Shown here: piece by piece, positions 1 to 64,000 of the stretch
Layout: every line of letters starts with the position of its first letter
How positions within the stretch are numbered: the first letter of the stretch is position 1
NCBI GenBank assembly: GCA_017428055.1
Contig: JAFRRN010000012.1
Coordinates: 34,039 to 98,038, forward strand
DNA: 64,000 bases
Source: Prevotella sp.
Lineage (GTDB): Bacteria > Bacteroidota > Bacteroidia > Bacteroidales > Bacteroidaceae
Reading direction: 5' to 3'
The notes under the pieces: generated by a model
Seen by the model: only the letters and a program-made list of their open reading frames with translations
The model's database searches: none
Told to the model about the DNA's origin: nothing
Position numbers and translations under genes: made by a program

Positions 1-975
1 CGTGATGACGGGACGAGCCATTGCCAAGTATTCCCCGAGCTTATTGGAAAAACAATATTTGTTTTGCTGGTTGTCGTATTTATAGACGATGCAAAGTGAG
101 CAATGACGTAAATATCGGTAAAGGTCGTTTTTCTCTAAATACCCTAAGAAGCATAACTTATCTTCGAGATGATATTTGATGATGAGTTCTTGGATGATGG
201 CTTTTTGGGGAGAGTCCTCTAATCTCCCTGTCATGAGGAACTTGATGGACTTGTCTGTTTTCTGGCAGGCCTTCCCAAATGCCTCCACCATACCCAAGAT
301 GCCATCCTTGTTGTGTGTCAAAGAACCAGCATGGAAGATATATGGTTCTTGGATGGGGCTTTCATCTTGTGTGTCATACGCCAATTCGTCCATATCTACC
401 ATGATAGGAACCTTAATGACCTTTGCTTTGGGGGCATAATGTTGTACGATTTCTTTCAACGACTCGGAAATGACAATAAACTGATCATATCGAGGAAAAG
501 CGAGCCTTAACATACATTGACGATGAAATACCCTCCTCCTCGTTTGTTTCTTGGTAACGTATGGCAGTTCATTCAATTCCATCGTAACTTTTGCGCCTTT
601 CAGATGGACAACCATCGCACATACCATCATCCATAGCACACCACCCTCGTAAACAATCACATGGTCATCCTTCCAGATGTGCCTATATATATATAATAAG
701 GTGTGGAGGTAACCATAGGTGTCCTTGGCATGTCGCCTAAAAAAGTGCTTGCTTCGAATAGGACCGCCTGACATGTATTGATAATGCACTCCAATCTCGT
801 CGATTCCTTCTCTCTCCATGTTCTTCTGTTCAGAATCCTGCTTTTCTAACGAGATGGGAAGGATAACGTATGTCTCTATCCCTTGGTCAACAAATCCCTT
901 GCCGTAGCAATGTACCCTTGCGGTGCTTGCCAATCCGTTGGGGTAGGTGTTTTTAAGAAGGAAGAATACCCTCAT
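1..975 (-). CDS. Glycosyltransferase, GT4/GT-B type (C-terminal end cut by window)
   Basis: I read an open frame of 325 codons from ATG 973-975 down to the window edge, with no stop. It starts MRVFFLLKNTYPNGLAST and contains the late-domain pattern of GT-B retaining glycosyltransferases: YIFHAGSLTHNKDG (sugar-nucleotide domain start), FLMTGR, LCFLGYLEKNDLYRYLRHC and NKLGEYLAMARPVIT, where the conserved glutamate of the donor-binding loop lies. It would transfer a sugar from an activated donor to a lipid-linked glycan at the inner face of the cytoplasmic membrane. The start overlaps the end of the polymerase gene by 23 bp, so it is the third gene of the same operon. Donor and acceptor cannot be told from sequence. 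The missing part is the last few dozen residues. Confidence 0.85.
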   Translation of the reverse strand, partial: MRVFFLLKNTYPNGLASTARVHCYGKGFVDQGIETYVILPISLEKQDSEQKNMEREGIDEIGVHYQYMSGGPIRSKHFFRRHAKDTYGYLHTLLYIYRHIWKDDHVIVYEGGVLWMMVCAMVVHLKGAKVTMELNELPYVTKKQTRRRVFHRQCMLRLAFPRYDQFIVISESLKEIVQHYAPKAKVIKVPIMVDMDELAYDTQDESPIQEPYIFHAGSLTHNKDGILGMVEAFGKACQKTDKSIKFLMTGRLEDSPQKAIIQELIIKYHLEDKLCFLGYLEKNDLYRYLRHCSLCIVYKYDNQQNKYCFSNKLGEYLAMARPVIT

Positions 976-2344
976 TGCTTGTCGCTGCCATTTCAGTAGT
1001 TGTAGCTTCCTCAGTATCTTTAGGGTTATTCTTTTCTGTTATGATTATTAAGTCTTCCTCCTTCCGGAATATGCCATATAGCCAAAATGCGGTAATTACA
1101 GGTACAGTAAATAATGAGTAAGAAATACTAAAGATTAGAAAGAGAACAAATAAAGTTGCTTTCCGAACCTTGAAATCGTTACCTAATGCGACAGAGGATT
1201 TATACAAAAAGAAATAAAGAAGGAGGCTTAATGGAATTCCTAATTGTCCTATCAATTTAAGAATGCCACCTGTAAGAACATAATTTCCAGAAATTCTTTG
1301 AGAAAAATAACTATGATGAGTATTCCATCCATATCCAAGAATAGGGTCTTTTTGTATATTTATCAATTCAAAATACATTGCCTGGAATCGTCCCAAAGAC
1401 CCTACATATTCGTTGGATTCACGGACTTTATTAACGTAGTCTATTCTCTCATTTATTTTACTTATTTCAGAATCTAAATCCAATTGATTCGTAATTTTTT
1501 CTTGCATAAATTCGAGTCTTGCAAGTTGGAAAGAAATAGGGATGATGATGAGTGAAAAAACTAAAATCCCTTTTAGGCTTAATATCCTGATTGCAAAAAA
1601 ACTATATAATACAATGGCTGCTATATATCCTGTTGTTGAAAATGTAGATGCTAATGCAATTAATAGGATAATTCCACCCGCATTCCCTTTAAATTTGATT
1701 CCATTACGGATTAAATTGCTATAAAGTGCTAATAATATCATGACGGAAAAACGACCTGGCTCCCAAGTGCAACCTGAATTTCTTAGAAATCCATATATTA
1801 CAAATCCCTCTAATTTTTCTAATCGCGAGGGGTCAAACCATTTATATAAATAGAAAATATGATTTCCATTTCCTGCTTCAGGAAAACTTCGGAAAAAAGC
1901 AGCTGTTCCTGGATAGATGATATAAATTCCCCATAAGATTAATGATAATAAACTAAGCCTTATCATGATATGTTCATATATAGGGAGCATCTTTTTTCCA
2001 AATACTTGCACGTGAATATAAGCGATAATTATGCTATAGAAAATAAAAAAGTGATATGAATAATCTGATCCTCCATAGTATGGTTTGTGGTTAAATAACA
2101 ATATCATCCAAATGGCAAAAAGCAATAATAACCTTAATAACTTTTTGTTGTCGAATTTAACTTTGTGCCTATCTAATAAGATGATAGTTAGTATGATGGG
2201 AAATAAAAAAGGAAAATAGGGACTGGAAAGACCAGAAATCATTCGAGTGGTATTTCCATTCATCTGTGCCATGTAAATCACCATGATGAAAAAATAAAAG
2301 TACTCGAAAGTTTTAATTTTATCTTGATTAAATAGAGATACCAT
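953..2344 (-). CDS. O-antigen/exopolysaccharide polymerase-like membrane protein (Wzy type)
   Basis: 463 residues with about ten or more hydrophobic segments and a long polar stretch after the middle (around residues 270-330), the usual outline of Wzy-type polymerases, which join lipid-linked repeat units at the periplasmic face. Short runs such as GYGWNTHHSYF and GCTWEPGRFSVM resemble the periplasmic-loop motifs of this group. Wzy proteins share little sequence, so the call rests on topology and on its place between a flippase and a glycosyltransferase. Its start overlaps the flippase stop by 17 bp, and its polar, Thr/Glu-rich tail overlaps the next gene. Base composition is clearly AT-rich compared with the rest of the window. 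A ligase of the WaaL type is the alternative. Confidence 0.75.
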   Translation of the reverse strand: MVSLFNQDKIKTFEYFYFFIMVIYMAQMNGNTTRMISGLSSPYFPFLFPIILTIILLDRHKVKFDNKKLLRLLLLFAIWMILLFNHKPYYGGSDYSYHFFIFYSIIIAYIHVQVFGKKMLPIYEHIMIRLSLLSLILWGIYIIYPGTAAFFRSFPEAGNGNHIFYLYKWFDPSRLEKLEGFVIYGFLRNSGCTWEPGRFSVMILLALYSNLIRNGIKFKGNAGGIILLIALASTFSTTGYIAAIVLYSFFAIRILSLKGILVFSLIIIPISFQLARLEFMQEKITNQLDLDSEISKINERIDYVNKVRESNEYVGSLGRFQAMYFELINIQKDPILGYGWNTHHSYFSQRISGNYVLTGGILKLIGQLGIPLSLLLYFFLYKSSVALGNDFKVRKATLFVLFLIFSISYSLFTVPVITAFWLYGIFRKEEDLIIITEKNNPKDTEEATTTEMAATSNEGILPS

Positions 2345-3575
2345 GTTGTGGTTGTTTTTTTATAAAATTTTTATAGTATAAAACCATAATGGAAAAATAT
2401 ATAAATGAACTAAGAATGCGTGTTGTAATAGCTCCATTGATATTCCATAAATAGATACCTAATGTAAATCCGATGATTTGAATTCCCCCTGAAATGAATG
2501 CGGTGTTTCTAATACTTTTTCCTTGACCATGAGCACCAAGGAAACGGTTAAATATATCTCCAAGTCCTTGGAAAGTGGTTCCTAATGCTAAGAAAGATGC
2601 ATATAAAGCTACAATATTGTATGATTCGTTGTATAGTATATTTACTATGGGATAAATTAAAATAATATATGCAATAAGTGTAATTGCTGCGAGTAGTAGT
2701 GAAAAACGTATAACTTTAGTTGGAATGTAGTTTTGTGTAGCAAATTGTTTAAAATATGTCGTTCCTATTACTTGGGGTAATGTTTGTAGTGGCATGGAAA
2801 TTGTTAGAGCTAATGTGTAAAAGGCTACATTTGTGTTGTCTTTATTAAGTAATCCTAATGTCATACCTGCTACGTATGCAACTGACACATTTGTCAATGC
2901 CCCATAATATACTTGTAATCCATATTTCTTGTTTTCCTCATGAAGTTTCTTAAATGTTTGTCTTAGATTATTAAAAGATGGTTTGTTCAGGTAAATGATG
3001 ATAGCTAAGACTAAAAAATGGATTCCATTGTTTAATAGCAGCATTCTTTCACGAGTTGCTCCAAATTGAAAATAAATGAGAGATGCGATTGCTAAATATG
3101 CCAATGAGGGTAATAGCCTGGCACATGCTATCGTGTAAATACTATTGTCTCCTTGAGAGGAGGTGTTGACGTAGTTTAATAACAAAGCGACGCCACCACA
3201 TACGGGGATCGTCAAATAAAACAGATAATAGAATTCCTTAGCTAAGAAGAAATGATGAATCAGACCGCAGATAAAAAGAATGACCATCAAGATGATATTT
3301 GTAATCATCAGGATGGTCACCAATAGTCCTTTTATCTCGCGAGTTTCTTTTTCGCTCTGGGATAATGCCAATAACCTACTGCCAGATATGAAATATCCGA
3401 ACAACAGTAACCCAGAGAAAAAGGAGATGATGTTGTTGACATATCGCACGTCTCCATATTCGGCTGGTGCCAAGTTGCGGGTGTTGAGGATAGATACCAA
3501 GACACCCACTACAATTCCAATCATGGAACTTGCATAAAGGACGGAGACTTGTTTTTTTGTCTTTGTCAGTTTCAT
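2328..3575 (-). CDS. Polysaccharide flippase (Wzx/oligosaccharide exporter family)
   Basis: 415 residues, almost entirely membrane segments (about 12), starting MKLTKTKKQVSVLYASSMIG and containing NTRNLAPAEYGDVRYV, the common N-terminal signature of the polysaccharide biosynthesis (MOP) flippases. It would flip lipid-linked oligosaccharide units across the cytoplasmic membrane for assembly by the polymerase encoded next. It is the first gene of the operon, behind a strong promoter (3744-3774) and a leader of about 160 nt. No UpxY/NusG-like antiterminator gene, often the first gene of Bacteroides capsule loci, lies in front of it. Confidence 0.85.
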   Translation of the reverse strand: MKLTKTKKQVSVLYASSMIGIVVGVLVSILNTRNLAPAEYGDVRYVNNIISFFSGLLLFGYFISGSRLLALSQSEKETREIKGLLVTILMITNIILMVILFICGLIHHFFLAKEFYYLFYLTIPVCGGVALLLNYVNTSSQGDNSIYTIACARLLPSLAYLAIASLIYFQFGATRERMLLLNNGIHFLVLAIIIYLNKPSFNNLRQTFKKLHEENKKYGLQVYYGALTNVSVAYVAGMTLGLLNKDNTNVAFYTLALTISMPLQTLPQVIGTTYFKQFATQNYIPTKVIRFSLLLAAITLIAYIILIYPIVNILYNESYNIVALYASFLALGTTFQGLGDIFNRFLGAHGQGKSIRNTAFISGGIQIIGFTLGIYLWNINGAITTRILSSFIYFSIMVLYYKNFIKKQPQHGISI

Positions 3576-3633
3576 TTTAGGCTATTTCTCTACCGATTTA
3601 CCAATAACTTGACTATGATGCACACTTTCTCTC

Positions 3634-3654
3634 CTCGTTTTTGCGTAAAACGAG
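3634..3654 (-). other. Perfect hairpin in the leader of the polysaccharide operon
   Basis: Arms CTCGTTTT and AAAACGAG (8 bp, perfect) with a five-base loop, between the promoter and the flippase start. No U-run follows it, so it is not an ordinary terminator. It may be a leader structure that affects antitermination or RNA stability. This is inference from sequence only. Confidence 0.45.
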
Positions 3655-3743
3655 TGAATGTTTTTCAATCATGTCAATGCTATTGGAAACCGCTGTAGAG
3701 AGCATTTCTCGCAGCCCCAAGGCTTATGTTTATTTAATGGGTA

Positions 3744-3774
3744 CAAAATTACAAATAATTATTGATTTAACAAA
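3744..3774 (-). promoter_or_regulatory. Promoter of the polysaccharide operon
   Basis: Read on the minus strand: TTTG, 19 bases, TAATTTTG. This matches the Bacteroidetes primary-sigma consensus (-33 TTTG, -7 TAnnTTTG, spacing 19-21). It faces the flippase gene and predicts a transcript start near 3737. Confidence 0.7.
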
Positions 3775-3944
3775 ATTTATGGTGCAATTGTTTCTCGATA
3801 TTCTAATTTGCCTCCAAACCATACTCATATATCCCGAATGATAGAATTGCAGAATACATGTATCAGAAGGATTAATAATCATATATCGATTATTCTTGAA
3901 TGTCTATAGATTTCCTGTGTGTTGTTCTCATAAATCAGAGCATA

Positions 3945-4022
3945 ACTCTGATGATTCAGTTGACAACACTGATGATTCAGAGCATAGAACTGGTGATTCA
4001 GTTCACAACTCTGATGGCTCAA
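3945..4022. repeat. Four imperfect 21-bp tandem repeats
   Basis: Units begin at about 3945, 3966, 3987 and 4008. Each has the core ACTCTGATGATTCAG or a close variant (CACTGATGATTCAG, ACTGGTGATTCAG, ACTCTGATGGCTCAA), followed by a six- to seven-base variable part such as TTGACA or TTCACA. No open frame covers the array. The period equals two helical turns, as expected for a row of protein-binding sites, but no regulator is identified. Confidence 0.7.
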
Positions 4023-4120
4023 ATTGAAGTGGGATGAGATGCTGACGGAAAATATGTCTCTGTGCCTGTGAATAGGGAAATCATTCTTTAATGTTTAATC
4101 TTTTATTTTTCATTTCCCTT

Positions 4121-4155
4121 TCGTGTTATTCGTTTCATTCGTGTTCGTTGGTGTG
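4121..4155. repeat. Dispersed intergenic repeat (TTATTCGT...ATTCGTGTTCGT)
   Basis: GTGTTATTCGT (4123-4133) and ATTCGTGTTCGT (4137-4148) both recur at 39946-39962, next to the restriction island. The rest of 3576-4177 holds the operon promoter, its leader and the 21-bp repeats; I see no gene there. Confidence 0.45.
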
Positions 4156-4177
4156 TGAAAAACAATTGTTCATAGTC

Positions 4178-4399
4178 TTATTTGTAGGGAGTGCGCATGT
4201 GTTCGTCTGCCCATGCCGATACTTTTTGCTCATTTAATGTGTCGTTATCCCAAAGGCGATGTATTTCCTTCTGAAGACGTGAGTTTAGGAACCGCACAAT
4301 GATAGATTTCAATTCTGCTACATCCTCTTCTTTGTCAACACACGAGAGAATGTTAAGCAATTCATATTGAGCCTGATTTATTCTTGATGGTAGTTGCAT
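4178..4399 (-). CDS. Small antitoxin-like hypothetical protein
   Basis: 73 residues starting MQLPSRINQAQYELLNILSC and ending WADEHMRTPYK. It is mostly charged helix, with no membrane segment. The middle (ADLKSIIVRFL-like helix, then a REIHRLWDN type helix) and the C-terminal EHMRTPYK recall small Bacteroidetes proteins usually encoded beside a PIN-domain toxin. That comparison is from memory and uncertain. No toxin gene lies on either side: 3576-4177 is non-coding and the gene upstream is GGGtGRT. It has its own promoter at 4499-4530. It may be a solitary antitoxin or an unrelated small protein. Confidence 0.6.
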   Translation of the reverse strand: MQLPSRINQAQYELLNILSCVDKEEDVAELKSIIVRFLNSRLQKEIHRLWDNDTLNEQKVSAWADEHMRTPYK

Positions 4400-4498
4400 A
4401 TTGATAGCTTTATATTTATTATTGATGATTTATGAGATTAAATGCTGTAGGGCTTGTCGTTGAATATTACAATTATGATAGTCAATATATATTGCTTG

Positions 4499-4530
4499 CA
4501 AAATTAAAAATAATCTGAATAAAAGTACAA
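4499..4530 (-). promoter_or_regulatory. Promoter of the 73-aa gene
   Basis: On the minus strand TTG, 21 bases, TAATTTTG, placed about 100 bp before the start codon at 4399. It lies just past the terminator of the GGGtGRT gene, so the small gene is a separate unit. Confidence 0.55.
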
Positions 4531-4540
4531 GCAAACATTA

Positions 4541-4581
4541 AAAAAAGCAGGAAACAAGGTAAAGAATCCCGTTTCCTGCTT
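4541..4581 (-). terminator. Intrinsic terminator after the GGGtGRT gene
   Basis: Stem AAGCAGGAAAC / GTTTCCTGCTT (arms near 4545-4555 and 4571-4581), followed on the minus strand by a run of T. It begins about 20 bp after the stop codon and ends the two-gene NifU-like/GGGtGRT transcript. Confidence 0.8.
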
Positions 4582-4599
4582 GAATGAAGACAAGAATGA

Positions 4600-5613
4600 T
4601 TACTTCTTGTTCAAGGCAAGGTCTACCTCCACGGCGATGGAAACGGTGGCTCCCACCATGGGGTTGTTGCCGATACCGAGGAATCCCATCATCTCCACAT
4701 GGGCGGGAACAGACGATGAGCCGGCAAACTGGGCATCGCTGTGCATACGTCCGAGCGTGTCGGTCATGCCGTATGAGGCGGGACCGGCAGCCATGTTGTC
4801 GGGATGGAGGGTACGACCCGTGCCGCCGCCCGATGCCACGCTGAAGTAAGGCTTCCCTGCCAACACGCGCTCTTTCTTGTATGTGCCAGCCACGGGGTGC
4901 TGGAAGCGGGTGGGGTTGGTGGAGTTACCCGTGATGGAAACATCGACATTCTCCTTCCAGAGGATAGCGACACCCTCGCGCACGTCGTCTGCGCCATAGC
5001 ATTTCACCTTGGCACGTGGACCGTCGGAGTATGGGGTCTCCTTCACAACTTTCACCTCGCCCGTAAAATAGTCAAACTGTGTCTGCACGTAGGTGAAGCC
5101 ATTGATGCGGCTGATGATCATGGCTGCATCCTTGCCAAGGCCATTGAGGATGACGCGCAGCGGTTTCTGGCGTACCTTGTTGGCTTTCTCGGCAATCTTG
5201 ATGGCACCCTCTGCGGCGGCGAAGCTCTCATGTCCGGCGAGGAAGGCAAAACATTCCGTCTCGTCGCGGAGCAGGCGGGCTGCCAAGTTACCGTGGCCGA
5301 TGCCCACCTTGCGGTCGTCTGCCACCGACCCGGGGATGCAGAAACTCTGCAAGCCGATGCCGATGGCCTCTGCTGCCTCTGCCGCATTCTTCACGCCCTT
5401 CTTGATGGCGATGGCGGCGCCGCATACGTATGCCCACTTGGCATTCTCGAAACAGATGCCTTGGGTCTCCTCACACATCTTGTAGGGGTCTACACCCACG
5501 CTCTCGCATATCTCGTTAGCCTCCTCGATATCCTTGATACCGTTCTCGTTCAAAGCGGCAAGTACCTGCTTGATACGACGCTCATAGCTTTCAAAACTCA
5601 CTTTACGAATCAT
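4600..5613 (-). CDS. GGGtGRT family protein
   Basis: 337 residues. It carries the name-giving motif in SGGGTGRTLHPDNMAAGP (about residue 262 on), followed by a Gly/Met-rich end (GFLGIGNNPMVGATVS). The family is conserved in many anaerobic bacteria and has no established function. It starts 11 bp after the NifU-like gene and shares its transcript, the arrangement known for the family. The central region has conserved Cys/His (ETQGICFENAKWAYVCGAA; HGNLAARLLRDETECFAFLAGHE), compatible with metal or cofactor binding. A role with the neighbouring scaffold, perhaps in Fe-S metabolism, is inferred from the pairing only. Confidence 0.9.
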   Translation of the reverse strand: MIRKVSFESYERRIKQVLAALNENGIKDIEEANEICESVGVDPYKMCEETQGICFENAKWAYVCGAAIAIKKGVKNAAEAAEAIGIGLQSFCIPGSVADDRKVGIGHGNLAARLLRDETECFAFLAGHESFAAAEGAIKIAEKANKVRQKPLRVILNGLGKDAAMIISRINGFTYVQTQFDYFTGEVKVVKETPYSDGPRAKVKCYGADDVREGVAILWKENVDVSITGNSTNPTRFQHPVAGTYKKERVLAGKPYFSVASGGGTGRTLHPDNMAAGPASYGMTDTLGRMHSDAQFAGSSSVPAHVEMMGFLGIGNNPMVGATVSIAVEVDLALNKK

Positions 5614-5624
5614 AATCTCTCCTC

Positions 5625-6326
5625 CTATTCTTTACGTGGGTCAATGGATTTAACTACTCCCTGCTCGGCGGTGGTGCGTCCGTAGGAACCCGTAAACTTC
5701 TTCACGGCCTCGTTGGCATCCATGCCGTTCTTGATGGCTTCCATCATCTTGCCGAGGTGAACATACTCATAACCACACACCTGGTCGTCCTTGTCGAGGA
5801 ACATCTTGGTGATGTAACCCTCGGTCAGCTCCAGGTAACGTGTGCCCTTGGCAACCGTGCCATAGAGTGTACCCGTCTGTGAACGGAGGCCCTTGCCGAG
5901 GTCTTCGAGGCCTGCGCCGATGACGAGGCCGCCCTCTGAGAAGGCACTCTGCGTACGTCCGTACACCACTTGCAGGAACAACTCGCGCATAGCGGTGTTG
6001 ATGGCATCGCAGACGAGGTCGGTGTTCAACGCCTCAAGGATGGTCTTGCCCGGGAGGATCTCACTTGCCATGGCGGCGGAGTGTGTCATTCCCGTGCATC
6101 CGATGGTCTCCACGAGACATTCCTGGATGATGCCGTCCTTGATGTTGAGCGACAGCTTACAAGCTCCTTGCTGGGGTGCGCACCATCCAATGCCATGGGT
6201 GTAGCCGGAGATGTCCTTGATCTCCTTGGCTTGGATCCACTTCCCCTCCTCGGGGATGGGTGCGGGTCCGTGGTTAGGACCTTTAGCGACAACGCACATG
6301 TTGTCAACTTCTTTTGAATAAATCAT
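5625..6326 (-). CDS. NifU-like iron-sulfur cluster scaffold protein paired with GGGtGRT
   Basis: 233 residues. The N-terminal half resembles the NifU/IscU fold: WCAPQQGACKLSLNIKDGII, then VETIGCTGMTHSAAMASEIL and PGKTILEAL, where NifU has its Gly-Cys-Gly ligand loop and the helix after it. Several cysteines (GWC, GAC, IGC, VCD) could hold a cluster. The C-terminal part (TLYGTVAKGTRYLELTEGYI onward) is outside the classic scaffold. Start: ATG at 6326, with a second ATG (MCVVAKG, nine codons in) as an alternative. It is the first gene of the pair, behind a TAATTTTG box at 6376-6383. Confidence 0.85.
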   Translation of the reverse strand: MIYSKEVDNMCVVAKGPNHGPAPIPEEGKWIQAKEIKDISGYTHGIGWCAPQQGACKLSLNIKDGIIQECLVETIGCTGMTHSAAMASEILPGKTILEALNTDLVCDAINTAMRELFLQVVYGRTQSAFSEGGLVIGAGLEDLGKGLRSQTGTLYGTVAKGTRYLELTEGYITKMFLDKDDQVCGYEYVHLGKMMEAIKNGMDANEAVKKFTGSYGRTTAEQGVVKSIDPRKE

Positions 6327-6375
6327 GTTTGCTAAAATTTATAATGATAAATGAATATGCTTTTTCATCTGTTTG

Positions 6376-6408
6376 CAAAATTATAAAAAAAAACTTAAAA
6401 ACAGACAA
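6376..6408 (-). promoter_or_regulatory. Promoter of the NifU-like/GGGtGRT pair
   Basis: Minus-strand TAATTTTG (6376-6383) with TTG 22 bases upstream. It is about 50 bp before the start codon. The -33 element is weaker than consensus. Confidence 0.5.
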
Positions 6409-6432
6409 TTGCCAATCAGATGTTATAAAACT

Positions 6433-6984
6433 TTAACGCTCATAGCGCGTTAGGCAGTTCGCGGCGGCATGTCTTTCGCCCATCTCGCCCTCATTGGCCG
6501 ATGTTTTTGCGGCGGTGAGAAAAGCCTTTTCCGATGCCTTGTCGATGGTATATCCTTTCAGGAACAAGCGAGACAGGATGTGAAACCCACAAATCCGCTC
6601 GTTCACATGGGCAGAACGGATGGCACGAAGGGCTATGGGGGCTATCCCCTCGACATATTGAAACAGGTGGAACGCCGCCCATTCCGCCATTTCCTGCGTC
6701 GGCATCTCCGCAAGCCATTGCTCCGTCAAGGTCGGGGACATCTGTTCGGGTGGCATGATGAGTGTGGCAAGGATCTTGCATTCGCGCACGTTTTCCACCC
6801 ATAGTGCCTCGGCGAGGTCTTTGTCTTTCCCATATTCGCTTGCCAGGCATTGTAGGTCTGCCATGCTGACGCCCCAGTTGATATGATAAGCCGCACCCTT
6901 CTCTCGCATGGAAGATGCCGTCACGCCATTCATCAGGGGGCGGAAGGAGCGTTTGATTTCCTTGATTTTTTCTGCTGTGGGCAT
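6433..6984 (-). CDS. AlkD-like DNA alkylation repair (HEAT-like) protein
   Basis: 183 residues, all helical, in the pattern of the Bacteroidetes AlkD-like proteins: SMREKGAAYHINWGVSMADLQCLASEYGKD, then LAEALWVENVRECKILATLIMPPE, with further helix pairs to the end. AlkD removes bulky alkylated bases with HEAT-like helices. This shorter version may keep DNA binding but has not clearly kept all glycosylase residues, so activity is uncertain. It is the last gene of the HTH-M49-AlkD row. The 47 bp before its start are an ATGGGG-type repeat with no visible Shine-Dalgarno sequence. Confidence 0.75.
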   Translation of the reverse strand: MPTAEKIKEIKRSFRPLMNGVTASSMREKGAAYHINWGVSMADLQCLASEYGKDKDLAEALWVENVRECKILATLIMPPEQMSPTLTEQWLAEMPTQEMAEWAAFHLFQYVEGIAPIALRAIRSAHVNERICGFHILSRLFLKGYTIDKASEKAFLTAAKTSANEGEMGERHAAANCLTRYER

Positions 6985-7025
6985 GGGGTAGATGGGATGA
7001 ATGGGGTTAATGGAATGAATGGGGT
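6983..7025. repeat. ATGGGG-type low-complexity repeat between M49 and AlkD genes
   Basis: On the plus strand a row of ATGGGGT / GATGGGAT / GAATGGGGTTA / ATGGAATGA / ATGGGGT units fills nearly the whole intergenic space. A very similar row occurs in frame inside the DUF6057 gene (36370-36416). Confidence 0.6.
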
Positions 7026-7031
7026 GGTGGA

Positions 7032-8981
7032 TTAAAGGAAACCATAGTCGCGGCTGTAGCGGAGCATCTGGTGGGTGTAGCTCTCCGTGTAGTCGATTTC
7101 GATGTCCGTGATGTTGCCTTGCTCGTCGATGACGGGCTTGAGCCAGGGGTTGATGAAGCCCTTATAGGGAGCTATATTGAGCTTTCGGTATCTCTCGATG
7201 ACCTCTTGGTGGAGGACTTGGTCGATATTGACGGCATATTTCTCCACCAATTCCCTTGCTGCATCATAGTCGCCCTCGCTCTTGATTCGCTGGATTTCGG
7301 CGAGCAACTGTGCGAATAGTTCCCGCACTTTCTCGTAATTGTGGACGCGGAGATAGGTCTTGCCGTTGTGTCTCACCAAAGACACGATGCCCCGAGAATG
7401 TTCATACACCCAATGGGCGATCAATGCGCGGTTGCGCATGTGTGCCTCCTCAATCATATTGCCGAGGGTGATGCGCGTCAGTTGCGTCATCAGGCCATTC
7501 AATAGGTAGGTGTAATAATGCGACTTGTAGGCTTGCATGTCGGGCAACAGCCCCAATTCCACCATCTTCTTGTCGGCTATGTAATACAAACCAAACAGGT
7601 CTGCCCGTGCCTCTTCAATGGTATTGCCATACGATTTCAGTGCGTTGGGGTCTGTGTTAGGCAACAATTGCCCGCTGCCATGCCCCAGGCATTCATGCAG
7701 GTCGGTGTGCAGGTCATCGCAGAGGTCGCCATATCGCATGATGAGTTGACGTGTCCGCTCCTCGTCGATGAACTCTTCCTTGAATCCGTTGCCTTTCGCC
7801 GCCTTGTTATATGCCTCGGTGATGTTGGAGATGGTGACGCTCTTCGACCCATACCGTGCCCTGATCCAGTCGGCATTAGGCAGGTTGATGCCGATGGCGG
7901 TCGATGGATATTCCTCGCCACCGAGCATGGCGGCGCAGATGGCATTGGCGGTAACGCCTTTCACGGTGGGCTTACGGAATCGTGGGTCGATGGGGGAATG
8001 GTCTTCAAACCATTGCGCGTTCTCGCTTATCGCCTTCGTGCGGCGTGTCGCTACATGGTCTTTGTATTCCACGAGACCCTCCCAAGTGCCTTTGATGCCT
8101 AACGGGTCGCCATAAACCTCAATGAACCCGTTGATGAAATCCACCTCTCCGTCTTGTTCCTTGAGCCATTCGATGGAGTATTGGTCAAACAGGGAGAGGT
8201 CGCCCGTGCGGTAATAGTCACAGAGAAGGAGTATCACCTTCCGCTGCTGTTCATTCTCTGCCACCCCGGCAGCCTTGTTCAGCCAATATATAATATGGTG
8301 TATCGCCTCGCCATATCGCCCGCCTTCTTTCCATGTGAGTTCCTTGACTTGCCCGTCTTCCTTGACAAGGGTCGAGTTCAAGCCCCACGATGGCGGTTCC
8401 TCATCGGCAGGGTTTGCCTTGGCAGCGTAATAGTCCTCCACCTCTTGTTGCGTCACCCCCTCGTAGAAATGGCAAGCGGAGGTGAGGATGAGGTCGTCGC
8501 CATCAGCCTTGTTCACCCGCTTGGGCATGAACGAGGGGTCGAAGATGGCGGGGAAAATCGTCTCCATCAGTTCCTCCCGTGTCTCCCCTTGACCGAGGGG
8601 AAGGCTCTCTTCGGGAGTGGAGAGGATGGCATTGCGCAGGAAGGATTCCGTAAACCCTGGGGTAAATTTCTCGCATCCGTAGTGGTGGTAGATTCCATTC
8701 GAGAACCATATCCGCTTGAGATAAGTCTCCAAGGCAGCCCATTCTGGGCTTTCGGTCAATTTGTCGTGGTGAGAACAGATTGCCTCCAAGGTCTTGCGAA
8801 TGCGAAGATTGTACTTTCCGTATTGGTCTGTGGTGATGTCACGACCGCAGAGAGCCGCCTCCGTGAGATAATATGCCAGTACCTTTTGACGCAAGGAAAG
8901 CTCCTCAAAGCCATTCAGGCGGTAGCGAAGGAGCTGCAAATCGGCAAACCGCTCATCGGTATAGTTGAACGCTGCCATCAT
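7032..8981 (-). CDS. Dipeptidyl-peptidase III family zinc peptidase (M49)
   Basis: 649 residues. The M49 signature is present: HECLGH (about residues 429-434; the family has HExxxH) followed by GSGQLLPNTDP and the second motif EEARAD, which supplies the third zinc ligand. The enzyme removes dipeptides from the N-terminus of peptides. There is no signal peptide (MMAAFNYTDERFADLQ), so a cytosolic role is expected. The first ATG overlaps the stop of the HTH gene by four bases (ATGA), a sign of translational coupling. The C-terminal QMLRYSRDYGFL is typical of the Bacteroidetes branch. Confidence 0.9.
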   Translation of the reverse strand: MMAAFNYTDERFADLQLLRYRLNGFEELSLRQKVLAYYLTEAALCGRDITTDQYGKYNLRIRKTLEAICSHHDKLTESPEWAALETYLKRIWFSNGIYHHYGCEKFTPGFTESFLRNAILSTPEESLPLGQGETREELMETIFPAIFDPSFMPKRVNKADGDDLILTSACHFYEGVTQQEVEDYYAAKANPADEEPPSWGLNSTLVKEDGQVKELTWKEGGRYGEAIHHIIYWLNKAAGVAENEQQRKVILLLCDYYRTGDLSLFDQYSIEWLKEQDGEVDFINGFIEVYGDPLGIKGTWEGLVEYKDHVATRRTKAISENAQWFEDHSPIDPRFRKPTVKGVTANAICAAMLGGEEYPSTAIGINLPNADWIRARYGSKSVTISNITEAYNKAAKGNGFKEEFIDEERTRQLIMRYGDLCDDLHTDLHECLGHGSGQLLPNTDPNALKSYGNTIEEARADLFGLYYIADKKMVELGLLPDMQAYKSHYYTYLLNGLMTQLTRITLGNMIEEAHMRNRALIAHWVYEHSRGIVSLVRHNGKTYLRVHNYEKVRELFAQLLAEIQRIKSEGDYDAARELVEKYAVNIDQVLHQEVIERYRKLNIAPYKGFINPWLKPVIDEQGNITDIEIDYTESYTHQMLRYSRDYGFL

Positions 8982-9478
8982 CCTTTCGGGGTGTTTTTGG
9001 TGGATTTTTTCTTGCTACCGGGCTTGCGTCCCCTTTTCTTGGGCTTTTCCGCCAATGACGGGTGTTGTGCCAGGCTGCGCAACTTATATTCGCGAGGCGT
9101 GATGCCGTTCACCTTGAAGAATGCCGCATAGAACGACTGTCGGTTGGAGAAGCCCACCATGTCGGAAATATCTTCCATATTCAGTTCCTGGTAACGCCTG
9201 TCTGTGAGCAGACTCATGGCCTCCTCCACGCGGTATTTATTGATAAAAGAGGTGTAGTTCATGTGAAACCTCACGTTCACGACGGCAGAGATATACCTTG
9301 TGTTTGTCGCTAAGTCCATGGCAAGTTGCTTGGCAGAATAGTCCTTGATCTTGTATTTTTTCTGGATGATGACGGCATCTAGGATTTTCTCCTTTAGCTC
9401 GTCCATCAGTTTGGGGTTGACCAAAGTCCTATACGTTGCCTCTTTTTCCTTCTTCTCGGTGATATTATACTTTGCCAT
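8978..9478 (-). CDS. AraC-type helix-turn-helix regulator with basic tail
   Basis: 166 residues from the preferred start MAKYNITEKKEKEATYRT at 9478. A longer frame opens at 9556, but a TAATTTTG promoter box at 9515-9522 lies inside that extension, so the inner start is better. The second half is an AraC C-terminal domain: YSAKQLAMDLATNTRYISAV is the first HTH and MEDISDMVGFSNRQSFYAAF the second, followed by the family's KVNGITPREYK. There is no ligand-binding domain. The tail KPKKRGRKPGSKKKSTK contains an AT-hook-like RGRKPG core. It is coupled to the M49 peptidase gene. The target is unknown. Confidence 0.85.
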   Translation of the reverse strand: MAKYNITEKKEKEATYRTLVNPKLMDELKEKILDAVIIQKKYKIKDYSAKQLAMDLATNTRYISAVVNVRFHMNYTSFINKYRVEEAMSLLTDRRYQELNMEDISDMVGFSNRQSFYAAFFKVNGITPREYKLRSLAQHPSLAEKPKKRGRKPGSKKKSTKNTPKG

Positions 9479-9514
9479 ACATGTAAAGAATAATGAATAG
9501 TTTTTGTCTGTATG

Positions 9515-9522
9515 CAAAATTA
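9515..9522 (-). promoter_or_regulatory. -7 element of the HTH-M49-AlkD operon
   Basis: TAATTTTG on the minus strand, 36 bp before the start at 9478. No good -33 box is seen at the usual spacing. It decides the start codon of the regulator. Confidence 0.5.
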
Positions 9523-9575
9523 GGGAATTAATTTGAAAAAATCTTGATATTTTCACTTTTTTTGCGAAAAAACCG

Positions 9576-9583
9576 TAACTTTG
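9576..9583 (+). promoter_or_regulatory. recQ: -7 element of recQ
   Basis: TAACTTTG, 16 bp before the recQ ATG, which implies a very short leader. It lies back to back with the promoter of the HTH operon, so the two units are divergent. Confidence 0.5.
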
Positions 9584-9599
9584 TTCAAAAAATGAATGT

Positions 9600-11453
9600 A
9601 TGGACGCTCTGACAGCCCTAAAGAAGTACTTTGGCTATGACCAGTTTCGTGCCAACCAACAGGAAATCATCCGTGATGCCATCGGGGGCAAGGACAGCTT
9701 GGTACTGATGCCCACGGGGGGAGGCAAAAGCATCTGTTACCAGATACCCGCCCTTCTCTTGCCAGGGATAACAGTCGTCGTCTCGCCGCTTATCAGCTTG
9801 ATGCAAGACCAGGTGGAGACGCTTCAGGCAAACGGCATCCCCGCCGATGCCCTCAACAGTGGGAACGACACGACGCATGATGTCATTGTCCGCCGACGAT
9901 GTGTCAGCGGCGAGTTGAAACTGGTTTACGTGTCGCCGGAGCGGCTGATGGTGGAGCTGCCTCACCTCTTCAGCCAGGTCGAGGTGAGCCTCTTCGCCAT
10001 CGACGAGGCGCATTGCATCAGCCAGTGGGGGCATGACTTCCGCCCCGAGTATTCACAGTTGGGCATCCTCCGCGAGCATTTCCCCGCCGTACCCATCATG
10101 GCATTGACCGCCACGGCAGATGCCATCACGCGCCAGGACATCATCAAGCAGTTGCATCTCCACGGCAGGGAGTACATTTCCAGCTTTGACCGCCCCAACA
10201 TCTCCCTCTCCGTCATGTCCGAATCGCAGAAGGCAGACAAGATGAGGGTCATCCTCCGCTTCCTCCAGCAGCACCCTCATGAGCCCGGCATCATCTATTG
10301 CCTCAGCAGGAAAAACACCGAGACGCTCGCCCGTGACCTCGTTGCCAAGGGCTATGCGGCATTGCCCTACCACGCCGGGATGCCCTCCGACAAGCGGAAG
10401 GCGGTGCAGGAGCGTTTCAAAAACGACCATGCGCAGATTGTCTGTGCCACGATTGCCTTTGGCATGGGCATTGACAAGGGCAATGTACGATGGGTCATCC
10501 ACTACAACATGCCCAAGAGCATCGAGAGCTTCTATCAGGAAATCGGTCGCGCGGGGCGAGACGGCGCACCGTCAGACACCATCTTGTTCTATTCGCTGAA
10601 CGACATCATCCAGCTCGAAAGGTTCGCCAACGATAGCGGGCAGCGGGAGGTGAACAGGCAGAAGTTGCGCCGCATGAGGGAGTATGCGGAGAGCAATGTG
10701 TGCCGAAGGCGTATCCTCCTCAACTATTTCAACGAACAACGAGACTACGATTGCGGTAACTGCGATGTGTGCCGCCATCCCCGGCAGCAGTTTGATGGCA
10801 CCATCATCGTGCAGAAGGCGTTGAGTGCCATTGCGCGAACAGAAGAGCAAATCCCCACGGGAACCGTCATCGAGGTGCTTCGCGGCATGAATTCCCCTGC
10901 CGTCATCAAGCACAAGTACTTCCTGCTCAAGACCTTCGGCGTGGGCGCAGACATCTCCACGCGCCATTGGCAGGGCTATCTGTTGCAGATGTTGCAGATG
11001 GGTTTCATCGACATCGCATACGACCATGACAATGTGTTGAGGCTGACGGAGAGCGGGAAGGACGTGCTATACGGGCGCAAACGCGCCATGCTCAACGAGA
11101 TAAAGCCCGAATTGCGATACGCGAGGCAGGGGCGAGGGCGGAAGACCTCCAACACCGATGCCGGGGAGCCTTCGAGACAATTGGCACAAGGGGTGTTTTT
11201 CCCCGAGGCGCGTCTGTCGATGGTGGAAGACAAGAGGCTCTTCGAGACATTGCGGCAGTATCGCCTTGCCCTTGCCAATGAGCAAGGAGTCCCCGCCTAT
11301 ATCGTCCTTTCAGACAAGGTGTTGCATTCCCTTGCCACCGTCAGGCCTACGACGATAGAGGCTTTTGGCGCCATTTCCGGCATCGGAGAGTTCAAGAAAA
11401 ACAAATATGGTGACGGGTTCGTCAAGGTCATCCTCAACCATGTCCATAAATAG
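9600..11453 (+). CDS. recQ: ATP-dependent DNA helicase RecQ
   Basis: 617 residues, the usual RecQ length. Motif I is LMPTGGGKSICYQ (residues ~36-48), motif II IDEAHCISQWGHDFRPEY (~135-152) with the RecQ aromatic loop, then motif VI QEIGRAGRDG. The zinc-binding RQC part has the cysteines of VCRRRILLNYF and YDCGNCDVC. The C-terminal ~80 residues fit an HRDC domain. It unwinds DNA 3'-5' in recombination and fork repair. The ATG at 9600 is used; two ATGs just upstream are out of frame. The following phosphodiesterase gene is 61 bp away and may be read through. Confidence 0.97.
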   Translation: MDALTALKKYFGYDQFRANQQEIIRDAIGGKDSLVLMPTGGGKSICYQIPALLLPGITVVVSPLISLMQDQVETLQANGIPADALNSGNDTTHDVIVRRRCVSGELKLVYVSPERLMVELPHLFSQVEVSLFAIDEAHCISQWGHDFRPEYSQLGILREHFPAVPIMALTATADAITRQDIIKQLHLHGREYISSFDRPNISLSVMSESQKADKMRVILRFLQQHPHEPGIIYCLSRKNTETLARDLVAKGYAALPYHAGMPSDKRKAVQERFKNDHAQIVCATIAFGMGIDKGNVRWVIHYNMPKSIESFYQEIGRAGRDGAPSDTILFYSLNDIIQLERFANDSGQREVNRQKLRRMREYAESNVCRRRILLNYFNEQRDYDCGNCDVCRHPRQQFDGTIIVQKALSAIARTEEQIPTGTVIEVLRGMNSPAVIKHKYFLLKTFGVGADISTRHWQGYLLQMLQMGFIDIAYDHDNVLRLTESGKDVLYGRKRAMLNEIKPELRYARQGRGRKTSNTDAGEPSRQLAQGVFFPEARLSMVEDKRLFETLRQYRLALANEQGVPAYIVLSDKVLHSLATVRPTTIEAFGAISGIGEFKKNKYGDGFVKVILNHVHK

Positions 11454-11514
11454 TATACATTTTTTTTGACAAAATATTGTTTATTATCCTTATTCCATTC
11501 AACGCAAATTGTAA

Positions 11515-12699
11515 ATGAAAACGAAAATTATTTCCTTCCTTCTTATCCTCTGCGGATTGACACAGGTCAATGCAAGGCACACCACGGTCATCGTATCGCT
11601 CGATGGCTTCCGATGGGACTATCCTTCGTTTTATGACACACCCATGCTCGACTACATGGCGGAGCATGGCGTAGAGTCGGGACTCATCCCCTCGTTCCCG
11701 TCAAAGACGTTCCCCAACCATTACACCATTGCCACGGGACTATATCCCGACCACCACGGCATCATTGCCAATACCTTCCTCGACACGCAGACGGGCGAGG
11801 AGTTCTCCCTGAAAAATACGGAGCAGAAAATGAATCCGGTGTTTTATGGCGGCGAGCCGATATGGATTACCGCCAAGAAACAGGGGCTGAAGACCGCCGT
11901 TTTCTATTGGCCGGGGTCGGATGTGAAGATCATGGGGATGTACCCCGACATCTACCATGTCTACGACCAGAAGCCACGACTCACGTTCAAGGAGCGGATG
12001 GATGGCGTGTTGGCATTGCTCCGCAAGCCCGAGGGCGAGCGCCCGGAGTTGGTGATGGCATACATGAACGAGCCCGACCACAGCGGCCATCTCCACGGTC
12101 CGCAGAGCCGTGAGACACGTCAGGCGGTGATGCAAGTAGACTCGCTTCTGAAGTACCTGTACGAAGGGATTCAGTTTCTCGGACTTGCCGGCGAGGTCAA
12201 CCTCATCGTCCTCTCCGACCATGGCATGGCTTGGGTGGAGAAGACGCACGTGGTGAACGTGGCGAGTTACCTGAGAAAAGAGTGGTATCTTGGCATAGAG
12301 GGCAACACGCCCGCCAATGTCTATGTCAAGAAAGGGTGTGTAAAGAAGGTCTACCAAGCGTTGCGCAACGTCGACCATGCCAAGGTATGGCTGAAAGGCG
12401 ATGTTCCTGAATACCTCCATTATGGCACAAACGCGCGGATAGGCGACGTGGTGGTGATGCCCGACGTGGGGTATGTCGTCTACGACGGCGACATCACGGA
12501 GGGCGGGACTCATGGCTACGACCCCACGTTGCAGGACATGCACGCCCTCTTTAGGGCAATAGGTCCCGACATCCCACATCTCCGCCTACCCCATTTCCCC
12601 AATGTTAACGTCTATACCTTGCTTTGTCAGTTGCTTGGGATTACGCCCGCGCCTAATGACGGTGCCGTTCCCTTTGCCCTCATGCCTCCCTCGCCATGA
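11515..12699 (+). CDS. Secreted nucleotide pyrophosphatase/phosphodiesterase (ENPP-like)
   Basis: 394 residues with a signal peptide ending near residue 20 (LLILCGLTQVNA). The alkaline-phosphatase-superfamily metal site is visible: VSLDGFRWD (Asp30), the nucleophile Thr65 in FPSKTFPNHYT, NEPDHSGHLHGP and LSDHGMAWV. This is the ENPP branch, which cleaves phosphodiester or pyrophosphate bonds in nucleotides, nucleotide sugars or phospholipids. It should act in the periplasm. The exact substrate is not predictable. A small hairpin (12705-12720, CCCATCA/TGATGGG) follows the stop but has no T-run. Confidence 0.9.
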   Translation: MKTKIISFLLILCGLTQVNARHTTVIVSLDGFRWDYPSFYDTPMLDYMAEHGVESGLIPSFPSKTFPNHYTIATGLYPDHHGIIANTFLDTQTGEEFSLKNTEQKMNPVFYGGEPIWITAKKQGLKTAVFYWPGSDVKIMGMYPDIYHVYDQKPRLTFKERMDGVLALLRKPEGERPELVMAYMNEPDHSGHLHGPQSRETRQAVMQVDSLLKYLYEGIQFLGLAGEVNLIVLSDHGMAWVEKTHVVNVASYLRKEWYLGIEGNTPANVYVKKGCVKKVYQALRNVDHAKVWLKGDVPEYLHYGTNARIGDVVVMPDVGYVVYDGDITEGGTHGYDPTLQDMHALFRAIGPDIPHLRLPHFPNVNVYTLLCQLLGITPAPNDGAVPFALMPPSP

Positions 12700-12757
12700 T
12701 TTTCCCCATCATTTGATGGGACTATTAGGGTATTACTTGCCTTCTATCTGTGCCAGG

Positions 12758-12834
12758 TAATCGGATTATCTGTATCATATAATCCGATTATCCGATAGGT
12801 ATAAAGGGTTTATATGATACATATAATCCGATTA
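12758..12834. repeat. 24-bp inverted repeat with a third core copy
   Basis: Arms 12758-12781 and 12811-12834 are reverse complements in 23 of 24 positions. A further copy of the 12-bp core ATAATCCGATTA lies at 12779-12790, itself a perfect inverted repeat of 12758-12769. The element fills much of the 303-bp gap between the phosphodiesterase gene and uxuA. Apart from it and the uxuA -7 box I see nothing in this gap. Confidence 0.75.
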
Positions 12835-12949
12835 CTCGATTCATGTAGGGAGCGTGGAATATGCCATCGCCGCCTTCATTGACATGCTTTCGTCGGTGTC
12901 TTTTGCCTTTTTTTAACGTTCATCCCACACCATTCTCGTTTAAATATTG

Positions 12950-12957
12950 TATTTTTG
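12950..12957 (+). promoter_or_regulatory. -7 element of the uxuA operon
   Basis: TATTTTTG, 45 bp before the uxuA ATG. No -33 box is clear at 19-21 bp, which may mean activator dependence. Confidence 0.45.
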
Positions 12958-13002
12958 CATAAATTTTAATCAATACATTATTTATAATATAGTACAAGAG
13001 AT

Positions 13003-14223
13003 ATGGAACGGACATGGAGATGGTTTGGGAAGAATGACAAGATCACCCTTGGCATGTTGCGACAGATTGGCGTGGAAGGCATCGTGACAGCCCTGCACGA
13101 CGTACCCAACGGCGAGGTGTGGAGCCGCGAGCGCATCCGCGACTTGCGTGAATACATCGAGAGTTATGGCATGAGATGGAGCGTGGTGGAGAGCCTCCCC
13201 GTCTCGGAAAGCATCAAATATGGCGGCGCAGACCGTGACCGGTTGATTGAGAACTATAAGGAAAGCCTCAAGAACCTGTCTTTGGAAGGCATCCATACAA
13301 TATGCTACAACTTCATGCCCGTATTGGACTGGGCGCGTACAGACCTGTTGCACCCCAATCCCAATGGCTCTTCCAACCTCTATTTCAGCTTTGCGGAGTT
13401 TGCCTATTTCGACATCCATATCCTTAAAAGAGAAGGGGCGGAGCAAGACTGGGCGGCATTCGGCAAGAAACTGGACCGCGACATCTTGGGTGAAGTAGCC
13501 CAGTTGAAAGAACGTTTCACCGCCGATGACGACCGCAAGTTGGTGGAAAACATCATCGTGAAGACACAGGGATTCGTGAGCGGCAACATCAAGGAGGACG
13601 AGGAAAAGCCCGTCGAACTGTTCCGCGAGTTGTTGGCATTGTATAAAGGTGTGACCAAGGAGCAGCTCCGAGAGAACATGCGCTACTTCCTTTCCGCCAT
13701 CATGCCGACGTGCGAGGAGTATGGCATGTTTATGTGCGTACACCCCGACGACCCCCCATTCCCCATCCTGGGCTTGCCGAGGATAGTGACATGCGACGAG
13801 GACATAGACTGGTTCCTCCATGCCGTGGACAATCCGCACAACGGACTGACATTCTGCGCCGGCTCGTTGTCGGCAGGGGGGCACAACGACCTTATCTCCC
13901 TTGCAGACAAATACGCCACCCGCACATGGTTTGTGCATCTGCGCTCGTGCCACATCTTCCCCAATGGCGACTTCACGGAGGCGAGTCACCTCGGCGGACG
14001 TGCCGACATCATCGAACTGGCACGTATCTTCGAGCGTGTCAACCCCCAACTCCCCATGCGCGTAGACCATGGCATGACGATGCTCGGTGACGAGGAGCGC
14101 GGCTATAATGCTGGCTATAGTTTCCTCGGGAGGATGTTTGCCTTGGGGCAGGTGCAGGGCATCCTTGCCACTGTGGACCGCGAATTGGGCATTGAATACC
14201 ATCAACCTGGATTTTTTGATTAA
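13003..14223 (+). CDS. uxuA: Mannonate dehydratase
   Basis: 406 residues, close to E. coli UxuA (394). It starts MERTWRWFGKNDKITLGMLR and has the family's EGIVTALHDVPNGEVW, GIHTICYNFMPVLDWARTDL, the metal-ligand regions MFMCVHPDDPPFPILGLPRI and WFVHLRSCHIFPNGDFTEA, and MRVDHGMTMLGDE near the end. It removes water from D-mannonate to give 2-keto-3-deoxygluconate in glucuronate catabolism. It heads an operon with an SDR (10-bp gap), a Gfo/Idh/MocA enzyme and a DUF4421 protein. Confidence 0.95.
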   Translation: MERTWRWFGKNDKITLGMLRQIGVEGIVTALHDVPNGEVWSRERIRDLREYIESYGMRWSVVESLPVSESIKYGGADRDRLIENYKESLKNLSLEGIHTICYNFMPVLDWARTDLLHPNPNGSSNLYFSFAEFAYFDIHILKREGAEQDWAAFGKKLDRDILGEVAQLKERFTADDDRKLVENIIVKTQGFVSGNIKEDEEKPVELFRELLALYKGVTKEQLRENMRYFLSAIMPTCEEYGMFMCVHPDDPPFPILGLPRIVTCDEDIDWFLHAVDNPHNGLTFCAGSLSAGGHNDLISLADKYATRTWFVHLRSCHIFPNGDFTEASHLGGRADIIELARIFERVNPQLPMRVDHGMTMLGDEERGYNAGYSFLGRMFALGQVQGILATVDRELGIEYHQPGFFD

Positions 14224-14233
14224 TACAATAGAT

Positions 14234-15046
14234 ATGAAAGACTTATTCGATATTAAGGACAACGTCGTTGTCATCACGGGCGGAACGGGTGTGCTGGGTC
14301 GCGCCATCGCCAAGTATTTAGCCCTCAACAGTGCCAAGGTGGTCATCCTCGGACGTAAGGAAGAGGTGGGAAAGGCCATCGTGGAGAGCATCATCAAGGC
14401 AGGAGGCTCCTGCAAGTTTTATAAGACAGACGTGATGGACCGCGCCTCCGTGCAGCGCACCTGCGACCTCATCGTCGAGAAATACGAGCGGGTGGACACG
14501 CTGCTCAATGCCGCTGGCGGCAACATGAAGGGGGCAACCATCGGCCCGGACCAAAACTTCTTCGACCTCGAGCCCGATGAGTTCCAGAAAGTGTTGTCGC
14601 TCAACCTCACGGGAACGGTCATCCCGACGCAGATTTTCCTCAAACCCATGGTGGCGCAGGGTAAGGGTAGCATCATCAATTTCTCGTCGATGGCGGCGTT
14701 CAGGCCGATGACGAGGGTCTGCGGGTATGCCGCCGCCAAGGCTGGCATCTCCAATTTCACCGCCTATATGGCAACGGAATGCGCCAAGAAGTTTGGCGAG
14801 GGCATCCGCGTGAACGCCATCGCCCCCGGTTTCTTCATCACGGAACAGAACCGCGCCTTGCTTACTAACCCCGATGGGTCGTACACCGAGCGGGGAAAGG
14901 ATGTGATTCGGCAGACACCCTTTGGTCGTATGGGCGACCCCGAGGAGCTCTGCGGCACCATCCATTACCTGATGAGCGACGCGTCGAAGTTTGTCACGGG
15001 AACGGTTGCCGTGGTGGATGGCGGATTTAATTGCTTCGCCATGTAG
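14234..15046 (+). CDS. SDR oxidoreductase, probable D-mannonate/fructuronate reductase
   Basis: 270 residues from ATG 14234 (MKDLFDIKDNVVVITGG). A longer in-frame reading from 14087 overlaps uxuA and is rejected. The Rossmann motif is TGGTGVLG and the catalytic set is Ser in NFSSMAAF with YAAAK; the C-terminal VTGTVAVVDGGF closes the fold. Next to uxuA in Bacteroidetes such an SDR commonly takes the place of UxuB, interconverting fructuronate and mannonate with NAD(P)H. That role is inferred from context. Confidence 0.85.
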   Translation: MKDLFDIKDNVVVITGGTGVLGRAIAKYLALNSAKVVILGRKEEVGKAIVESIIKAGGSCKFYKTDVMDRASVQRTCDLIVEKYERVDTLLNAAGGNMKGATIGPDQNFFDLEPDEFQKVLSLNLTGTVIPTQIFLKPMVAQGKGSIINFSSMAAFRPMTRVCGYAAAKAGISNFTAYMATECAKKFGEGIRVNAIAPGFFITEQNRALLTNPDGSYTERGKDVIRQTPFGRMGDPEELCGTIHYLMSDASKFVTGTVAVVDGGFNCFAM

Positions 15047-15061
15047 CAATATCAGTCAGGC

Positions 15062-16042
15062 ATGAAGTTAATCAACTGGGGATTCATCGGATGCGGTGAG
15101 GTGACAGAACGCAAGTCGGGACCTGCCTTCAACGAGGTGGAAGGCTCGCATATCGAGGCGGTAATGAGCCGGACAGAGGGTCGGGTGCGCTCGTATGCCG
15201 AGCGGCATGGCGTGAAAAAGTGGTACACCGACGCGCAAAAGCTCATTGATGACCCCGAAGTGAATGCCATCTACGTGGCAACGCCGCCGAGCAGCCATGC
15301 CACGTTTGCCATCATGGCGATGAGGGCGGGCAAGCCCGTCTATGTGGAGAAGCCCTTGGCGGCGACCTACGACGACTGTATTCGCGTGAATTACGTCAGC
15401 GAACAGACGGGTGTACCGTGCTATGTCGCCTACTATCGTCGCTACCTCCCTTATTTCCAGAAAGTCAAGGACATCATCGACCGTGGCACGCTGGGGACTA
15501 TCACGAATGTGAATATCCGCTTTTCCGTCCCCCCACGCGACGAAGACCTCAACCACGAGCACCTGCCGTGGAGGGTTAAGCCCGACATTGCGGGAGGTGG
15601 TTATTTCTATGACCTCGCCGCACACCAATTAGACTTGCTCCAATATTTCTTTGGCATCATCGTCAAGGCACATGGCTATTGCACCAACCGCGCCCATCTG
15701 TATGAGGCGGAGGACACGGTGGGAGCCTGTTTCCGTTTTGAGGACGGACTGGTGGGGAGTGGCAGTTGGTGTTTCGTGGGACACAAGAGCGCGCAGGAAG
15801 ACATCATCGAGATCGTGGGAGACAAGGGGATGGTGGTGTTTTCCGTATTCAATTACGACCCCATCCTGCTGATGACATCGGAGGGAACCACCTCCATCGT
15901 GGTGAAAAACCCCTCTTTCGTCCAGCTTCCCTTGATACGGTCGGTCATCGAGGACTTGCAGGGATTTGGCCTTTGTACATGCAATAGCGTGACAGCCACG
16001 CCTGTCAACTGGGTGATGGACCGCATCCTTGGTAAGATATAA
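15062..16042 (+). CDS. Gfo/Idh/MocA family oxidoreductase
   Basis: 326 residues. Nucleotide-binding GFIGCGEVTERKSGP (residues ~6-20), then VATPPSSHA and the EKP motif in PVYVEKPLA; DLAAHQLDLLQYFFG holds the conserved His region of the second domain. These enzymes oxidise or reduce sugars and cyclitols with NAD(P). The operon suggests a uronic acid derivative or related sugar as substrate. It starts 15 bp after the SDR stop, and its TAA overlaps the next ATG (TAATG). Confidence 0.9.
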   Translation: MKLINWGFIGCGEVTERKSGPAFNEVEGSHIEAVMSRTEGRVRSYAERHGVKKWYTDAQKLIDDPEVNAIYVATPPSSHATFAIMAMRAGKPVYVEKPLAATYDDCIRVNYVSEQTGVPCYVAYYRRYLPYFQKVKDIIDRGTLGTITNVNIRFSVPPRDEDLNHEHLPWRVKPDIAGGGYFYDLAAHQLDLLQYFFGIIVKAHGYCTNRAHLYEAEDTVGACFRFEDGLVGSGSWCFVGHKSAQEDIIEIVGDKGMVVFSVFNYDPILLMTSEGTTSIVVKNPSFVQLPLIRSVIEDLQGFGLCTCNSVTATPVNWVMDRILGKI

Positions 16043-17181
16043 TGGCCAGTGGGTGTTTGCGCATGATGTCCAAGGGTGGTAAGGCATGGGTGTTAGTCGT
16101 GATGACGTGGCTGTCTGTTGCCTTTGTGGGACATGCCCAGGAGCCGTCTGACACCGTTCCGCTCCTCAAGACAGACTCCGTAGCGGTCGCCCCTGCCCCC
16201 AAGGACTCGACATGGTTTGACAAGTTATATGAGTTCGTGAAGGAATTTAGCCGCATCGACCATCGTTACATCGAGCGACAGAAGTATAATTTCACGTTCC
16301 TGGTGCAAAACACCAACACCTACGAGTCGTATTGGATGCGTGATGCCAATGGCCATTCCATCCGCCTGTCGCCCGGTCCGAGCTATAAGGTTGGTCCTTA
16401 CGTGGGGTGGAGGTGGTTTTTCCTTGGCTATACCATCGACATTATCCACCCTTTTGATGCGAAAAAGCGACAGGATTTCAGCCTGAGCCTGTACAGCAAC
16501 CAGGTAGGCGTCGACATCTTCTACCGCAAGACGGGTAATGAATACAAGATTAAATCGTTTTTCCTAAGCGATAAAATCGACACCGAGAAGATGCGGAACG
16601 TCGCCTTTGACGGCTTTTACGCAAGCATCAAGGGGTTTAATGTCTATTACATCTTCAACCATAAGAAGTTCTCATACCCCGCCGCATTCGCCCAAAGCAC
16701 GTGCCAACGCAAGAATGCCGCCTCATTCCTGTTGGGATTGAACTATACGAAACATGAATTGACCTTGGACGCCCAAAAACTTGAGAAAGTCATCGATGAG
16801 CGGTTAGGCGATGAGTTGGATGGGGCTTTTGGTACCAGTCTCAACGTGGCAAAAGTCAACTACACGGATATTTCGGCATCGGCGGGGTGGGCATACAACT
16901 GGGTTTTCGCCAAGGATTGGCTTGCTGCGGCATCTCTTTCCTTGGCATTGGGGTTCAAGCGAAGTACGGGTGAGAAGAACTACCAGCGGTTCTCATTTCG
17001 CGACTTCTCGTTCAACAACCTTAACGTGGACGGCATCGGCCGTTTTGGTTTGGTGTGGAACAATACGAAATATTTTGCGGGAATGAGTCTCATCCTGCAC
17101 ACATATAATTACAGCAAGAGCAACTTTTCGACCAATAGCACCTTTGGCAGCTTGAATTTTTATACGGGATTTAACTTCTAA
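16042..17181 (+). CDS. DUF4421 family exported protein
   Basis: 379 residues from the coupled ATG at 16042; an inner ATG at 16063 gives a cleaner signal peptide (MMSKGGKAWVLVVMTWLSVA, cut near GHAQ). The body has aromatic strand patterns (KYNFTFLVQNTN, RWFFLGYTIDII) and ends in phenylalanine (NFYTGFNF), as outer-membrane barrels do. Family: DUF4421, known in Bacteroidetes without assigned function. Overlap with the oxidoreductase stop implies co-translation, yet the uronate pathway gives no obvious job for it. Confidence 0.8.
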   Translation: MASGCLRMMSKGGKAWVLVVMTWLSVAFVGHAQEPSDTVPLLKTDSVAVAPAPKDSTWFDKLYEFVKEFSRIDHRYIERQKYNFTFLVQNTNTYESYWMRDANGHSIRLSPGPSYKVGPYVGWRWFFLGYTIDIIHPFDAKKRQDFSLSLYSNQVGVDIFYRKTGNEYKIKSFFLSDKIDTEKMRNVAFDGFYASIKGFNVYYIFNHKKFSYPAAFAQSTCQRKNAASFLLGLNYTKHELTLDAQKLEKVIDERLGDELDGAFGTSLNVAKVNYTDISASAGWAYNWVFAKDWLAAASLSLALGFKRSTGEKNYQRFSFRDFSFNNLNVDGIGRFGLVWNNTKYFAGMSLILHTYNYSKSNFSTNSTFGSLNFYTGFNF

Positions 17182-17245
17182 TACCGTCAATTATCGGTGG
17201 TCAAATCCCATCATCTTCATGCTTATATATTCTACGTTCCACGCT

Positions 17246-18106
17246 TTAGAGAGGCCTAATGATGCGGATGCCTGTTTGTGTGGGGTGTTTTAGCATGTAT
17301 TCATAGAGCGTCATCGACTCATTCACCACCTTTTTGTGAATCTGCGAGGCATTGATGAGATGCAAGCCATCCTTGCGCCAGACGGCAAAGCCGATGTGCG
17401 AAGTGTCAAGCCCCTTCTTATTGGTGACAATGGCGATGATGTCGCCGTCGTGGATGACTTGTCGGAATGCCTTGGTATTGGCGATTTCACCTTTGGGAAT
17501 GAAGCGGTATTTCTTGCCATTGAGGGCTTTCTCTATGTCTGAGATTTCCTTTGTCCATGATGGGTTCTTCACCAGCATGGGGTATTTGCCCACATGTTGG
17601 CTCATGTAGTCAATCGCCAAAGTCTGTGTCTGGGTGAAAATGGTGTCGGGTTGTTGCACCTCGAAGACGAATCCTAATGTGGTGTTGTCGGCAATCCAAC
17701 TCGTGAAATAATGCAAGCGGGTGGGGTAGGAGACCATGCCGCCACGGTAACGGAGCATCCTCAAGAAACGGCAATAGTCGTCAAAACGTGTCTGCTTGTT
17801 CTTGGCGCAGAGGGAAAGGGCCATCACCGTCTCGACGAAGGTGGTGCAGTCGAGTTGCTGGAGGTTGATGACGAGCCGCTCCTTGTCGTTTTTCTCCAGG
17901 GTCTTGGCGACGTAGGGGATGCCCTCCAAGCGTTTGGAGAAAAATAAGACCCAATTCGTTGCCTTGTCCGCCTTGGCGGCTTCTGCCAACAGGCTTACCA
18001 CTTTCAACGAGTCGCCTTTGGCATATTGTGGCGTTTGCGCTTTGCTGGTGCAAATGCCAACTGACAGGAACACACCTATTATATATATATATATACGTGC
18101 CATCAT
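17246..18106 (-). CDS. DUF1460 (amidase-like, NlpC/P60-type fold) exported protein
   Basis: 286 residues with a signal peptide (cut near TSKAQ). The probable catalytic Cys is in LQQLDCTTFVETVMAL and the His in DTSHIGFAVWR, the Cys/His layout of DUF1460 proteins, which are related to N-acetylmuramoyl-L-alanine amidases. A periplasmic role in peptidoglycan fragment cleavage is expected. Its ATG shares one base with the stop of the RelA-type gene (TGATG), so it is the second gene of that operon. A TA run at 18080-18095 codes IYIYI in the signal peptide. Confidence 0.88.
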   Translation of the reverse strand: MMARIYIYIIGVFLSVGICTSKAQTPQYAKGDSLKVVSLLAEAAKADKATNWVLFFSKRLEGIPYVAKTLEKNDKERLVINLQQLDCTTFVETVMALSLCAKNKQTRFDDYCRFLRMLRYRGGMVSYPTRLHYFTSWIADNTTLGFVFEVQQPDTIFTQTQTLAIDYMSQHVGKYPMLVKNPSWTKEISDIEKALNGKKYRFIPKGEIANTKAFRQVIHDGDIIAIVTNKKGLDTSHIGFAVWRKDGLHLINASQIHKKVVNESMTLYEYMLKHPTQTGIRIIRPL

Positions 18107-20367
18107 CAGATTCGAGTTACTTGTTTAACACCTTTTACTGTCCGTAGCTTCTTGATTAACGCCTCCATTTTCGACGTGGCATCGACCATCACCACGAGGT
18201 TGCCGCTAAACAACCCATCGTGGGAGTCGATGTTGATGCTGCGCATCATGATCTTCTCCTCCTTGGAAATGATGCTTGTGATGTTGTTCACGATGCCGAT
18301 ATCATCGTTGCCGATGATACGGAGCGTGATGGAATATTGCGATGCACCCTTGCCACTCCAACGGGCTTTCACGACTCGGTAGCCGAAACGCTTGCGCAAT
18401 TCAGGGGCGTTGGGGCATTCCGTGCGGTGGATCTTGATGCCGCCACCCGTGGTGACAAACCCGAAGATGGGGTCTCCATAGATGGGATGGCAGCATTTCG
18501 CCAATGAATAGTCTACGCCCTTGAGGTCTTTGTCAATGACCAACACGTCGTCATTTCCTTTCGCGATCGCGGCATCGGGATTCTCATAGTTGAACTCTTC
18601 GGCACTCCGCACGGGTACAGGTGTGTTGTTGTTGTGTTCTTGGTTGTATACCTCCTGGTATTTCTCGATGACCGTGTTCACGTCAATTTGCTCCTCTGCG
18701 ATTGCTTGGTAAAAGTCGCTCGCCAACTTGAACCCCAGTTTCTTGATGGTATGTGCCATCGTTCCCTCGTCAACGTCAACCTTCTTGTTCTTGAAACGCC
18801 GCTCCAGGGTCTCCTTTGCCAGGAAGCCATCCTTCACTTGCAACTCCTTGAGAGCCAGCCGAATCTTCGACTTCGCACGCGATGTGAACACGATATTGAG
18901 CCAGTCGCGCTTGGGTTTCTGGTTGTTGTGGGTGAGTATTTCCACCTGGTCGCCCGAATGAAGCACCTCGCGGATGGGAACGGCACGACCGTTGATGCGC
19001 CCTCCCACGCAGCTATTGCCCACCCCCGTGTGGATATGATAGGCGAAATCAAGTACTGTGGCACCTTTCGGGAACTTGAACAAATCACCTTTAGGCGTGA
19101 AAACGAACACCTCATCCTCATACAACCCCAGCTTAAACTGATCCATCACCTCTAAGCTGTCGCCCGCCTCGAGGGCCGTGCGGATGTTGTTGAGCCATTC
19201 GTCGATGCCCCCGCCGTCGCCCTTGATGCCCTTGTATCGCCAGTGGGCGGCCAGTCCTCGCTCGGCGATGGCATCCATCCGCTCCGTCCGGATTTGCACT
19301 TCCACCCATTTGTTTTCCGGGCCAAGCACGGTGATGTGCAAGCTCTCATAGCCGTTAGACTTGGGTACGCTGAGCCAGTCGCGTAGTCGTTTGGGGTTGG
19401 GTTGGTACATATCTGTCACGATGGAATAGGCTTGCCAGCACTCCATCACCTCCCGGGTGTGTGTCGCCCGCTCATCATTGCCCGTTGGCTCCGTCTCTAT
19501 GATGATGCGGATGGCGAAGAGGTCGTAGATCCCCTCAAACTCGCAATGCTGTTTCTTCATCTTCTGCCAGATGGAATGGATAGACTTGGTACGCCCCTTG
19601 ATATGGAATTGCAACCCCGCCTTCTCCAACTGCTTGCGCACAGGGCCGATGAAACGCTCGATGTAGGCATCGCGTGATTGTTTCGTGGCATTTAGTTTCT
19701 CGCGGATCATGTAATACGCATCATGTTCGAGGTATTTGAGCGAAAGGTCTTCCAGTTCGCTTTTCAATTGGTAAAGGCCCAGTTTGTGTGCAAGAGGGGC
19801 GTAGAGATAACTTGCCTCCTCGCTCACCCGTCGTTTTGCCTCCACCTCTTTTGTGTCGCGGATTTGCCGCATGAGGTTCACGCGGTCGGCTATCATGATG
19901 AGGATCACGCGCATGTCCTCGGCAAAAGAGAGGAGGAGGTTGCGGAAATTCTCGCTTTCCACAACAGGGCTTTTCTGATATAAAATATGTATTCTTACCA
20001 ATCCACGGACGATATGGGCGGTAGCCTCGCCAAACTCCTCGCGCAAATGCGCCAGTTTCCTGTCCATGGCCTCCTCCGCATCCATATTGTCGTGGGCAAG
20101 AGTGGCATAAAGCATGATGGCAATGAGTCCGTCGCGCCGCAGCCCAATCTCCTCCACGGCAATCTTCGCCGTCTGCAAAGCACAGAGGATGGGGTTCAGT
20201 CCGAATACGTCTCTTTGCACTTGGCCTTCATCCATCGCCTCATTGGCCAGTCTCTCAAGTCTCTTTATGTCTTCTTTAGGGAGGTCGTCGCCCATTCTCG
20301 CCGTTATATTGGTGAGGAGGGAGCGGGTCTCCTGCCATTCCTCCTTGGTAAACCTGAATCTTTCCAT
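18106..20367 (-). CDS. RelA/SpoT family (p)ppGpp synthetase with degenerate hydrolase domain
   Basis: 753 residues. N-terminal HD-type region, synthetase region (GRTKSIHSIWQKM, YDLFAIRIIIE, VEVQIRTERMDAIAERG), TGS domain (VFVFTPKGDLFKFPKGATVL), C-terminal ACT domain (YSITLRIIGNDDIGIVNN). The HD site is altered: the first His is replaced (GLNP at about residue 58), HDxxED reads HDNMDA (92-97), and the DRxHN motif reads DRVNL. So hydrolysis is probably lost and the protein should act as a RelA-type synthetase in the stringent response. It has its own promoter at 20439-20446 and is coupled to the DUF1460 gene. Confidence 0.93.
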   Translation of the reverse strand: MERFRFTKEEWQETRSLLTNITARMGDDLPKEDIKRLERLANEAMDEGQVQRDVFGLNPILCALQTAKIAVEEIGLRRDGLIAIMLYATLAHDNMDAEEAMDRKLAHLREEFGEATAHIVRGLVRIHILYQKSPVVESENFRNLLLSFAEDMRVILIMIADRVNLMRQIRDTKEVEAKRRVSEEASYLYAPLAHKLGLYQLKSELEDLSLKYLEHDAYYMIREKLNATKQSRDAYIERFIGPVRKQLEKAGLQFHIKGRTKSIHSIWQKMKKQHCEFEGIYDLFAIRIIIETEPTGNDERATHTREVMECWQAYSIVTDMYQPNPKRLRDWLSVPKSNGYESLHITVLGPENKWVEVQIRTERMDAIAERGLAAHWRYKGIKGDGGGIDEWLNNIRTALEAGDSLEVMDQFKLGLYEDEVFVFTPKGDLFKFPKGATVLDFAYHIHTGVGNSCVGGRINGRAVPIREVLHSGDQVEILTHNNQKPKRDWLNIVFTSRAKSKIRLALKELQVKDGFLAKETLERRFKNKKVDVDEGTMAHTIKKLGFKLASDFYQAIAEEQIDVNTVIEKYQEVYNQEHNNNTPVPVRSAEEFNYENPDAAIAKGNDDVLVIDKDLKGVDYSLAKCCHPIYGDPIFGFVTTGGGIKIHRTECPNAPELRKRFGYRVVKARWSGKGASQYSITLRIIGNDDIGIVNNITSIISKEEKIMMRSINIDSHDGLFSGNLVVMVDATSKMEALIKKLRTVKGVKQVTRI

Positions 20368-20438
20368 CTGCCCTTTATCGTTGGTTATCCTTTATCTTTC
20401 ATCGTGTCACAATGCTTCAGATTCTCGTAATCTGCTTG

Positions 20439-20446
20439 CAAATATA
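20439..20446 (-). promoter_or_regulatory. -7 element of the RelA-type gene
   Basis: TATATTTG on the minus strand, about 72 bp before the start codon; -33 box not clear. Divergent from the DUF4301 promoter. Confidence 0.5.
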
Positions 20447-20501
20447 CGGCATTTTTCTCAAAAAACGTTTCGAATCCTTTTCCTTTTCGGATTTTCTGAG
20501 T

Positions 20502-20509
20502 ATATTTGC
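20502..20509 (+). promoter_or_regulatory. -7 element of the DUF4301 gene
   Basis: TATATTTG, 63 bp before the ATG at 20573; the upstream element is weak. Confidence 0.5.
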
Positions 20510-20572
20510 ACATAATTACCACATTCATGGTATACGCAAGAAGATAACTATTAACATTTAATCTACCATAAC

Positions 20573-22087
20573 ATGACAGAGCAAGACCTCAAACAAATCG
20601 CTGCACGTGGCATTACCGAGCAGCAAGTGGAACACCAACTCGAACAGTTTAAGACAGGATTCCCCTTCCTCAAGTTGGAAGCGGCGGCAGCCATCGGCAA
20701 TGGCATCATGGCTCCCAATGCGGAACAACGAGAGGAATACATCAAGGCATGGGAAGACTATAAGGCATCGGGTCGCAAGATCGTGAAGTTCGTGCCCGCC
20801 AGTGGTGCCGCCTCACGTATGTTCAAGAACATGTTTGCCTTCGTCGATGCACCTTACGATGAGCCGACAACTGACTTCGAGAAGGAGTATTTCGACAACA
20901 TCAAAAAGTTCGCCTTCCGCGAAGCCCTCTGCGACCAGTGTAAGAAAAACGAGGGGAAGAACATCAAGACGCTCATTGAAGAGGGCAACTACAAGGCAAT
21001 AGCCCGTAACATGCTAGCCAAGGATGGCCTCAATTACGGCAACTTGCCCAAGGGCTTGCTCCTTTTCCACAACTATGAGGACGGTCCGCGTACCCCGATG
21101 GAGGAGCACTTGGTTGAGGCTGCCCTCTATGCCAGCAGCAATGGAGAGGCAAATGTGCATTTTACCGTCAGCCACGACCATATCGAACTCTTCAAGCAAA
21201 AGGTGGCAGAGAGCGCGGAGAAGTATGCCGAGCGTTACGGCGTGAAATTCAATATCTCCTTCTCTGAGCAGAAACCGAGTACCGACACCATCGCCGCGAA
21301 CCCTGACAATACGCCGTTCCGTGATGAGGATGGGTCGCTTCTGTTCCGTCCGGGAGGTCATGGCGCACTCATCCAGAACCTCAATGACATTGATGCAGAC
21401 GTGGTATTCATCAAGAACATCGACAATGTAGTCCCCGACCGATTGAAAGATGACACCGTGGAATACAAGCAGGTCATCGCGGGCATCCTCGTGGAATTGC
21501 AGCAGCGGGCATTCAATTACCTTCGCTTATTAGACACGGGGATGTACTCACATGCCCAGTTGGAGGAGATTATCCGTTTCTTGAAACGTGAGTTGTGTTG
21601 CATCCGCACAGACGTGAAGGAGTTGGAAGATGCCGACCTCGTTATTTATCTCCGCCAGAAGCTCAACCGCCCCATGCGTGTCTGTGGCGTGGTGAAGAAT
21701 GTGGGAGAGCCCGGTGGCGGTCCGTTCCTTACTTATAACCAAGACGGGACCATCAGCTTGCAGATTCTCGAGTCGTCGCAAATCGATAAGAGCAACAAGG
21801 AATACATGAAGATGTTTACCGAGGGAACGCACTTCAACCCCGTAGACCTCGTCTGCGCCATCAAGGATTACCAAGGCAATGCTTTCAACCTGCCCGATTT
21901 CGTTGATCCCTCAACAGGCTTCATCAGCTCGAAGAGCAAGGGCGGACGCGAGTTGAAAGCCCTTGAGTTGCCCGGTTTGTGGAACGGTGCTATGAGCGAT
22001 TGGAATACTGTCTTCGTGGAAGTGCCGCTCTCGACCTTCAATCCCGTGAAGACGGTTAACGATCTATTGAGACCGCAACATCAATAA
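20573..22087 (+). CDS. DUF4301 family protein
   Basis: 504 residues starting MTEQDLKQIAARGITEQQVE. The section FVPASGAASRMFKNMFAF resembles a Gly/Ala-rich phosphate loop, and LLFHNYEDGPRTPMEEHLVE and FRPGGHGALIQNLNDIDADV recall sugar-nucleotidyltransferase folds. Family DUF4301 is restricted mainly to Bacteroidetes and has no proven function. It is cytosolic (no signal) and a single-gene unit ended by a shared terminator. A nucleotidyltransferase-like activity is an inference from motif style only. Confidence 0.85.
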   Translation: MTEQDLKQIAARGITEQQVEHQLEQFKTGFPFLKLEAAAAIGNGIMAPNAEQREEYIKAWEDYKASGRKIVKFVPASGAASRMFKNMFAFVDAPYDEPTTDFEKEYFDNIKKFAFREALCDQCKKNEGKNIKTLIEEGNYKAIARNMLAKDGLNYGNLPKGLLLFHNYEDGPRTPMEEHLVEAALYASSNGEANVHFTVSHDHIELFKQKVAESAEKYAERYGVKFNISFSEQKPSTDTIAANPDNTPFRDEDGSLLFRPGGHGALIQNLNDIDADVVFIKNIDNVVPDRLKDDTVEYKQVIAGILVELQQRAFNYLRLLDTGMYSHAQLEEIIRFLKRELCCIRTDVKELEDADLVIYLRQKLNRPMRVCGVVKNVGEPGGGPFLTYNQDGTISLQILESSQIDKSNKEYMKMFTEGTHFNPVDLVCAIKDYQGNAFNLPDFVDPSTGFISSKSKGGRELKALELPGLWNGAMSDWNTVFVEVPLSTFNPVKTVNDLLRPQHQ

Positions 22088-22115
22088 AGCATTATATATT
22101 GAGTGGTAAATTTGT

Positions 22116-22167
22116 AAAGCCTTTTGTTTATAGCCTTAAGTCGTTATGGCTATAAGCAAAAGGCTTT
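22116..22167. terminator. Bidirectional terminator
   Basis: Arms 22116-22135 and 22148-22167 pair at 19 of 20 positions (AAAGCCTTTTG... / ...CAAAAGGCTTT), with a 12-base loop. It lies between the convergent DUF4301 and beta-barrel genes and serves both strands. Confidence 0.85.
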
Positions 22168-22182
22168 AATCATGGCTTCTTT

Positions 22183-22941
22183 TTATTTTATTCTATAGAA
22201 AACGCCTATCGTGCCATAGATGGGATATAGGGTCTGTTCCACGGTCTTGAAACTGCTCTTGAAGATGCCTGTGAGACCCCAATTGAGGTCTGCCGAAACA
22301 CCCAGTTGCTTGCACACTTGCCAGTCAACGCCAGCCCCCAACCCGAATTGGAAATTACGCATGTCATCACTGAAGTCGTATGTAGCCCATTCGCCTTCCT
22401 TGTCGCCCATGATGATTTTCGGACCGGTAGGGTCGCCTTGGCGCAAGTAACCATCTGAGGCGATGCCGCTGAAATCCTTGGAGAACAATAGGGAGAAATA
22501 CGGTCCCGCCTTTAGTTGCACGTTGCTGCCCAATTGGCAAGTTGCCATAATGGGCAGGGTAAACATCCATTCCTTCACTTTTTGTTGAATATGGCCAGTG
22601 AAGAGACCCTCAATCAGCTCACTGCCCTTGCGCAGTTCCATGCGATATGCCTTGGTGGTGACATTGGCATCCATTGCCTTGTTCTCAATGTGTAGGCCTG
22701 TCAGCACGCCCCACTTGTCATGCAAGGGAAGTGTTACGTCTAATCCTGCCATGAACGAGGGTGTCAGTCGGTAGGAGTCAAGGCTGCGAATCGTGGCGGG
22801 TATGCCAAGGGGAGCGGTACCCCCGATGCTATATCCCATGCGGGCTTTCATTTGCAGGGCATCTAAAAAGTCGCCAGCTGTTACCGTGCATGGTATCAAT
22901 GTCGCTATTGAAAATATGATAAAAGCTATTTTCTTTTTCAT
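22183..22941 (-). CDS. Outer-membrane beta-barrel protein (PorT-like)
   Basis: 252 residues with a signal peptide (IIFSIATLIPCTVTAG) and alternating strands such as GVLTGLHIENKAM, LKAGPYFSLLFS and FQFGLGAGVDWQV, ending TIGVFYRIK. This is the eight-strand porin-family outline common in Bacteroidetes. It follows the PCMD lipoprotein gene after 18 bp and shares its promoter, so the two probably work at the same site on the cell surface. No substrate can be inferred. Confidence 0.82.
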   Translation of the reverse strand: MKKKIAFIIFSIATLIPCTVTAGDFLDALQMKARMGYSIGGTAPLGIPATIRSLDSYRLTPSFMAGLDVTLPLHDKWGVLTGLHIENKAMDANVTTKAYRMELRKGSELIEGLFTGHIQQKVKEWMFTLPIMATCQLGSNVQLKAGPYFSLLFSKDFSGIASDGYLRQGDPTGPKIIMGDKEGEWATYDFSDDMRNFQFGLGAGVDWQVCKQLGVSADLNWGLTGIFKSSFKTVEQTLYPIYGTIGVFYRIK

Positions 22942-22959
22942 GTTTGTTCCCTCCTTAAC

Positions 22960-24126
22960 TTATTCTTCTTCGTTATCAAAAAACACTTCCACTTCATCGA
23001 TATGCAAGATGCTGCCAATCGCTCCCTCAAAGTTTGCACCCTCCTTGCTTGAAGAGAACACAAGAGTCATATTGTAGCCTTGGGATGCCAATATCTGGGG
23101 GTCGGCATCTTTCCCTTCAAAGAACATCTCAAAGTGTGTCCACTCATCGGTGGCAGGTAACGTCTTCACTTGGGCAATCTTTAAAATGTTCGGGTTGGTG
23201 AACACATCGTCGCCATAGAGCTTCACATCCTTTCCCTCTTCATCCATGTTACGATAGAACACGGCGTATATGCTTGCCTCGTCGATACGATTTTTATCTA
23301 CTTCCATCTTGGCATTTGTAAACTCTTTGCCAGGTTGGTATTTGTAATAGCCTGTCACACGGATGGGTTCTTTGTCGATGGGAATGCCAAATTCTGTCGT
23401 TTTCAAGGGGTTGAATAGGACGTTATCGAGGATAAACTTACCTAAAAACAGGTTACCGGCGGCGATGGGCTTATTCATCATCCTACCCAAGCTACCAGCG
23501 TCTTGTGTGCTGAGGCATACACCAAGCCCCCGATAACCGTCGTTGATAGACCTTGTGGGATATTCGTCGGGAGTGGATGCATATTTCGTGAGTGCCACCC
23601 CTTCATTGCCAGACACCCAGATGTTGCGGTGGTTTCCCGACTGGTCTAACTCGTAAAATTTATGATATTGGTTTCTGTTGCTGCCCTCAACGACTTCCAC
23701 ATTCTCGAAACTGAACTTGAAACTCGGTAGGCTCGCCTCGCGAAACTCCACCTTATACTCACGCTTCCAAGCACCGTCGGCGGAAGTGACGGTATAGATG
23801 ACAGGACCTGCCGTAAAGTCTTGCACCGACCCATTGTCGGGTACGATGGTGGCACCGGGTGTAAGTGTGAATTGGATGGGTATCTTCGTGGGCAACGCAT
23901 AGAGTGAACGTACGGTAAATATGATTTCTTTCTCTGAAGAAGAGATGTTCTCGTGGCGCATTTGTGCTTCATGATAAAAGTTCGTTGCATAATCCTCACC
24001 CTCTACCCATGCACTTAGGATGTCGCATTCCTTGTTGGCTTCCTCGTCTTTGATACACGACGACAGCAATAATGCAAATGCCAAGAGCAATGCCGATAAT
24101 AAATTCTTGTGTAGTGATTTGTTCAT
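22960..24126 (-). CDS. PCMD-domain lipoprotein (putative carbohydrate metabolism domain)
   Basis: 388 residues; lipobox in LLLSSCIKDEE (Cys near 24). Residues ~35-130 look like an Ig-type sandwich (TIVPDNGSVQDFTAGPVIYT), and the rest is the PCMD sandwich with VTGYYKYQPGKEF and YAVFYRNMDEEGKDVKLYGD, closing with MTLVFSSSKEGANFEGAIGS and LHIDEVEVFFD. PCMD domains resemble carbohydrate-binding modules and are typical of Bacteroidetes surface lipoproteins. Ligand unknown. First gene of a two-gene operon with the beta-barrel. Confidence 0.88.
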   Translation of the reverse strand: MNKSLHKNLLSALLLAFALLLSSCIKDEEANKECDILSAWVEGEDYATNFYHEAQMRHENISSSEKEIIFTVRSLYALPTKIPIQFTLTPGATIVPDNGSVQDFTAGPVIYTVTSADGAWKREYKVEFREASLPSFKFSFENVEVVEGSNRNQYHKFYELDQSGNHRNIWVSGNEGVALTKYASTPDEYPTRSINDGYRGLGVCLSTQDAGSLGRMMNKPIAAGNLFLGKFILDNVLFNPLKTTEFGIPIDKEPIRVTGYYKYQPGKEFTNAKMEVDKNRIDEASIYAVFYRNMDEEGKDVKLYGDDVFTNPNILKIAQVKTLPATDEWTHFEMFFEGKDADPQILASQGYNMTLVFSSSKEGANFEGAIGSILHIDEVEVFFDNEEE

Positions 24127-24168
24127 CGTTTTTATGTTTTAATGATAGTTTTTTCTCAAATGAGTGTG

Positions 24169-24176
24169 CAAAATTA
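24169..24176 (-). promoter_or_regulatory. -7 element of the PCMD operon
   Basis: TAATTTTG on the minus strand, 43 bp before the PCMD start. No clear -33 box. Confidence 0.45.
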
Positions 24177-24375
24177 GGTAAAAAAAATGAAAAAGCCCTC
24201 TTTTTTGAATGTATTTATTACATTTGTGCTATTCGCCCTCCATCTAATTATGATGCCATATACACTAAAAGCGTTTCCCTTCTCGTAAGTGAGGCATATC
24301 CTTGATTTATATGAAAAAGTTGTTTGTTTGTGAAAAAAGTATTTCAAACTGTTAAAGTAATTGTGAAGTAATTTG

Positions 24376-24383
24376 TATCTTTG
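24376..24383 (+). promoter_or_regulatory. -7 element of the GDP-fucose operon
   Basis: TATCTTTG, 30 bp before the manC ATG. The region 24127-24412 between the divergent genes holds the two promoters and no gene. Confidence 0.5.
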
Positions 24384-24412
24384 CATTTTTAAAGTATTAG
24401 ACGGATAGAGGT

Positions 24413-25480
24413 ATGAGGAAGAGAGAAAATCACTTGGTCATTATGGCGGGGGGCGTAGGCAGCAGGATTTGGCCTATGAGTACCGTTGACACCCCCAAAC
24501 AGTTTATCGATGTGCTTGGTGTAGGGCGGTCGCTCCTACAATTGACTTTTGACAGGTTTGGTGATTTGTGCAAGCCTGAAAACACTTGGGTGGTGACCAA
24601 CCGCAAATATGCCGACATCGTAAGGCAGCAGCTCCCAGATATTCCCGATGAAAACATCCTCATGGAGCCTTGTCGGCGCAACACCGCACCGTGCATCGCA
24701 TGGGTCAGTTGGCGCATCAAGGCAAAAAATCCAAAGGCAAACGTGGTGGTGACGCCCAGCGACCATGTCGTCACCAATGACGTGGAGTTCCGCCGAGTTG
24801 TATCTTCTTGCCTCGCATTCTCGGGCGAGAGCGACGCGATTGTCACCTTGGGCATGAAGCCCACTCGCCCCGAAGTGGGATATGGCTATATTCAGGCAGA
24901 CCTTGGTACCAGTTCCGCCCGCAATAAGGAGATTTACCGGGTAGACCAGTTCCGTGAGAAGCCTGACTTGGAGACCGCCAAGAAATACATCCAGCAAAAC
25001 AATTTCTTCTGGAATGCGGGCATTTTCATCTGGAATGTCAGCACCATCGTCAATGCCTTCCGCGTATACCAACCCTCGATGAGCAGGTTTTTCGAGACTT
25101 TGCTTCCTTTGTATGGCACACCTCAAGAGCAAGTGCTGATAGACGAAGGATTCCCTCGTCTGGAGAGTATTTCCGTTGACTATGCCATCATGGAGAAGGT
25201 TTCCGAGATTTTTGTCTGTCCCGCCAGTTTCGGATGGAGCGACTTGGGTACTTGGGGGTCGTTGCTCACGCAAGTCCGTCGCGACCTTTACGGCAACGCT
25301 TGTATCGGCAAGGACATCTCGATGTACGACTCCCATAATTGCATTGTTCACACCACGCAAGAGAGGAAGGTTGTCATACAGGGTCTTGACGATTATATCG
25401 TGGCAGAGAAAGACGGCACACTGCTCATCTGTAAGCTATCAGAAGAGCAGCGTATCAAGCAATTCAGTGGGGAGAGTTGA
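24413..25480 (+). CDS. manC: Mannose-1-phosphate guanylyltransferase
   Basis: 355 residues. Signature MAGGVGSRIWPMSTVDTPKQF (first part at residues ~11-20) binds GTP and magnesium; further motifs are MEPCRRNTAPCIAW, VTPSDHVV, FREKPDLETAKKYI and FFWNAGIFIW, ending with the core of the catalytic domain (FGWSDLGTWGSL). There is no fused phosphomannose isomerase domain, so it is the short form. Product: GDP-mannose, the substrate of the next gene, which begins 78 bp later. Confidence 0.95.
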   Translation: MRKRENHLVIMAGGVGSRIWPMSTVDTPKQFIDVLGVGRSLLQLTFDRFGDLCKPENTWVVTNRKYADIVRQQLPDIPDENILMEPCRRNTAPCIAWVSWRIKAKNPKANVVVTPSDHVVTNDVEFRRVVSSCLAFSGESDAIVTLGMKPTRPEVGYGYIQADLGTSSARNKEIYRVDQFREKPDLETAKKYIQQNNFFWNAGIFIWNVSTIVNAFRVYQPSMSRFFETLLPLYGTPQEQVLIDEGFPRLESISVDYAIMEKVSEIFVCPASFGWSDLGTWGSLLTQVRRDLYGNACIGKDISMYDSHNCIVHTTQERKVVIQGLDDYIVAEKDGTLLICKLSEEQRIKQFSGES

Positions 25481-25558
25481 ATATAAGAAAGAAGAGGGAA
25501 TAATAAAACATCCCTTCCTTTACACTTTCATAAAAACGGAATAATAAGTACACAATAT

Positions 25559-26635
25559 ATGAAGAATGTAGCTTTAATCACAGGTATCACAGGGCAGGAC
25601 GGTTCGTTCCTTGCCGAGTTTTTGATAGAGAAAGGGTATGAGGTGCATGGATTGTTGCGCCGCTCATCCTCATTCAATACGGGTAGGATAGAGCATCTGT
25701 ATTTGGACGAGTGGGTGAGGGATATGAAGAAGCAACGTCTCGTGAACCTCCATTGGGCAGACATGACCGACTCCTCGTCGCTGATTCGTATCATTGCCGA
25801 GGTGATGCCTACGGAAATCTATAATTTGGCGGCACAAAGCCACGTCAAGGTGAGTTTCGACGTGCCGGAGTATACGGCAGACACCGATGCCATCGGTGTG
25901 TTGCGCCTCTTGGAAGCCGTGCGTATCGTCGGCATCGACAAGCAATGCCGCATCTACCAAGCATCCACGTCCGAGCTGTATGGCAAGGTGCAGGAGGTGC
26001 CACAGAGGGAGACGACGCCATTCTATCCCCGTTCCCCATACGCCGTAGCCAAGCTCTACGGTTTCTGGATCATGAAAAACTATAGGGAGTCATACGGGAT
26101 GTATTGTTGCAATGGCATCCTTTTCAACCATGAGAGTGAGCGTAGGGGCGAGAATTTCGTCACGAGGAAGATTACGCTTGCCGCTGCCCGCATTGCCCAG
26201 GGATTCCAGGACAAGCTTTATCTCGGTAACATGAACTCGTTGCGTGATTGGGGTTACGCGAAGGACTATATCGAGTGCATGTGGCTCATCATGCAACAGC
26301 CAGAGCCAGACGACTTCGTCATTGCCACGGGAGAGTACCATACGGTGCGCGAGTTTGCCACGTTGGCATTCCACCATGTTGGCATCGAACTGGAATGGAA
26401 GGGCGAGGGAGTTGACGAGCAGGGCATCGACAAGGCGACAGGACGTGTCTTGGTGGAGGTGGATCCTAAGTATTTCCGTCCCGCAGAGGTAGACCAGTTG
26501 CTTGGCGACCCCTCGAAAGCCAAGGAGAAATTGGGGTGGAACCCACAGAAAACATCATTCGACACGCTTGTGAAAATCATGGTTGACCATGATATGAGGT
26601 TTGTCAAGAAACTGCATCTCAAATCGCAATTATAA
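25559..26635 (+). CDS. gmd: GDP-mannose 4,6-dehydratase
   Basis: 358 residues, standard length. Rossmann motif [16 protein letters not shown], arginine-rich [17 protein letters not shown], catalytic Thr/Tyr/Lys in [10 protein letters not shown] and [12 protein letters not shown], and the signature [18 protein letters not shown]. It forms GDP-4-keto-6-deoxymannose. Followed 25 bp later by fcl. Confidence 0.97.
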
Positions 26636-26660
26636 AAAAAGAATAGCAAAATAGATCATC

Positions 26661-27833
26661 ATGCTCAGTCAACAATCGAAAATATACGTAGCGGGACACC
26701 ACGGACTTGTGGGTTCCGCTATTTGGAATAACCTCAAGGCAAGGGGATATACCAACCTCGTAGGGAGGTCACACCGTGAGTTGGACCTGACAGACCAAGT
26801 GGCTGTCAAGGCTTTCTTTGACGAGGAACGACCCGATGCCGTCGTGTTGGCGGCGGCATTTGTGGGTGGCATCATGGCCAACTCATTGTACCGTGCCGAC
26901 TTCATCATGCAGAACATGAAGATACAATGCAATGTCATCAGCGAGGCTTATGCTCATGGCGTGAAGAAACTCCTCTTTCTTGGCAGCACATGTATCTATC
27001 CCAAGAATGCGCCCCAGCCCATGAAGGAAGACGCACTTCTCACTTCCCCCCTCGAATACACCAATGAGGAATATGCCATTGCCAAGATTGCGGGACTGAA
27101 GATGTGCGAGAGTTACAACCTGCAATATGGCACGAACTACATCGCCGTGATGCCAACCAACCTTTACGGTCCCAATGACAACTTCCATTTGGAGAATTCC
27201 CATGTCATGCCAGCCATCATCCGCAAGGTCTATCTTGCTAAACTCATCCACGATGGCGACTGGGAGGCGATACGCAAGGACATCGGCAAGCGTCCCGTGG
27301 AGGGAGTTACTGCTACGAATGGCAATGACGAAATCCTCCAAGTGCTTGCTAAATATGGTATATACAATAATAAGGTGGTACTCTGGGGTACGGGTACACC
27401 CTTGAGAGAGTTCCTTTGGAGCGAGGACATGGCAGATGCCTGTGTCCACCTTTTGCTCCATGTGAACTTCAGCGACATCATTGGCATCGAGAAATATTCG
27501 AGTGTGTTCTATGGAACGAGCGCATCGGGTGTCGTTGACCGCAACCATAGTGAGGGACGCGGAGGTGCCATCCCATCCTTGGGGGAGATACGCAACTGCC
27601 ATATCAACGTCGGTACGGGCAAGGAACTCACCATTCGCCAATTGACCGAGTTGATTGTCACTACGTTGGGATTTGAGGGAGAAGTCGAGTTTGATGCCTC
27701 TAAACCAGATGGTACGCCTCGAAAACTCATTGACGTGAGCAAGTTGCATTCTTTGGGATGGACGCATCGAGTTGAGATTGAAGATGGTGTGAGGAAACTT
27801 TTTGAATGGTATCGTGGCACGTTAGAGGAATAG
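26661..27833 (+). CDS. fcl: GDP-L-fucose synthase
   Basis: 390 residues, longer than E. coli Fcl (321). NADP-binding GHHGLVGSAIW, catalytic LGSTCIYPKNAPQPMKEDAL and EEYAIAKIAGLKMCE (Tyr-x3-Lys), and PTNLYGPNDNFHLENSHV are intact. The extra length lies in two insertions: around residues 190-230 (IRKDIGKRPVEGVTATNGND), as in other Bacteroidetes Fcl, and around 275-310 (EKYSSVFYGTSASGVVDRN). Epimerises and reduces the gmd product to GDP-fucose. The next gene starts 12 bp downstream. Confidence 0.95.
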   Translation: MLSQQSKIYVAGHHGLVGSAIWNNLKARGYTNLVGRSHRELDLTDQVAVKAFFDEERPDAVVLAAAFVGGIMANSLYRADFIMQNMKIQCNVISEAYAHGVKKLLFLGSTCIYPKNAPQPMKEDALLTSPLEYTNEEYAIAKIAGLKMCESYNLQYGTNYIAVMPTNLYGPNDNFHLENSHVMPAIIRKVYLAKLIHDGDWEAIRKDIGKRPVEGVTATNGNDEILQVLAKYGIYNNKVVLWGTGTPLREFLWSEDMADACVHLLLHVNFSDIIGIEKYSSVFYGTSASGVVDRNHSEGRGGAIPSLGEIRNCHINVGTGKELTIRQLTELIVTTLGFEGEVEFDASKPDGTPRKLIDVSKLHSLGWTHRVEIEDGVRKLFEWYRGTLEE

Positions 27834-27845
27834 GAGGCTTTTATT

Positions 27846-29864
27846 TTGAATCAGTTCTTAATTATATTATTATTTGTTTTTTCCTTTTTTAGCGTCCAAG
27901 CTCAAGACAGGCAAGTGACATGGGACAGCAGGAGCATGATGGTTGACGGCAAGCGTGTCGTGCCTGTCATGGGTGAAATCCATTATTCCCGCCTGCCCGA
28001 GAATGAATGGCAAACTGAATTGAAGAAAATGAAGGAGGGTGGAGTGACGATTATCGCCACCTATATCTTCTGGAATCACATTGAGGAGACGGAGGGTATC
28101 TTCAACTGGAGTGGGCAGCGCAATCTCCGTCATTTTATAGAATTATGCAAAGAGCAAGACCTTCCCGTGGTATTACGGTTAGGTCCGTTCTGCCACGGAG
28201 AGGTAAGAAATGGCGGTATTCCTGACTGGCTTTTCTCGAAAGGGTGCAGAATGCGGACGGAGGATAGCACGTTCCTGTTTTATACAGAGCGACTCTATCG
28301 GCAGATATTTACGCAAGTACAAGGCTTGCAATGGAAAGATGGTGGTCCTGTCATTGCTTGTCAATTCGATAATGAATATCGCGGACATGGCTCATACTTG
28401 ATGGCGTTGAAGAAAATTGCCCAGCGCATTGGCTTCGACCTGCCATTCTACACCCGCACGGGATGGCCGGAACTGCGCACACCCGTGCCTTTCGGGGAGA
28501 TGCTCCCCCTCTATGGCGATTATGCCGACGGCTTTTGGGACAAGGAAACAACCGAGGGGGCGGGCAGTTATTGGAAGGCTTTCCATTTCAAGGCATTCCG
28601 TAGTTCCACGGCTATTGGCACAGACCTCTTGGGCAAACAAGAGGAACGGATTGCCAAAGGCGACAATGATTATCCCTATTTCACTTGTGAGTTGGGCGGC
28701 GGTATGGTGACAAGCTACCATCGCCGCGTCTATCTCTATCCTGAAGACGCCCTGTCGATGGCGGTCGTCAAGCTGGGTTCGGGCAGCAACCTGTTAGGTT
28801 ATTATATGTATCATGGTGGTACGAATCCCGTGGGAAAAACGACGCTGAACGAGAATCAACGCACTTTTGGCACTGCTAACAATGACTTGCCCGTGAAAAG
28901 CTATGAGTTTCAAGCCCCTTTGGGTGAGTTTGGGCAAGTAAATCCCACCTATTACACGTTGCGTCCTTTGCACCTCTTCATGCACGACTATGGTGAATTG
29001 CTCGCGCCGATGGATGCCCATTTCCCTTGCGCCGACAAGGAGGCGAAAAAGCATGATGACTCCTATTTGCGCTGGAGCTATCGTACGGATGGAAAGAGCG
29101 GCTTTGTCTTCGTCAACAATTACGAGCGTTTTGCCAACCTATCAGAAAAACGGAATGTACAATTCGATGTCTGTGGGGTAAAGTTCCCAAGCAAGCCCAC
29201 GACCATTCCTGCCTCATGCGTTGCCATTTTCCCTGTCAATGTGGAGGGCATCACGTATGCCACGGCACAATTGGTAGGCAAGCGAGAGGGGAAGATCTAT
29301 CTCATGCAGGTAAAAGGTGTGCCTACGGAAATCAAGATAGGTGATAAGTTATTGAGGAATGTCAAACCAAAGGGAACGGTAAAGCCCGTCTATAAGAATG
29401 TTTACTTGCTCACAGAAGAGGAGGCGCAATGGCTGTTCTTGGAAGAGACGCATACGGAAACAGTTGCCCAGGATGTGCCTTGGAAGAAGTTGCATGATGC
29501 CGGCCAGCAGCGTACCATCGTGAAAGGCCCCGCCATGGTGGCAGAGGCTCCCACGGATGACGACTTCCGTCAAGCCGCCGTCTACCAAATAGATTTACCT
29601 ACCGATGGCAATGGCTTGCTGGAGATACAATACCAAGGCGATTGTGCCCGTCTCTATACGGGGGAAGGCAGACTCATTGCCGACAATTTCTATAACGGCA
29701 GGAATTTCTATTACGCCCTTTGGCGTTTGCCAGAAGGTGTCAAGACATTGGAACTCCGTATTCTTCCCATGCAACCTAATGCCCTCATTTATTTCCCCAA
29801 AGAGGCAGACACGACGGCAGGGGAGAGGGTTACGGCTATTAAACATATCATTTACCCTCGATAA
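27846..29864 (+). CDS. Beta-galactosidase, GH35 family (TTG start)
   Basis: 672 residues with a signal peptide (LLFVFSFFSVQAQ). The start is TTG at 27846, with AGGAGG just upstream; the first ATG would remove the signal peptide. GH35 traits: GEIHYSRLPENEW, WNHIEETEGIFNWSG, GPFCHGEVRNGGIPDWL, acid/base Glu177 in CQFDNEYRG (the family usually has ENE), nucleophile Glu282 in FTCELGGGM, and YYMYHGGTNPVGK. The C-terminal third is beta-rich. It should release terminal beta-galactose in the periplasm. It shares an operon with GDP-fucose genes, an unusual setting. Confidence 0.9.
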   Translation: MNQFLIILLFVFSFFSVQAQDRQVTWDSRSMMVDGKRVVPVMGEIHYSRLPENEWQTELKKMKEGGVTIIATYIFWNHIEETEGIFNWSGQRNLRHFIELCKEQDLPVVLRLGPFCHGEVRNGGIPDWLFSKGCRMRTEDSTFLFYTERLYRQIFTQVQGLQWKDGGPVIACQFDNEYRGHGSYLMALKKIAQRIGFDLPFYTRTGWPELRTPVPFGEMLPLYGDYADGFWDKETTEGAGSYWKAFHFKAFRSSTAIGTDLLGKQEERIAKGDNDYPYFTCELGGGMVTSYHRRVYLYPEDALSMAVVKLGSGSNLLGYYMYHGGTNPVGKTTLNENQRTFGTANNDLPVKSYEFQAPLGEFGQVNPTYYTLRPLHLFMHDYGELLAPMDAHFPCADKEAKKHDDSYLRWSYRTDGKSGFVFVNNYERFANLSEKRNVQFDVCGVKFPSKPTTIPASCVAIFPVNVEGITYATAQLVGKREGKIYLMQVKGVPTEIKIGDKLLRNVKPKGTVKPVYKNVYLLTEEEAQWLFLEETHTETVAQDVPWKKLHDAGQQRTIVKGPAMVAEAPTDDDFRQAAVYQIDLPTDGNGLLEIQYQGDCARLYTGEGRLIADNFYNGRNFYYALWRLPEGVKTLELRILPMQPNALIYFPKEADTTAGERVTAIKHIIYPR

Positions 29865-29872
29865 ACCATATC

Positions 29873-32800
29873 ATGAGGTCGTTCAAACATATCCTTTCCT
29901 TTGCTTGTCTCATTCTTCCCTTGCAAGCACAAGCGCAAACCGCCATTGACCTCCAAGGACAATGGGAGTTCCAACAAGGTGAGTCATCGCCCACGGCTGT
30001 ATATGATGACCACATCCAATTGCCTGGTTCGATGTTGACGAATGGCAAGGGGGATGCCGTTTCGGTACGGACTCAATGGACGGGTTCACTTTATGACTCG
30101 TCATTCTACTTCAATCCCTACATGGAACGCTATCGGGTAGAGGGGCAGATGAAGTTCCCCTTCTTCCTTACCCCATCCAAACACTATGTGGGAACGGCAT
30201 GGTATCGGAAGACGGTGAATATTCCCAAGACATGGAAAAACAAACGAGTCATCCTATATCTGGAGCGTCCGCACATCGAGACCACTATATATATAAATAA
30301 TGTGGAGGTGGGTCATCAGATGTCTTTGAGTGTTCCACACGAGTTTGACATCACACCATACGTCAAGATAGGGACAGAAAACAGTATTGCCATCAAGGTT
30401 TACAACGGCATAGAGAATGTCTGCGTGGGACAGGACTCCCATAGCGTGACCGACCAGACACAGGGTAACTGGAACGGAATGATAGGAAAAATGGAATTGC
30501 AAGCGAGGCCCAAATGCTTCATTGAGCGTATCAACGTCTACCCCGATGTTATCAACCATAAGGCTTTCATCCGTCTGCATGTCAATGATTACGCTCCCAA
30601 GACTGGGCAACGCAAGATTAAAGGTCGCTCATATACGCAAACGTACATGATAGCGGAATTGATGAATAGCGACAAACAGCATGTTGTGAGGCATGAAGGA
30701 GCCATGTTTTTCGGGAAAAAGGATAATAGTGGCTACATTGATATGGAACTTGACATGACCGACAGTTGCCATCTGTGGAGCGAATTCAATCCCGAATACT
30801 ATCAATTGACGGTAGTATATGACAAAGATACTGTCCGTACCACCTTCGGGATGCGTGACATCTCCATCCAAGGGAGGCAATTCTACCTCAATGGCGACCC
30901 CATCTGGATGCGCGGGACGGTGGAAAACTGTTGTTTCCCCGCCACGGGCTACCCGCCAACCGATGTGGAGTCGTGGCTTCGCGTGTTCAGGAAATGCAAG
31001 GAATATGGACTGAACCATGTGCGTTTCCATTCCTATTGTCCGCCAGAGGCGGCATTTGTCGCTGCCGACCAGGTGGGAATCTACCTCCAACCCGAGGGAC
31101 CGTCGTGGCCCAACCACGGGGTAAGGCTTCGCCGAGGCATGGTCATCGACCAATATCTGATAGACGAGGGTAGGGCGATACTTGACCTATACGGCAACCA
31201 TCCGTCGTTTGTGATGATGGCGGCGGGCAACGAACCCGCTGGCGATTGGGTGCCTTACTGCCGCGACTGGGTGAAGGCGATGCACGAATACGACCCCACG
31301 AAGGTCTATTGCGGCGCATCCGTCGGTGGCGGATGGGCATGGGACTTCGGCTCAGAATATCATGTGAAAGGTGGGGCGCGAGGCCTCGACTGGGACCGAT
31401 ATGCCCCTTCCTCGTCGGATGACTATTATTCGGGGATAGAATTTCCACGCAACTATAAGGACTCGTTGCCCAACCAAACGCCCATCATTGCCCATGAACA
31501 GGGACAGTGGTGCGCCTTTCCCGATTTCAAGGAGATAAGTCAATATGAGGGTTGCGCCTACCAACCTGGCAATTTTGAGATTTTTCGTGACCTTCTTCAT
31601 GACAATGGGATGATATCACAAGCAGAGAAGTTTCTCCATGCCAGTGGAAAGTTGCAAGTGTTGGCATACAAATACGAAATGGAACGCAACTTGAGAACCA
31701 AGGATTATGCGGGCTTCCAACTTCTTGGCTTGAATGATTATAGCGGTCAAGGCACCGCCTTGGTGGGACCTTTGAATGTATTTTGGCGGGAAAAGGGATA
31801 TGTCACCGCCGAGGAATGGCGCGAGTCGTGCGCACCGACGGTTATCCTTGCCCGTTTTCCCAAGTTTGTTTTTGCCAACAAGGAGCAACTATCCATTCCC
31901 ATTGAGCTATATCAAACCATAACGCACCATCCATCTTCCACCTTCCGCCTACAATATTCCATCGAGGGGTTGGACAAACAGGGGACGATATGGCAAGGCA
32001 ATCTGCCCACTGGAAAGAACATCCGTCTTGGCGAGGTGAATGTGTCACTCGCTATGGTAAATCGCCCCACCAAGCTCACCCTCCACCTCAGTCTGTGTCA
32101 AGAGGGCGTTTCCCAGGCCATCACCAATCACTACGACTTCTGGGTTTACCCAGATGTTCCTGATAATTTGGATTGTCCGAATGTTCCTGGGGCAATATAC
32201 ATCACCGACACCCTTGACAGCAAGGCACTCAATGTGTTGGCACAGGGCGGCAAGGTGCTGATTACCGCTGCGGGCAAGGTGCGCTATGGCAATGACGTGC
32301 GCCACACCTATCTGCCCGTGTTTTGGAATACGAGTTGGTTTAAGATGCGACCGCCACACACCACAGGGGCATACATCCAAAAGGAGCATCCCCTTTTTAA
32401 GGATTTCCCAACCGATGATTGGCAAAATATGAATTGGTGGGAGTTGGTCAACAAGGCCCAGGTGATGAACCTTGCCGAGTTCCCGACGGATTACCAGCCC
32501 GTTGTGCAACCCATCGACACGTGGCATGTGAGCCGCAAACTCGGTATGCTCATCGAGGCTAATGTGCTGAAAGGCAAACTGTTGATGACCACCATGGACA
32601 TCACCAACAACCTCGACCGCCGCCTCGTGGCGCGTCAGATGCGCTATGCAATACTTCGCTATATGTCAAGCGATGAATTCCAACCTTCCGTTACCTTGCA
32701 ACCCGAGGTTATCACACATCTTTTTGAGCATGAGGCAACCAAGGTGGACATGTTCACCAATGATTCCCCGGATGAATTGAAGCCCAAACTCGCCCCGTGA
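29873..32800 (+). CDS. Glycoside hydrolase family 2 protein
   Basis: 975 residues with a signal peptide (LSFACLILPLQAQAQ). N-terminal sugar-binding sandwich (IDLQGQWEFQQGE, VGTAWYRKTVNIPKTW, IYINNVEVGHQ), Ig-like middle, then a TIM barrel: GDPIWMRGTVENCCFP, acid/base Glu in MMAAGNEPAGDW (about residue 453) and a candidate nucleophile Glu in IAHEQGQWCAFP (about 542). GH2 covers beta-galactosidase, glucuronidase and related activities, and this branch cannot be assigned. It begins eight bases after the GH35 stop, so the two act together. Confidence 0.88.
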   Translation: MRSFKHILSFACLILPLQAQAQTAIDLQGQWEFQQGESSPTAVYDDHIQLPGSMLTNGKGDAVSVRTQWTGSLYDSSFYFNPYMERYRVEGQMKFPFFLTPSKHYVGTAWYRKTVNIPKTWKNKRVILYLERPHIETTIYINNVEVGHQMSLSVPHEFDITPYVKIGTENSIAIKVYNGIENVCVGQDSHSVTDQTQGNWNGMIGKMELQARPKCFIERINVYPDVINHKAFIRLHVNDYAPKTGQRKIKGRSYTQTYMIAELMNSDKQHVVRHEGAMFFGKKDNSGYIDMELDMTDSCHLWSEFNPEYYQLTVVYDKDTVRTTFGMRDISIQGRQFYLNGDPIWMRGTVENCCFPATGYPPTDVESWLRVFRKCKEYGLNHVRFHSYCPPEAAFVAADQVGIYLQPEGPSWPNHGVRLRRGMVIDQYLIDEGRAILDLYGNHPSFVMMAAGNEPAGDWVPYCRDWVKAMHEYDPTKVYCGASVGGGWAWDFGSEYHVKGGARGLDWDRYAPSSSDDYYSGIEFPRNYKDSLPNQTPIIAHEQGQWCAFPDFKEISQYEGCAYQPGNFEIFRDLLHDNGMISQAEKFLHASGKLQVLAYKYEMERNLRTKDYAGFQLLGLNDYSGQGTALVGPLNVFWREKGYVTAEEWRESCAPTVILARFPKFVFANKEQLSIPIELYQTITHHPSSTFRLQYSIEGLDKQGTIWQGNLPTGKNIRLGEVNVSLAMVNRPTKLTLHLSLCQEGVSQAITNHYDFWVYPDVPDNLDCPNVPGAIYITDTLDSKALNVLAQGGKVLITAAGKVRYGNDVRHTYLPVFWNTSWFKMRPPHTTGAYIQKEHPLFKDFPTDDWQNMNWWELVNKAQVMNLAEFPTDYQPVVQPIDTWHVSRKLGMLIEANVLKGKLLMTTMDITNNLDRRLVARQMRYAILRYMSSDEFQPSVTLQPEVITHLFEHEATKVDMFTNDSPDELKPKLAP

Positions 32801-32868
32801 TATGCGCTTTGTTTTTTGACAATTTACACAAAAAAATGCTTAAAATGCACCTATAAGAATGGTAGATA

Positions 32869-32899
32869 TTGCTTATTTTAAATAAAATTTATATTTTTG
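32869..32899 (+). promoter_or_regulatory. Promoter of the 940-aa secreted protein
   Basis: TTG, 20 bases, TATTTTTG: a good match to the Bacteroidetes consensus. It is 73 bp before the ATG, which separates this gene from the GH2 operon. Confidence 0.65.
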
Positions 32900-32972
32900 C
32901 AACGATTATGACCTAAATAATGAATAGAACAAACGATTATTATATCTTTTTATTAACTAAACAAAAATCTTT

Positions 32973-35795
32973 ATGAAGAAACGATTACTCTTATCGTTAG
33001 TAGCACTCATGGGCGTAGGCGCATCGTTTGCCGCCAATGTCGGCGACTATGTGTACACCACGGATGCTAAGTTTAAGGTTATCGGCGACAACATCATCAA
33101 CAATGGATCATTCGCCGCTAACTATGAATCATGGACAGACGCAGCCGGGATGGGCATCGACCCAGAGTTCTGGTCTATCGAAGAAGGACAAGGACCCGAA
33201 GGTCAAAATGTCATCATGAGCTTGTCTAATGCCGACGAGCAGTCCGCAGCTTACTTGTTCCAAGCCATTCCCTTTGAGCCAAGCAAGTCGTACATCATCA
33301 CCCTGAAGGTGAAAGGTGTAGAGGGAACGACCTCTTCTGTCACCTACGGTGGCGCAAACTACATCGATGTCTACGCCAATGGCGACGGCACATTGAACAA
33401 CAAGGATGCCGAGAACCGCTACCAACAGGTTGCTACCACGCAAGCTGTGCGCGAGGAGTGGACAGAATACAACTTCTCGTTCACCGACACCGTGTCGGGC
33501 GGATCCAATGGTTACATCATCGTTGCCGTGGGTCGTCTCGCCCCTCAGTCACAGGTGACAGCAGTGGAGGTACGCGAGGTTACACAGGTGTATGACACCC
33601 GCATCGCCGAGCGCAAGCTGGCATGGGCAAAGGAGATGTATGAGATTGAGGACTTCACGAACAAGAAGGGCTACCTTGCCGACTTGATCCCCGGCCTCGA
33701 AATGTGCTTGGCTTCAGGCAGTGGCGAGCCTTTGGGTCTCGACCTTGACGACTTCTCTGCGATGGAAGGTTTTATGACAGAGTTTGACGGACAAGTCAAT
33801 GAGTATTTGAACCAAAACTCTTACGACCTCATTGAGGGTGGCAACATCAGCAATGGTAAGTTCACCGCCATGCCAGACCTGCGCAACGGCTCGACAGGCT
33901 CGGGCGACTGGCATTGGGGAGGCAGCGGTCGCTGGTTCCATCGTACGGGTTCGGGCTATGATCCTACTAAACTCTATGACTACATCCAGGCCTCTTACGA
34001 CCTTGGCGAGGGCTTTGCTTACATCGAGAAGGCCGTACCCGCCGGCAAGTACATGTTCAAGATTGATGTGCGTGGTTATGTGATGGCAGGTACAAGTTCC
34101 GCTCTTCGCTATACACCAAACTATGATTCCAAGGTCGAGGGATGTAAGTTGTTCTTCGGCGAGGACTCTGTGGAGATTGGTACACTTGACACCCGCAACT
34201 ACCAGTCATACTACATCCTCCGCGAGTTGAAGGAAGGCGAGACATTGAAAGTGGGCTTCTACCACCCACAACTCTCCAACGGCACCAAGCTGGGTGGTCA
34301 AATCGACCTCACCGAGCCATTCCTCCGCAAGGTGGGAGCAGATGCCAAGGGCGACATCGATGCCTTCATCCTCAACAACACCATCCTGACCAATGCCAAC
34401 GCCGCCCGCGTGATGATCGACTCCGCTATCGTCATTAAGCCCAAGGCAGAGTTCCCATGGGGTAAGGAAGAGTTGCAGACCGCCATCGACAAGAACGAGG
34501 CTGACTATGCTGCCATGATGGCTGCCGAGCAGTCGCAGGAGGTGGCAGACTCGCTTACCGAGATCATGCGCAACATGCGTGGCGACATCCAGGCTTACTA
34601 TGCTTACAACAAGCCGTACACAGACCTCGTTGCCGTGATGCCCGACGCACAGGCTTCTTACGACAACCCCGCCAATGCAGGTGCCGACCCAACGGCAAAG
34701 GCTGCTTTCAAGGCTGCCATCGACCGTGCCAATGCCTTGATCAATGGTGTGACAGCTACCCGTTCTGATGAGGATGTGACCAACTTCGAGGAGGCTCTTG
34801 CCAATATTACCGCAACGAAGAAGGACTTTGAGTTCTCCACCGCCACATATACCAATGCCGCTCCAGTTGAGATTGTCAACCCGAACTTCACATCTTATAG
34901 CGGCGGTAACACCAAGAATTTCTCCGCAACAGGATGGGATGTGGTGAATCATGCAGAAACAAAGGGATGCTTCAGCTATGGTGCTTCTGACAAATTTGAG
35001 GGTGGCACACGTATCACCTCTTGGCGTGGCTACACTGGAAATGCGAAGAATAAGATTTCACAAAAGATTACTTTGTCAACCCCAGGTGCATACGAGTTCA
35101 TCTGCCAGGCATTCGGTTACAACGAGAATGGTAGCCGCGACACGGGCTATGAAGTACCCTCTGGCATCAAGTATTTCGCAAAGGCTGTTGAGACTGCTGA
35201 CTCTTTGGGCTCACGTGACATTCACACTTATCGTGTCTTTGTTGACACATTGGGCTATGGACTTGATACTCCTGAGTGGTTTGTCGTTACTTTGAACAAG
35301 ACCGATAATGTACCTACGGAATATGAGTTTGGTATGGATGCCTTGAATCATGATGGTTACTGCAACTACTATGGTTATGGTAGCAACCAAATCAAATATT
35401 ATGGTAACTACAACAACTATGTTGCAAGTGTAAGCTCTCTCTTGCAGACAGCCGTAAACGACGCACAAAGCAAGCTCGGACAATTGGCAGAGGAGGTCAT
35501 CCTTGCCAACAATGAGCCACAACAGGTGCGCAATGCTGCCAACAAGGCCGCAGAGGCATTGGCTGGCGGTGACCCCGCCCAGCAGACCCGTTGGTTGAAG
35601 ATGCTCAACCGTGCCGCCGCCAACTTCGATGTCTTCATCACTGGCGTGAAGGGTGTGGTTGCCGAAGACCTCGTTCCTGCCAAGCCGACGATGGAAGGTG
35701 TCTATAATATTTCCGGCGTGAAGGTTGGCAACTCGTTGCAAGACCTGCCGAAGGGCATCTACATCTACAACGGCAAGAAGTATATCGTAAGATAA
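32973..35795 (+). CDS. Large secreted multi-domain protein with short C-terminal tail
   Basis: 940 residues with a signal peptide (LLLSLVALMGVGASFA). The N-terminal ~200 residues look like a CBM4/9-type jelly roll (INNGSFAANYESWTD, YLFQAIPFEPSKSYIITLKV). A similar module appears around residues 290-450 (EGGNISNGKFTAMPD, FAYIEKAVPAGKYMFKIDVR) and another near 620-780 (VEIVNPNFTSYSG). Helical linkers lie between. It ends GVYNISGVKVGN...LPKGIYIYNGKKYIVR, a tail found on many Prevotella secreted proteins and similar to the end of type IX secretion signals, though shorter. No catalytic motif was recognised. Probably surface-bound glycan binding. Confidence 0.75.
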   Translation: MKKRLLLSLVALMGVGASFAANVGDYVYTTDAKFKVIGDNIINNGSFAANYESWTDAAGMGIDPEFWSIEEGQGPEGQNVIMSLSNADEQSAAYLFQAIPFEPSKSYIITLKVKGVEGTTSSVTYGGANYIDVYANGDGTLNNKDAENRYQQVATTQAVREEWTEYNFSFTDTVSGGSNGYIIVAVGRLAPQSQVTAVEVREVTQVYDTRIAERKLAWAKEMYEIEDFTNKKGYLADLIPGLEMCLASGSGEPLGLDLDDFSAMEGFMTEFDGQVNEYLNQNSYDLIEGGNISNGKFTAMPDLRNGSTGSGDWHWGGSGRWFHRTGSGYDPTKLYDYIQASYDLGEGFAYIEKAVPAGKYMFKIDVRGYVMAGTSSALRYTPNYDSKVEGCKLFFGEDSVEIGTLDTRNYQSYYILRELKEGETLKVGFYHPQLSNGTKLGGQIDLTEPFLRKVGADAKGDIDAFILNNTILTNANAARVMIDSAIVIKPKAEFPWGKEELQTAIDKNEADYAAMMAAEQSQEVADSLTEIMRNMRGDIQAYYAYNKPYTDLVAVMPDAQASYDNPANAGADPTAKAAFKAAIDRANALINGVTATRSDEDVTNFEEALANITATKKDFEFSTATYTNAAPVEIVNPNFTSYSGGNTKNFSATGWDVVNHAETKGCFSYGASDKFEGGTRITSWRGYTGNAKNKISQKITLSTPGAYEFICQAFGYNENGSRDTGYEVPSGIKYFAKAVETADSLGSRDIHTYRVFVDTLGYGLDTPEWFVVTLNKTDNVPTEYEFGMDALNHDGYCNYYGYGSNQIKYYGNYNNYVASVSSLLQTAVNDAQSKLGQLAEEVILANNEPQQVRNAANKAAEALAGGDPAQQTRWLKMLNRAAANFDVFITGVKGVVAEDLVPAKPTMEGVYNISGVKVGNSLQDLPKGIYIYNGKKYIVR

Positions 35796-35811
35796 CATCC
35801 TTTTATTAGTT

Positions 35812-35883
35812 CATTGTAGGGGCGAAACAGCGTTTCCCTTCGCAATCTGATTGCGGGCGACACGCGGGTTCGCCCCTACAATG
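35812..35883. repeat. 15-bp perfect inverted repeat with inner hairpin
   Basis: Arms CATTGTAGGGGCGAA (35812-35826) and its exact complement (35869-35883) enclose a second hairpin, CGCAATC/GATTGCG (35841-35855). A T-rich stretch follows, so it may also end the preceding transcript. The TAGGGGCGAA core resembles dispersed repeats I know from other genomes. Confidence 0.7.
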
Positions 35884-35899
35884 GTTTTTCATCTTGATT

Positions 35900-37750
35900 A
35901 TGACGGTTAAGAAGCAGAACACTATCACAAAGAATTTTCCCAAGGACACTAAGCACATCTACACCGTGCTGTTTGTCCTCTTTTCCCTTTATGTCCTGTT
36001 GGGTTGCTTGTCTTCATCGTTCCTGCGAGAGACGGCTGATGTGACTCCCTTTTATACGGACGGCTTCTTTGCCAAGGAGATGTTGTGCAGGGTAGGGGGC
36101 ATGGTGTTTTACCTATCCTCAGCGATGCAAAACTGTCTCTACCATCCTTGGTTAGGAGCCATGTTGCTGACAGCGGTGTTGGTGGCATTGGCCTACGCCG
36201 TGAAATGGGCGTTCCGTGTCGCCGACGGATGGTTTGGATGGTGCTGGCTGCCCACCCTGCTCCTCTTGCTCAATTATTCCCAAATGGGTTATTTCATCTA
36301 TCTGCTCAAGGTGCCAGCCGTGGCGTTCACGTTGCCTGTGGGTGTTTTGATGGCGGTAGGTATTTCTGGGTTGATGGGGAGAATGGGGCTGATGGGGTTC
36401 ATGGGATCGATGGGGAGTGGTGGAAAACGAAAGGGTCATTCGTTGGTGGTGCTGGCGTGTGCCATCGTGTTGCTCTCCACCGTGGGTTATTGGCTGATGG
36501 GTGTTTATGCCGAGTTGACGCTATTGCTGTTCTTATTATTGATGGTGCGTGATGGCAGACTTTCTCTTGGGTGGAAAACCGGGCTGTCACTTTTGTCCCT
36601 GCTCATGGTGGTGATGCCGCAGGTGCTTTATGGCATGGGATATATCATGGCATTGCGCTCGACTGTTTACACCATCGGTTTGCCCGACTTCCGTTTCCCC
36701 GCCGAGTGGCGATGGATGTTGCCGTGGATGCTTGCCTTTGCCATCCTTATCATCTTGGCGATTGTGCCGAGAGGTAAAGATGCCAAACGCTCATGGATGG
36801 TGACATCCGTGGTATTTGCCTTGGGCTGTGTGGGAACGTGGGTTATGACTCACCGTGATGCCAACCTCCGTGCCATCGTGGAGATGAAACAAGCTATTGA
36901 GGCAGAAGACTATCAGCGTGTCCTCGATATCGCCACAGCCAACCCGCAGGAGCCAACCCGCCTGCAAGTGATGTTTACCCGTTTGGCATTGTTGAGGATG
37001 GGGAAGCTCGCCGATGAGGCATTCCAATATCCCGACGGCGAGGCGCGGTATGACTGCCCGCGTGATGAGCAATTCCTTCAATTGATAGGCGGGAGAACGA
37101 TTTATTACCATTTCGGAATGCCCAACTATGCCTATCGCTGGGGCATGGAAGGGATGGTGGAATATGGCTTGCGCCCTGAATATGTGCGCTGGATGTATCG
37201 TTGTGCCATGCTCAATGGCGAGAAGCAACTTGCTGAGAAATATGCCAACCTACTCAGGCATACATGGTTTTACGAACCCATCCCACCTTCTGAGGCAGAG
37301 ATGGATGCCGTGCGCGGCTTGATGGGATATGAGAATAGCCTTGATTATGACCAAGGAGTGGTGGAAGGGTTTGTATTAAAAACCTTTTCCTCTTTGGAAG
37401 AAGGGACAAAAGATACACAGGAATTGTCGCTCGTCTGTAACATGATACGCAAGGATGGCGATGCCTTCTGGCCGCATTTCTCCCAATGGTGGGAGAGCAT
37501 TGGCGAGGAGGGTCAAGGACAGGTGTTACCCCTTCATTTCCAGGAGGCGGCCTTGCTGTTTGGTCAGATGTACCAGGTGGACATTGAGGGGTTGCCCATC
37601 GACCCTTATACCGTCCAGCGTTACCAGGATTTCTTCGCCCAAGTCAGGCAAAACGCCAATGATGACTACAGCCGCACGGCGTTGAAACCCCAGTTTGGCA
37701 ACACCTATTGGTATTATTATTTCTATACGAATGATCTCACGACGTATTAA
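35900..37750 (+). CDS. DUF6057 family membrane protein
   Basis: 616 residues from ATG 35900. The N-terminal half has about nine membrane segments (YTVLFVLFSLYVLLGCLS, WLPTLLLLLNYSQMGYFIYL, LLFLLLMV). The second half is soluble and helical, resembling TPR-like repeats (EDYQRVLDIATANPQEP, YRCAMLNGEKQLAEKYANLL). Between two segments lies an in-frame low-complexity stretch, GLMGRMGLMGFMGSMG (about residues 155-172). Family DUF6057 has no known role. It precedes the PD40/CxxCH lipoprotein by 50 bp and probably shares its transcript. Confidence 0.82.
   Translation: MTVKKQNTITKNFPKDTKHIYTVLFVLFSLYVLLGCLSSSFLRETADVTPFYTDGFFAKEMLCRVGGMVFYLSSAMQNCLYHPWLGAMLLTAVLVALAYAVKWAFRVADGWFGWCWLPTLLLLLNYSQMGYFIYLLKVPAVAFTLPVGVLMAVGISGLMGRMGLMGFMGSMGSGGKRKGHSLVVLACAIVLLSTVGYWLMGVYAELTLLLFLLLMVRDGRLSLGWKTGLSLLSLLMVVMPQVLYGMGYIMALRSTVYTIGLPDFRFPAEWRWMLPWMLAFAILIILAIVPRGKDAKRSWMVTSVVFALGCVGTWVMTHRDANLRAIVEMKQAIEAEDYQRVLDIATANPQEPTRLQVMFTRLALLRMGKLADEAFQYPDGEARYDCPRDEQFLQLIGGRTIYYHFGMPNYAYRWGMEGMVEYGLRPEYVRWMYRCAMLNGEKQLAEKYANLLRHTWFYEPIPPSEAEMDAVRGLMGYENSLDYDQGVVEGFVLKTFSSLEEGTKDTQELSLVCNMIRKDGDAFWPHFSQWWESIGEEGQGQVLPLHFQEAALLFGQMYQVDIEGLPIDPYTVQRYQDFFAQVRQNANDDYSRTALKPQFGNTYWYYYFYTNDLTTY
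36370..36416 (+). repeat. In-frame ATGGGG repeat inside the DUF6057 gene
   Basis: Rows of TTGATGGGGAGAATGGGGCT-type units coding Met-Gly-Leu/Phe/Ser. They resemble the intergenic row at 6983-7025. The repeat is inserted in a loop and keeps the frame. Confidence 0.6.
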
Positions 37751-37800
37751 AACCTTCGCGTTTACGAGCCGAATGATGGATAATGAAGAATGATAGTTTT

Positions 37801-39387
37801 ATGAAGAAGACACAAAGGATATTGTTCGCCTTGTCGCTCTTGGGGGCTTTTGCGCTTGGCGGTTGCACCCCAACCGTCCCGGCAGATGCCACGAAGGAGG
37901 CGCGAATGGCACGTGTGTTGCCCGACAACCACGACGCGGTGCTTCCTCCCAATGTTGCCCCAATGAACTTCATGGTGCAAGAGGAGGGCGATGCCTATAT
38001 AACACACATCTATTCTGATGCCAATAGGGAGGGGATTGTCTGCGAAGGAAAAGACGTCGACATCCCCATGAAAGAGTGGAAAGACTTGCTTTTCGCCACC
38101 AAGGGGAAGACGCTTTACACCGATGTCTTTGTCAAACATGATGGGCAATGGCATCAATATCAGACTATTGCCAACCCCATAGCCACCGAAGACATCGACC
38201 CATACATTACTTACCGTCTGATCCCGCCCTCTTACGAGGGCTATGGAACGTTGGCCTTGTGCCAGCGGGACATGACTTCATTCGACGAAAGGGTGTTGTA
38301 TGACAACCGCCTCTATGACAGAGAGGGAAATGGGCAGTGTGTCAACTGCCATGTGTCGCAAGACTATAATCTCCATGGACGTTCCCAATTCCACGTCAGG
38401 CAGGAACTCGGAGGCACCGTGCTGATACATGGAGGCCAAGTGACCAAGGTGGACTTGAAGACTGACAGCACCCTCTCCGCCGGCGTTTATCCTGCTTGGC
38501 ATCCCACGCTGCCCCTTATCGCCTATTCCGTCAACAAGACCTACCAGGTGTTTCATACCAAGGACGTGCAGAAAATCGAGGTGATGGACTTTGCGAGCGA
38601 CTTGATTCTATACGATGTCGTTACCAACCGCGTGTTTGACATTGGCCGCCAGGCCGATGAGCTTGAGTCGTTTCCCGCTTGGACCCCCGATGGTAAGACA
38701 CTTTATTATGTGTCTGCCCATGTCGATGAGGATGCAGACAGCCTTGTGGACAGGCTGGTGGGAGGCTACAACCAATTGCACTACGACATCTATCGACGTT
38801 CCTTTGACTTGCCAACCCTGACATTCGGCGAGCGAGAGTTGGTCTTCGATGCCTCGGCAGTGGGCAAGAGCGCGGCGTTTCCACGTGTGTCGCCCGATGG
38901 AAAATACCTGTTGTTTGCCCTGTCAGACTATGGTCAGTTTCATATCTGGCATCGCTCGTCCGACCTTTATGTGAAAGACTTGGCATCGGGAGAGGTCTAC
39001 GCCCTCGACCAAGCCAACAGCCCCAATACGGAGAGTTATCATTCGTGGTCGTCGAATGGGCGGTGGATTCTCTTTTCCTCGCGCCGCGACGATGGCAGTT
39101 ACACCCGTCTGTACGTTTCCTATTATGACAAGAAGGGGAAGGCACACACACCCTTCCTCATCCCGCAACGCCATGGCGACACCTACCAGCGGCAATTTGT
39201 CAGCTACAACGTGCCGGAGTGGTTGATACAACCCGTAGAACCCTCGCTCCGCGAGGTCGCCCATGCCATCGGCAAGCCCGCCACGCCCGCCCAATATGCC
39301 GGCTCTGCTCTCCATAACGATGCCACCGTGCAGGGGAAGAGGGTAGGAGAGGCCGCCACTGATGCCGTGAAGATGCTGCCTTATTGA
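37801..39387 (+). CDS. PD40/TolB-like beta-propeller lipoprotein with a haem-binding CxxCH
   Basis: 528 residues from ATG 37801; an in-frame ATG at 37783 adds six residues. Lipobox LGGC. A single c-type haem motif, CVNCH, lies at about residue 180, followed by propeller repeats with PD40 features: AWHPTLPLIAYSVN, FPAWTPDGKTLYYVS, FPRVSPDGKYLLFALS and HSWSSNGRWILFSSRR. So it may be a membrane-anchored cytochrome with a WD-like platform. The electron partner is unknown. It follows the DUF6057 gene, a pairing that looks functional. Confidence 0.83.
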   Translation: MKKTQRILFALSLLGAFALGGCTPTVPADATKEARMARVLPDNHDAVLPPNVAPMNFMVQEEGDAYITHIYSDANREGIVCEGKDVDIPMKEWKDLLFATKGKTLYTDVFVKHDGQWHQYQTIANPIATEDIDPYITYRLIPPSYEGYGTLALCQRDMTSFDERVLYDNRLYDREGNGQCVNCHVSQDYNLHGRSQFHVRQELGGTVLIHGGQVTKVDLKTDSTLSAGVYPAWHPTLPLIAYSVNKTYQVFHTKDVQKIEVMDFASDLILYDVVTNRVFDIGRQADELESFPAWTPDGKTLYYVSAHVDEDADSLVDRLVGGYNQLHYDIYRRSFDLPTLTFGERELVFDASAVGKSAAFPRVSPDGKYLLFALSDYGQFHIWHRSSDLYVKDLASGEVYALDQANSPNTESYHSWSSNGRWILFSSRRDDGSYTRLYVSYYDKKGKAHTPFLIPQRHGDTYQRQFVSYNVPEWLIQPVEPSLREVAHAIGKPATPAQYAGSALHNDATVQGKRVGEAATDAVKMLPY

Positions 39388-39611
39388 TATTGTTCACATC
39401 AATTCTATCCGCTTAATCGTCGTAAACATTTACACGCACACATACTCGATTTGTCAATTTTTTATCACAAAAACGCCTCAAATCCTTGCCGTTTTTGCCA
39501 ACGAACTTTGTTTTAGCTGGAAAGAGGCGGCTTTTTGGGCGTTTTCCTATTTCATTGAAAATCAGCATTTTATCAATTTACCCATACGGAAAGGATGGAT
39601 AAATGCCGTGT

Positions 39612-39712
39612 TTTAACATTATTTGGGTGGCATCCGTGCCTGAAAAATGCCCTGTTTGCCACCGATAACTGCCACAGTTATCGGTGACGGATGCCGCCCA
39701 AAAAATGTTAAA
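39612..39712. repeat. 101-bp palindromic element (nested inverted repeats)
   Basis: Outer arms 39612-39637 and 39687-39712 pair at 24 of 26 positions. Inside, CACCGATAACTG (39660-39671) and its exact complement (39675-39686) form a 12-bp stem with a three-base loop, touching the right outer arm. The element looks like a MITE or REP-type unit. The rest of 39388-40066 holds no gene that I can support. Confidence 0.75.
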
Positions 39713-39945
39713 CGGATGCTTTCGTTCCCTTTTTCCCAATTTTCCGGCAGTTTTGAAGCATGAAGCCATCTCTCTTGATCCTATTTCACGACTTTCCGTG
39801 AACATCATTTTGTCAGAATCTTTCATCATCATTCTTTCGCCCGAAGGGGTGGGGGAAATGTTTTTTTATGCCAAGTGGCAAAACAAAGGTTTATCTATTC
39901 AATCGAACGCGAATTACTCGAATCCAACAAATATCCGATTTGTTT

Positions 39946-39962
39946 GTGTTATTCGTGTTCGT
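39946..39962. repeat. Second copy of the TTATTCGTGTTCGT dispersed repeat
   Basis: GTGTTATTCGTGTTCGT shares two overlapping blocks (11 and 12 bp) with 4121-4155. It lies on the left side of the restriction island. Confidence 0.4.
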
Positions 39963-40066
39963 CCCTCATGATGTTTTTCTTCAGAATAGAAATTTCAAAA
40001 TGCATAACAATTGTCAAAGAACATCAGTTTTATCTGGGATTCTGCACGAAATCCAATAAAAATATC

Positions 40067-40074
40067 TAACTTTG
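40067..40074 (+). promoter_or_regulatory. -7 element of the restriction-modification region
   Basis: TAACTTTG, 28-34 bp before the two candidate starts of the HTH gene. It overlaps an upstream TTG codon, so a start there is excluded. Confidence 0.45.
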
Positions 40075-40101
40075 CGTCAAAATGAAAAATGTTTAAGATC
40101 G

Positions 40102-40311
40102 ATGGTTATGATAAATCGCTTAAAAGTAGTGCTTGTCGAAAGAGAGAAGAGTGGCAAGTGGTTGGCAGGCCAATTAGGGAAGTCAACATGTACTGTCAGC
40201 AAGTGGTGTAGTAACACTACGCAGCCTGACCTGAATACGCTGGATAAGATAGCAAAACTCCTTAACGTTGACATAAAGGAACTTTTAAACGACACTGAAA
40301 AATCAGTATAG
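40102..40311 (+). CDS. XRE-type HTH regulator beside the R-M system
   Basis: 69 residues from ATG 40102, or 67 from 40108 (MINRLKVVLVEREKSG), which fits the family better. The helix-turn-helix is KWLAGQLGKSTCTVSKWCSN, followed by TQPDLNTLDKIAKLLNVDIKELL. It is the size of a restriction-modification controller protein and is placed before the nuclease gene, so control of the R-M genes is likely but inferred. A decayed small gene follows after one base. Confidence 0.85.
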   Translation: MVMINRLKVVLVEREKSGKWLAGQLGKSTCTVSKWCSNTTQPDLNTLDKIAKLLNVDIKELLNDTEKSV

Positions 40312-40312
40312 T

Positions 40313-40543
40313 ATGGAAAACAGGAGTTTTATCCAACTTCATCTGTTGGCAACCAATGAATATGAGTTCTATGGGGTGTCAGCTGCCTTGTATGACACTC
40401 ATTATTCAAAATGATTTCGCAGAAATCGGTAAACAATTATTTCAGCAAATGTGGCGATGCTCCAAAGATGTATTGAAATGCTGTATGCGAGAGTAGAAAG
40501 GTAGATATACATACCAAAGAGAGTAATAGAGGAAGGAAAACCA
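40313..40543 (+). pseudogene. Decayed small gene between the XRE regulator and the Sau3AI-type nuclease
   Basis: The frame opens with ATG 40313 one base after the XRE stop (MENRSFIQLHLLATNEYEFY) and stops at 40412-40414 after 33 codons. A shift of frame near 40399 continues it as KMISQKSVNNYFSKCGDAP, up to an in-frame TGA at 40474-40476 (after KMY), and again after it (NAVCESRKVDIHTKESNRGRK). The joined reading, about 75 residues, looks like one small intact protein of a type often found beside XRE regulators in Bacteroidetes. One frameshift and one nonsense change would explain it. The end coordinate is approximate. Confidence 0.6.
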
Positions 40544-40561
40544 TCTTAAGATGCTATAGAT

Positions 40562-41992
40562 ATGAACGTTATGAAGCAAAGAGAATACGATATTACATCA
40601 GCCCAGTCAATAGTTGACTATGGAATGAGACTGCTGGGGCATTCTTTGAGAGAATTGCACCCTGATGCTAAGATATTTAATGGTAAAGGGGGCTTAGGTA
40701 CTTCTGTGGAGTATTATCATTATGATTATGAACCAAATTCAGAGTCAAGACCTGACTTTTCAGAGGCAGGTCTTGAGTTAAAGTGTACCCCATTAAAACT
40801 GTTGGTCGACAACAGTATGGGCTCGAAAGAGCGGCTGGTTTTGAATATCATCAATTTCATTGAAGAAGCCGACAAGACTTTTGAAACAAGTAGTTTCTGG
40901 AACAAGAACAAGTTCCTCCTCCTTATGTTTTATCTACATGAATCAGGCGTAGACCCTGTGGATATGTTTTTCAAACTGATAAGAACTTGGACTTTTCCTG
41001 AAGAAGACTTGAAAATTATAAGGGATGATTGGAATATAATACATTCGATGATATTGGATGGCAAGGCTGACGAATTGACAGAAGGACTCACTTTCTACCT
41101 TGCGGCCTGTATGAAAGGAAGCAAGGCTGGAAAAGAATTAAGAGAGCAACCCTTTTCTGACAAGCTTGCCCAGCAAAGAGCCTATTCGTTGAAGTCCGGC
41201 TATATTAATAGAATCATACTCGCTTCATATCTTGACGATAATTTGCGCCAACAACTAAATATTTCCTCTAAAAGAATGCTCGGCCTTCAAAAGAAGTATT
41301 CTGCGGAAAACGTAGTCAAGAGTGTAAAAGCATACAAACAAGGCGAGACTTTTGAGGGACTGATTGAGCGGAAAATGAAACCGTACTATGGAAAGACGGT
41401 AGCACAAATCATCAAGAAACTTAAAGTAGAACTCAATCCAGCCTCAAAGGATTTTGCCTACCACGTATGCAGGGGCATTTTAGGGGTTAAGACAAAGAAA
41501 ATTCAGGAATTTGAAAATGCAGGTGTTTCGTTGAAGACCATCGCACTTGAAGCTAATCGTGATTATATTGTTGAATCAATGTCTTTCCCATATATTAGGT
41601 TCGTTGATATTGTGAATCAAGACTGGGAAGATTCTGATTGGTACAATTTGCTGTCATCAAGATTCTTCTTTGTAGTATTTCGTAAATCTACCGACGATGT
41701 TAAGCATAATATGACTTTAGAAAAGGTATTCTTCTGGAACATGCCTCGCACAGACTTGAATGTGGCTGAAGAATTGTGGAATGATACCAAACAGAAAGTC
41801 ATTGATGGCGACTATGAGCACTTTATCACAACAAAGTTTCATCCCATTTGTCATGTTCGTCCTCATGGTACAAAGGGACAGACAGTTGGCACGCCGCAAG
41901 GAATTAGGGTACAGCCAAAGTGCTTTTGGCTGAACAACGACTATATCCTTGAAATCGTAAAAACAAAGATATATTCGAAAAAGAATGGCTAA
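40562..41992 (+). CDS. Sau3AI/MutH-family type II restriction endonuclease (GATC)
   Basis: 476 residues, the length of Sau3AI-type enzymes (about 490), with two related halves. The N-terminal half has the nuclease core: Asp65 in SRPDFSEAG, Glu72 and Lys74 in LELKCTPLK, the D...ExK set of MutH/Sau3AI. The C-terminal half (from about residue 250, with KTKKIQEFENAGVSLKTIAL) is the second, probably allosteric, copy. It should cut unmethylated GATC. Its stop overlaps the methyltransferase start by eight bases. Codon use and base content are more AT-rich than in neighbours, suggesting transfer. Confidence 0.88.
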   Translation: MNVMKQREYDITSAQSIVDYGMRLLGHSLRELHPDAKIFNGKGGLGTSVEYYHYDYEPNSESRPDFSEAGLELKCTPLKLLVDNSMGSKERLVLNIINFIEEADKTFETSSFWNKNKFLLLMFYLHESGVDPVDMFFKLIRTWTFPEEDLKIIRDDWNIIHSMILDGKADELTEGLTFYLAACMKGSKAGKELREQPFSDKLAQQRAYSLKSGYINRIILASYLDDNLRQQLNISSKRMLGLQKKYSAENVVKSVKAYKQGETFEGLIERKMKPYYGKTVAQIIKKLKVELNPASKDFAYHVCRGILGVKTKKIQEFENAGVSLKTIALEANRDYIVESMSFPYIRFVDIVNQDWEDSDWYNLLSSRFFFVVFRKSTDDVKHNMTLEKVFFWNMPRTDLNVAEELWNDTKQKVIDGDYEHFITTKFHPICHVRPHGTKGQTVGTPQGIRVQPKCFWLNNDYILEIVKTKIYSKKNG

Positions 41993-43706
41993 ACATAAAA
42001 TCAAAGTAGTAGAACTGTTTGCCGGTGTGGGTGGCTTCCGCATTGGGCTTGAAGGAGCATCGGATGCCTACGAGACCGTCTGGAACAACCAGTGGGAGCC
42101 TTCGACGCAGCATCAAGACGCATCGTTGGTTTATCGTGCAAGATTTGGTTCAAAGGGACATAGCAACAAGGACATCAACGCCGTGCAGACATCTGAGATA
42201 CCCGACCACGATTTGTTAGTGGGTGGCTTCCCCTGTCAAGACTATTCTGTAGCAGCGTCGCTCAGTCGCTCTGGCGGTATCGAGGGAAAGAAAGGCGTGC
42301 TGTGGTGGCAGATTTATCGCATCTTGAACGAGAAAGGTGACAAGCGTCCGCAATACATATTCTTCGAGAATGTTGACCGACTGCTGAATTCTCCAGCTAC
42401 TCAGCGTGGACGTGACTTCGCAATCATCTTGGCTTCGTTGGCAGACCTTGGATATGTCGTTGAGTGGCGTATCATCAATGCCGCAGAATACGGTATGCCG
42501 CAACGTCGCCGAAGGACTTACATCGTAGGCTATCAGAAAAGTTCTGTTATCGCCAAGAAGATTGAACGGATGGAGGATTGGTTGGAGTTCGATGGCGTGA
42601 TGGCAAAGGCTTTCGAGTTCAGACCTAAAGACAATTCTGTTTCTGAGTTTGACATTGTTGGTTCAATTCAAGAAGTTTCGGCAGGCTTCAATAAAGGCAA
42701 GAAAGAAAGTCCTTTCGGCAATGCCGGCATGATGATGGACCGTCACGTTTATTCCGTTGTTGCAGAGGCTGTCTATGACGGGCCACGTCAGACGCTTGGC
42801 GATAATCTGATTGATGAGAACTTGGTTCCTGAAGACTTCTTTATTCCTGAGGACGAGCTGCCCAAGTGGGAATATGAGAAGGGCGCAAAGAAAATCGAGC
42901 GTGTTTCTAAGGAAGGATTCAAGTACACCTTCTCTGAGGGTGGTATGACCTTCCCTGACTATCTCGACCAGCCGTCACGCACCATCATTACTGGTGAAGG
43001 TGGTACAGCTCCATCGCGTTTTAAGCATGTAGTGAAAACCAAGTCGGATCGTTTTCGCCGTCTGCTCCCGATAGAGTTGGAACGCTTGAATATGTTTCCC
43101 GACAATCACACTTTGCATCCAGAAGTATCTGAGGGCAGACGTGCTTTCTTGATGGGAAATGCGTTGGTGTGCGGCATTGTGCAGGAGATTGGCAAGAGCT
43201 TGTATCAGTTCATCTATGATGAGGCGGCTGTCTCAACAAAGCCTATCTTCACCTATCGAGATGCAAGACCGATGCTTGACTTGGGATTGTTTGCTGACGA
43301 AGAAAAGCCTTTGGTGGTGAATCGTCCGAAAAAGCAATATACACTCGACCCAGCAAAGCACCTTCTGATTGGATTGGTGAAGAAGGACAACGAGAAATAC
43401 TTCTTGACGGAAGAGCCGACAAAAGTCTATTACACAGGTAAGACAAAGACGTTTCCATCGACTGTCGCAATCAACAAGCTCTACTATTTCATGCCATATA
43501 TCAAAGGCAAGGGAGTACGCGATTTGTATTTGATTCGTGTGGCTCGCATCGGCAACAAAGCCGAGATTCATCCAGAGTCGAGCGACGAAGAACCACGTTT
43601 GGTGTTCGAATTGGAGTTCTTGGAGAGCCTACCTGAATACGAAATGGTATCGCTGACAAAGTATTATTACAAGGATACGTTGTTGGGGAGAGTATTAACC
43701 AGATAA
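41985..43706 (+). CDS. DNA (cytosine-5) methyltransferase, partner of the Sau3AI-type nuclease
   Basis: 573 residues. All main motifs are in order: I VVELFAGVGGFRIGL (residues ~8-22), IV GGFPCQDYSVA with catalytic Cys84, VI FFENVDRLL (Glu128), VIII QRRRRTYIVGY (Gln173 on), IX/X ending FLMGNALVCGIVQEIG (about 388-403). The target-recognition part is between VIII and IX. The C-terminal ~170 residues are an extension not needed for the core. It should form 5-methylcytosine in GATC and protect the host. Specificity is inferred from the partner. Confidence 0.93.
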   Translation: MAKHKIKVVELFAGVGGFRIGLEGASDAYETVWNNQWEPSTQHQDASLVYRARFGSKGHSNKDINAVQTSEIPDHDLLVGGFPCQDYSVAASLSRSGGIEGKKGVLWWQIYRILNEKGDKRPQYIFFENVDRLLNSPATQRGRDFAIILASLADLGYVVEWRIINAAEYGMPQRRRRTYIVGYQKSSVIAKKIERMEDWLEFDGVMAKAFEFRPKDNSVSEFDIVGSIQEVSAGFNKGKKESPFGNAGMMMDRHVYSVVAEAVYDGPRQTLGDNLIDENLVPEDFFIPEDELPKWEYEKGAKKIERVSKEGFKYTFSEGGMTFPDYLDQPSRTIITGEGGTAPSRFKHVVKTKSDRFRRLLPIELERLNMFPDNHTLHPEVSEGRRAFLMGNALVCGIVQEIGKSLYQFIYDEAAVSTKPIFTYRDARPMLDLGLFADEEKPLVVNRPKKQYTLDPAKHLLIGLVKKDNEKYFLTEEPTKVYYTGKTKTFPSTVAINKLYYFMPYIKGKGVRDLYLIRVARIGNKAEIHPESSDEEPRLVFELEFLESLPEYEMVSLTKYYYKDTLLGRVLTR

Positions 43707-43721
43707 TACAACAGTGTTAAA

Positions 43722-43925
43722 ATGAGCGAATACATCATTTATACGACAGAAGGGTTTACCCAAGACCCTAATGGCAATGACATTGAGAACTGTCAAATGT
43801 TTGGAATTGCCAAAGGAAAGGACAAAGTGGAAGCCAAAGAAAATCTCATAAAGGAGAATCCTTGGATAATAGAGGCTGGTTTCGCCCCTGCTGAATTTAT
43901 TGTAAGACAATTGGCAGATGTTTAA
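43722..43925 (+). CDS. Small conserved hypothetical protein in the R-M operon
   Basis: 67 residues (MSEYIIYTTEGFTQDPNG to FIVRQLADV), 15 bp after the methyltransferase. Acidic, no membrane segment; similar short proteins with the phrase YTTEGFT are carried near mobile and R-M genes in Bacteroidetes, from memory. Its TAA overlaps the next ATG (TAATGATG), so the two are co-translated. Function unknown. Confidence 0.65.
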   Translation: MSEYIIYTTEGFTQDPNGNDIENCQMFGIAKGKDKVEAKENLIKENPWIIEAGFAPAEFIVRQLADV

Positions 43926-44158
43926 TGATGAAAACGTCAAATGTTATTTTTGGAATAAAGGGCGAGCCTGCTATAGGCATTATCTTTCAAGACCGAAAGG
44001 AAGGCGTAAAACTCACCTACGACCCAAACTGGCAAGTCATCAGTTTCTGGAACGAAGAAGATGTGTTGTATGACCATCTTGACTGCGCCATCTTCAGAGA
44101 TTGGGAAAATGTGCGTCGTGAACTTAAAACGGAATATGGGATTGTCTTATCTCTTTAA
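43925..44158 (+). CDS. Small hypothetical protein overlapping a methyltransferase remnant
   Basis: 77 residues (ATG at 43925, or at 43928) with a beta-rich start (NVIFGIKGEPAIGIIFQD) and an acidic helix at the end. Its last ~20 bases are also read in another frame as the beginning of the methyltransferase remnant (GLSYLFNYDLMK). That suggests the gene was placed against, or cut, an older methyltransferase gene. Function unknown. Confidence 0.55.
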   Translation: MMKTSNVIFGIKGEPAIGIIFQDRKEGVKLTYDPNWQVISFWNEEDVLYDHLDCAIFRDWENVRRELKTEYGIVLSL

Positions 44159-44168
44159 CTACGACCTG

Positions 44169-44570
44169 ATGAAACAACTCAATGGTGACAAGCAGATGAC
44201 GGACGTATGGCAACTGCCGGCTATTGGCCGTTGGGAGAAATCATGTGGCAAGCATCCTACGCAAAAACCTTTAGGGGTGTTGGCAAGATTGATACAAGCC
44301 AGCACCAAACCAGGGGCATGGATTCTTGACCCATTTAGCGGAAGTGCCACAACTGGCATTGCCGCAAATCTGTTGGACAGATGTTACTTGGGCTTGGAAA
44401 TGGAAATTGATTTTTTGGCTATGGGCAAAGCACGAAGAGAAGAAATTGAGAATGCAGACATTCGAAGTAACTATCTTGAACGATTAGCCAAAGCGAAAAT
44501 TATTCTGCCTCCTGACAACTTCTTTGTAGCGGACGAGACAGAAAATGATTATAATGTACCTTGGTTATAA
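44169..44570 (+). pseudogene. N-terminally truncated beta-class N6/N4 DNA methyltransferase
   Basis: 133 residues from ATG 44169; similarity seems to begin a little earlier (from about 44139). It contains the C-terminal part of the beta class: MTDVWQLPAIGRWEKSCGKH, HPTQKPLGVLARLIQAS, and motif I DPFSGSATTGIAANLL, with YLGLEMEIDFLAMGKARREE. The catalytic DPPY-type motif IV and target-recognition region, which come first in this class, are absent. So it should be inactive. It may be what is left of a second methyltransferase of the island. Confidence 0.75.
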
Positions 44571-44614
44571 ACGCCATCATTTATCTTATCAAGATTGATT
44601 CCACTTCAACGAAT

Positions 44615-44695
44615 CCCACTGATTTTCAGCAACTATGCTGATAGTTAGTGGGTTAATTGTTCCCAAACTGTGTCTCGGAAACCATGATGGGAACA
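44615..44695. repeat. Two small palindromes after the R-M island
   Basis: CCCACT...AGTGGG (44615-44652) encloses TCAGCA/TGCTGA (44626-44641). Next to it TGTTCCCA (44658-44665) pairs with TGGGAACA (44688-44695). They may end transcription from the R-M side or mark the island edge. No T-run follows. Confidence 0.4.
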
Positions 44696-44705
44696 TTTGA
44701 TGATG

Positions 44706-44837
44706 TCAAGACCAGCCTTGCCATTTGCCAACAATCATGACTATTGCGTAAATGGACAACGAGAATCCCAAAACGAAGAAGAACCAGAAGAACCACTGGG
44801 CATAACGCGCAAGATAACAGCCATCATACTCCTTGTA
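44706..44837 (-). pseudogene. Possible remnant of a small membrane protein
   Basis: A 43-codon stretch free of stops, without an upstream ATG, reads YARYAQWFFWFFFVLGF-like aromatic membrane sequence (…LARYAQWFFWFFFVLGFS…), then SIYAIVMIVGKWQGWS. It looks like the C-terminal end of a lost gene. The evidence is composition only. The rest of 44571-45030 holds the palindromes and the PUL promoter. Confidence 0.3.
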
Positions 44838-44933
44838 TCACTTCATGAAAAGGGAATGAAGCATTGGTTGTAAGATGTTTGTGACATTTCACCTTTGATT
44901 TTTGGGAATAGCCTAATTTTCGTATCGTATCGT

Positions 44934-44964
44934 TTTGCAATTTGATTTTTTTAGCGTAAATTTG
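44934..44964 (+). promoter_or_regulatory. Promoter of the fasciclin/SusC/SusD operon
   Basis: TTTG, 19 bases, TAAATTTG: full match to the Bacteroidetes consensus. It is 67 bp before the first gene. Since the following seven genes have gaps of 9-23 bp or overlap, it may drive a transcript of about 17 kb. Confidence 0.7.
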
Positions 44965-45030
44965 CACCATTAAACCTAATTGATGATTTTTATTCGTCTT
45001 GATAAAACAAATTATTAACTTTATAGGAAC

Positions 45031-47805
45031 ATGAAAAAATTCTTCATTTGTGTCAGTCTCGTATGTATGGGGCTGATGACTTCCTGTGTGGATAAGAATG
45101 AGGAAGTAGATGCTGAGGTCAAGCCCGAGTGGCTCGGCGGCAGCATCTATGAGGAATTGCAGAAGGCCGACCAGGCACGGCTGACGGGTACGTTTGACAC
45201 GTACCTGCGGTTGGTGAACGACCTCGACTATGCAAGCACTCTGTCACGCACGGGAAGTAAGACGGTGTTTCCTGCCAACGACGAAGCCTTTGCGCGTTTC
45301 TTCCAAGACAATCCTTGGGGGGTGCGCAGCTATGAAGGCCTCTCCGAGGCACAGAAGAAACTGTTGCTCTATTCGTCGATGATCGACAACGCCCTGTTGG
45401 TTGACATGCTCTCCAATGTCAGCAACGGCAGCGGAGTCACCAAGGGACTGGCGGTGAAACACGCCACGTCGGTCAGCGTCATCGACTCCATCACCCATCT
45501 CTACGGCCCTGCCGACATGCCCAAGAACAACAACTGGTGGACCAAGTATTACAAGGGCATTGACGTGGTGAGCGACAACACGCGCCCGATGATGGTGCAT
45601 TTCACCCGTGAGCAGATGGTGAACAACTCTATTACCACCGAAGGTGACGAGAGCGATTTCTATATCTTGACGGGCGAGGCTTACAATGAGGACACCAAGC
45701 CCGCGTACGTGTTCAACGACCGTATCATCAACCGCGACGTGACATGTATGAACGGCTACATCCAGCAGTTGCAAGATGTCCTCGTACCGCCGGGAAACAT
45801 GGCGCAAGTGCTACGCTCCACCGAGGAGACGAGCATCTTCAGCCGTGTCCTTGACTATTTCGCCGCACCCTATTTCGACCAGCAGACGACCAACAACTAC
45901 AACGACTGGGCCGTCGCCAATGGCAAGAGCACCATCGACTCCATCTTCCAGGTGAGATATGTGAGCTCGCGGTCGCAGAACGGTACATTGGTAGTGGACC
46001 CCAACGGGCGCACCCTCGGCCAGGGACGTTACCTGGCATACGACCCCGGATGGAACCAATATTATCCCTCCCATGCCAACGTGTCGTCGATAGACTATAC
46101 CATCACCGACATCGGTGCGATGTTCGTGCCAGATGACGCTGCCTTTAAGACCTATTTCCTGAAGGGTGGCAATGGCGCATTCCTCATCGACATCTATGGT
46201 GACAAGGACAATACCGAGGAAAACCTGATGGAGAACCTCGACTCGCTCCATGCCCGCAACCCGCAGGTGTTGACGGCTTTCATCAAGAACTTGCAGAAAA
46301 ACTCCTTCGTGGAGACCGTCCCAAGCAAGTTCACCACCATCATCAACGACGCCTCTGAGAACATGGGCATGAATATCGGCTACCTGAAAAAGAAGGAAGA
46401 TGGCAAGTATGACATCAAGATTGCAAACAACGGCGTGATTTACATCCTGAAAGACATGCTCGCCCCCGATGAGTACCAGGCCGTGTTGGCCCCCGCCTCG
46501 TCCTATCCCGATATGCGCGTGATGAACTGGGCGATACAAGACCGCAGTTACCTCGGCGTGGACTTCCGCTTCTACCTGTTGGCAATGAGTGCCAACTATG
46601 CGTTCTTCATCCCCGACGACGAGGCATTTGACCAATACTATATTGACCCCACGTCGCTGGGACATACTCGTCCGGAAGTGCTCCATTTCTACTACGACTC
46701 CAACCGCACACCCAATATCCGTTGCGAACGCTTCTACTACAACAAGGCCGACAACACCATTGGCGAGCGCATTGGCGAGGTGTCGGACATCACGCAGCGC
46801 TCGTCGCAGCTGGTGGACATCCTGAACTATCACACCGTCTTGTTAGGCGATGGCGAGACATTAGGCAGAAACCATTATTACCAGACCAAGCACGGTGGTG
46901 CTATCTATGTGAGCAGCTCCGAACAAGGTGGGTATGTCATGAGCGGAGCGCAAATCGAAAACGAGAATATCGGCACCCCGCAGATTGAGGAGGTGTACAA
47001 TGAGAAGAACGGTAAGGCTTACCGCATCGACCATATCATACAGGCGCCTCAGCGCAGCGTGTCGCGGGTGTTGCGAGACAACAGCCAATTCTCGGAGTTT
47101 TATGAGGCATGTTCGGGCTTCTCCGCCGACAACGTCCTCTCTTGGGCGGGCATCTCTGCCGACAAGAACTCGTTTGGCACGACCGAGCAAGACCAGTACA
47201 TCGTGTTCACTTCCACATACGGCACGGGCAACAACTCCGTGTCGAATGCTTGCCTTGACGAAAACGTCAAGATGTTCAACACCTATAACTATACGCTCTA
47301 TGCGCCCGACAACGATGCCATGCAGAAGGCATACGCCGCCGGGCTGCCCCGTTGGAGCGAGATACAGGCTCTTTTCGATGAGTATGGCGATGAGGCAAGT
47401 GCCGAGGTTCGCGCCAATGCCAAGAAGATGATCAACGCCATCCGTAAGTTTGTGAGGTATCATTTCCAGAGCATCTCCCTCTATGCCGATAACGTCGTGG
47501 AGGGTGGGGAGTACCAGACGTTGGCGACGGATGAGTTAGGATTGGCACGTAAACTGGAAATCTCTGGCGGAAGCGGCATCATCAACATTGTTGACGAAGC
47601 TGGTATAAGCCACTCCGTCAATGCTAACAACGCCGAGACGGTAACCAACCAGATGGCTCGCGACTATTGGTTTAATTCCTCGCGCACGTCGGCTACGGCC
47701 ATCACGACCTCTTCATTCTGCTCCGTGCATGAGATTACAGAACCTTTCTATCTTTATAAGGATTCTTCTGGCAAGCCGACATGGGATCCTTCGTATGTCG
47801 ATTAA
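45031..47805 (+). CDS. Fasciclin-repeat lipoprotein (four FAS1-like units)
   Basis: 924 residues; lipobox in MGLMTSC (Cys19). Four FAS1 hallmark segments are visible: KTVFPANDEAFARF (about residue 77), AMFVPDDAAFKTYF (362), AFFIPDDEAFDQYY (523) and YTLYAPDNDAMQKA (752), with later strands such as IDHIIQAPQRSVSRVL between them. FAS1 domains mediate adhesion or ligand binding. As a lipoprotein in a SusC/D operon it is probably on the cell surface and may bind glycan or glycoprotein. It is the first gene, nine bases before SusC. Confidence 0.85.
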   Translation: MKKFFICVSLVCMGLMTSCVDKNEEVDAEVKPEWLGGSIYEELQKADQARLTGTFDTYLRLVNDLDYASTLSRTGSKTVFPANDEAFARFFQDNPWGVRSYEGLSEAQKKLLLYSSMIDNALLVDMLSNVSNGSGVTKGLAVKHATSVSVIDSITHLYGPADMPKNNNWWTKYYKGIDVVSDNTRPMMVHFTREQMVNNSITTEGDESDFYILTGEAYNEDTKPAYVFNDRIINRDVTCMNGYIQQLQDVLVPPGNMAQVLRSTEETSIFSRVLDYFAAPYFDQQTTNNYNDWAVANGKSTIDSIFQVRYVSSRSQNGTLVVDPNGRTLGQGRYLAYDPGWNQYYPSHANVSSIDYTITDIGAMFVPDDAAFKTYFLKGGNGAFLIDIYGDKDNTEENLMENLDSLHARNPQVLTAFIKNLQKNSFVETVPSKFTTIINDASENMGMNIGYLKKKEDGKYDIKIANNGVIYILKDMLAPDEYQAVLAPASSYPDMRVMNWAIQDRSYLGVDFRFYLLAMSANYAFFIPDDEAFDQYYIDPTSLGHTRPEVLHFYYDSNRTPNIRCERFYYNKADNTIGERIGEVSDITQRSSQLVDILNYHTVLLGDGETLGRNHYYQTKHGGAIYVSSSEQGGYVMSGAQIENENIGTPQIEEVYNEKNGKAYRIDHIIQAPQRSVSRVLRDNSQFSEFYEACSGFSADNVLSWAGISADKNSFGTTEQDQYIVFTSTYGTGNNSVSNACLDENVKMFNTYNYTLYAPDNDAMQKAYAAGLPRWSEIQALFDEYGDEASAEVRANAKKMINAIRKFVRYHFQSISLYADNVVEGGEYQTLATDELGLARKLEISGGSGIINIVDEAGISHSVNANNAETVTNQMARDYWFNSSRTSATAITTSSFCSVHEITEPFYLYKDSSGKPTWDPSYVD

Positions 47806-47814
47806 ATAGGAGGA

Positions 47815-50800
47815 ATGAAAATGAATAACCTAATGAGAAAGATATTTATCATCGCTTTGCTCTGCTCCATCACGCAAGTGATGATGGCACAGAAGCGTAT
47901 CTCGGGAACGGTGAGCGACAATATGGGACCGATCATGATGGCAAACGTCGTGGAACGTGATGCCAACAACCGTATTGTCTCCGCCGCCCAGACGGATGTC
48001 AACGGTAACTTCTCGATGGAAGTGAAGAGTGACAAGAACAAACTGGTGGTCTCCTTCGTGGGCGACAAGACCAAAACGATTCCCATCGGCAACCAAGAGA
48101 GCTTTGACATCGTGCTTGAGCCAGAGTCTACGACCCTGCAAGAGGTGACGGTCAAGGCAACGCGCACCGGCTCCGGCGGCCTGTTTATTCCCAAGAGGGA
48201 GATTTCCGTTGCCCAGCAGACATTCAACATGGAGTCTGTTGAAGGCCTATCGTTCACCTCTGCCGATGAGGCGTTGCAAGGTGAGATTGCCGGTCTTGAC
48301 ATTGTGAGCAATTCCGGAAACCTCGGTGCCGGTACAACGATGCGCCTCCGTGGTGTCACCACCATCAACGGAAATGCCGAGCCTCTGATTGTTGTCGATG
48401 ACAAGATTTTTGACAACCCCGATGAAACCTTTGACTTCGCCAATGCAAACGAGGAGCAATATGCCTCGCTCTTGTCGGTGAACGTGGAGGACATCGCGTC
48501 TATCACGGTGTTGAAAGATGCCGCTGCTACGGCAGTGTGGGGTGTGAATGGTGCCAATGGTGTCATCCAGATTACCACCAAGCGTGGTGCGAGGGGCAAG
48601 ACGCGCGTGAACTTCTCCTATAAGTTCACGGGTACTTGGCAACCCGATGGCTACGAACTGTTGAATGGCGACGACTATACGATGTTGATGAAGGAGGAGT
48701 TTTATAATCCCTCCCAGGCATCCAATGCCACTACCAGCATCGCGGAGTTGAACTATGACCCCAGTTGGGCGGAGTATGAGAATTGGAACAATAACACCGA
48801 CTGGGTGAAGGCCGTGAAGCAGTTTGGACAGATGCACTCGTACAACATGAACCTCAGCGGTGGCGGCCAGAAGGCACGTTTCCGTATATCCGCGGGATAT
48901 GACCACCAGACAGGCTCCATCATCAAGCAGAAGCTCGACCGTTTCTCCACCCGCCTCGTGTTGGACTACAATGTCAGCGACCGCATCCTGTTCTCCACCA
49001 ACTTTGCATTGACCTATACCAATAATTTCCAGAATTATAGCGGGTTGTTAGGCATCGCGCAGAAGTTGGCTCCCAACATGAGCATCTACCGACAGAATGC
49101 CGATGGCACAGACACAGACGAATACTACTTGATGAACCCCACGGCTCCCACGGGAAGGACACCTTATTCTGGAAACTACTCTTCGAGCCAATTGGAGTCT
49201 ATACGTAGCTTGGGTAACCCTATCGCCATTGCCAACCTGGCGTGGAAGAAGGACCAGACCTACCGCATCACACCCGACTTCGCCGTGAAGTATGAGTTGC
49301 TCGGGACGGGCGAGGGGCAACACCGCCTGACATTCAACGGACGTGTGGACTTCGACATCTACGCGCGGAGCGTACCAACCTATCATCCTGCAGCCATGTC
49401 TACCGATAACTGGACGACGACGGGCTACAACGCCAGCAGCAATTCCGAGTCTAACCGCCTGAAGATTGGGGCAAGGGCAGAGTTGCAATACACTCCATAT
49501 TTCAAGAATGCAGACCTAACTGCCACGATGCTTTTGCGCTATGAGTTGAGTACGTCGAAGAGCAACTCGCAGTATATCTCGCAATATGACCTGCCCGATG
49601 GCATCACATCACCAACGATTGACGGTGTGCTTCCTACAAGTAAGGACGTGAACGGCAGCGCGGGAATGTCGAGTGGCAATAGCCGTTCCAACTCTCAGAA
49701 CTGGCTTTACAACGGCCACTTCTCCTACAAGGGAATCTATAATGTCGGCTTATCCGTCCGCGCCGATGGCAATTCCAAGTTTGGCCCGAAAAACAAATGG
49801 GCTTATTTCCCCGGCGTGAGTTTGAGATACAATATCATTGACGAGCCATTCATGAAGAAGATTAAGGGCAAGACCCTTTCTATGTTGGGACTCCGTGCCT
49901 CATGGGGTATCAATGGTAAGGCTCCCGATGCCGACTACCTGTTCTATTCCACTTACAACACCAGCGCAGGGTCGTATGGTGTAGGTACCACAGCTCTCAC
50001 CACGGCTTCCATCGATGGATTGAAGCTTGATGACTTGCGTTGGGAGAAGACTACATCCTACAACCTTGGTGCCAACTTTGGATTCCTTAATGACATGCTC
50101 GAAGTGGAGTTTGACTACTACCACAAGGAGACGAAAGACCTATTGATGTCAAGCGTCCGCATCCCTTCGACGACGGGTTATTCCAAGGTGTCATACGCCA
50201 ACGTGGGACAGATGAACAACGACGGTTGGGAAATGAACATCAATGGCCGCCGCTTCATTAAGATTGGGAAGTTCTCGATGGATGCAGGCATCAATGTCGC
50301 CCAAAACTTCAACGAGATTAAGGAGATGGACCAACGTGTGCTGGATGCCATCAACTCGGAATGGAGTGCCACGACAAGGCCCACCAACAAGAACACTACG
50401 GGCTACCTGAACCGTGTGCAGGTGGGAAATGCCCTTGGGTCTATCTATGGATTCCGCTACAAGGGCGTTTACCAATACAGCTATGACTATTTGGAGAACT
50501 ACCAAAAGGAACATAACCTCAATGCCACCGAATACGAGGCATGGATTAACAGCGAGTTGGCAAGCGGCAAGACGTTCCCCATTGTGCTGGGGTCTGATGG
50601 CAAGGTGCTTATGACCAGCCAAGGTCATCCCCAACACCTTGTATATAATTATGACGGCAACAGCGCCACGTATACTTTCCAAGGAGGTGATGCCATGTAT
50701 GAGGACATCAACAACGACGGACAGATCAACGCCCTTGACATCGTATACCTTGGCAATTCACAGCCCAAGGTGCAAGGTGGTTTCAACTTCTCCTTCCGTT

Positions 50801-51252
50801 ATGGACGATGGAGTTTGAAGACCCGTTTTGCCTATCGCTTTGGTAACAAGGTCGTCAACCTCGCCCGTCTCAACTTGCAGGAGATGTTTAATACCTATAA
50901 CCAATGTGCCACAGTCAACTATCGTTGGCGCAAGGATGGCGACATCACGCCGATGCCGCGTGCCATGTACAACTCTGGTTACAACTTCCAGGCTTCCGAC
51001 CGCTACGTGGAGAATGGCTCATTCGTGCGTTTCAACAACTTGCAGCTGGCTTATACGTTTGACAAGAAATTGATTAAGAAATGGGGACTGAACCAATTGC
51101 AGCTCTATCTCTCAGTCAATAACCTCTATTGCTGGACGAAGTATAGCGGCACCGACCCAGAGATCTCCACCAGCGGCTGGGGATTGGCGGTCGATGACTC
51201 GCAGACCCCGCGTTCCAAGTCGTTTACGGCAAGTATCAATATCGGATTCTAA
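47815..51252 (+). CDS. SusC/RagA family TonB-dependent transporter (first)
   Basis: 1145 residues. Signal peptide (IIALLCSITQVMMAQ), carboxypeptidase-D-like N-domain (KRISGTVSDNMGPIMMANVV), plug with TTMRLRGVTTINGNAEPLIV and TVLKDAAATAVWGVNGANGV, then a 22-strand-type barrel ending in phenylalanine (TASINIGF). It would import oligosaccharides through the outer membrane with TonB energy and its SusD lid. RBS AGGAGG lies just before the ATG; a second in-frame ATG is two codons on. Substrate unknown. Confidence 0.96.
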   Translation: MKMNNLMRKIFIIALLCSITQVMMAQKRISGTVSDNMGPIMMANVVERDANNRIVSAAQTDVNGNFSMEVKSDKNKLVVSFVGDKTKTIPIGNQESFDIVLEPESTTLQEVTVKATRTGSGGLFIPKREISVAQQTFNMESVEGLSFTSADEALQGEIAGLDIVSNSGNLGAGTTMRLRGVTTINGNAEPLIVVDDKIFDNPDETFDFANANEEQYASLLSVNVEDIASITVLKDAAATAVWGVNGANGVIQITTKRGARGKTRVNFSYKFTGTWQPDGYELLNGDDYTMLMKEEFYNPSQASNATTSIAELNYDPSWAEYENWNNNTDWVKAVKQFGQMHSYNMNLSGGGQKARFRISAGYDHQTGSIIKQKLDRFSTRLVLDYNVSDRILFSTNFALTYTNNFQNYSGLLGIAQKLAPNMSIYRQNADGTDTDEYYLMNPTAPTGRTPYSGNYSSSQLESIRSLGNPIAIANLAWKKDQTYRITPDFAVKYELLGTGEGQHRLTFNGRVDFDIYARSVPTYHPAAMSTDNWTTTGYNASSNSESNRLKIGARAELQYTPYFKNADLTATMLLRYELSTSKSNSQYISQYDLPDGITSPTIDGVLPTSKDVNGSAGMSSGNSRSNSQNWLYNGHFSYKGIYNVGLSVRADGNSKFGPKNKWAYFPGVSLRYNIIDEPFMKKIKGKTLSMLGLRASWGINGKAPDADYLFYSTYNTSAGSYGVGTTALTTASIDGLKLDDLRWEKTTSYNLGANFGFLNDMLEVEFDYYHKETKDLLMSSVRIPSTTGYSKVSYANVGQMNNDGWEMNINGRRFIKIGKFSMDAGINVAQNFNEIKEMDQRVLDAINSEWSATTRPTNKNTTGYLNRVQVGNALGSIYGFRYKGVYQYSYDYLENYQKEHNLNATEYEAWINSELASGKTFPIVLGSDGKVLMTSQGHPQHLVYNYDGNSATYTFQGGDAMYEDINNDGQINALDIVYLGNSQPKVQGGFNFSFRYGRWSLKTRFAYRFGNKVVNLARLNLQEMFNTYNQCATVNYRWRKDGDITPMPRAMYNSGYNFQASDRYVENGSFVRFNNLQLAYTFDKKLIKKWGLNQLQLYLSVNNLYCWTKYSGTDPEISTSGWGLAVDDSQTPRSKSFTASINIGF

Positions 51253-51266
51253 GAAAGGAGGACAAG

Positions 51267-52994
51267 ATGAAAAAGTATTTATATATAATATGTGCGACCA
51301 TGATGATGGTATCGTGTATCGATACCGTGATCTTGCCCGATGACAAGACAGTGGATGAGGACTTCTGGAAGACCAAGTCGGATGTGTCGTTGATGGTGGA
51401 GGGTGCCTACAAGTCGATGGTTTCATCGGATGTCATCAGCCGACTCATCGTCTGGGGCGACTTCCGCTCCGATGAGCTGTTGCCCGTCAGTTCCATCTCG
51501 TCGAATGCCACGGTCAATGCCCTCAATGAGATTGATGCCCAGAACACGCAGACAGACAACACCTTTGCGTCATGGGCATGCCTCTATTCTGTGATAAACA
51601 ATTGCAACATTGTACTTGACAAGGCGGAGGGCGTGATGTCTATCGACCCCTCGTACACCGAGGGCGACTACCAGACCGACCGCTCACAGATGTTGGCGTT
51701 GCGGGCGTTGTGCTACTTCTACTTGGTGCGCAACTTCCGCGACATCCCCTATAACGCACATGCTTACATGACGAGCAGCGAGGAGATGAATATCCCGCAG
51801 TCGAACCCCGACTCCGTATTGCAATGCTGCATCAACGATCTCGTGGAAGCAGAGAAATCAGCCCTTGACCCGACCGCGTTCTCCGACTGGAAGAGGGTGG
51901 GGCATATCAACCGCGATGCCATCGACGCCATGTTGGCGGACATCTATCTCTGGAGAGGCTCGGTGATGCACAGCGATGCGGATTACATGAAGTGTGTTGA
52001 GTATTGCGACAAGGTGATTGAGTCGAAGAAACTGCAACATGTCCCTGGCCGCAACGAGGTGGTCGTGAAGGAGTATCCCCTTGCTGACGGCACCCAGGCT
52101 TTTACCAATATCTTCATTGACCAGAATGCTGAAGAGAGTATCTTTGAGCTGCAATTCGACGGAAGGAACAATTCCAATGTCGCTCTTTGCCAGTATCTCT
52201 ATAAGTATCGTAATACCAACTCACCGAATGGCTACATGAAAGCCTCCGCCATCTTCGGCACGGTAGGCAGTGGCGCAGCCGTCTACACTCAGACGGGCGA
52301 CTATCGCTATTTGCAGAACTGCTATGCTGTCGGTACGGGAGCGGACGCTTACGATGTGCGCAAGATGGTGACGCAGATGGAATGGAACATCAACAACCCC
52401 GTCGGTATGTCGGGACAGTCAAGGCAAGCAGACCGTGCGTATGACAACTTCGCACAGAATTATATCTTCTACCGCCTGTCAGACGTGATGCTGATGAAAG
52501 CAGAGGCAGAGACTGCGCTGGCGTCAGACAACAACGACCCGCAGCTGCGTGACGCTTTCAACCTCGTGCAATATGTCAATAGCAGGAGCATCTATAGCGG
52601 TAGTTTAGGCAATGACTCTTTGAAATGGAGCTATTACAACACCAAGGCTTCCATGGAGACATTGGTCTTGCAAGAGAGACTGCGCGAGCTATGCTTTGAG
52701 GGAAAGCGTTGGTATGACCTCCTACGCTATAACTTCCGCCATGTGGACGGCATCGACTATACAACAATCCTCGCCGCACAGGAGGATGCCGGCAAAACAT
52801 TCGTGCGCAACGATGCCAACATGTTGAACTGGGCAACGCGCAAATACACCTCGGGAGCCGCCGCTGCGGCATCGAAGATGCGTACCGAGCCTTATCTCTA
52901 CATGCCCATCAACCAAAGCGACATTGATGTGAACGCTTTGTTGCGTCAGAATCCTGCATATAGTGATGCCGATGAGTATAAAAAGAACTATTAA
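51267..52994 (+). CDS. SusD/RagB family lipoprotein (first)
   Basis: 575 residues; lipobox MMVSCID (Cys17). SusD traits: DEDFWKTKSDVSLMVEGAYK, AQNTQTDNTFASWACLYSVINNCN, the TPR-like LALRALCYFYLVRNFRDIPY, RDAIDAMLADIYLWRG, and near the end LQERLRELCFEGKRWYDLLRY. It forms the ligand-binding lid on the preceding SusC, 14 bp upstream, with RBS AAGGAGG. Confidence 0.95.
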   Translation: MKKYLYIICATMMMVSCIDTVILPDDKTVDEDFWKTKSDVSLMVEGAYKSMVSSDVISRLIVWGDFRSDELLPVSSISSNATVNALNEIDAQNTQTDNTFASWACLYSVINNCNIVLDKAEGVMSIDPSYTEGDYQTDRSQMLALRALCYFYLVRNFRDIPYNAHAYMTSSEEMNIPQSNPDSVLQCCINDLVEAEKSALDPTAFSDWKRVGHINRDAIDAMLADIYLWRGSVMHSDADYMKCVEYCDKVIESKKLQHVPGRNEVVVKEYPLADGTQAFTNIFIDQNAEESIFELQFDGRNNSNVALCQYLYKYRNTNSPNGYMKASAIFGTVGSGAAVYTQTGDYRYLQNCYAVGTGADAYDVRKMVTQMEWNINNPVGMSGQSRQADRAYDNFAQNYIFYRLSDVMLMKAEAETALASDNNDPQLRDAFNLVQYVNSRSIYSGSLGNDSLKWSYYNTKASMETLVLQERLRELCFEGKRWYDLLRYNFRHVDGIDYTTILAAQEDAGKTFVRNDANMLNWATRKYTSGAAAAASKMRTEPYLYMPINQSDIDVNALLRQNPAYSDADEYKKNY

Positions 52995-53010
52995 CAGAAG
53001 GTTGTGAATT

Positions 53011-55071
53011 ATGAATAAGACGATATTTAAATCAGGATTAGCGTTGCTTGTTGCTTCCTTGGCTTTCGGCTCATGCAACAAGGAACCCGACGAGTCAAAC
53101 CTATATACCTTTACGGGGGAGACGGTGGAGTCTTTCATCCAGAAGGATAGCGACTTGACATCTTTCAATTATATCCTCTCCCGGGTGAGGCTTGACCGCA
53201 TGATGGCATCGTATGGTCAATATACATGCTATGCGCCCACCAATGAGGGTGTGAGGTTGTATCTTGACAGTTTATGGAATGACCCCGAGGCAGTGGTGCC
53301 GCACAACAGCATGACGGAGAATTCCCTTGAGGGGCTTTCCGATTCTCTCTGCAATGACATTGCCCGTTACCATCTCACCAATGGCTTATACAGCATCATC
53401 GAGATGGGAGGTAGTGGCGCAACGATTTCCACGATGCTGGGTCGCCCCATCTCTTCCAAAGTGGACTCCTTGGGACAAACGGTACTCAATGAGGTGTCGG
53501 TCATTATCAGCGAGGACAACGAGGTGACCAATGGCCTGGTACACAAGGTCAACAGGGTTGTGCCACGCTCCTCGCGTCTGCTCGGCGACACCTTTGAGCG
53601 GTTGGAGGAGTTCTCCATCTTCAGCGAGGCATTGCAACGCACGGGCTTGGCAGACTCTGTCGCACAATCGTCCAAGAACATCGTTTACACGAAACCCGCC
53701 GACTGTACTGATACCAATGGTAGCGAGTTGTATTGCCCGACGGAATGTAAGGTTGGATATACCATCTTCGCCGAGAGCGACGAGGTGTTCCGTGCCAATG
53801 GCATCAATAGTTTCGATGACCTGGTGCAATATGCCAACAATGTGTATGCCAACGCCCCGCAATGGTACGACTACATGCGGGAGTTAGGACTGACGGTCAG
53901 CACGGGGAACGATTACACCAACCGTTTTAATGCCCTCAACATGTTCGTGGCATACCATATCCTATATGCGTCGATGGCACAAGATCAATTGGTCTTTGAG
54001 GACAAGGCGGGTGTCCCCGCTGGCACGGACAAGTGGAACTATGTCAACGGTGCCGACCCCTACGACTATTATGAGACGATGCTCCCCAATACTTTGATGA
54101 AGATATGGGAGCCGCAGCCTGGCAAGACCCTGTACATCAACCGCTATCGCACATTTAACACGTTGACCGACGAGGTGGGCACGCAAGGCAACAACCACCA
54201 AGTCATCGAGCATGGTGTTGTCATTGAGCGTCGTGACATCTCGGCTTACAATGGTTATATCCATCCCATTAGCAAGCCGTTGGTGTACAATGCACAGGTT
54301 CCCAATGGCGTGTTAAATGAGCGTCTGCGTTTCGAGGCGACAACCTTCCTGCCCGAGTTCATCAACAATGGATTCCGCTATCTCTATATGAACGAGGTGT
54401 CTGCCATGAATGGTGGTGGCAGTGGGGCGCGTCTGGCATTCCCCACGGATTTCTTTGACGGTGTGGTTTGCTACAATGGGGAGCAATCAAAACTGAGATA
54501 CAATATCAAGGGTGACTATCGCGCCTACCAAGCCGATGCCTTCCAAGGATGGGGACAGTATGACCTCGCCGTTAAGTTGCCCCCAGTGCCGTCAGGCATC
54601 TATGAGTTCCGCTTGTTCTATTCACCGATGGGCCATGGCGGCATGATGCAGTTCTATTATGGCACTTCCAAGGATGTGCAGAAAATGATTGCGCTCAGCA
54701 TACCTCTCGACGTGCGTATCCAAGAGACCGACCCGCGTATCGGCTGGACATCCTTCTACGAGGAGGATGATTTGGGTATTGCCACCGACGAGGCCATGCG
54801 CAACCGTGGGTATATGCGCGGTCCGTACTCTTTCTGCGGACACCCCGGCGATGACGGCGATACCAAGACCACGAAGAACTGCCGTGGCGATGGTGTGGTG
54901 ACACTCCGCCGTATCTTGGGCCGTGTCAACATCAAGCAGAGCGAGGACTTCTGGTTCCGTTACAAGAACGTTATCAATGATGATTCTGACCTCAAGTGGC
55001 AGCTCGACTTCGTAGAGTTCGTGCCTATCAGTGTCTTGGATAACGACCAATATTCTGAGGACTGGTATTAA
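53011..55071 (+). CDS. Fasciclin-domain lipoprotein (two FAS1-like units)
   Basis: 686 residues; lipobox in LAFGSCNKE. FAS1 segments: SYGQYTCYAPTNEGVRLYL (about residue 68) and VGYTIFAESDEVFRANGI (about 248). The last ~250 residues (from PEFINNGFRYLYMNE) are a beta sandwich with VKLPPVPSGIYEFRLFYSP, similar in style to carbohydrate-binding modules. Starts 16 bp after SusD and is followed by another fasciclin gene after 21 bp. Position in a SusC/D operon suggests a surface glycan-binding role. Confidence 0.82.
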   Translation: MNKTIFKSGLALLVASLAFGSCNKEPDESNLYTFTGETVESFIQKDSDLTSFNYILSRVRLDRMMASYGQYTCYAPTNEGVRLYLDSLWNDPEAVVPHNSMTENSLEGLSDSLCNDIARYHLTNGLYSIIEMGGSGATISTMLGRPISSKVDSLGQTVLNEVSVIISEDNEVTNGLVHKVNRVVPRSSRLLGDTFERLEEFSIFSEALQRTGLADSVAQSSKNIVYTKPADCTDTNGSELYCPTECKVGYTIFAESDEVFRANGINSFDDLVQYANNVYANAPQWYDYMRELGLTVSTGNDYTNRFNALNMFVAYHILYASMAQDQLVFEDKAGVPAGTDKWNYVNGADPYDYYETMLPNTLMKIWEPQPGKTLYINRYRTFNTLTDEVGTQGNNHQVIEHGVVIERRDISAYNGYIHPISKPLVYNAQVPNGVLNERLRFEATTFLPEFINNGFRYLYMNEVSAMNGGGSGARLAFPTDFFDGVVCYNGEQSKLRYNIKGDYRAYQADAFQGWGQYDLAVKLPPVPSGIYEFRLFYSPMGHGGMMQFYYGTSKDVQKMIALSIPLDVRIQETDPRIGWTSFYEEDDLGIATDEAMRNRGYMRGPYSFCGHPGDDGDTKTTKNCRGDGVVTLRRILGRVNIKQSEDFWFRYKNVINDDSDLKWQLDFVEFVPISVLDNDQYSEDWY

Positions 55072-55107
55072 TCAATAGACAGTAAATCACTAATGATTGA
55101 CAAGGAT

Positions 55108-56814
55108 ATGAAAGTGAATAAATATATAGGTGTGATGATGGCAGCTACCATGCTTGCTGCCTCATCATGTACCGACTTCGATGATTACAATGAGGTGCCG
55201 ATGGATGTCAATGCCACAGCCGACAATACCCTTTGGGAGAACATCTCGCAGAACGGAAGCCTTTCCAATTTCCAGAGCATCATCAAGAAGGTCGGCTTTG
55301 ATGCGGCATTGCAACAGTCGCATTTCTATACCGTGTGGGCACCATTAGATGGCACGTATGATGCCAATGCCCTCCTTAACCAGGATGATGCGACCGTGCT
55401 CTATCGGTTTGTGAAAAGCCATGTGGCGGAATACAACCACCTCGTGTCTGGTTCCATTGACGAGCGTGTTCATGCGCTCAACGACAAGAGTTTCCTCTTT
55501 GAGGGGAATGGCACATACAAATATGCCGATGTGGATGTGGCGCAAACAAATCTCCCGAGCATCAATGGTGTCGTCCACACCCTGCAAGGTGCCGCTACGT
55601 TCTATCCCAACATCTATGAGTATATCTTCCAGCGTGAGGGTATCGACTCCTTGGAGCAGTATTTCAAGAAGTATGAGAATGTTTACCTTGATGAAAGCAA
55701 CAGCGTCGTAGGACCTACGGTGAATGGTAAGCAGACCTACATTGACTCCGTGATGATTACCACCAACTCACTGTATGGCTCGCTCAATGCCCGTATTGCC
55801 CATGAGGACTCCTCGTATACGATGATTATGCCTACCAATGAGGCATGGGTGAAAGCGTATGATAAGATTAAGCCATATTATAATTATATACAGACAACCA
55901 TCGCCCAAGATGTAGATGCCGCCGTATCGGCGACTTCTGTTCCTTCAACGACGGTAACGATTGACAATGTCTACATGGCTGACTCGCTGACTAAGCGGTC
56001 TATCATCAATAACCTGGTATTCAATAACAACAATGAATACAACCGATGGGTGGAAGACCCCACTGCCATATATACAGACACGCTGCGCACGACCACCCGT
56101 AACAAGCTTTCCAACCCACAGGAAATCCTGGCACAGACCAAGGACAAGGAGAGGATGAGCAATGGTTATGCGCGCATCGTTGACTCGCTCGCCATTTTGC
56201 CTTGGGAGGGTTGGGCGCCCGAACTTGTCATCTCTCCCATCGGAAGGTCTGTCACTTGGAATGGGTCTAACCACATTGTGCAGGTCAATAATCCAGACCC
56301 CACCAAGGGAACGTTTGAATATGGATACATCAGTTATCTCTGGGTAGAACCCACCAGCAATTATTCAAAGCCCGAGCTTGACATCAAGTTGCCCGGTGTG
56401 TTGTCGACGACCTACAATCTTTATTGTGTCATTGTTCCACCCAATGTGGATTCTACCGATACCTTGACGGAGGTTCGTCCCAACCAGCTTAACTTCGACT
56501 TGAGCTATTGTAACGAGAAAGGCGCATTGCAACAGACATGGACAGGAACTAACCACACCACGACCACCAGTGCGCATTTCGCCAAGCAATTGGTCAACGA
56601 CACATCGAAGGTTGATACTATGTTTGTCGGTACGATTAAGTTTCCCATTGCCTATCTTGGCTTGGGGGAGAAAATGTATCCTAACTTGAAGATTACCACG
56701 GACTTTAGCGTATTTAGTCCCTTGATGAAAACATACACTCGTGATTTGCGCATCGCCGCAATTATCTTAAAGCCCGTGGAAAAGGACGAATATCAAGCAA
56801 CTAAGGAGGAATGA
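55108..56814 (+). CDS. Fasciclin-domain lipoprotein (two FAS1-like units)
   Basis: 568 residues from ATG 55108 (MKVNKYIGVMMAAT); an in-frame ATG at 55093 adds five residues and spoils the signal. Lipobox LAASSC. FAS1 segments: FYTVWAPLDGTYDANALL (about residue 70) and YTMIMPTNEAWVKAYDK (about 236). The last part (from ELVISPIGRSVTWNGS) is beta-rich. Its TGA overlaps the ATG of the second SusC, which means translational coupling to that transporter. Confidence 0.8.
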   Translation: MKVNKYIGVMMAATMLAASSCTDFDDYNEVPMDVNATADNTLWENISQNGSLSNFQSIIKKVGFDAALQQSHFYTVWAPLDGTYDANALLNQDDATVLYRFVKSHVAEYNHLVSGSIDERVHALNDKSFLFEGNGTYKYADVDVAQTNLPSINGVVHTLQGAATFYPNIYEYIFQREGIDSLEQYFKKYENVYLDESNSVVGPTVNGKQTYIDSVMITTNSLYGSLNARIAHEDSSYTMIMPTNEAWVKAYDKIKPYYNYIQTTIAQDVDAAVSATSVPSTTVTIDNVYMADSLTKRSIINNLVFNNNNEYNRWVEDPTAIYTDTLRTTTRNKLSNPQEILAQTKDKERMSNGYARIVDSLAILPWEGWAPELVISPIGRSVTWNGSNHIVQVNNPDPTKGTFEYGYISYLWVEPTSNYSKPELDIKLPGVLSTTYNLYCVIVPPNVDSTDTLTEVRPNQLNFDLSYCNEKGALQQTWTGTNHTTTTSAHFAKQLVNDTSKVDTMFVGTIKFPIAYLGLGEKMYPNLKITTDFSVFSPLMKTYTRDLRIAAIILKPVEKDEYQATKEE

Positions 56815-59800
56815 CCATGAAAAGTATCATTTATCATATAGGGCAGAGTAAAGGCTTCAGGCTCATCCTCTGCATTCTCGCAATCAGCTTATCCGCCCCC
56901 GTATTGGCGCAAGACGACGAAACGGAAGAGGTGGAGACTTCCATCAAGCAGCCCGTCCGTAAGAAAGTCAACACGACGAGCTATCCCATGATGACACTCA
57001 AGGGCGAAGTACTTGACCAAGCCAGCAAGAAGCCTCTCGCCGGTATCCAGCTTCGCACGCTCGGCAACGAGATGTATACCGCCATGACAAAGGCCGATGG
57101 GTCGTTTGTCATCAAGGTACCCACGTTCACCACCAGTCTCTTTGTGCATTCACCTTCGTTCCTGTCGCAACAGGTTGCCGTTAATGCCAACGACTCGTTG
57201 CAGCACATTCGCATTTTCATGTTGCCCGACGCTTATGGTAAGATGTATGACGATGCTACCGAGTATACCGCTACCAATGGCTTTGTTGTTGATGGGCATT
57301 CCGTGACTATCGACAATGAGATTGCCAACAATATGGGGGCGGACATTCATAGCATCATCCGTTCTGCCGCCCCCGATGCTGGTGCCTCCATGTTCATTCG
57401 TGGCTTCAACTCTTTGAATGCCAATGCACAGCCACTTATCGTGATTGATGGCATCGAGCAAGACATGCAGCAAAATCGCGCCTCATTGCATAGCGGGCAA
57501 TTCAACAACATCCTTGCCAATATCTCCCCAGAAGACATCGACGAGGTGAAAGTGCTGAAGAATGCCACCGCACTCTATGGTGCCCGTGGTGCCAATGGCG
57601 TGATATTGATTTCCACGAAGCGTGGACATTCCATGGCGACACGTATCGATGCCAACATCTATGCTGGCGTGAGCCTCGTTCCACAGCTCCCCACAATGAT
57701 GAATGCGCGGCAATATCGCACATACGCAACGGAGATGTTGGGAACGGTTAAGGCCAATACCGACCGCAACACCCCTATCCAATATCGTTTCCTCAACGAT
57801 GACCCCGCAGGATATTACTATCATACGTATCACAACGATACAGACTGGTCTGACTATGTATACCGCACAGCCATCAGTCAGAATTACAGCATCAACGTAC
57901 AAGGAGGCGATGACATCGGCATGTACAACCTTTCCGTTGGTTACATGGATGCACAGTCTACGGCCAAGAAGAATGACTTTAACCGTATGAATGTGCGTTT
58001 CAACACCGACATCAATATCTTGTGGAACTTGAAGACAAAGTTTGACATCTCCATCAGCAGGACAAACAACAACGTCTTCGATGATGGCGCACCAGCCGAT
58101 TTCGATGCTGCTGCCATCACCTCTCCCACATTCCTGTCGTTGATCAAGTCGCCATTGGTGAGTCCATACCAGTATAATGCCATCATTGGAGGATTCTCAT
58201 CGTTGTTGAGCGACTATGATGACATCTTTAGCCAGTTGGGCGATGATTATTCGTTGGCCAACCCGGTTGCCATCCTCGCCAATTCAAAAGGCGATAACAA
58301 GAACAAGGCAGAAAATACCTACTTCAATGTGCGGGTGGAGCCCACCTTCACTTTCAATGACAACCTGAGCATCACCACGATGTTCAGCTATAACCTCGAC
58401 CGCAACTCCCAGCGCTATTACCGGCCATATACGGGAATGCCGCCGTTTGAGATTAGCGACCTGGGACGTGTCACGAGTATGACGGCATCACTCTTCTCCA
58501 AGGAAATCAATGTGGTGAGCGATACCCACCTTGACTGGAATCGTAAATTTGGCCGCCATACCCTTGGGGCTTTCGCTGGTTTCCGTTACACTTATTTCTC
58601 ATTCGATGACAATGACCTCAAGACGGAGTACACGGGATATACCAATGACAAGAACCCCGCTTTGAGTTCCACGACGGGCTATCAACACATCTCTGGCTCC
58701 AATGACGTGTGGAAGAACATGCGCTGGTATGGCAATGTGGATTACAATTACATGAACCGCTACTTTGCAACAGTGTCATTGTCTGCTGAGGCAAACAGCC
58801 GCTTCGGAGAGAATGCGGGTGGCCTGAGCCTTGCGGGAGTCCGTTGGGCCTTGTTCCCCAGTGTTCAACTTGGATGGGTATTGACGAATGAGAAGTGGTT
58901 TCCCAAACATGCTGGCATTAACTACCTCCGCCTACAAGGAGGCTTTGACATGAGTGGCAATGATGACATCAGCAATTATGCTGCCCGTACAAGCCTTTCC
59001 GCCGTGCGTTACAATTATATCGCAACAGGTCTACAGCTTACCAATATCGGCAACGATGAAATCAAGTGGGAGACCAGCAAGAAGTTCAACATCGGCTTCA
59101 AGAGCTACCTGTTGAACAACCGTGTGGGCATTGACTTCAACTATTACATCAGCCGCACGTCCGACTTGCTGACGATGATGACATTCGAGAACCCCATCGG
59201 AGGTATCAACACCTATTGGACCAACGGGGGTGAATTGGAGAACCAAGGCTTTGAACTCGCAGTCACTGGCAAGCCCATCGTCAGCAAAGACTGGCATGTA
59301 GAGGTTGGCGCAAGCATGGGTCATTATGTCAATAAGGTGAAGAAACTGCCCAATGGCGATTATACCACGTCGGTCTATGGCGACAACAACATCCTTACAT
59401 CCGTGGGAAATCCGGTGGGATTGTTCTATGGATATAAGACAGAGGGCGTGTTTGCCACTGATGCCGAGGCACGCGCCGCCGGCAAGAACGGTTATCTCTA
59501 TATGGAGGATGCCGCTGGCAACCCCAATAACTTCGTAGCTGGTGATGTCCATTTCACCGATACCAACAATGATGGCATCATCAACGAGGGCGACAAGGTC
59601 ATTATTGGCAACCCCAACCCAGACATCTTTGGCAACATCTTCGCCTCTGTCAATTGGAAAAACTTCACTTTGGGCCTTTCATTCAATTACAGCCTCGGCA
59701 ATGATGTGTATAATTACCAACGCTCTGTTCTCAATAGCGGCAGCACATTCTACAACCAGCAGGTTGCAGAAGTGGGACACTGGCGTTATGAGGGACAGCA

Positions 59801-60113
59801 GACAGACCTACCACGCCTCGCCTTTGATGACCCAATCGGGAACAATCGTTTCAGCGACCGATGGATAGAGGATGGTAGCTATCTGCGCCTGAAGACCCTC
59901 AAGCTTACTTACCGTGTGCCAATACCAGGCAGTTGGACAATGTTGCAAGGACTCTCCATCTGGGCACAAGCCAACAACTTGTTGACTTTCACCAAGTATT
60001 TGGGAAGTGATCCGGAGTTCAGTATCGGAAACTCCGTACTCTACCAAGGCATTGACTGTGGCAACCTCGCACAGGGTCGTTCTTTCCAGTTTGGAGTCAA
60101 TATCAACTTGTAA
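56811..60113 (+). CDS. SusC/RagA family TonB-dependent transporter (second)
   Basis: 1100 residues from the overlapping ATG 56811; ATG 56817 is an alternative. Signal segment (LILCILAISLSAPVLAQ), N-domain (LKGEVLDQASKKPLAGIQLR), plug with SMFIRGFNSLNANAQPLIVI and VKVLKNATALYGARGANGV, barrel end FQFGVNINL. It differs strongly from the first SusC, so the two pairs probably bind different ligands or different parts of one glycan. Confidence 0.95.
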   Translation: MTMKSIIYHIGQSKGFRLILCILAISLSAPVLAQDDETEEVETSIKQPVRKKVNTTSYPMMTLKGEVLDQASKKPLAGIQLRTLGNEMYTAMTKADGSFVIKVPTFTTSLFVHSPSFLSQQVAVNANDSLQHIRIFMLPDAYGKMYDDATEYTATNGFVVDGHSVTIDNEIANNMGADIHSIIRSAAPDAGASMFIRGFNSLNANAQPLIVIDGIEQDMQQNRASLHSGQFNNILANISPEDIDEVKVLKNATALYGARGANGVILISTKRGHSMATRIDANIYAGVSLVPQLPTMMNARQYRTYATEMLGTVKANTDRNTPIQYRFLNDDPAGYYYHTYHNDTDWSDYVYRTAISQNYSINVQGGDDIGMYNLSVGYMDAQSTAKKNDFNRMNVRFNTDINILWNLKTKFDISISRTNNNVFDDGAPADFDAAAITSPTFLSLIKSPLVSPYQYNAIIGGFSSLLSDYDDIFSQLGDDYSLANPVAILANSKGDNKNKAENTYFNVRVEPTFTFNDNLSITTMFSYNLDRNSQRYYRPYTGMPPFEISDLGRVTSMTASLFSKEINVVSDTHLDWNRKFGRHTLGAFAGFRYTYFSFDDNDLKTEYTGYTNDKNPALSSTTGYQHISGSNDVWKNMRWYGNVDYNYMNRYFATVSLSAEANSRFGENAGGLSLAGVRWALFPSVQLGWVLTNEKWFPKHAGINYLRLQGGFDMSGNDDISNYAARTSLSAVRYNYIATGLQLTNIGNDEIKWETSKKFNIGFKSYLLNNRVGIDFNYYISRTSDLLTMMTFENPIGGINTYWTNGGELENQGFELAVTGKPIVSKDWHVEVGASMGHYVNKVKKLPNGDYTTSVYGDNNILTSVGNPVGLFYGYKTEGVFATDAEARAAGKNGYLYMEDAAGNPNNFVAGDVHFTDTNNDGIINEGDKVIIGNPNPDIFGNIFASVNWKNFTLGLSFNYSLGNDVYNYQRSVLNSGSTFYNQQVAEVGHWRYEGQQTDLPRLAFDDPIGNNRFSDRWIEDGSYLRLKTLKLTYRVPIPGSWTMLQGLSIWAQANNLLTFTKYLGSDPEFSIGNSVLYQGIDCGNLAQGRSFQFGVNINL

Positions 60114-60166
60114 AGATTAAAAGGTTAAAAAATTAAATGATTAAAGAACTAAAAGATAAGACAATT

Positions 60167-62017
60167 ATGCGACGAATCAGAATTTTAATATTTGCATTTT
60201 TTAATGTTTTAATTTTCTCCTCTTGCTCCGACATGCTCGATACAGATAGCACTCGCCAGCTCTTTGACAAGGAACTTAATAGCAAGACCGACTCCGTGTT
60301 CTTCGGCTTTGGCGTGATGCAAGCCATGCAACAGCTGGCTGACCAGTATGTCTTCCAAGGGGAAATGCAAGGTGACTTGGTGAAAACAACGTTCTACACC
60401 GACAACAACCTACGACAGCTCGCCAACTTCTCGGCAACGACAGCCAACAAGTACGATAGCGCATACGTCTACTATCGTGTCATCAACAACTGCAACTATT
60501 ACATTGCACACCGCGACACGACGCTCCGCACGGGAAGCACCAATGTGGTCATCAATGAGTATGCAGCCATTAAGGCGTTCCGCGCCTGGGCTTATCTGCA
60601 ACTGGCAAGGGTATATGGTAAGGTGCCGTTCTTCACGGAACCCTTGGTCACCATCTCGCAAATCAACAACAGCAACTATCCACAGCTTGACATTCAGGGT
60701 ATCGTGGCGCAGTTGGCTCCAGACTTAGAGGAATATTCCGGGCTCCCCGTACCTAACTACGGCGTGACTTCTGGCAACATCGGGTCTACCAACTGGGGAC
60801 AAACCAAGCGTATGTATCCCACCCTTTGCTTCATCCCCGTGGATGTCATCCTCGGCGAGATGTATCTTGAGGCGGGCGATTACGACAAGGCGGCACGTCA
60901 TTACACCACTTACCTCACGGATGTGGCTCCCGATCCTGACCGTCGGTATGCGCAGTCGATGACTTCTGGTCTGCGTCTCCGTACCCGCAACGATATGGAC
61001 ATGTTGCCGTCCGACTATGACGGCTCGGTGGCCGGTATATCCTGGAGTTCTGTCTTCAATAACAACTCCGTGACCGACATCATCTCTTACATCCCCATGG
61101 CGGTGAATAGTCTGCGTGGTGTTACCACCAATGTGCCGTTGGCATTTGGCTACAATTATTATTCGACGTCGAATGCCATTGACAGTTTGCGAGTCGATGA
61201 GATACAGATTGCGCCATCCGATGCCTATACGACGCTTTCTGACAGTTCTGAGTATTATTATTATAAGCAAGTGACGGGAGGTTTGCGCCAGCAGTATGTC
61301 AACAATGCCAAACTCGGTGACATGCGGTTGCGTAGTACCATCACGCAAGGGGAGGGTGAGGACTCTACAAAACAATGGATTACAAAGTTCAATAATGGCA
61401 ACATTATCCTGTACCGCACCTCGACAGTCTACCTCCATCTTGCCGAGGCATTCAACCGCCTGGGATATATTGATGCAGCCTTTGCCATTCTGAAAGACGG
61501 CATCACGGCATCGTTGCTTGACTCGGCACGTACCTATATCACCGATGATACACGTCGGCTCCTACAGACAACTTACCCGTTCCTGTCAGACGAGAACATC
61601 TCAAAGTTCCCAGTCCAGACCACCAACAATTACACTTCCACCAACTATGGTATTCACCAGCATGGTGCGGGAGTGGTAGGCGATGGCAACTATCCGGGAC
61701 GTTCCGCATACCAGCTTGATAGCATCGTAGGCCTGAAGATGAAGGAAATTGCCAACATCTATGGTGTCAATGTGGGTACTACCAAGCAAGACAGCATCAA
61801 TGCCTTGGAGGATATTCTCTGTGATGAGTATGCCTTGGAGTTCGCATTCGAGGGAAACCGCTACTATGACCTGTGCCGTATGGCACGGCACAAGAATGGG
61901 ACGGGAACACCTTATGGCGACAATTTCGGCAGCATCTGGCTCGCAAGGAAGTTGCAATACAAGAATCCACAGAAGTCGTTGCTCATCCCTGACAACTGGT
62001 ATCTGCCATTCCAGTGA
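60167..62017 (+). CDS. SusD/RagB family lipoprotein (second)
   Basis: 616 residues from ATG 60167 (MRRIRILIFAFFNVLIF); ATG 60137 would add ten charged residues before the signal peptide. Lipobox FSSC. SusD traits: VIINEYAAIKAFRAWAYLQL-like helix, RVYGKVPFFTEPL, DVILGEMYLEAGDYDKAARH, and LCDEYALEFAFEGNRYYDLC. Ends the operon, with a terminator about 30 bp after the stop. Lid of the second SusC. Confidence 0.94.
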   Translation: MRRIRILIFAFFNVLIFSSCSDMLDTDSTRQLFDKELNSKTDSVFFGFGVMQAMQQLADQYVFQGEMQGDLVKTTFYTDNNLRQLANFSATTANKYDSAYVYYRVINNCNYYIAHRDTTLRTGSTNVVINEYAAIKAFRAWAYLQLARVYGKVPFFTEPLVTISQINNSNYPQLDIQGIVAQLAPDLEEYSGLPVPNYGVTSGNIGSTNWGQTKRMYPTLCFIPVDVILGEMYLEAGDYDKAARHYTTYLTDVAPDPDRRYAQSMTSGLRLRTRNDMDMLPSDYDGSVAGISWSSVFNNNSVTDIISYIPMAVNSLRGVTTNVPLAFGYNYYSTSNAIDSLRVDEIQIAPSDAYTTLSDSSEYYYYKQVTGGLRQQYVNNAKLGDMRLRSTITQGEGEDSTKQWITKFNNGNIILYRTSTVYLHLAEAFNRLGYIDAAFAILKDGITASLLDSARTYITDDTRRLLQTTYPFLSDENISKFPVQTTNNYTSTNYGIHQHGAGVVGDGNYPGRSAYQLDSIVGLKMKEIANIYGVNVGTTKQDSINALEDILCDEYALEFAFEGNRYYDLCRMARHKNGTGTPYGDNFGSIWLARKLQYKNPQKSLLIPDNWYLPFQ

Positions 62018-62047
62018 CATCATTATTAGCAATATGCCATTACAAGC

Positions 62048-62090
62048 CAAAGCCTCTTGCGCATCAAAGCGCGAGGGGCTTTGCTATTTA
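62048..62090 (+). terminator. Terminator of the SusC/D operon
   Basis: Stem CAAAGCCTCTTGCGC / GCGCGAGGGGCTTTG (15 bp with two G-T pairs), six-base loop, followed by CTATTT. It separates the transport operon from the lyase gene. Confidence 0.75.
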
Positions 62091-62116
62091 AACTCGTACC
62101 GGGTAATCCTAATAAA

Positions 62117-62156
62117 TAGGTATTATGCAAAAACCCTATTTTTAGGTATTGTGTAA
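62117..62156 (+). promoter_or_regulatory. Direct repeats upstream of the PL4 promoter
   Basis: TAGGTATTATGCAA (62117-62130) and TAGGTATTGTGTAA (62143-62156), 26 bp apart, adjoin the -33 box of the promoter at 62149-62179. The layout fits an activator site, for example for a hybrid two-component regulator, none of which is encoded in the window. Confidence 0.5.
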
Positions 62157-62179
62157 TTGGTAGATTGCAAGTAATTTTG
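62149..62179 (+). promoter_or_regulatory. Upstream promoter of the PL4 gene
   Basis: TTG, 20 bases, TAATTTTG. It predicts a leader of about 240 nt before the ATG at 62427; 62188-62390 otherwise shows no gene. Confidence 0.5.
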
Positions 62180-62390
62180 CATCCGAAAAGAAGACTATTG
62201 GAAAATCTTGTTCGCTAAGATAAAATTCATAATGTTTTTGTATAATTCAAATCGGGTTGTCGTGAGACAGCCCATTTTGATTATCCCCTTTCTCTCCTTA
62301 TATGTATGGAATTAGAGGAAATAAATCAGGATTGTTGGTTTTTCAATGTTGAATTGGTTTAATGATGTCTTCTGTTGTCAAGTTTTTTTG

Positions 62391-62398
62391 TATTTTTG
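62391..62398 (+). promoter_or_regulatory. Proximal -7 element of the PL4 gene
   Basis: TATTTTTG, 28 bp before the ATG; no -33 box at the usual spacing. Confidence 0.4.
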
Positions 62399-62426
62399 CA
62401 ATCGAAAACAATAAACAAATCAAATA

Positions 62427-64000
62427 ATGCAAACAATCAAATCGATTACCTTTCTAATGGCACTACAAATGGTGTCACTCTTAGCATGGGCACAAAGCAA
62501 TGTCACAGCAACACTCAACGGGCGTGAGGCAACGTTGTCGAATGGCATTGTCAAGTTGCATATTGGTAGCAACGGACGTGCCGACCAACTAACATACAAG
62601 GGGTTGAACCTCCTTGGCAGTTCGGGAATCTACTTCGATTACACCGCCAAGGGTCTCGGTAACAAAGCACTAAACCCCTCGAAGGCAGAAATCGTGCGAC
62701 AGGATGACGATTACGTGGAGGTGCTTTATTCCAATACGACCGATGATCTACAATGGCAACAAGGCTACATCCTGCGCAAGGGCGTGAGTGGCGTGTATGT
62801 CTATGTCATCGCCAATGGCACCAGCACGTCAGGTAACGTGCAATTGCAAGAGGCTCGTGTCTGTACCCGCACGGCATCGTCGATGCTCAATGGCTATGTG
62901 GACGATACGATGCGAGGCATGATTCCATCTAATAGTGAGATGGCTGCCGTGGAGAAAGACGGCACTTCCAATCCCGCCTACGTGCAGGATGCCACGTATC
63001 AGATGGCGGACGGTAGCATCTACACCAAATATAATTGGGCGCAATATGTGGTGCGCGATAGTGTCCATGGCTTGATGCACACCAATAAGTTGGTGGGATT
63101 GTGGAATATCCATTGCTCTCCAGAATGGTACCCTGGCGGTCCCATGAAACAAGAGCTGACCGTTCATGCCACGGGAAAGTCGCCTATTACCATCCAGATG
63201 TTGCAAGGCGAACACCTTGGCACAGCCTCTCAGTATTACCAACAAGGGGAAAGGAAACTCTATGGTCCTTTTTTCATCTATTGCAATTTCAATTCCAGCA
63301 AAGACACGGAGTGGCTCATCGCCGATGCCAAGCGCGAGGCACACGAGCAAGAGCGGCAATGGCCATTCGTCTGGTTTGAGAATGAGTTGTATCCCTTGGA
63401 CCGTGCTACGGTGTCTGGGCATATTCACGTAACGACAGGACAGTCACAAGACTCCATCCAAGTGGTGCTTGCAGAGCCAGACACTGACCTCTTTGACCAA
63501 GGCAAGAAGTATATGTTTTGGGCTTTGACCGATGACCATGGCCGTTTCAACATCAAGAATGTGAGGAAAGGAACTTACGCCTTGCGGGCATACGCCACAA
63601 AGGGAGACAACACCGATGAGTTGCAAGTGAAGGATATTGTCGTGGATAATGCCGAGGTGGAGTTGGGTACCATCGACTGGACTCCCGCTTGTTACGAGAA
63701 CAAACTGTTTCAGGTTGGCGAGAACAACCGCATGAGCGACGGCTATCGGTTGAGTGACCATGTCCGTGCTTATGGTCTATGGGATGAGGTACCTGCCAAC
63801 CTGACCTACACGGTGGGAGAGAGCGATCCCGCACAAGATTGGTATTATGCACAGACGAAGAACGGCAAGTGGACGGTCAAGTTCGATTGTCCACAATCTT
63901 ATACGGGAACAGCACATCTTACCATCTCGGCGGCTGGGGTTACCAACTCGCCTAAACTCGCTATTGGCATCAATGGAACAACCGTTGCCAACTGGTCGCC
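62427..64000 (+). CDS. Rhamnogalacturonan lyase, PL4 type (C-terminal end cut by window)
   Basis: I read an open frame of 524 codons from ATG 62427 to the window end. Signal peptide (LMALQMVSLLAWAQ), then a large beta-sandwich catalytic domain (TLSNGIVKLHIGSNGRADQL, KYNWAQYVVRDSVHGLMH, WNIHCSPEWYPGGPMKQEL), a fibronectin-like middle (ATVSGHIHVTTGQ, FNIKNVRKGTYALRAYATKG) and the start of the C-terminal carbohydrate-binding sandwich (LFQVGENNRMSDGYRLSDHV, DWYYAQTKNGKWTVKFD). This three-domain order is that of PL4, which cleaves rhamnogalacturonan I by beta-elimination. It makes pectin a plausible substrate of the adjacent PUL. Confidence 0.88.
   Translation, partial: MQTIKSITFLMALQMVSLLAWAQSNVTATLNGREATLSNGIVKLHIGSNGRADQLTYKGLNLLGSSGIYFDYTAKGLGNKALNPSKAEIVRQDDDYVEVLYSNTTDDLQWQQGYILRKGVSGVYVYVIANGTSTSGNVQLQEARVCTRTASSMLNGYVDDTMRGMIPSNSEMAAVEKDGTSNPAYVQDATYQMADGSIYTKYNWAQYVVRDSVHGLMHTNKLVGLWNIHCSPEWYPGGPMKQELTVHATGKSPITIQMLQGEHLGTASQYYQQGERKLYGPFFIYCNFNSSKDTEWLIADAKREAHEQERQWPFVWFENELYPLDRATVSGHIHVTTGQSQDSIQVVLAEPDTDLFDQGKKYMFWALTDDHGRFNIKNVRKGTYALRAYATKGDNTDELQVKDIVVDNAEVELGTIDWTPACYENKLFQVGENNRMSDGYRLSDHVRAYGLWDEVPANLTYTVGESDPAQDWYYAQTKNGKWTVKFDCPQSYTGTAHLTISAAGVTNSPKLAIGINGTTVANWS

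Follow-up and report, generated by a model that had tools for sequence, protein, structure and literature searches.

A conserved seven-gene block in Prevotella that joins two SusCD pairs to three fasciclin-domain lipoproteins: a candidate glycan-uptake machine

Gut and environmental Bacteroidota import carbohydrates mainly through SusCD systems. In the window analysed here (the whole stretch of DNA, 64,000 nucleotides of contig JAFRRN010000012.1 from Prevotella sp.), two SusC and two SusD genes stand together with three genes for lipoproteins carrying fasciclin (FAS1) domains, which raises the question of what such a combination could serve. We consider it probable that the genes form one operon encoding a glycan-uptake machine, in which two SusCD pairs that arose by ancient duplication work together with three FAS1 surface lipoproteins.

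Anatomy of the block and its probable transcript

The ORF listing showed seven reading frames between 45031 and 62017, arranged head to tail and all on the + strand. Their order, FASa-SusC1-SusD1-FASb-FASc-SusC2-SusD2, is the one described in an earlier note on this DNA (FAS1x4, SusC, SusD, FAS1x2, FAS1x2, SusC, SusD). Its spacing of 9-23 bp or overlaps was also recovered, the intergenic gaps being 9, 14, 16, 21, -4, and 23 bp in block order.

44934..44964, + strand: match to the Bacteroides-type promoter, TTTG-N19-TAAATTTG, 66 bp upstream of FASa (motif scan)
45031..47805, + strand: FASa, 924 aa, lipoprotein with four FAS1-type domains (Pfam and lipobox-like Cys)
47815..51252, + strand: SusC1, 1145 aa, SusC/RagA TonB-dependent transporter of FAS1-associated clade 1 (TIGR04056 and tree)
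51267..52994, + strand: SusD1, 575 aa, SusD-family lid lipoprotein (Pfam)
53011..55071, + strand: FASb, 686 aa, lipoprotein with two FAS1 domains and a C-terminal beta-sandwich (Pfam and structure model)
55093..56814, + strand: FASc, 573 aa, lipoprotein with two FAS1-type domains, followed by a C-terminal region without assigned fold
56811..60113, + strand: SusC2, 1100 aa, SusC/RagA transporter of clade 2, sister of SusC1 (TIGR04056 and tree)
60137..62017, + strand: SusD2, 626 aa, SusD-family lipoprotein (Pfam)
about 62045..62085, + strand: strong hairpin, likely transcription terminator, directly after SusD2 (-29.2 kcal/mol, z -5.1)

Pfam and NCBIfam scans assigned three of the proteins to Fasciclin, two to SusC, and two to SusD; NCBIfam named SusC1, SusC2 and, weakly, SusD1. 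Against TIGR04056 (cut-off 368 bits), SusC1 scored 686 and SusC2 596 bits, and the SusD proteins matched PF07980/PF14322 (PF07980 E 2.5e-21 for SusD1 and 5.2e-11 for SusD2), one SusD adjoining each SusC. Three of the defining features of a SusCD-type polysaccharide utilization locus (PUL) are present, namely a SusC, a SusD beside each SusC, and a carbohydrate-active enzyme in the locus, and the two SusCD pairs give it the gene content of a Xus-type tandem. None of the seven genes inside the operon encodes an enzyme.

The best reading of this arrangement is a single operon. The FASc stop and the SusC2 start share 4 bp, at the place where the earlier note had seen translational coupling of one FAS1 gene to the second SusC, and the spacing is also tight in relatives. 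Across 86 loci holding all seven components, the FASc-SusC2 gap had a median of 2 bp and was at most 60 bp in 86/86, and the other inner gaps had medians of 18-32 bp and were at most 60 bp in 69 to 82 of the 86, all figures being based on the longest possible frames.

The Bacteroides promoter consensus is TTTG-N18-24-TANNTTTG. The promoter and the terminator that the earlier note had placed around the block are both present as a motif match and a hairpin (a further hairpin lies at 62254-62273), but the match taken singly is weak evidence, since the window contains two matches when 1.24 are expected by chance. A scan of the window for sigma-70-type promoters gave no excess over shuffled sequence (29 against 24.8), nor did one for terminators (16 against 16.0). 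The motif was then counted in the 86 loci, from 250 bp upstream to 60 bp inside each start, with an expectation obtained by resampling each stretch with its own base steps. It was found around the FASa start in 28 of the 82 loci with enough sequence (1.8 expected), and before the six inner genes in 0, 2, 1, 0, 1, and 1 of 86, that is 5/516 (1.6 expected). Most of the inner sequence is coding and has a higher G+C content (0.44-0.46, against 0.35 before FASa), so that fewer chance matches occur there; resampling expects 1.8 at FASa and 1.6 at all inner genes together, and the excess upstream of FASa is therefore real. The single transcript claimed for the block was thus strengthened by these counts, though not proven.

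Domains, anchors, and possible roles of the FAS1 lipoproteins

Pfam assigned the Fasciclin domain to FASa (E 4.2e-17, 62.9 bits), FASb (3.8e-14, 53.4 bits), and FASc (1.4e-10, 41.9 bits; cut-off 22), and no SusE/F-type domain was found in the three proteins at E up to 0.1. FAS1 lipoproteins do occupy the SusE/F-like places of a SusCD operon, as had been proposed. The domain numbers claimed for them were recovered to differing degrees. In FASb, both FAS1 domains (residues 36-427) were confirmed by a structure model, which predicted the FAS1 fold, so that for this protein the absence of FAS1 folds, named in the earlier note as a refutation, was not observed. In FASa, Pfam sees one Fasciclin stretch in the window protein, but three to four in 9/10 distant orthologues and two in the tenth, and it is through these orthologues that the number four is upheld; a profile-profile comparison of FASa segments, tried as proof of four repeats, was too weak, and the Pfam scan settled the matter better. 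FASc showed one stretch in the window protein and two in its paralogue on contig C51 of the same genome, the second being weak (21 bits alone). One sub-threshold BapA_N match was its only other hit (Pfam, E up to 0.1).

FASb and FASc each have a C-terminal region of about 200-250 aa without a FAS1 match. In the model of FASb, this region is a beta-sandwich (432-673) that resembles carbohydrate-binding modules (CBMs) by fold comparison, the best structural neighbours being xanthan lyase modules with moderate Z values of 9.4 and 9.1. Its profile gave no match at E up to 10 against PDB sequences, and no SusE/F or surface glycan-binding protein (SGBP) structure was among the 50 structural matches listed for FASb, which excludes nothing. 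No CBM-like extra domain was found in FASa by sequence, and this protein would fit a structural or docking role better than glycan binding. The claim that the FAS1 proteins as such bind glycan is unsupported as worded, the FASb sandwich with its moderate Z being the sole hint.

All five lipoproteins of the block have a lipobox-like Cys near the start. A crude pattern for this Cys was found in FASa of 74, SusD1 of 85, FASb of 77, FASc of 80, and SusD2 of 76 of the 86 loci, and at least two acidic residues follow it closely in 63, 21, 70, 71, and 61 of them, respectively. Acidic residues behind the lipobox Cys are a known surface-export signal of Bacteroidota lipoproteins, and the FAS1 proteins are therefore likely to be surface-exposed. 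Any partnering of particular FAS1 proteins with particular SusCs is proposed from gene position only.

Conservation and history of the block

In the window's own genome, PF02469 gave 17 matches in 14 reading frames, 13 of which lie in SusCD cassettes; the fourteenth is a lone FASb on contig C106 that adjoins a GH36 gene. The full order is repeated on C51 and C67 (where SusD2 is cut by the edge of the fetched stretch), and on C83 it is kept as far as SusC2. Partial cassettes stand at the ends of C42 (SusC1 onward, much diverged) and C90 (FASa-SusC1). In all, 11 of the 26 SusC genes of the genome (25 above the TIGR04056 cut-off and the partial one on C90) belong to FAS1 cassettes.

A scan with a FASb profile confirmed at least 502 relatives, the best 80 of which were kept. 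These came nearly all from Prevotella-group genomes, mostly metagenome bins with some isolates (Hallella seregens, Xylanibacter muris, X. rodentium, Marseilla massiliensis, Prevotella sp. P3-122, MGM1). The exact order was found in 62 of these best 80; two others had an extra FASb, two had FASa or FASc split in two frames, 12 were collinear but cut by the contig or locus end, and two were lone FASb genes. In a sample of the order, the FASb profile matched 83/393 genomes, many through FAS1 alone, and the SusC1 profile (E up to 1e-200) gave 62 matches in 44/393 genomes. According to the match tables, 54 of these 62 have a FASb-profile match on the same contig within 15 kb, and single inspection of the remaining eight showed FAS1 neighbours in every case, hence 62/62. 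As the profile was built from FAS1-associated SusCs and applied at a strict threshold, this ties the SusC1 class, and not every similar SusC, to FAS1.

The gene-order search in other Bacteroidales that had been suggested for this locus thus found the order conserved, and its range goes beyond this one order within the class. When 395 genomes sampled from the phylum were searched with the SusC1 profile, nine genomes besides the window's own gave 10 matches, all from the same class but other orders. In 10/10, SusC1 is immediately preceded by a FAS1 gene and immediately followed by a SusD; the FAS1 scores in these loci were low for cut genes and higher with whole genes. The complete seven-gene order is present in eight of the 10 loci; the other two have six genes, lacking one FAS1 and with the second SusC shortened. 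A SusC1-class match was obtained in 97 of the 151 genomes sampled from the family. These genome counts are lower bounds, since only the best two candidates per genome (order and phylum samples) or the best five (family sample) were scored.

Of all the loci fetched, the 86 that hold all seven components at full length are in the canonical order without exception (86/86), a count that leaves out loci without the full set and includes at least one place twice (L079/L104). Departures consist of three permuted loci (L106, L107, L116), one with a second FASb after SusD2 (L117), one without FASb (L187), and three with six genes (L142, L143, L148). On this comparative evidence from sequence, the seven-gene block is real, widespread, and strongly conserved, and because the same order recurs in distantly related bacteria, it looks like one ancient machine.

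A SusC tree was built that included 15 SusCs of the same genome without FAS1 association. In it, SusC1 and its variants were monophyletic (26/26, support 1.0), as were SusC2 and its reduced forms (27/27, support 0.992), and the two together formed a clade (support 0.996). The SusC2 clade also takes in two low-scoring sequences, which belong to cassettes L147 and L149 as their SusC2 genes. The SusC1/SusC2 topology was unchanged when three SusCs from other genomes were added, although the outgroup is small (18 sequences) and a SusC of another source might yet come between the two sisters. In the simplest history, a FAS1-SusC-SusD unit would have duplicated once before the class split into its orders, and both copies would have stayed together since.

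Mirror-tree correlation, tried as a way to find contact pairs, was dropped; all pairs reached 0.95-0.98. Partial correlations were highest for SusC1-SusC2 (0.59) and SusC2-SusD2 (0.53), values that are suggestive and that we do not count as evidence. Agreement between gene-tree clusters was mixed: for 2, 3, 5, and 8 clusters, the lowest adjusted Rand index was 0.08, 0.58, 0.82, and 0.62, and the mean over all component pairs 0.67, 0.81, 0.95, and 0.79.

Neighbouring genes, proposed mechanism, and alternatives

Two genes of the window outside the operon bear on its use.

62427..64000, + strand: PL4-like rhamnogalacturonan lyase, running off the contig (Pfam), with a TATTTTTG box just upstream (by eye)
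32973..35795, + strand: CBM4_9 protein whose C-terminal tail resembles a type IX secretion signal; homologous to the gene directly upstream of FASa in locus L027

The lyase probably has its own transcript, separate from the operon. Its position directly downstream suggests rhamnogalacturonan as the best guess for the substrate of the window copy. An RNA-seq study of rumen relatives describes unnamed PULs as the most induced on rhamnogalacturonan (PMC11107044), which may or may not include the FAS1 module. In relatives, 65/81 candidate downstream genes were scanned together with that of the window; among the 25 of 77 families listed, GDSL and BD-FAE-like esterases occurred eight times each in these 66 genes, GH115 five times, PL11 four times, and GH67, GH28, GH43, and melibiase twice each. 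The downstream genes of relatives include unrelated ones as well, for example DNA repair polymerases (IMS) and sensors. In distant genomes (61/80 candidates scanned, 25 of 118 families listed), the downstream genes included the GH2 N-terminal domain (4), GH43 (3), SASA esterase (3), and arabinofuranosidase (2), as well as TonB plug (4), SusD (2), Fasciclin (2), and unrelated genes. Near the paralogues, a GH98 gene lies directly upstream of the C67 cassette and a DUF4859 gene close to that of C83.

Since the neighbouring enzymes vary, the idea of a module tied to one substrate was dropped, and the GH98, GH36, and GH2 neighbours argue against a restriction to glycans bearing uronic acids (PL4, PL11, GH115, GH67, GH28). 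Because the enzymes differ across relatives, the block may be an import chassis for several glycans, and it seems to have been re-used for several, mostly plant cell-wall, glycans.

In 51 of the 83 loci that begin with FASa, the gene directly upstream lies on the same strand and encodes at least 250 aa. A strict pattern modelled on the Prevotella type IX secretion tail was found in 15/51 of these genes, and a looser one, written after the tails had been seen, in 29/51. In control sets of downstream genes with intact 3' ends, the strict pattern was found in 2/38 and 3/59 and the loose one in 0/38 and 3/59; a Pfam sorting domain was detected in only 3/51 upstream genes. The CBM4_9 protein of the window is homologous (58% over 620 aa) to the product of the gene adjoining FASa in L027, but its gene stands about 9 kb away from the operon; a DUF6057 gene, a PD40 gene, and restriction-modification-like genes occupy the space between.

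The explanation that we prefer builds on the anatomy, the family assignments, the conserved order and composition, the SusC phylogeny, and the FASb fold, and beyond these we infer co-transcription, complex formation, docking pairs, and glycan binding. FASb, and probably FASc, would be surface glycan-binding proteins that reach out to hold the polysaccharide: their tandem FAS1 domains would form a stalk docking on the SusCs, and the distal C-terminal domain would meet the polysaccharide. FASa, with FAS1-type domains only, would most likely be a scaffold on SusC1. A surface enzyme would cut the glycan chain, and the two SusCD pedal-bin transporter pairs would import the pieces. This stalk-and-dock model is proposed because the FASb layout (lipid anchor-FAS1-FAS1-CBM-like) resembles that of the levan SGBP, described in the part of the utilisome paper used here as having a lipidated N-terminal and a central Ig-like domain, a distal glycan-binding domain, and docking through a SusC loop (PMC7618045).

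We further put forward, tentatively, an obligate double-barrel utilisome in which non-interchangeable, anciently duplicated SusC1D1 and SusC2D2 stand side by side, held and supplied by the three FAS1 lipoproteins. This would be a second, class-wide SusCD architecture, unlike the utilisomes described so far, which have one SusCD type and Ig-type binding proteins. It would serve different glycans in turn, and in many Prevotellaceae the gene immediately upstream would supply a type IX-secreted partner protein. Hetero-assembly of SusC1D1 with SusC2D2 is the boldest and most testable part of this model.

The two SusCD pairs might instead be independent transporters for different oligosaccharides of one polysaccharide that share only a promoter, with the FAS1 proteins serving either. 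Such an arrangement is well precedented, by a chitin PUL with two SusCD pairs whose SusDs are functionally different (PMC5127042) and by xusABCD and an arabinan PUL, which likewise have two pairs (PMC8002723), as far as the consulted parts of these papers describe them. SusC1 and SusC2 have also diverged, with cross-scores of about 250-400 bits against about 450-2000 bits within their own class. However, a substrate-specific pairing would be expected to break more often, whereas this pairing persists across orders and beside different enzymes, and all 62 SusC1 matches in the order sample keep FAS1 neighbours, so that we regard two separate transporters as unlikely.

It is also conceivable that the FAS1 lipoproteins are surface adhesins to plant or host material or to cells, with the SusCD genes as passengers and no role in glycan capture. 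Adhesion is a known function of FAS1 domains, and FASa has no extra binding domain by sequence. A FAS1 protein of a Flavobacteriaceae symbiont has been read as an adhesin in the part of the source available here (PMC10199937). The confinement of 13/14 FAS1 frames of the genome to SusCD cassettes, the SusC1-class matches that never lack FAS1 in the order sample, and the CBM-like sandwich of FASb nevertheless make this reading improbable. As SusCD relatives such as RagAB import peptides, the cargo could be of another kind, peptides or glycoconjugates; both SusCs have RagA as one of their sequence matches in the PDB, the fetched stretch of several cassettes contains no gene that follows immediately on the same strand, and many of the neighbouring genes fall outside the carbohydrate families listed. 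With glycan esterases, hydrolases, and lyases as the commonest named downstream families, a PL4-like lyase in the window, GH98 beside a paralogue, and GH36 beside the lone FASb, we give non-carbohydrate cargo very little credence.

Relation to known systems

The FAS1 proteins of the proposed uptake machine share their operon position, lipoprotein nature, and presumed surface exposure with SusE/SusF-type SGBPs, but differ from them in having Fasciclin and no SusE/F-type domain by Pfam. TGFBIp/periostin-type multi-FAS1 proteins are animal extracellular matrix proteins and, unlike the block, have no SusCD partner. With MiXBM (PDB 7EHG), a module of a Microbacterium xanthan lyase, the FASb C-terminus has no sequence match and shares only a similar fold.

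The levan and dextran utilisomes of Bacteroides thetaiotaomicron likewise combine a SusCD core with surface lipoproteins from one operon, and the levan SGBP, with two Ig-like domains and a distal glycan-binding domain, is laid out like the predicted FASb. They contain one SusCD type, Ig-like spacers, and a surface glycoside hydrolase in the complex, and neither fasciclin nor FAS1 is mentioned in the text of that paper (PMC7618045). The block has two SusC classes, three FAS1 lipoproteins, and no enzyme in the operon. Two SusCD pairs in one locus are likewise present in xusABCD of P. bryantii, the arabinan PUL of B. thetaiotaomicron (PMC8002723), and the chitin PUL of F. johnsoniae (PMC5127042), but no FAS1 proteins are mentioned in the compared parts of these reports. 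Elsewhere in the phylum, a PUL of Gramella portivictoriae has a FAS1 gene labelled in a figure legend, which makes no statement on two SusCD pairs or on function (PMC4891872). This label and the protein read as an adhesin were all that we found in the open-licence literature, as far as the sources were available, in keeping with the little-described design claimed in the earlier note; none of the open-licence papers found describes the seven genes as a conserved FAS1-SusCD unit.

The machine is thus absent from the SusCD papers compared, and yet it would carry a substantial portion of the import capacity of Prevotella-like bacteria, given its share of the SusC genes in this genome (11/26) and of the genomes in the family (97/151). 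By means of the module, such loci can be found and assigned from sequence, and cultured carriers exist (Hallella seregens ATCC 51272, Xylanibacter muris, X. rodentium, and Marseilla massiliensis). Seven-gene conservation across orders leads to the testable claim that two SusC types and three FAS1 proteins form one complex. Each ingredient was already known, be it the SusCD system, the locus with two such pairs, or the FAS1 domain; what is new, as judged against the open-licence literature, is the FAS1-SusCD module as a conserved unit and a widespread variant of SusCD import systems.

Secretion-type tails upstream of FASa

Among the 83 loci beginning with FASa, the first FAS1 lipoprotein gene of the cassette, 51 have a same-strand gene of at least 250 aa directly upstream. 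C-terminal tails resembling a type IX secretion signal were found in 15/51 of these upstream genes with the strict pattern (the Prevotella motif) and in 29/51 with the loose one, written after the tails had been seen, and such tails were rare in downstream genes (2/38 or 0/38, and 3/59). This distribution in the sequences suggests that the FAS1-SusCD module has a type IX-secreted partner.

Genes preceding the operon in the window

Window 32973-35795: CBM4_9 protein whose tail is type IX-like
Window 35894-44570: genes separating it from the FAS1 operon

Genes for DUF6057, PD40 and MutH-like proteins and for a C5 cytosine methylase lie in the separating stretch, together with a 169-aa piece that matches the N6_N4 methylase profile at the profile's end only. 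The stretch looks like an insertion, because in a relative (L027) the homologue of the CBM4_9 protein directly adjoins FASa.

Three FAS1 cassettes of this genome have restriction-modification-like genes upstream: MutH and a C5 methylase in the window, an MmeI-type gene on contig C90, and an N6 methylase on contig C51.

L023:6868-9756: restriction-modification-like
L018:4-1216: restriction-modification-like
Window 40562-44570: restriction-modification-like

Solitary FASb genes and altered cassettes

FASb also occurs alone, outside the cassette.

L021:5025-7103: solitary FASb, in the window's genome
L069:9965-12016: solitary FASb
L095:9935-12046: solitary FASb

The first comes after genes for a GH36 alpha-galactosidase and a BspA-type leucine-rich repeat protein.

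A six-gene cassette (FAS1-SusC1-SusD1-FASb-short SusC-SusD), whose short SusC is about 930 aa, was found in three genomes from different families (L142, L143, and L148). At three other loci (L106, L107, and L116), the component classes were unchanged and their order was permuted, including FASa last or FASb ahead of FASa.
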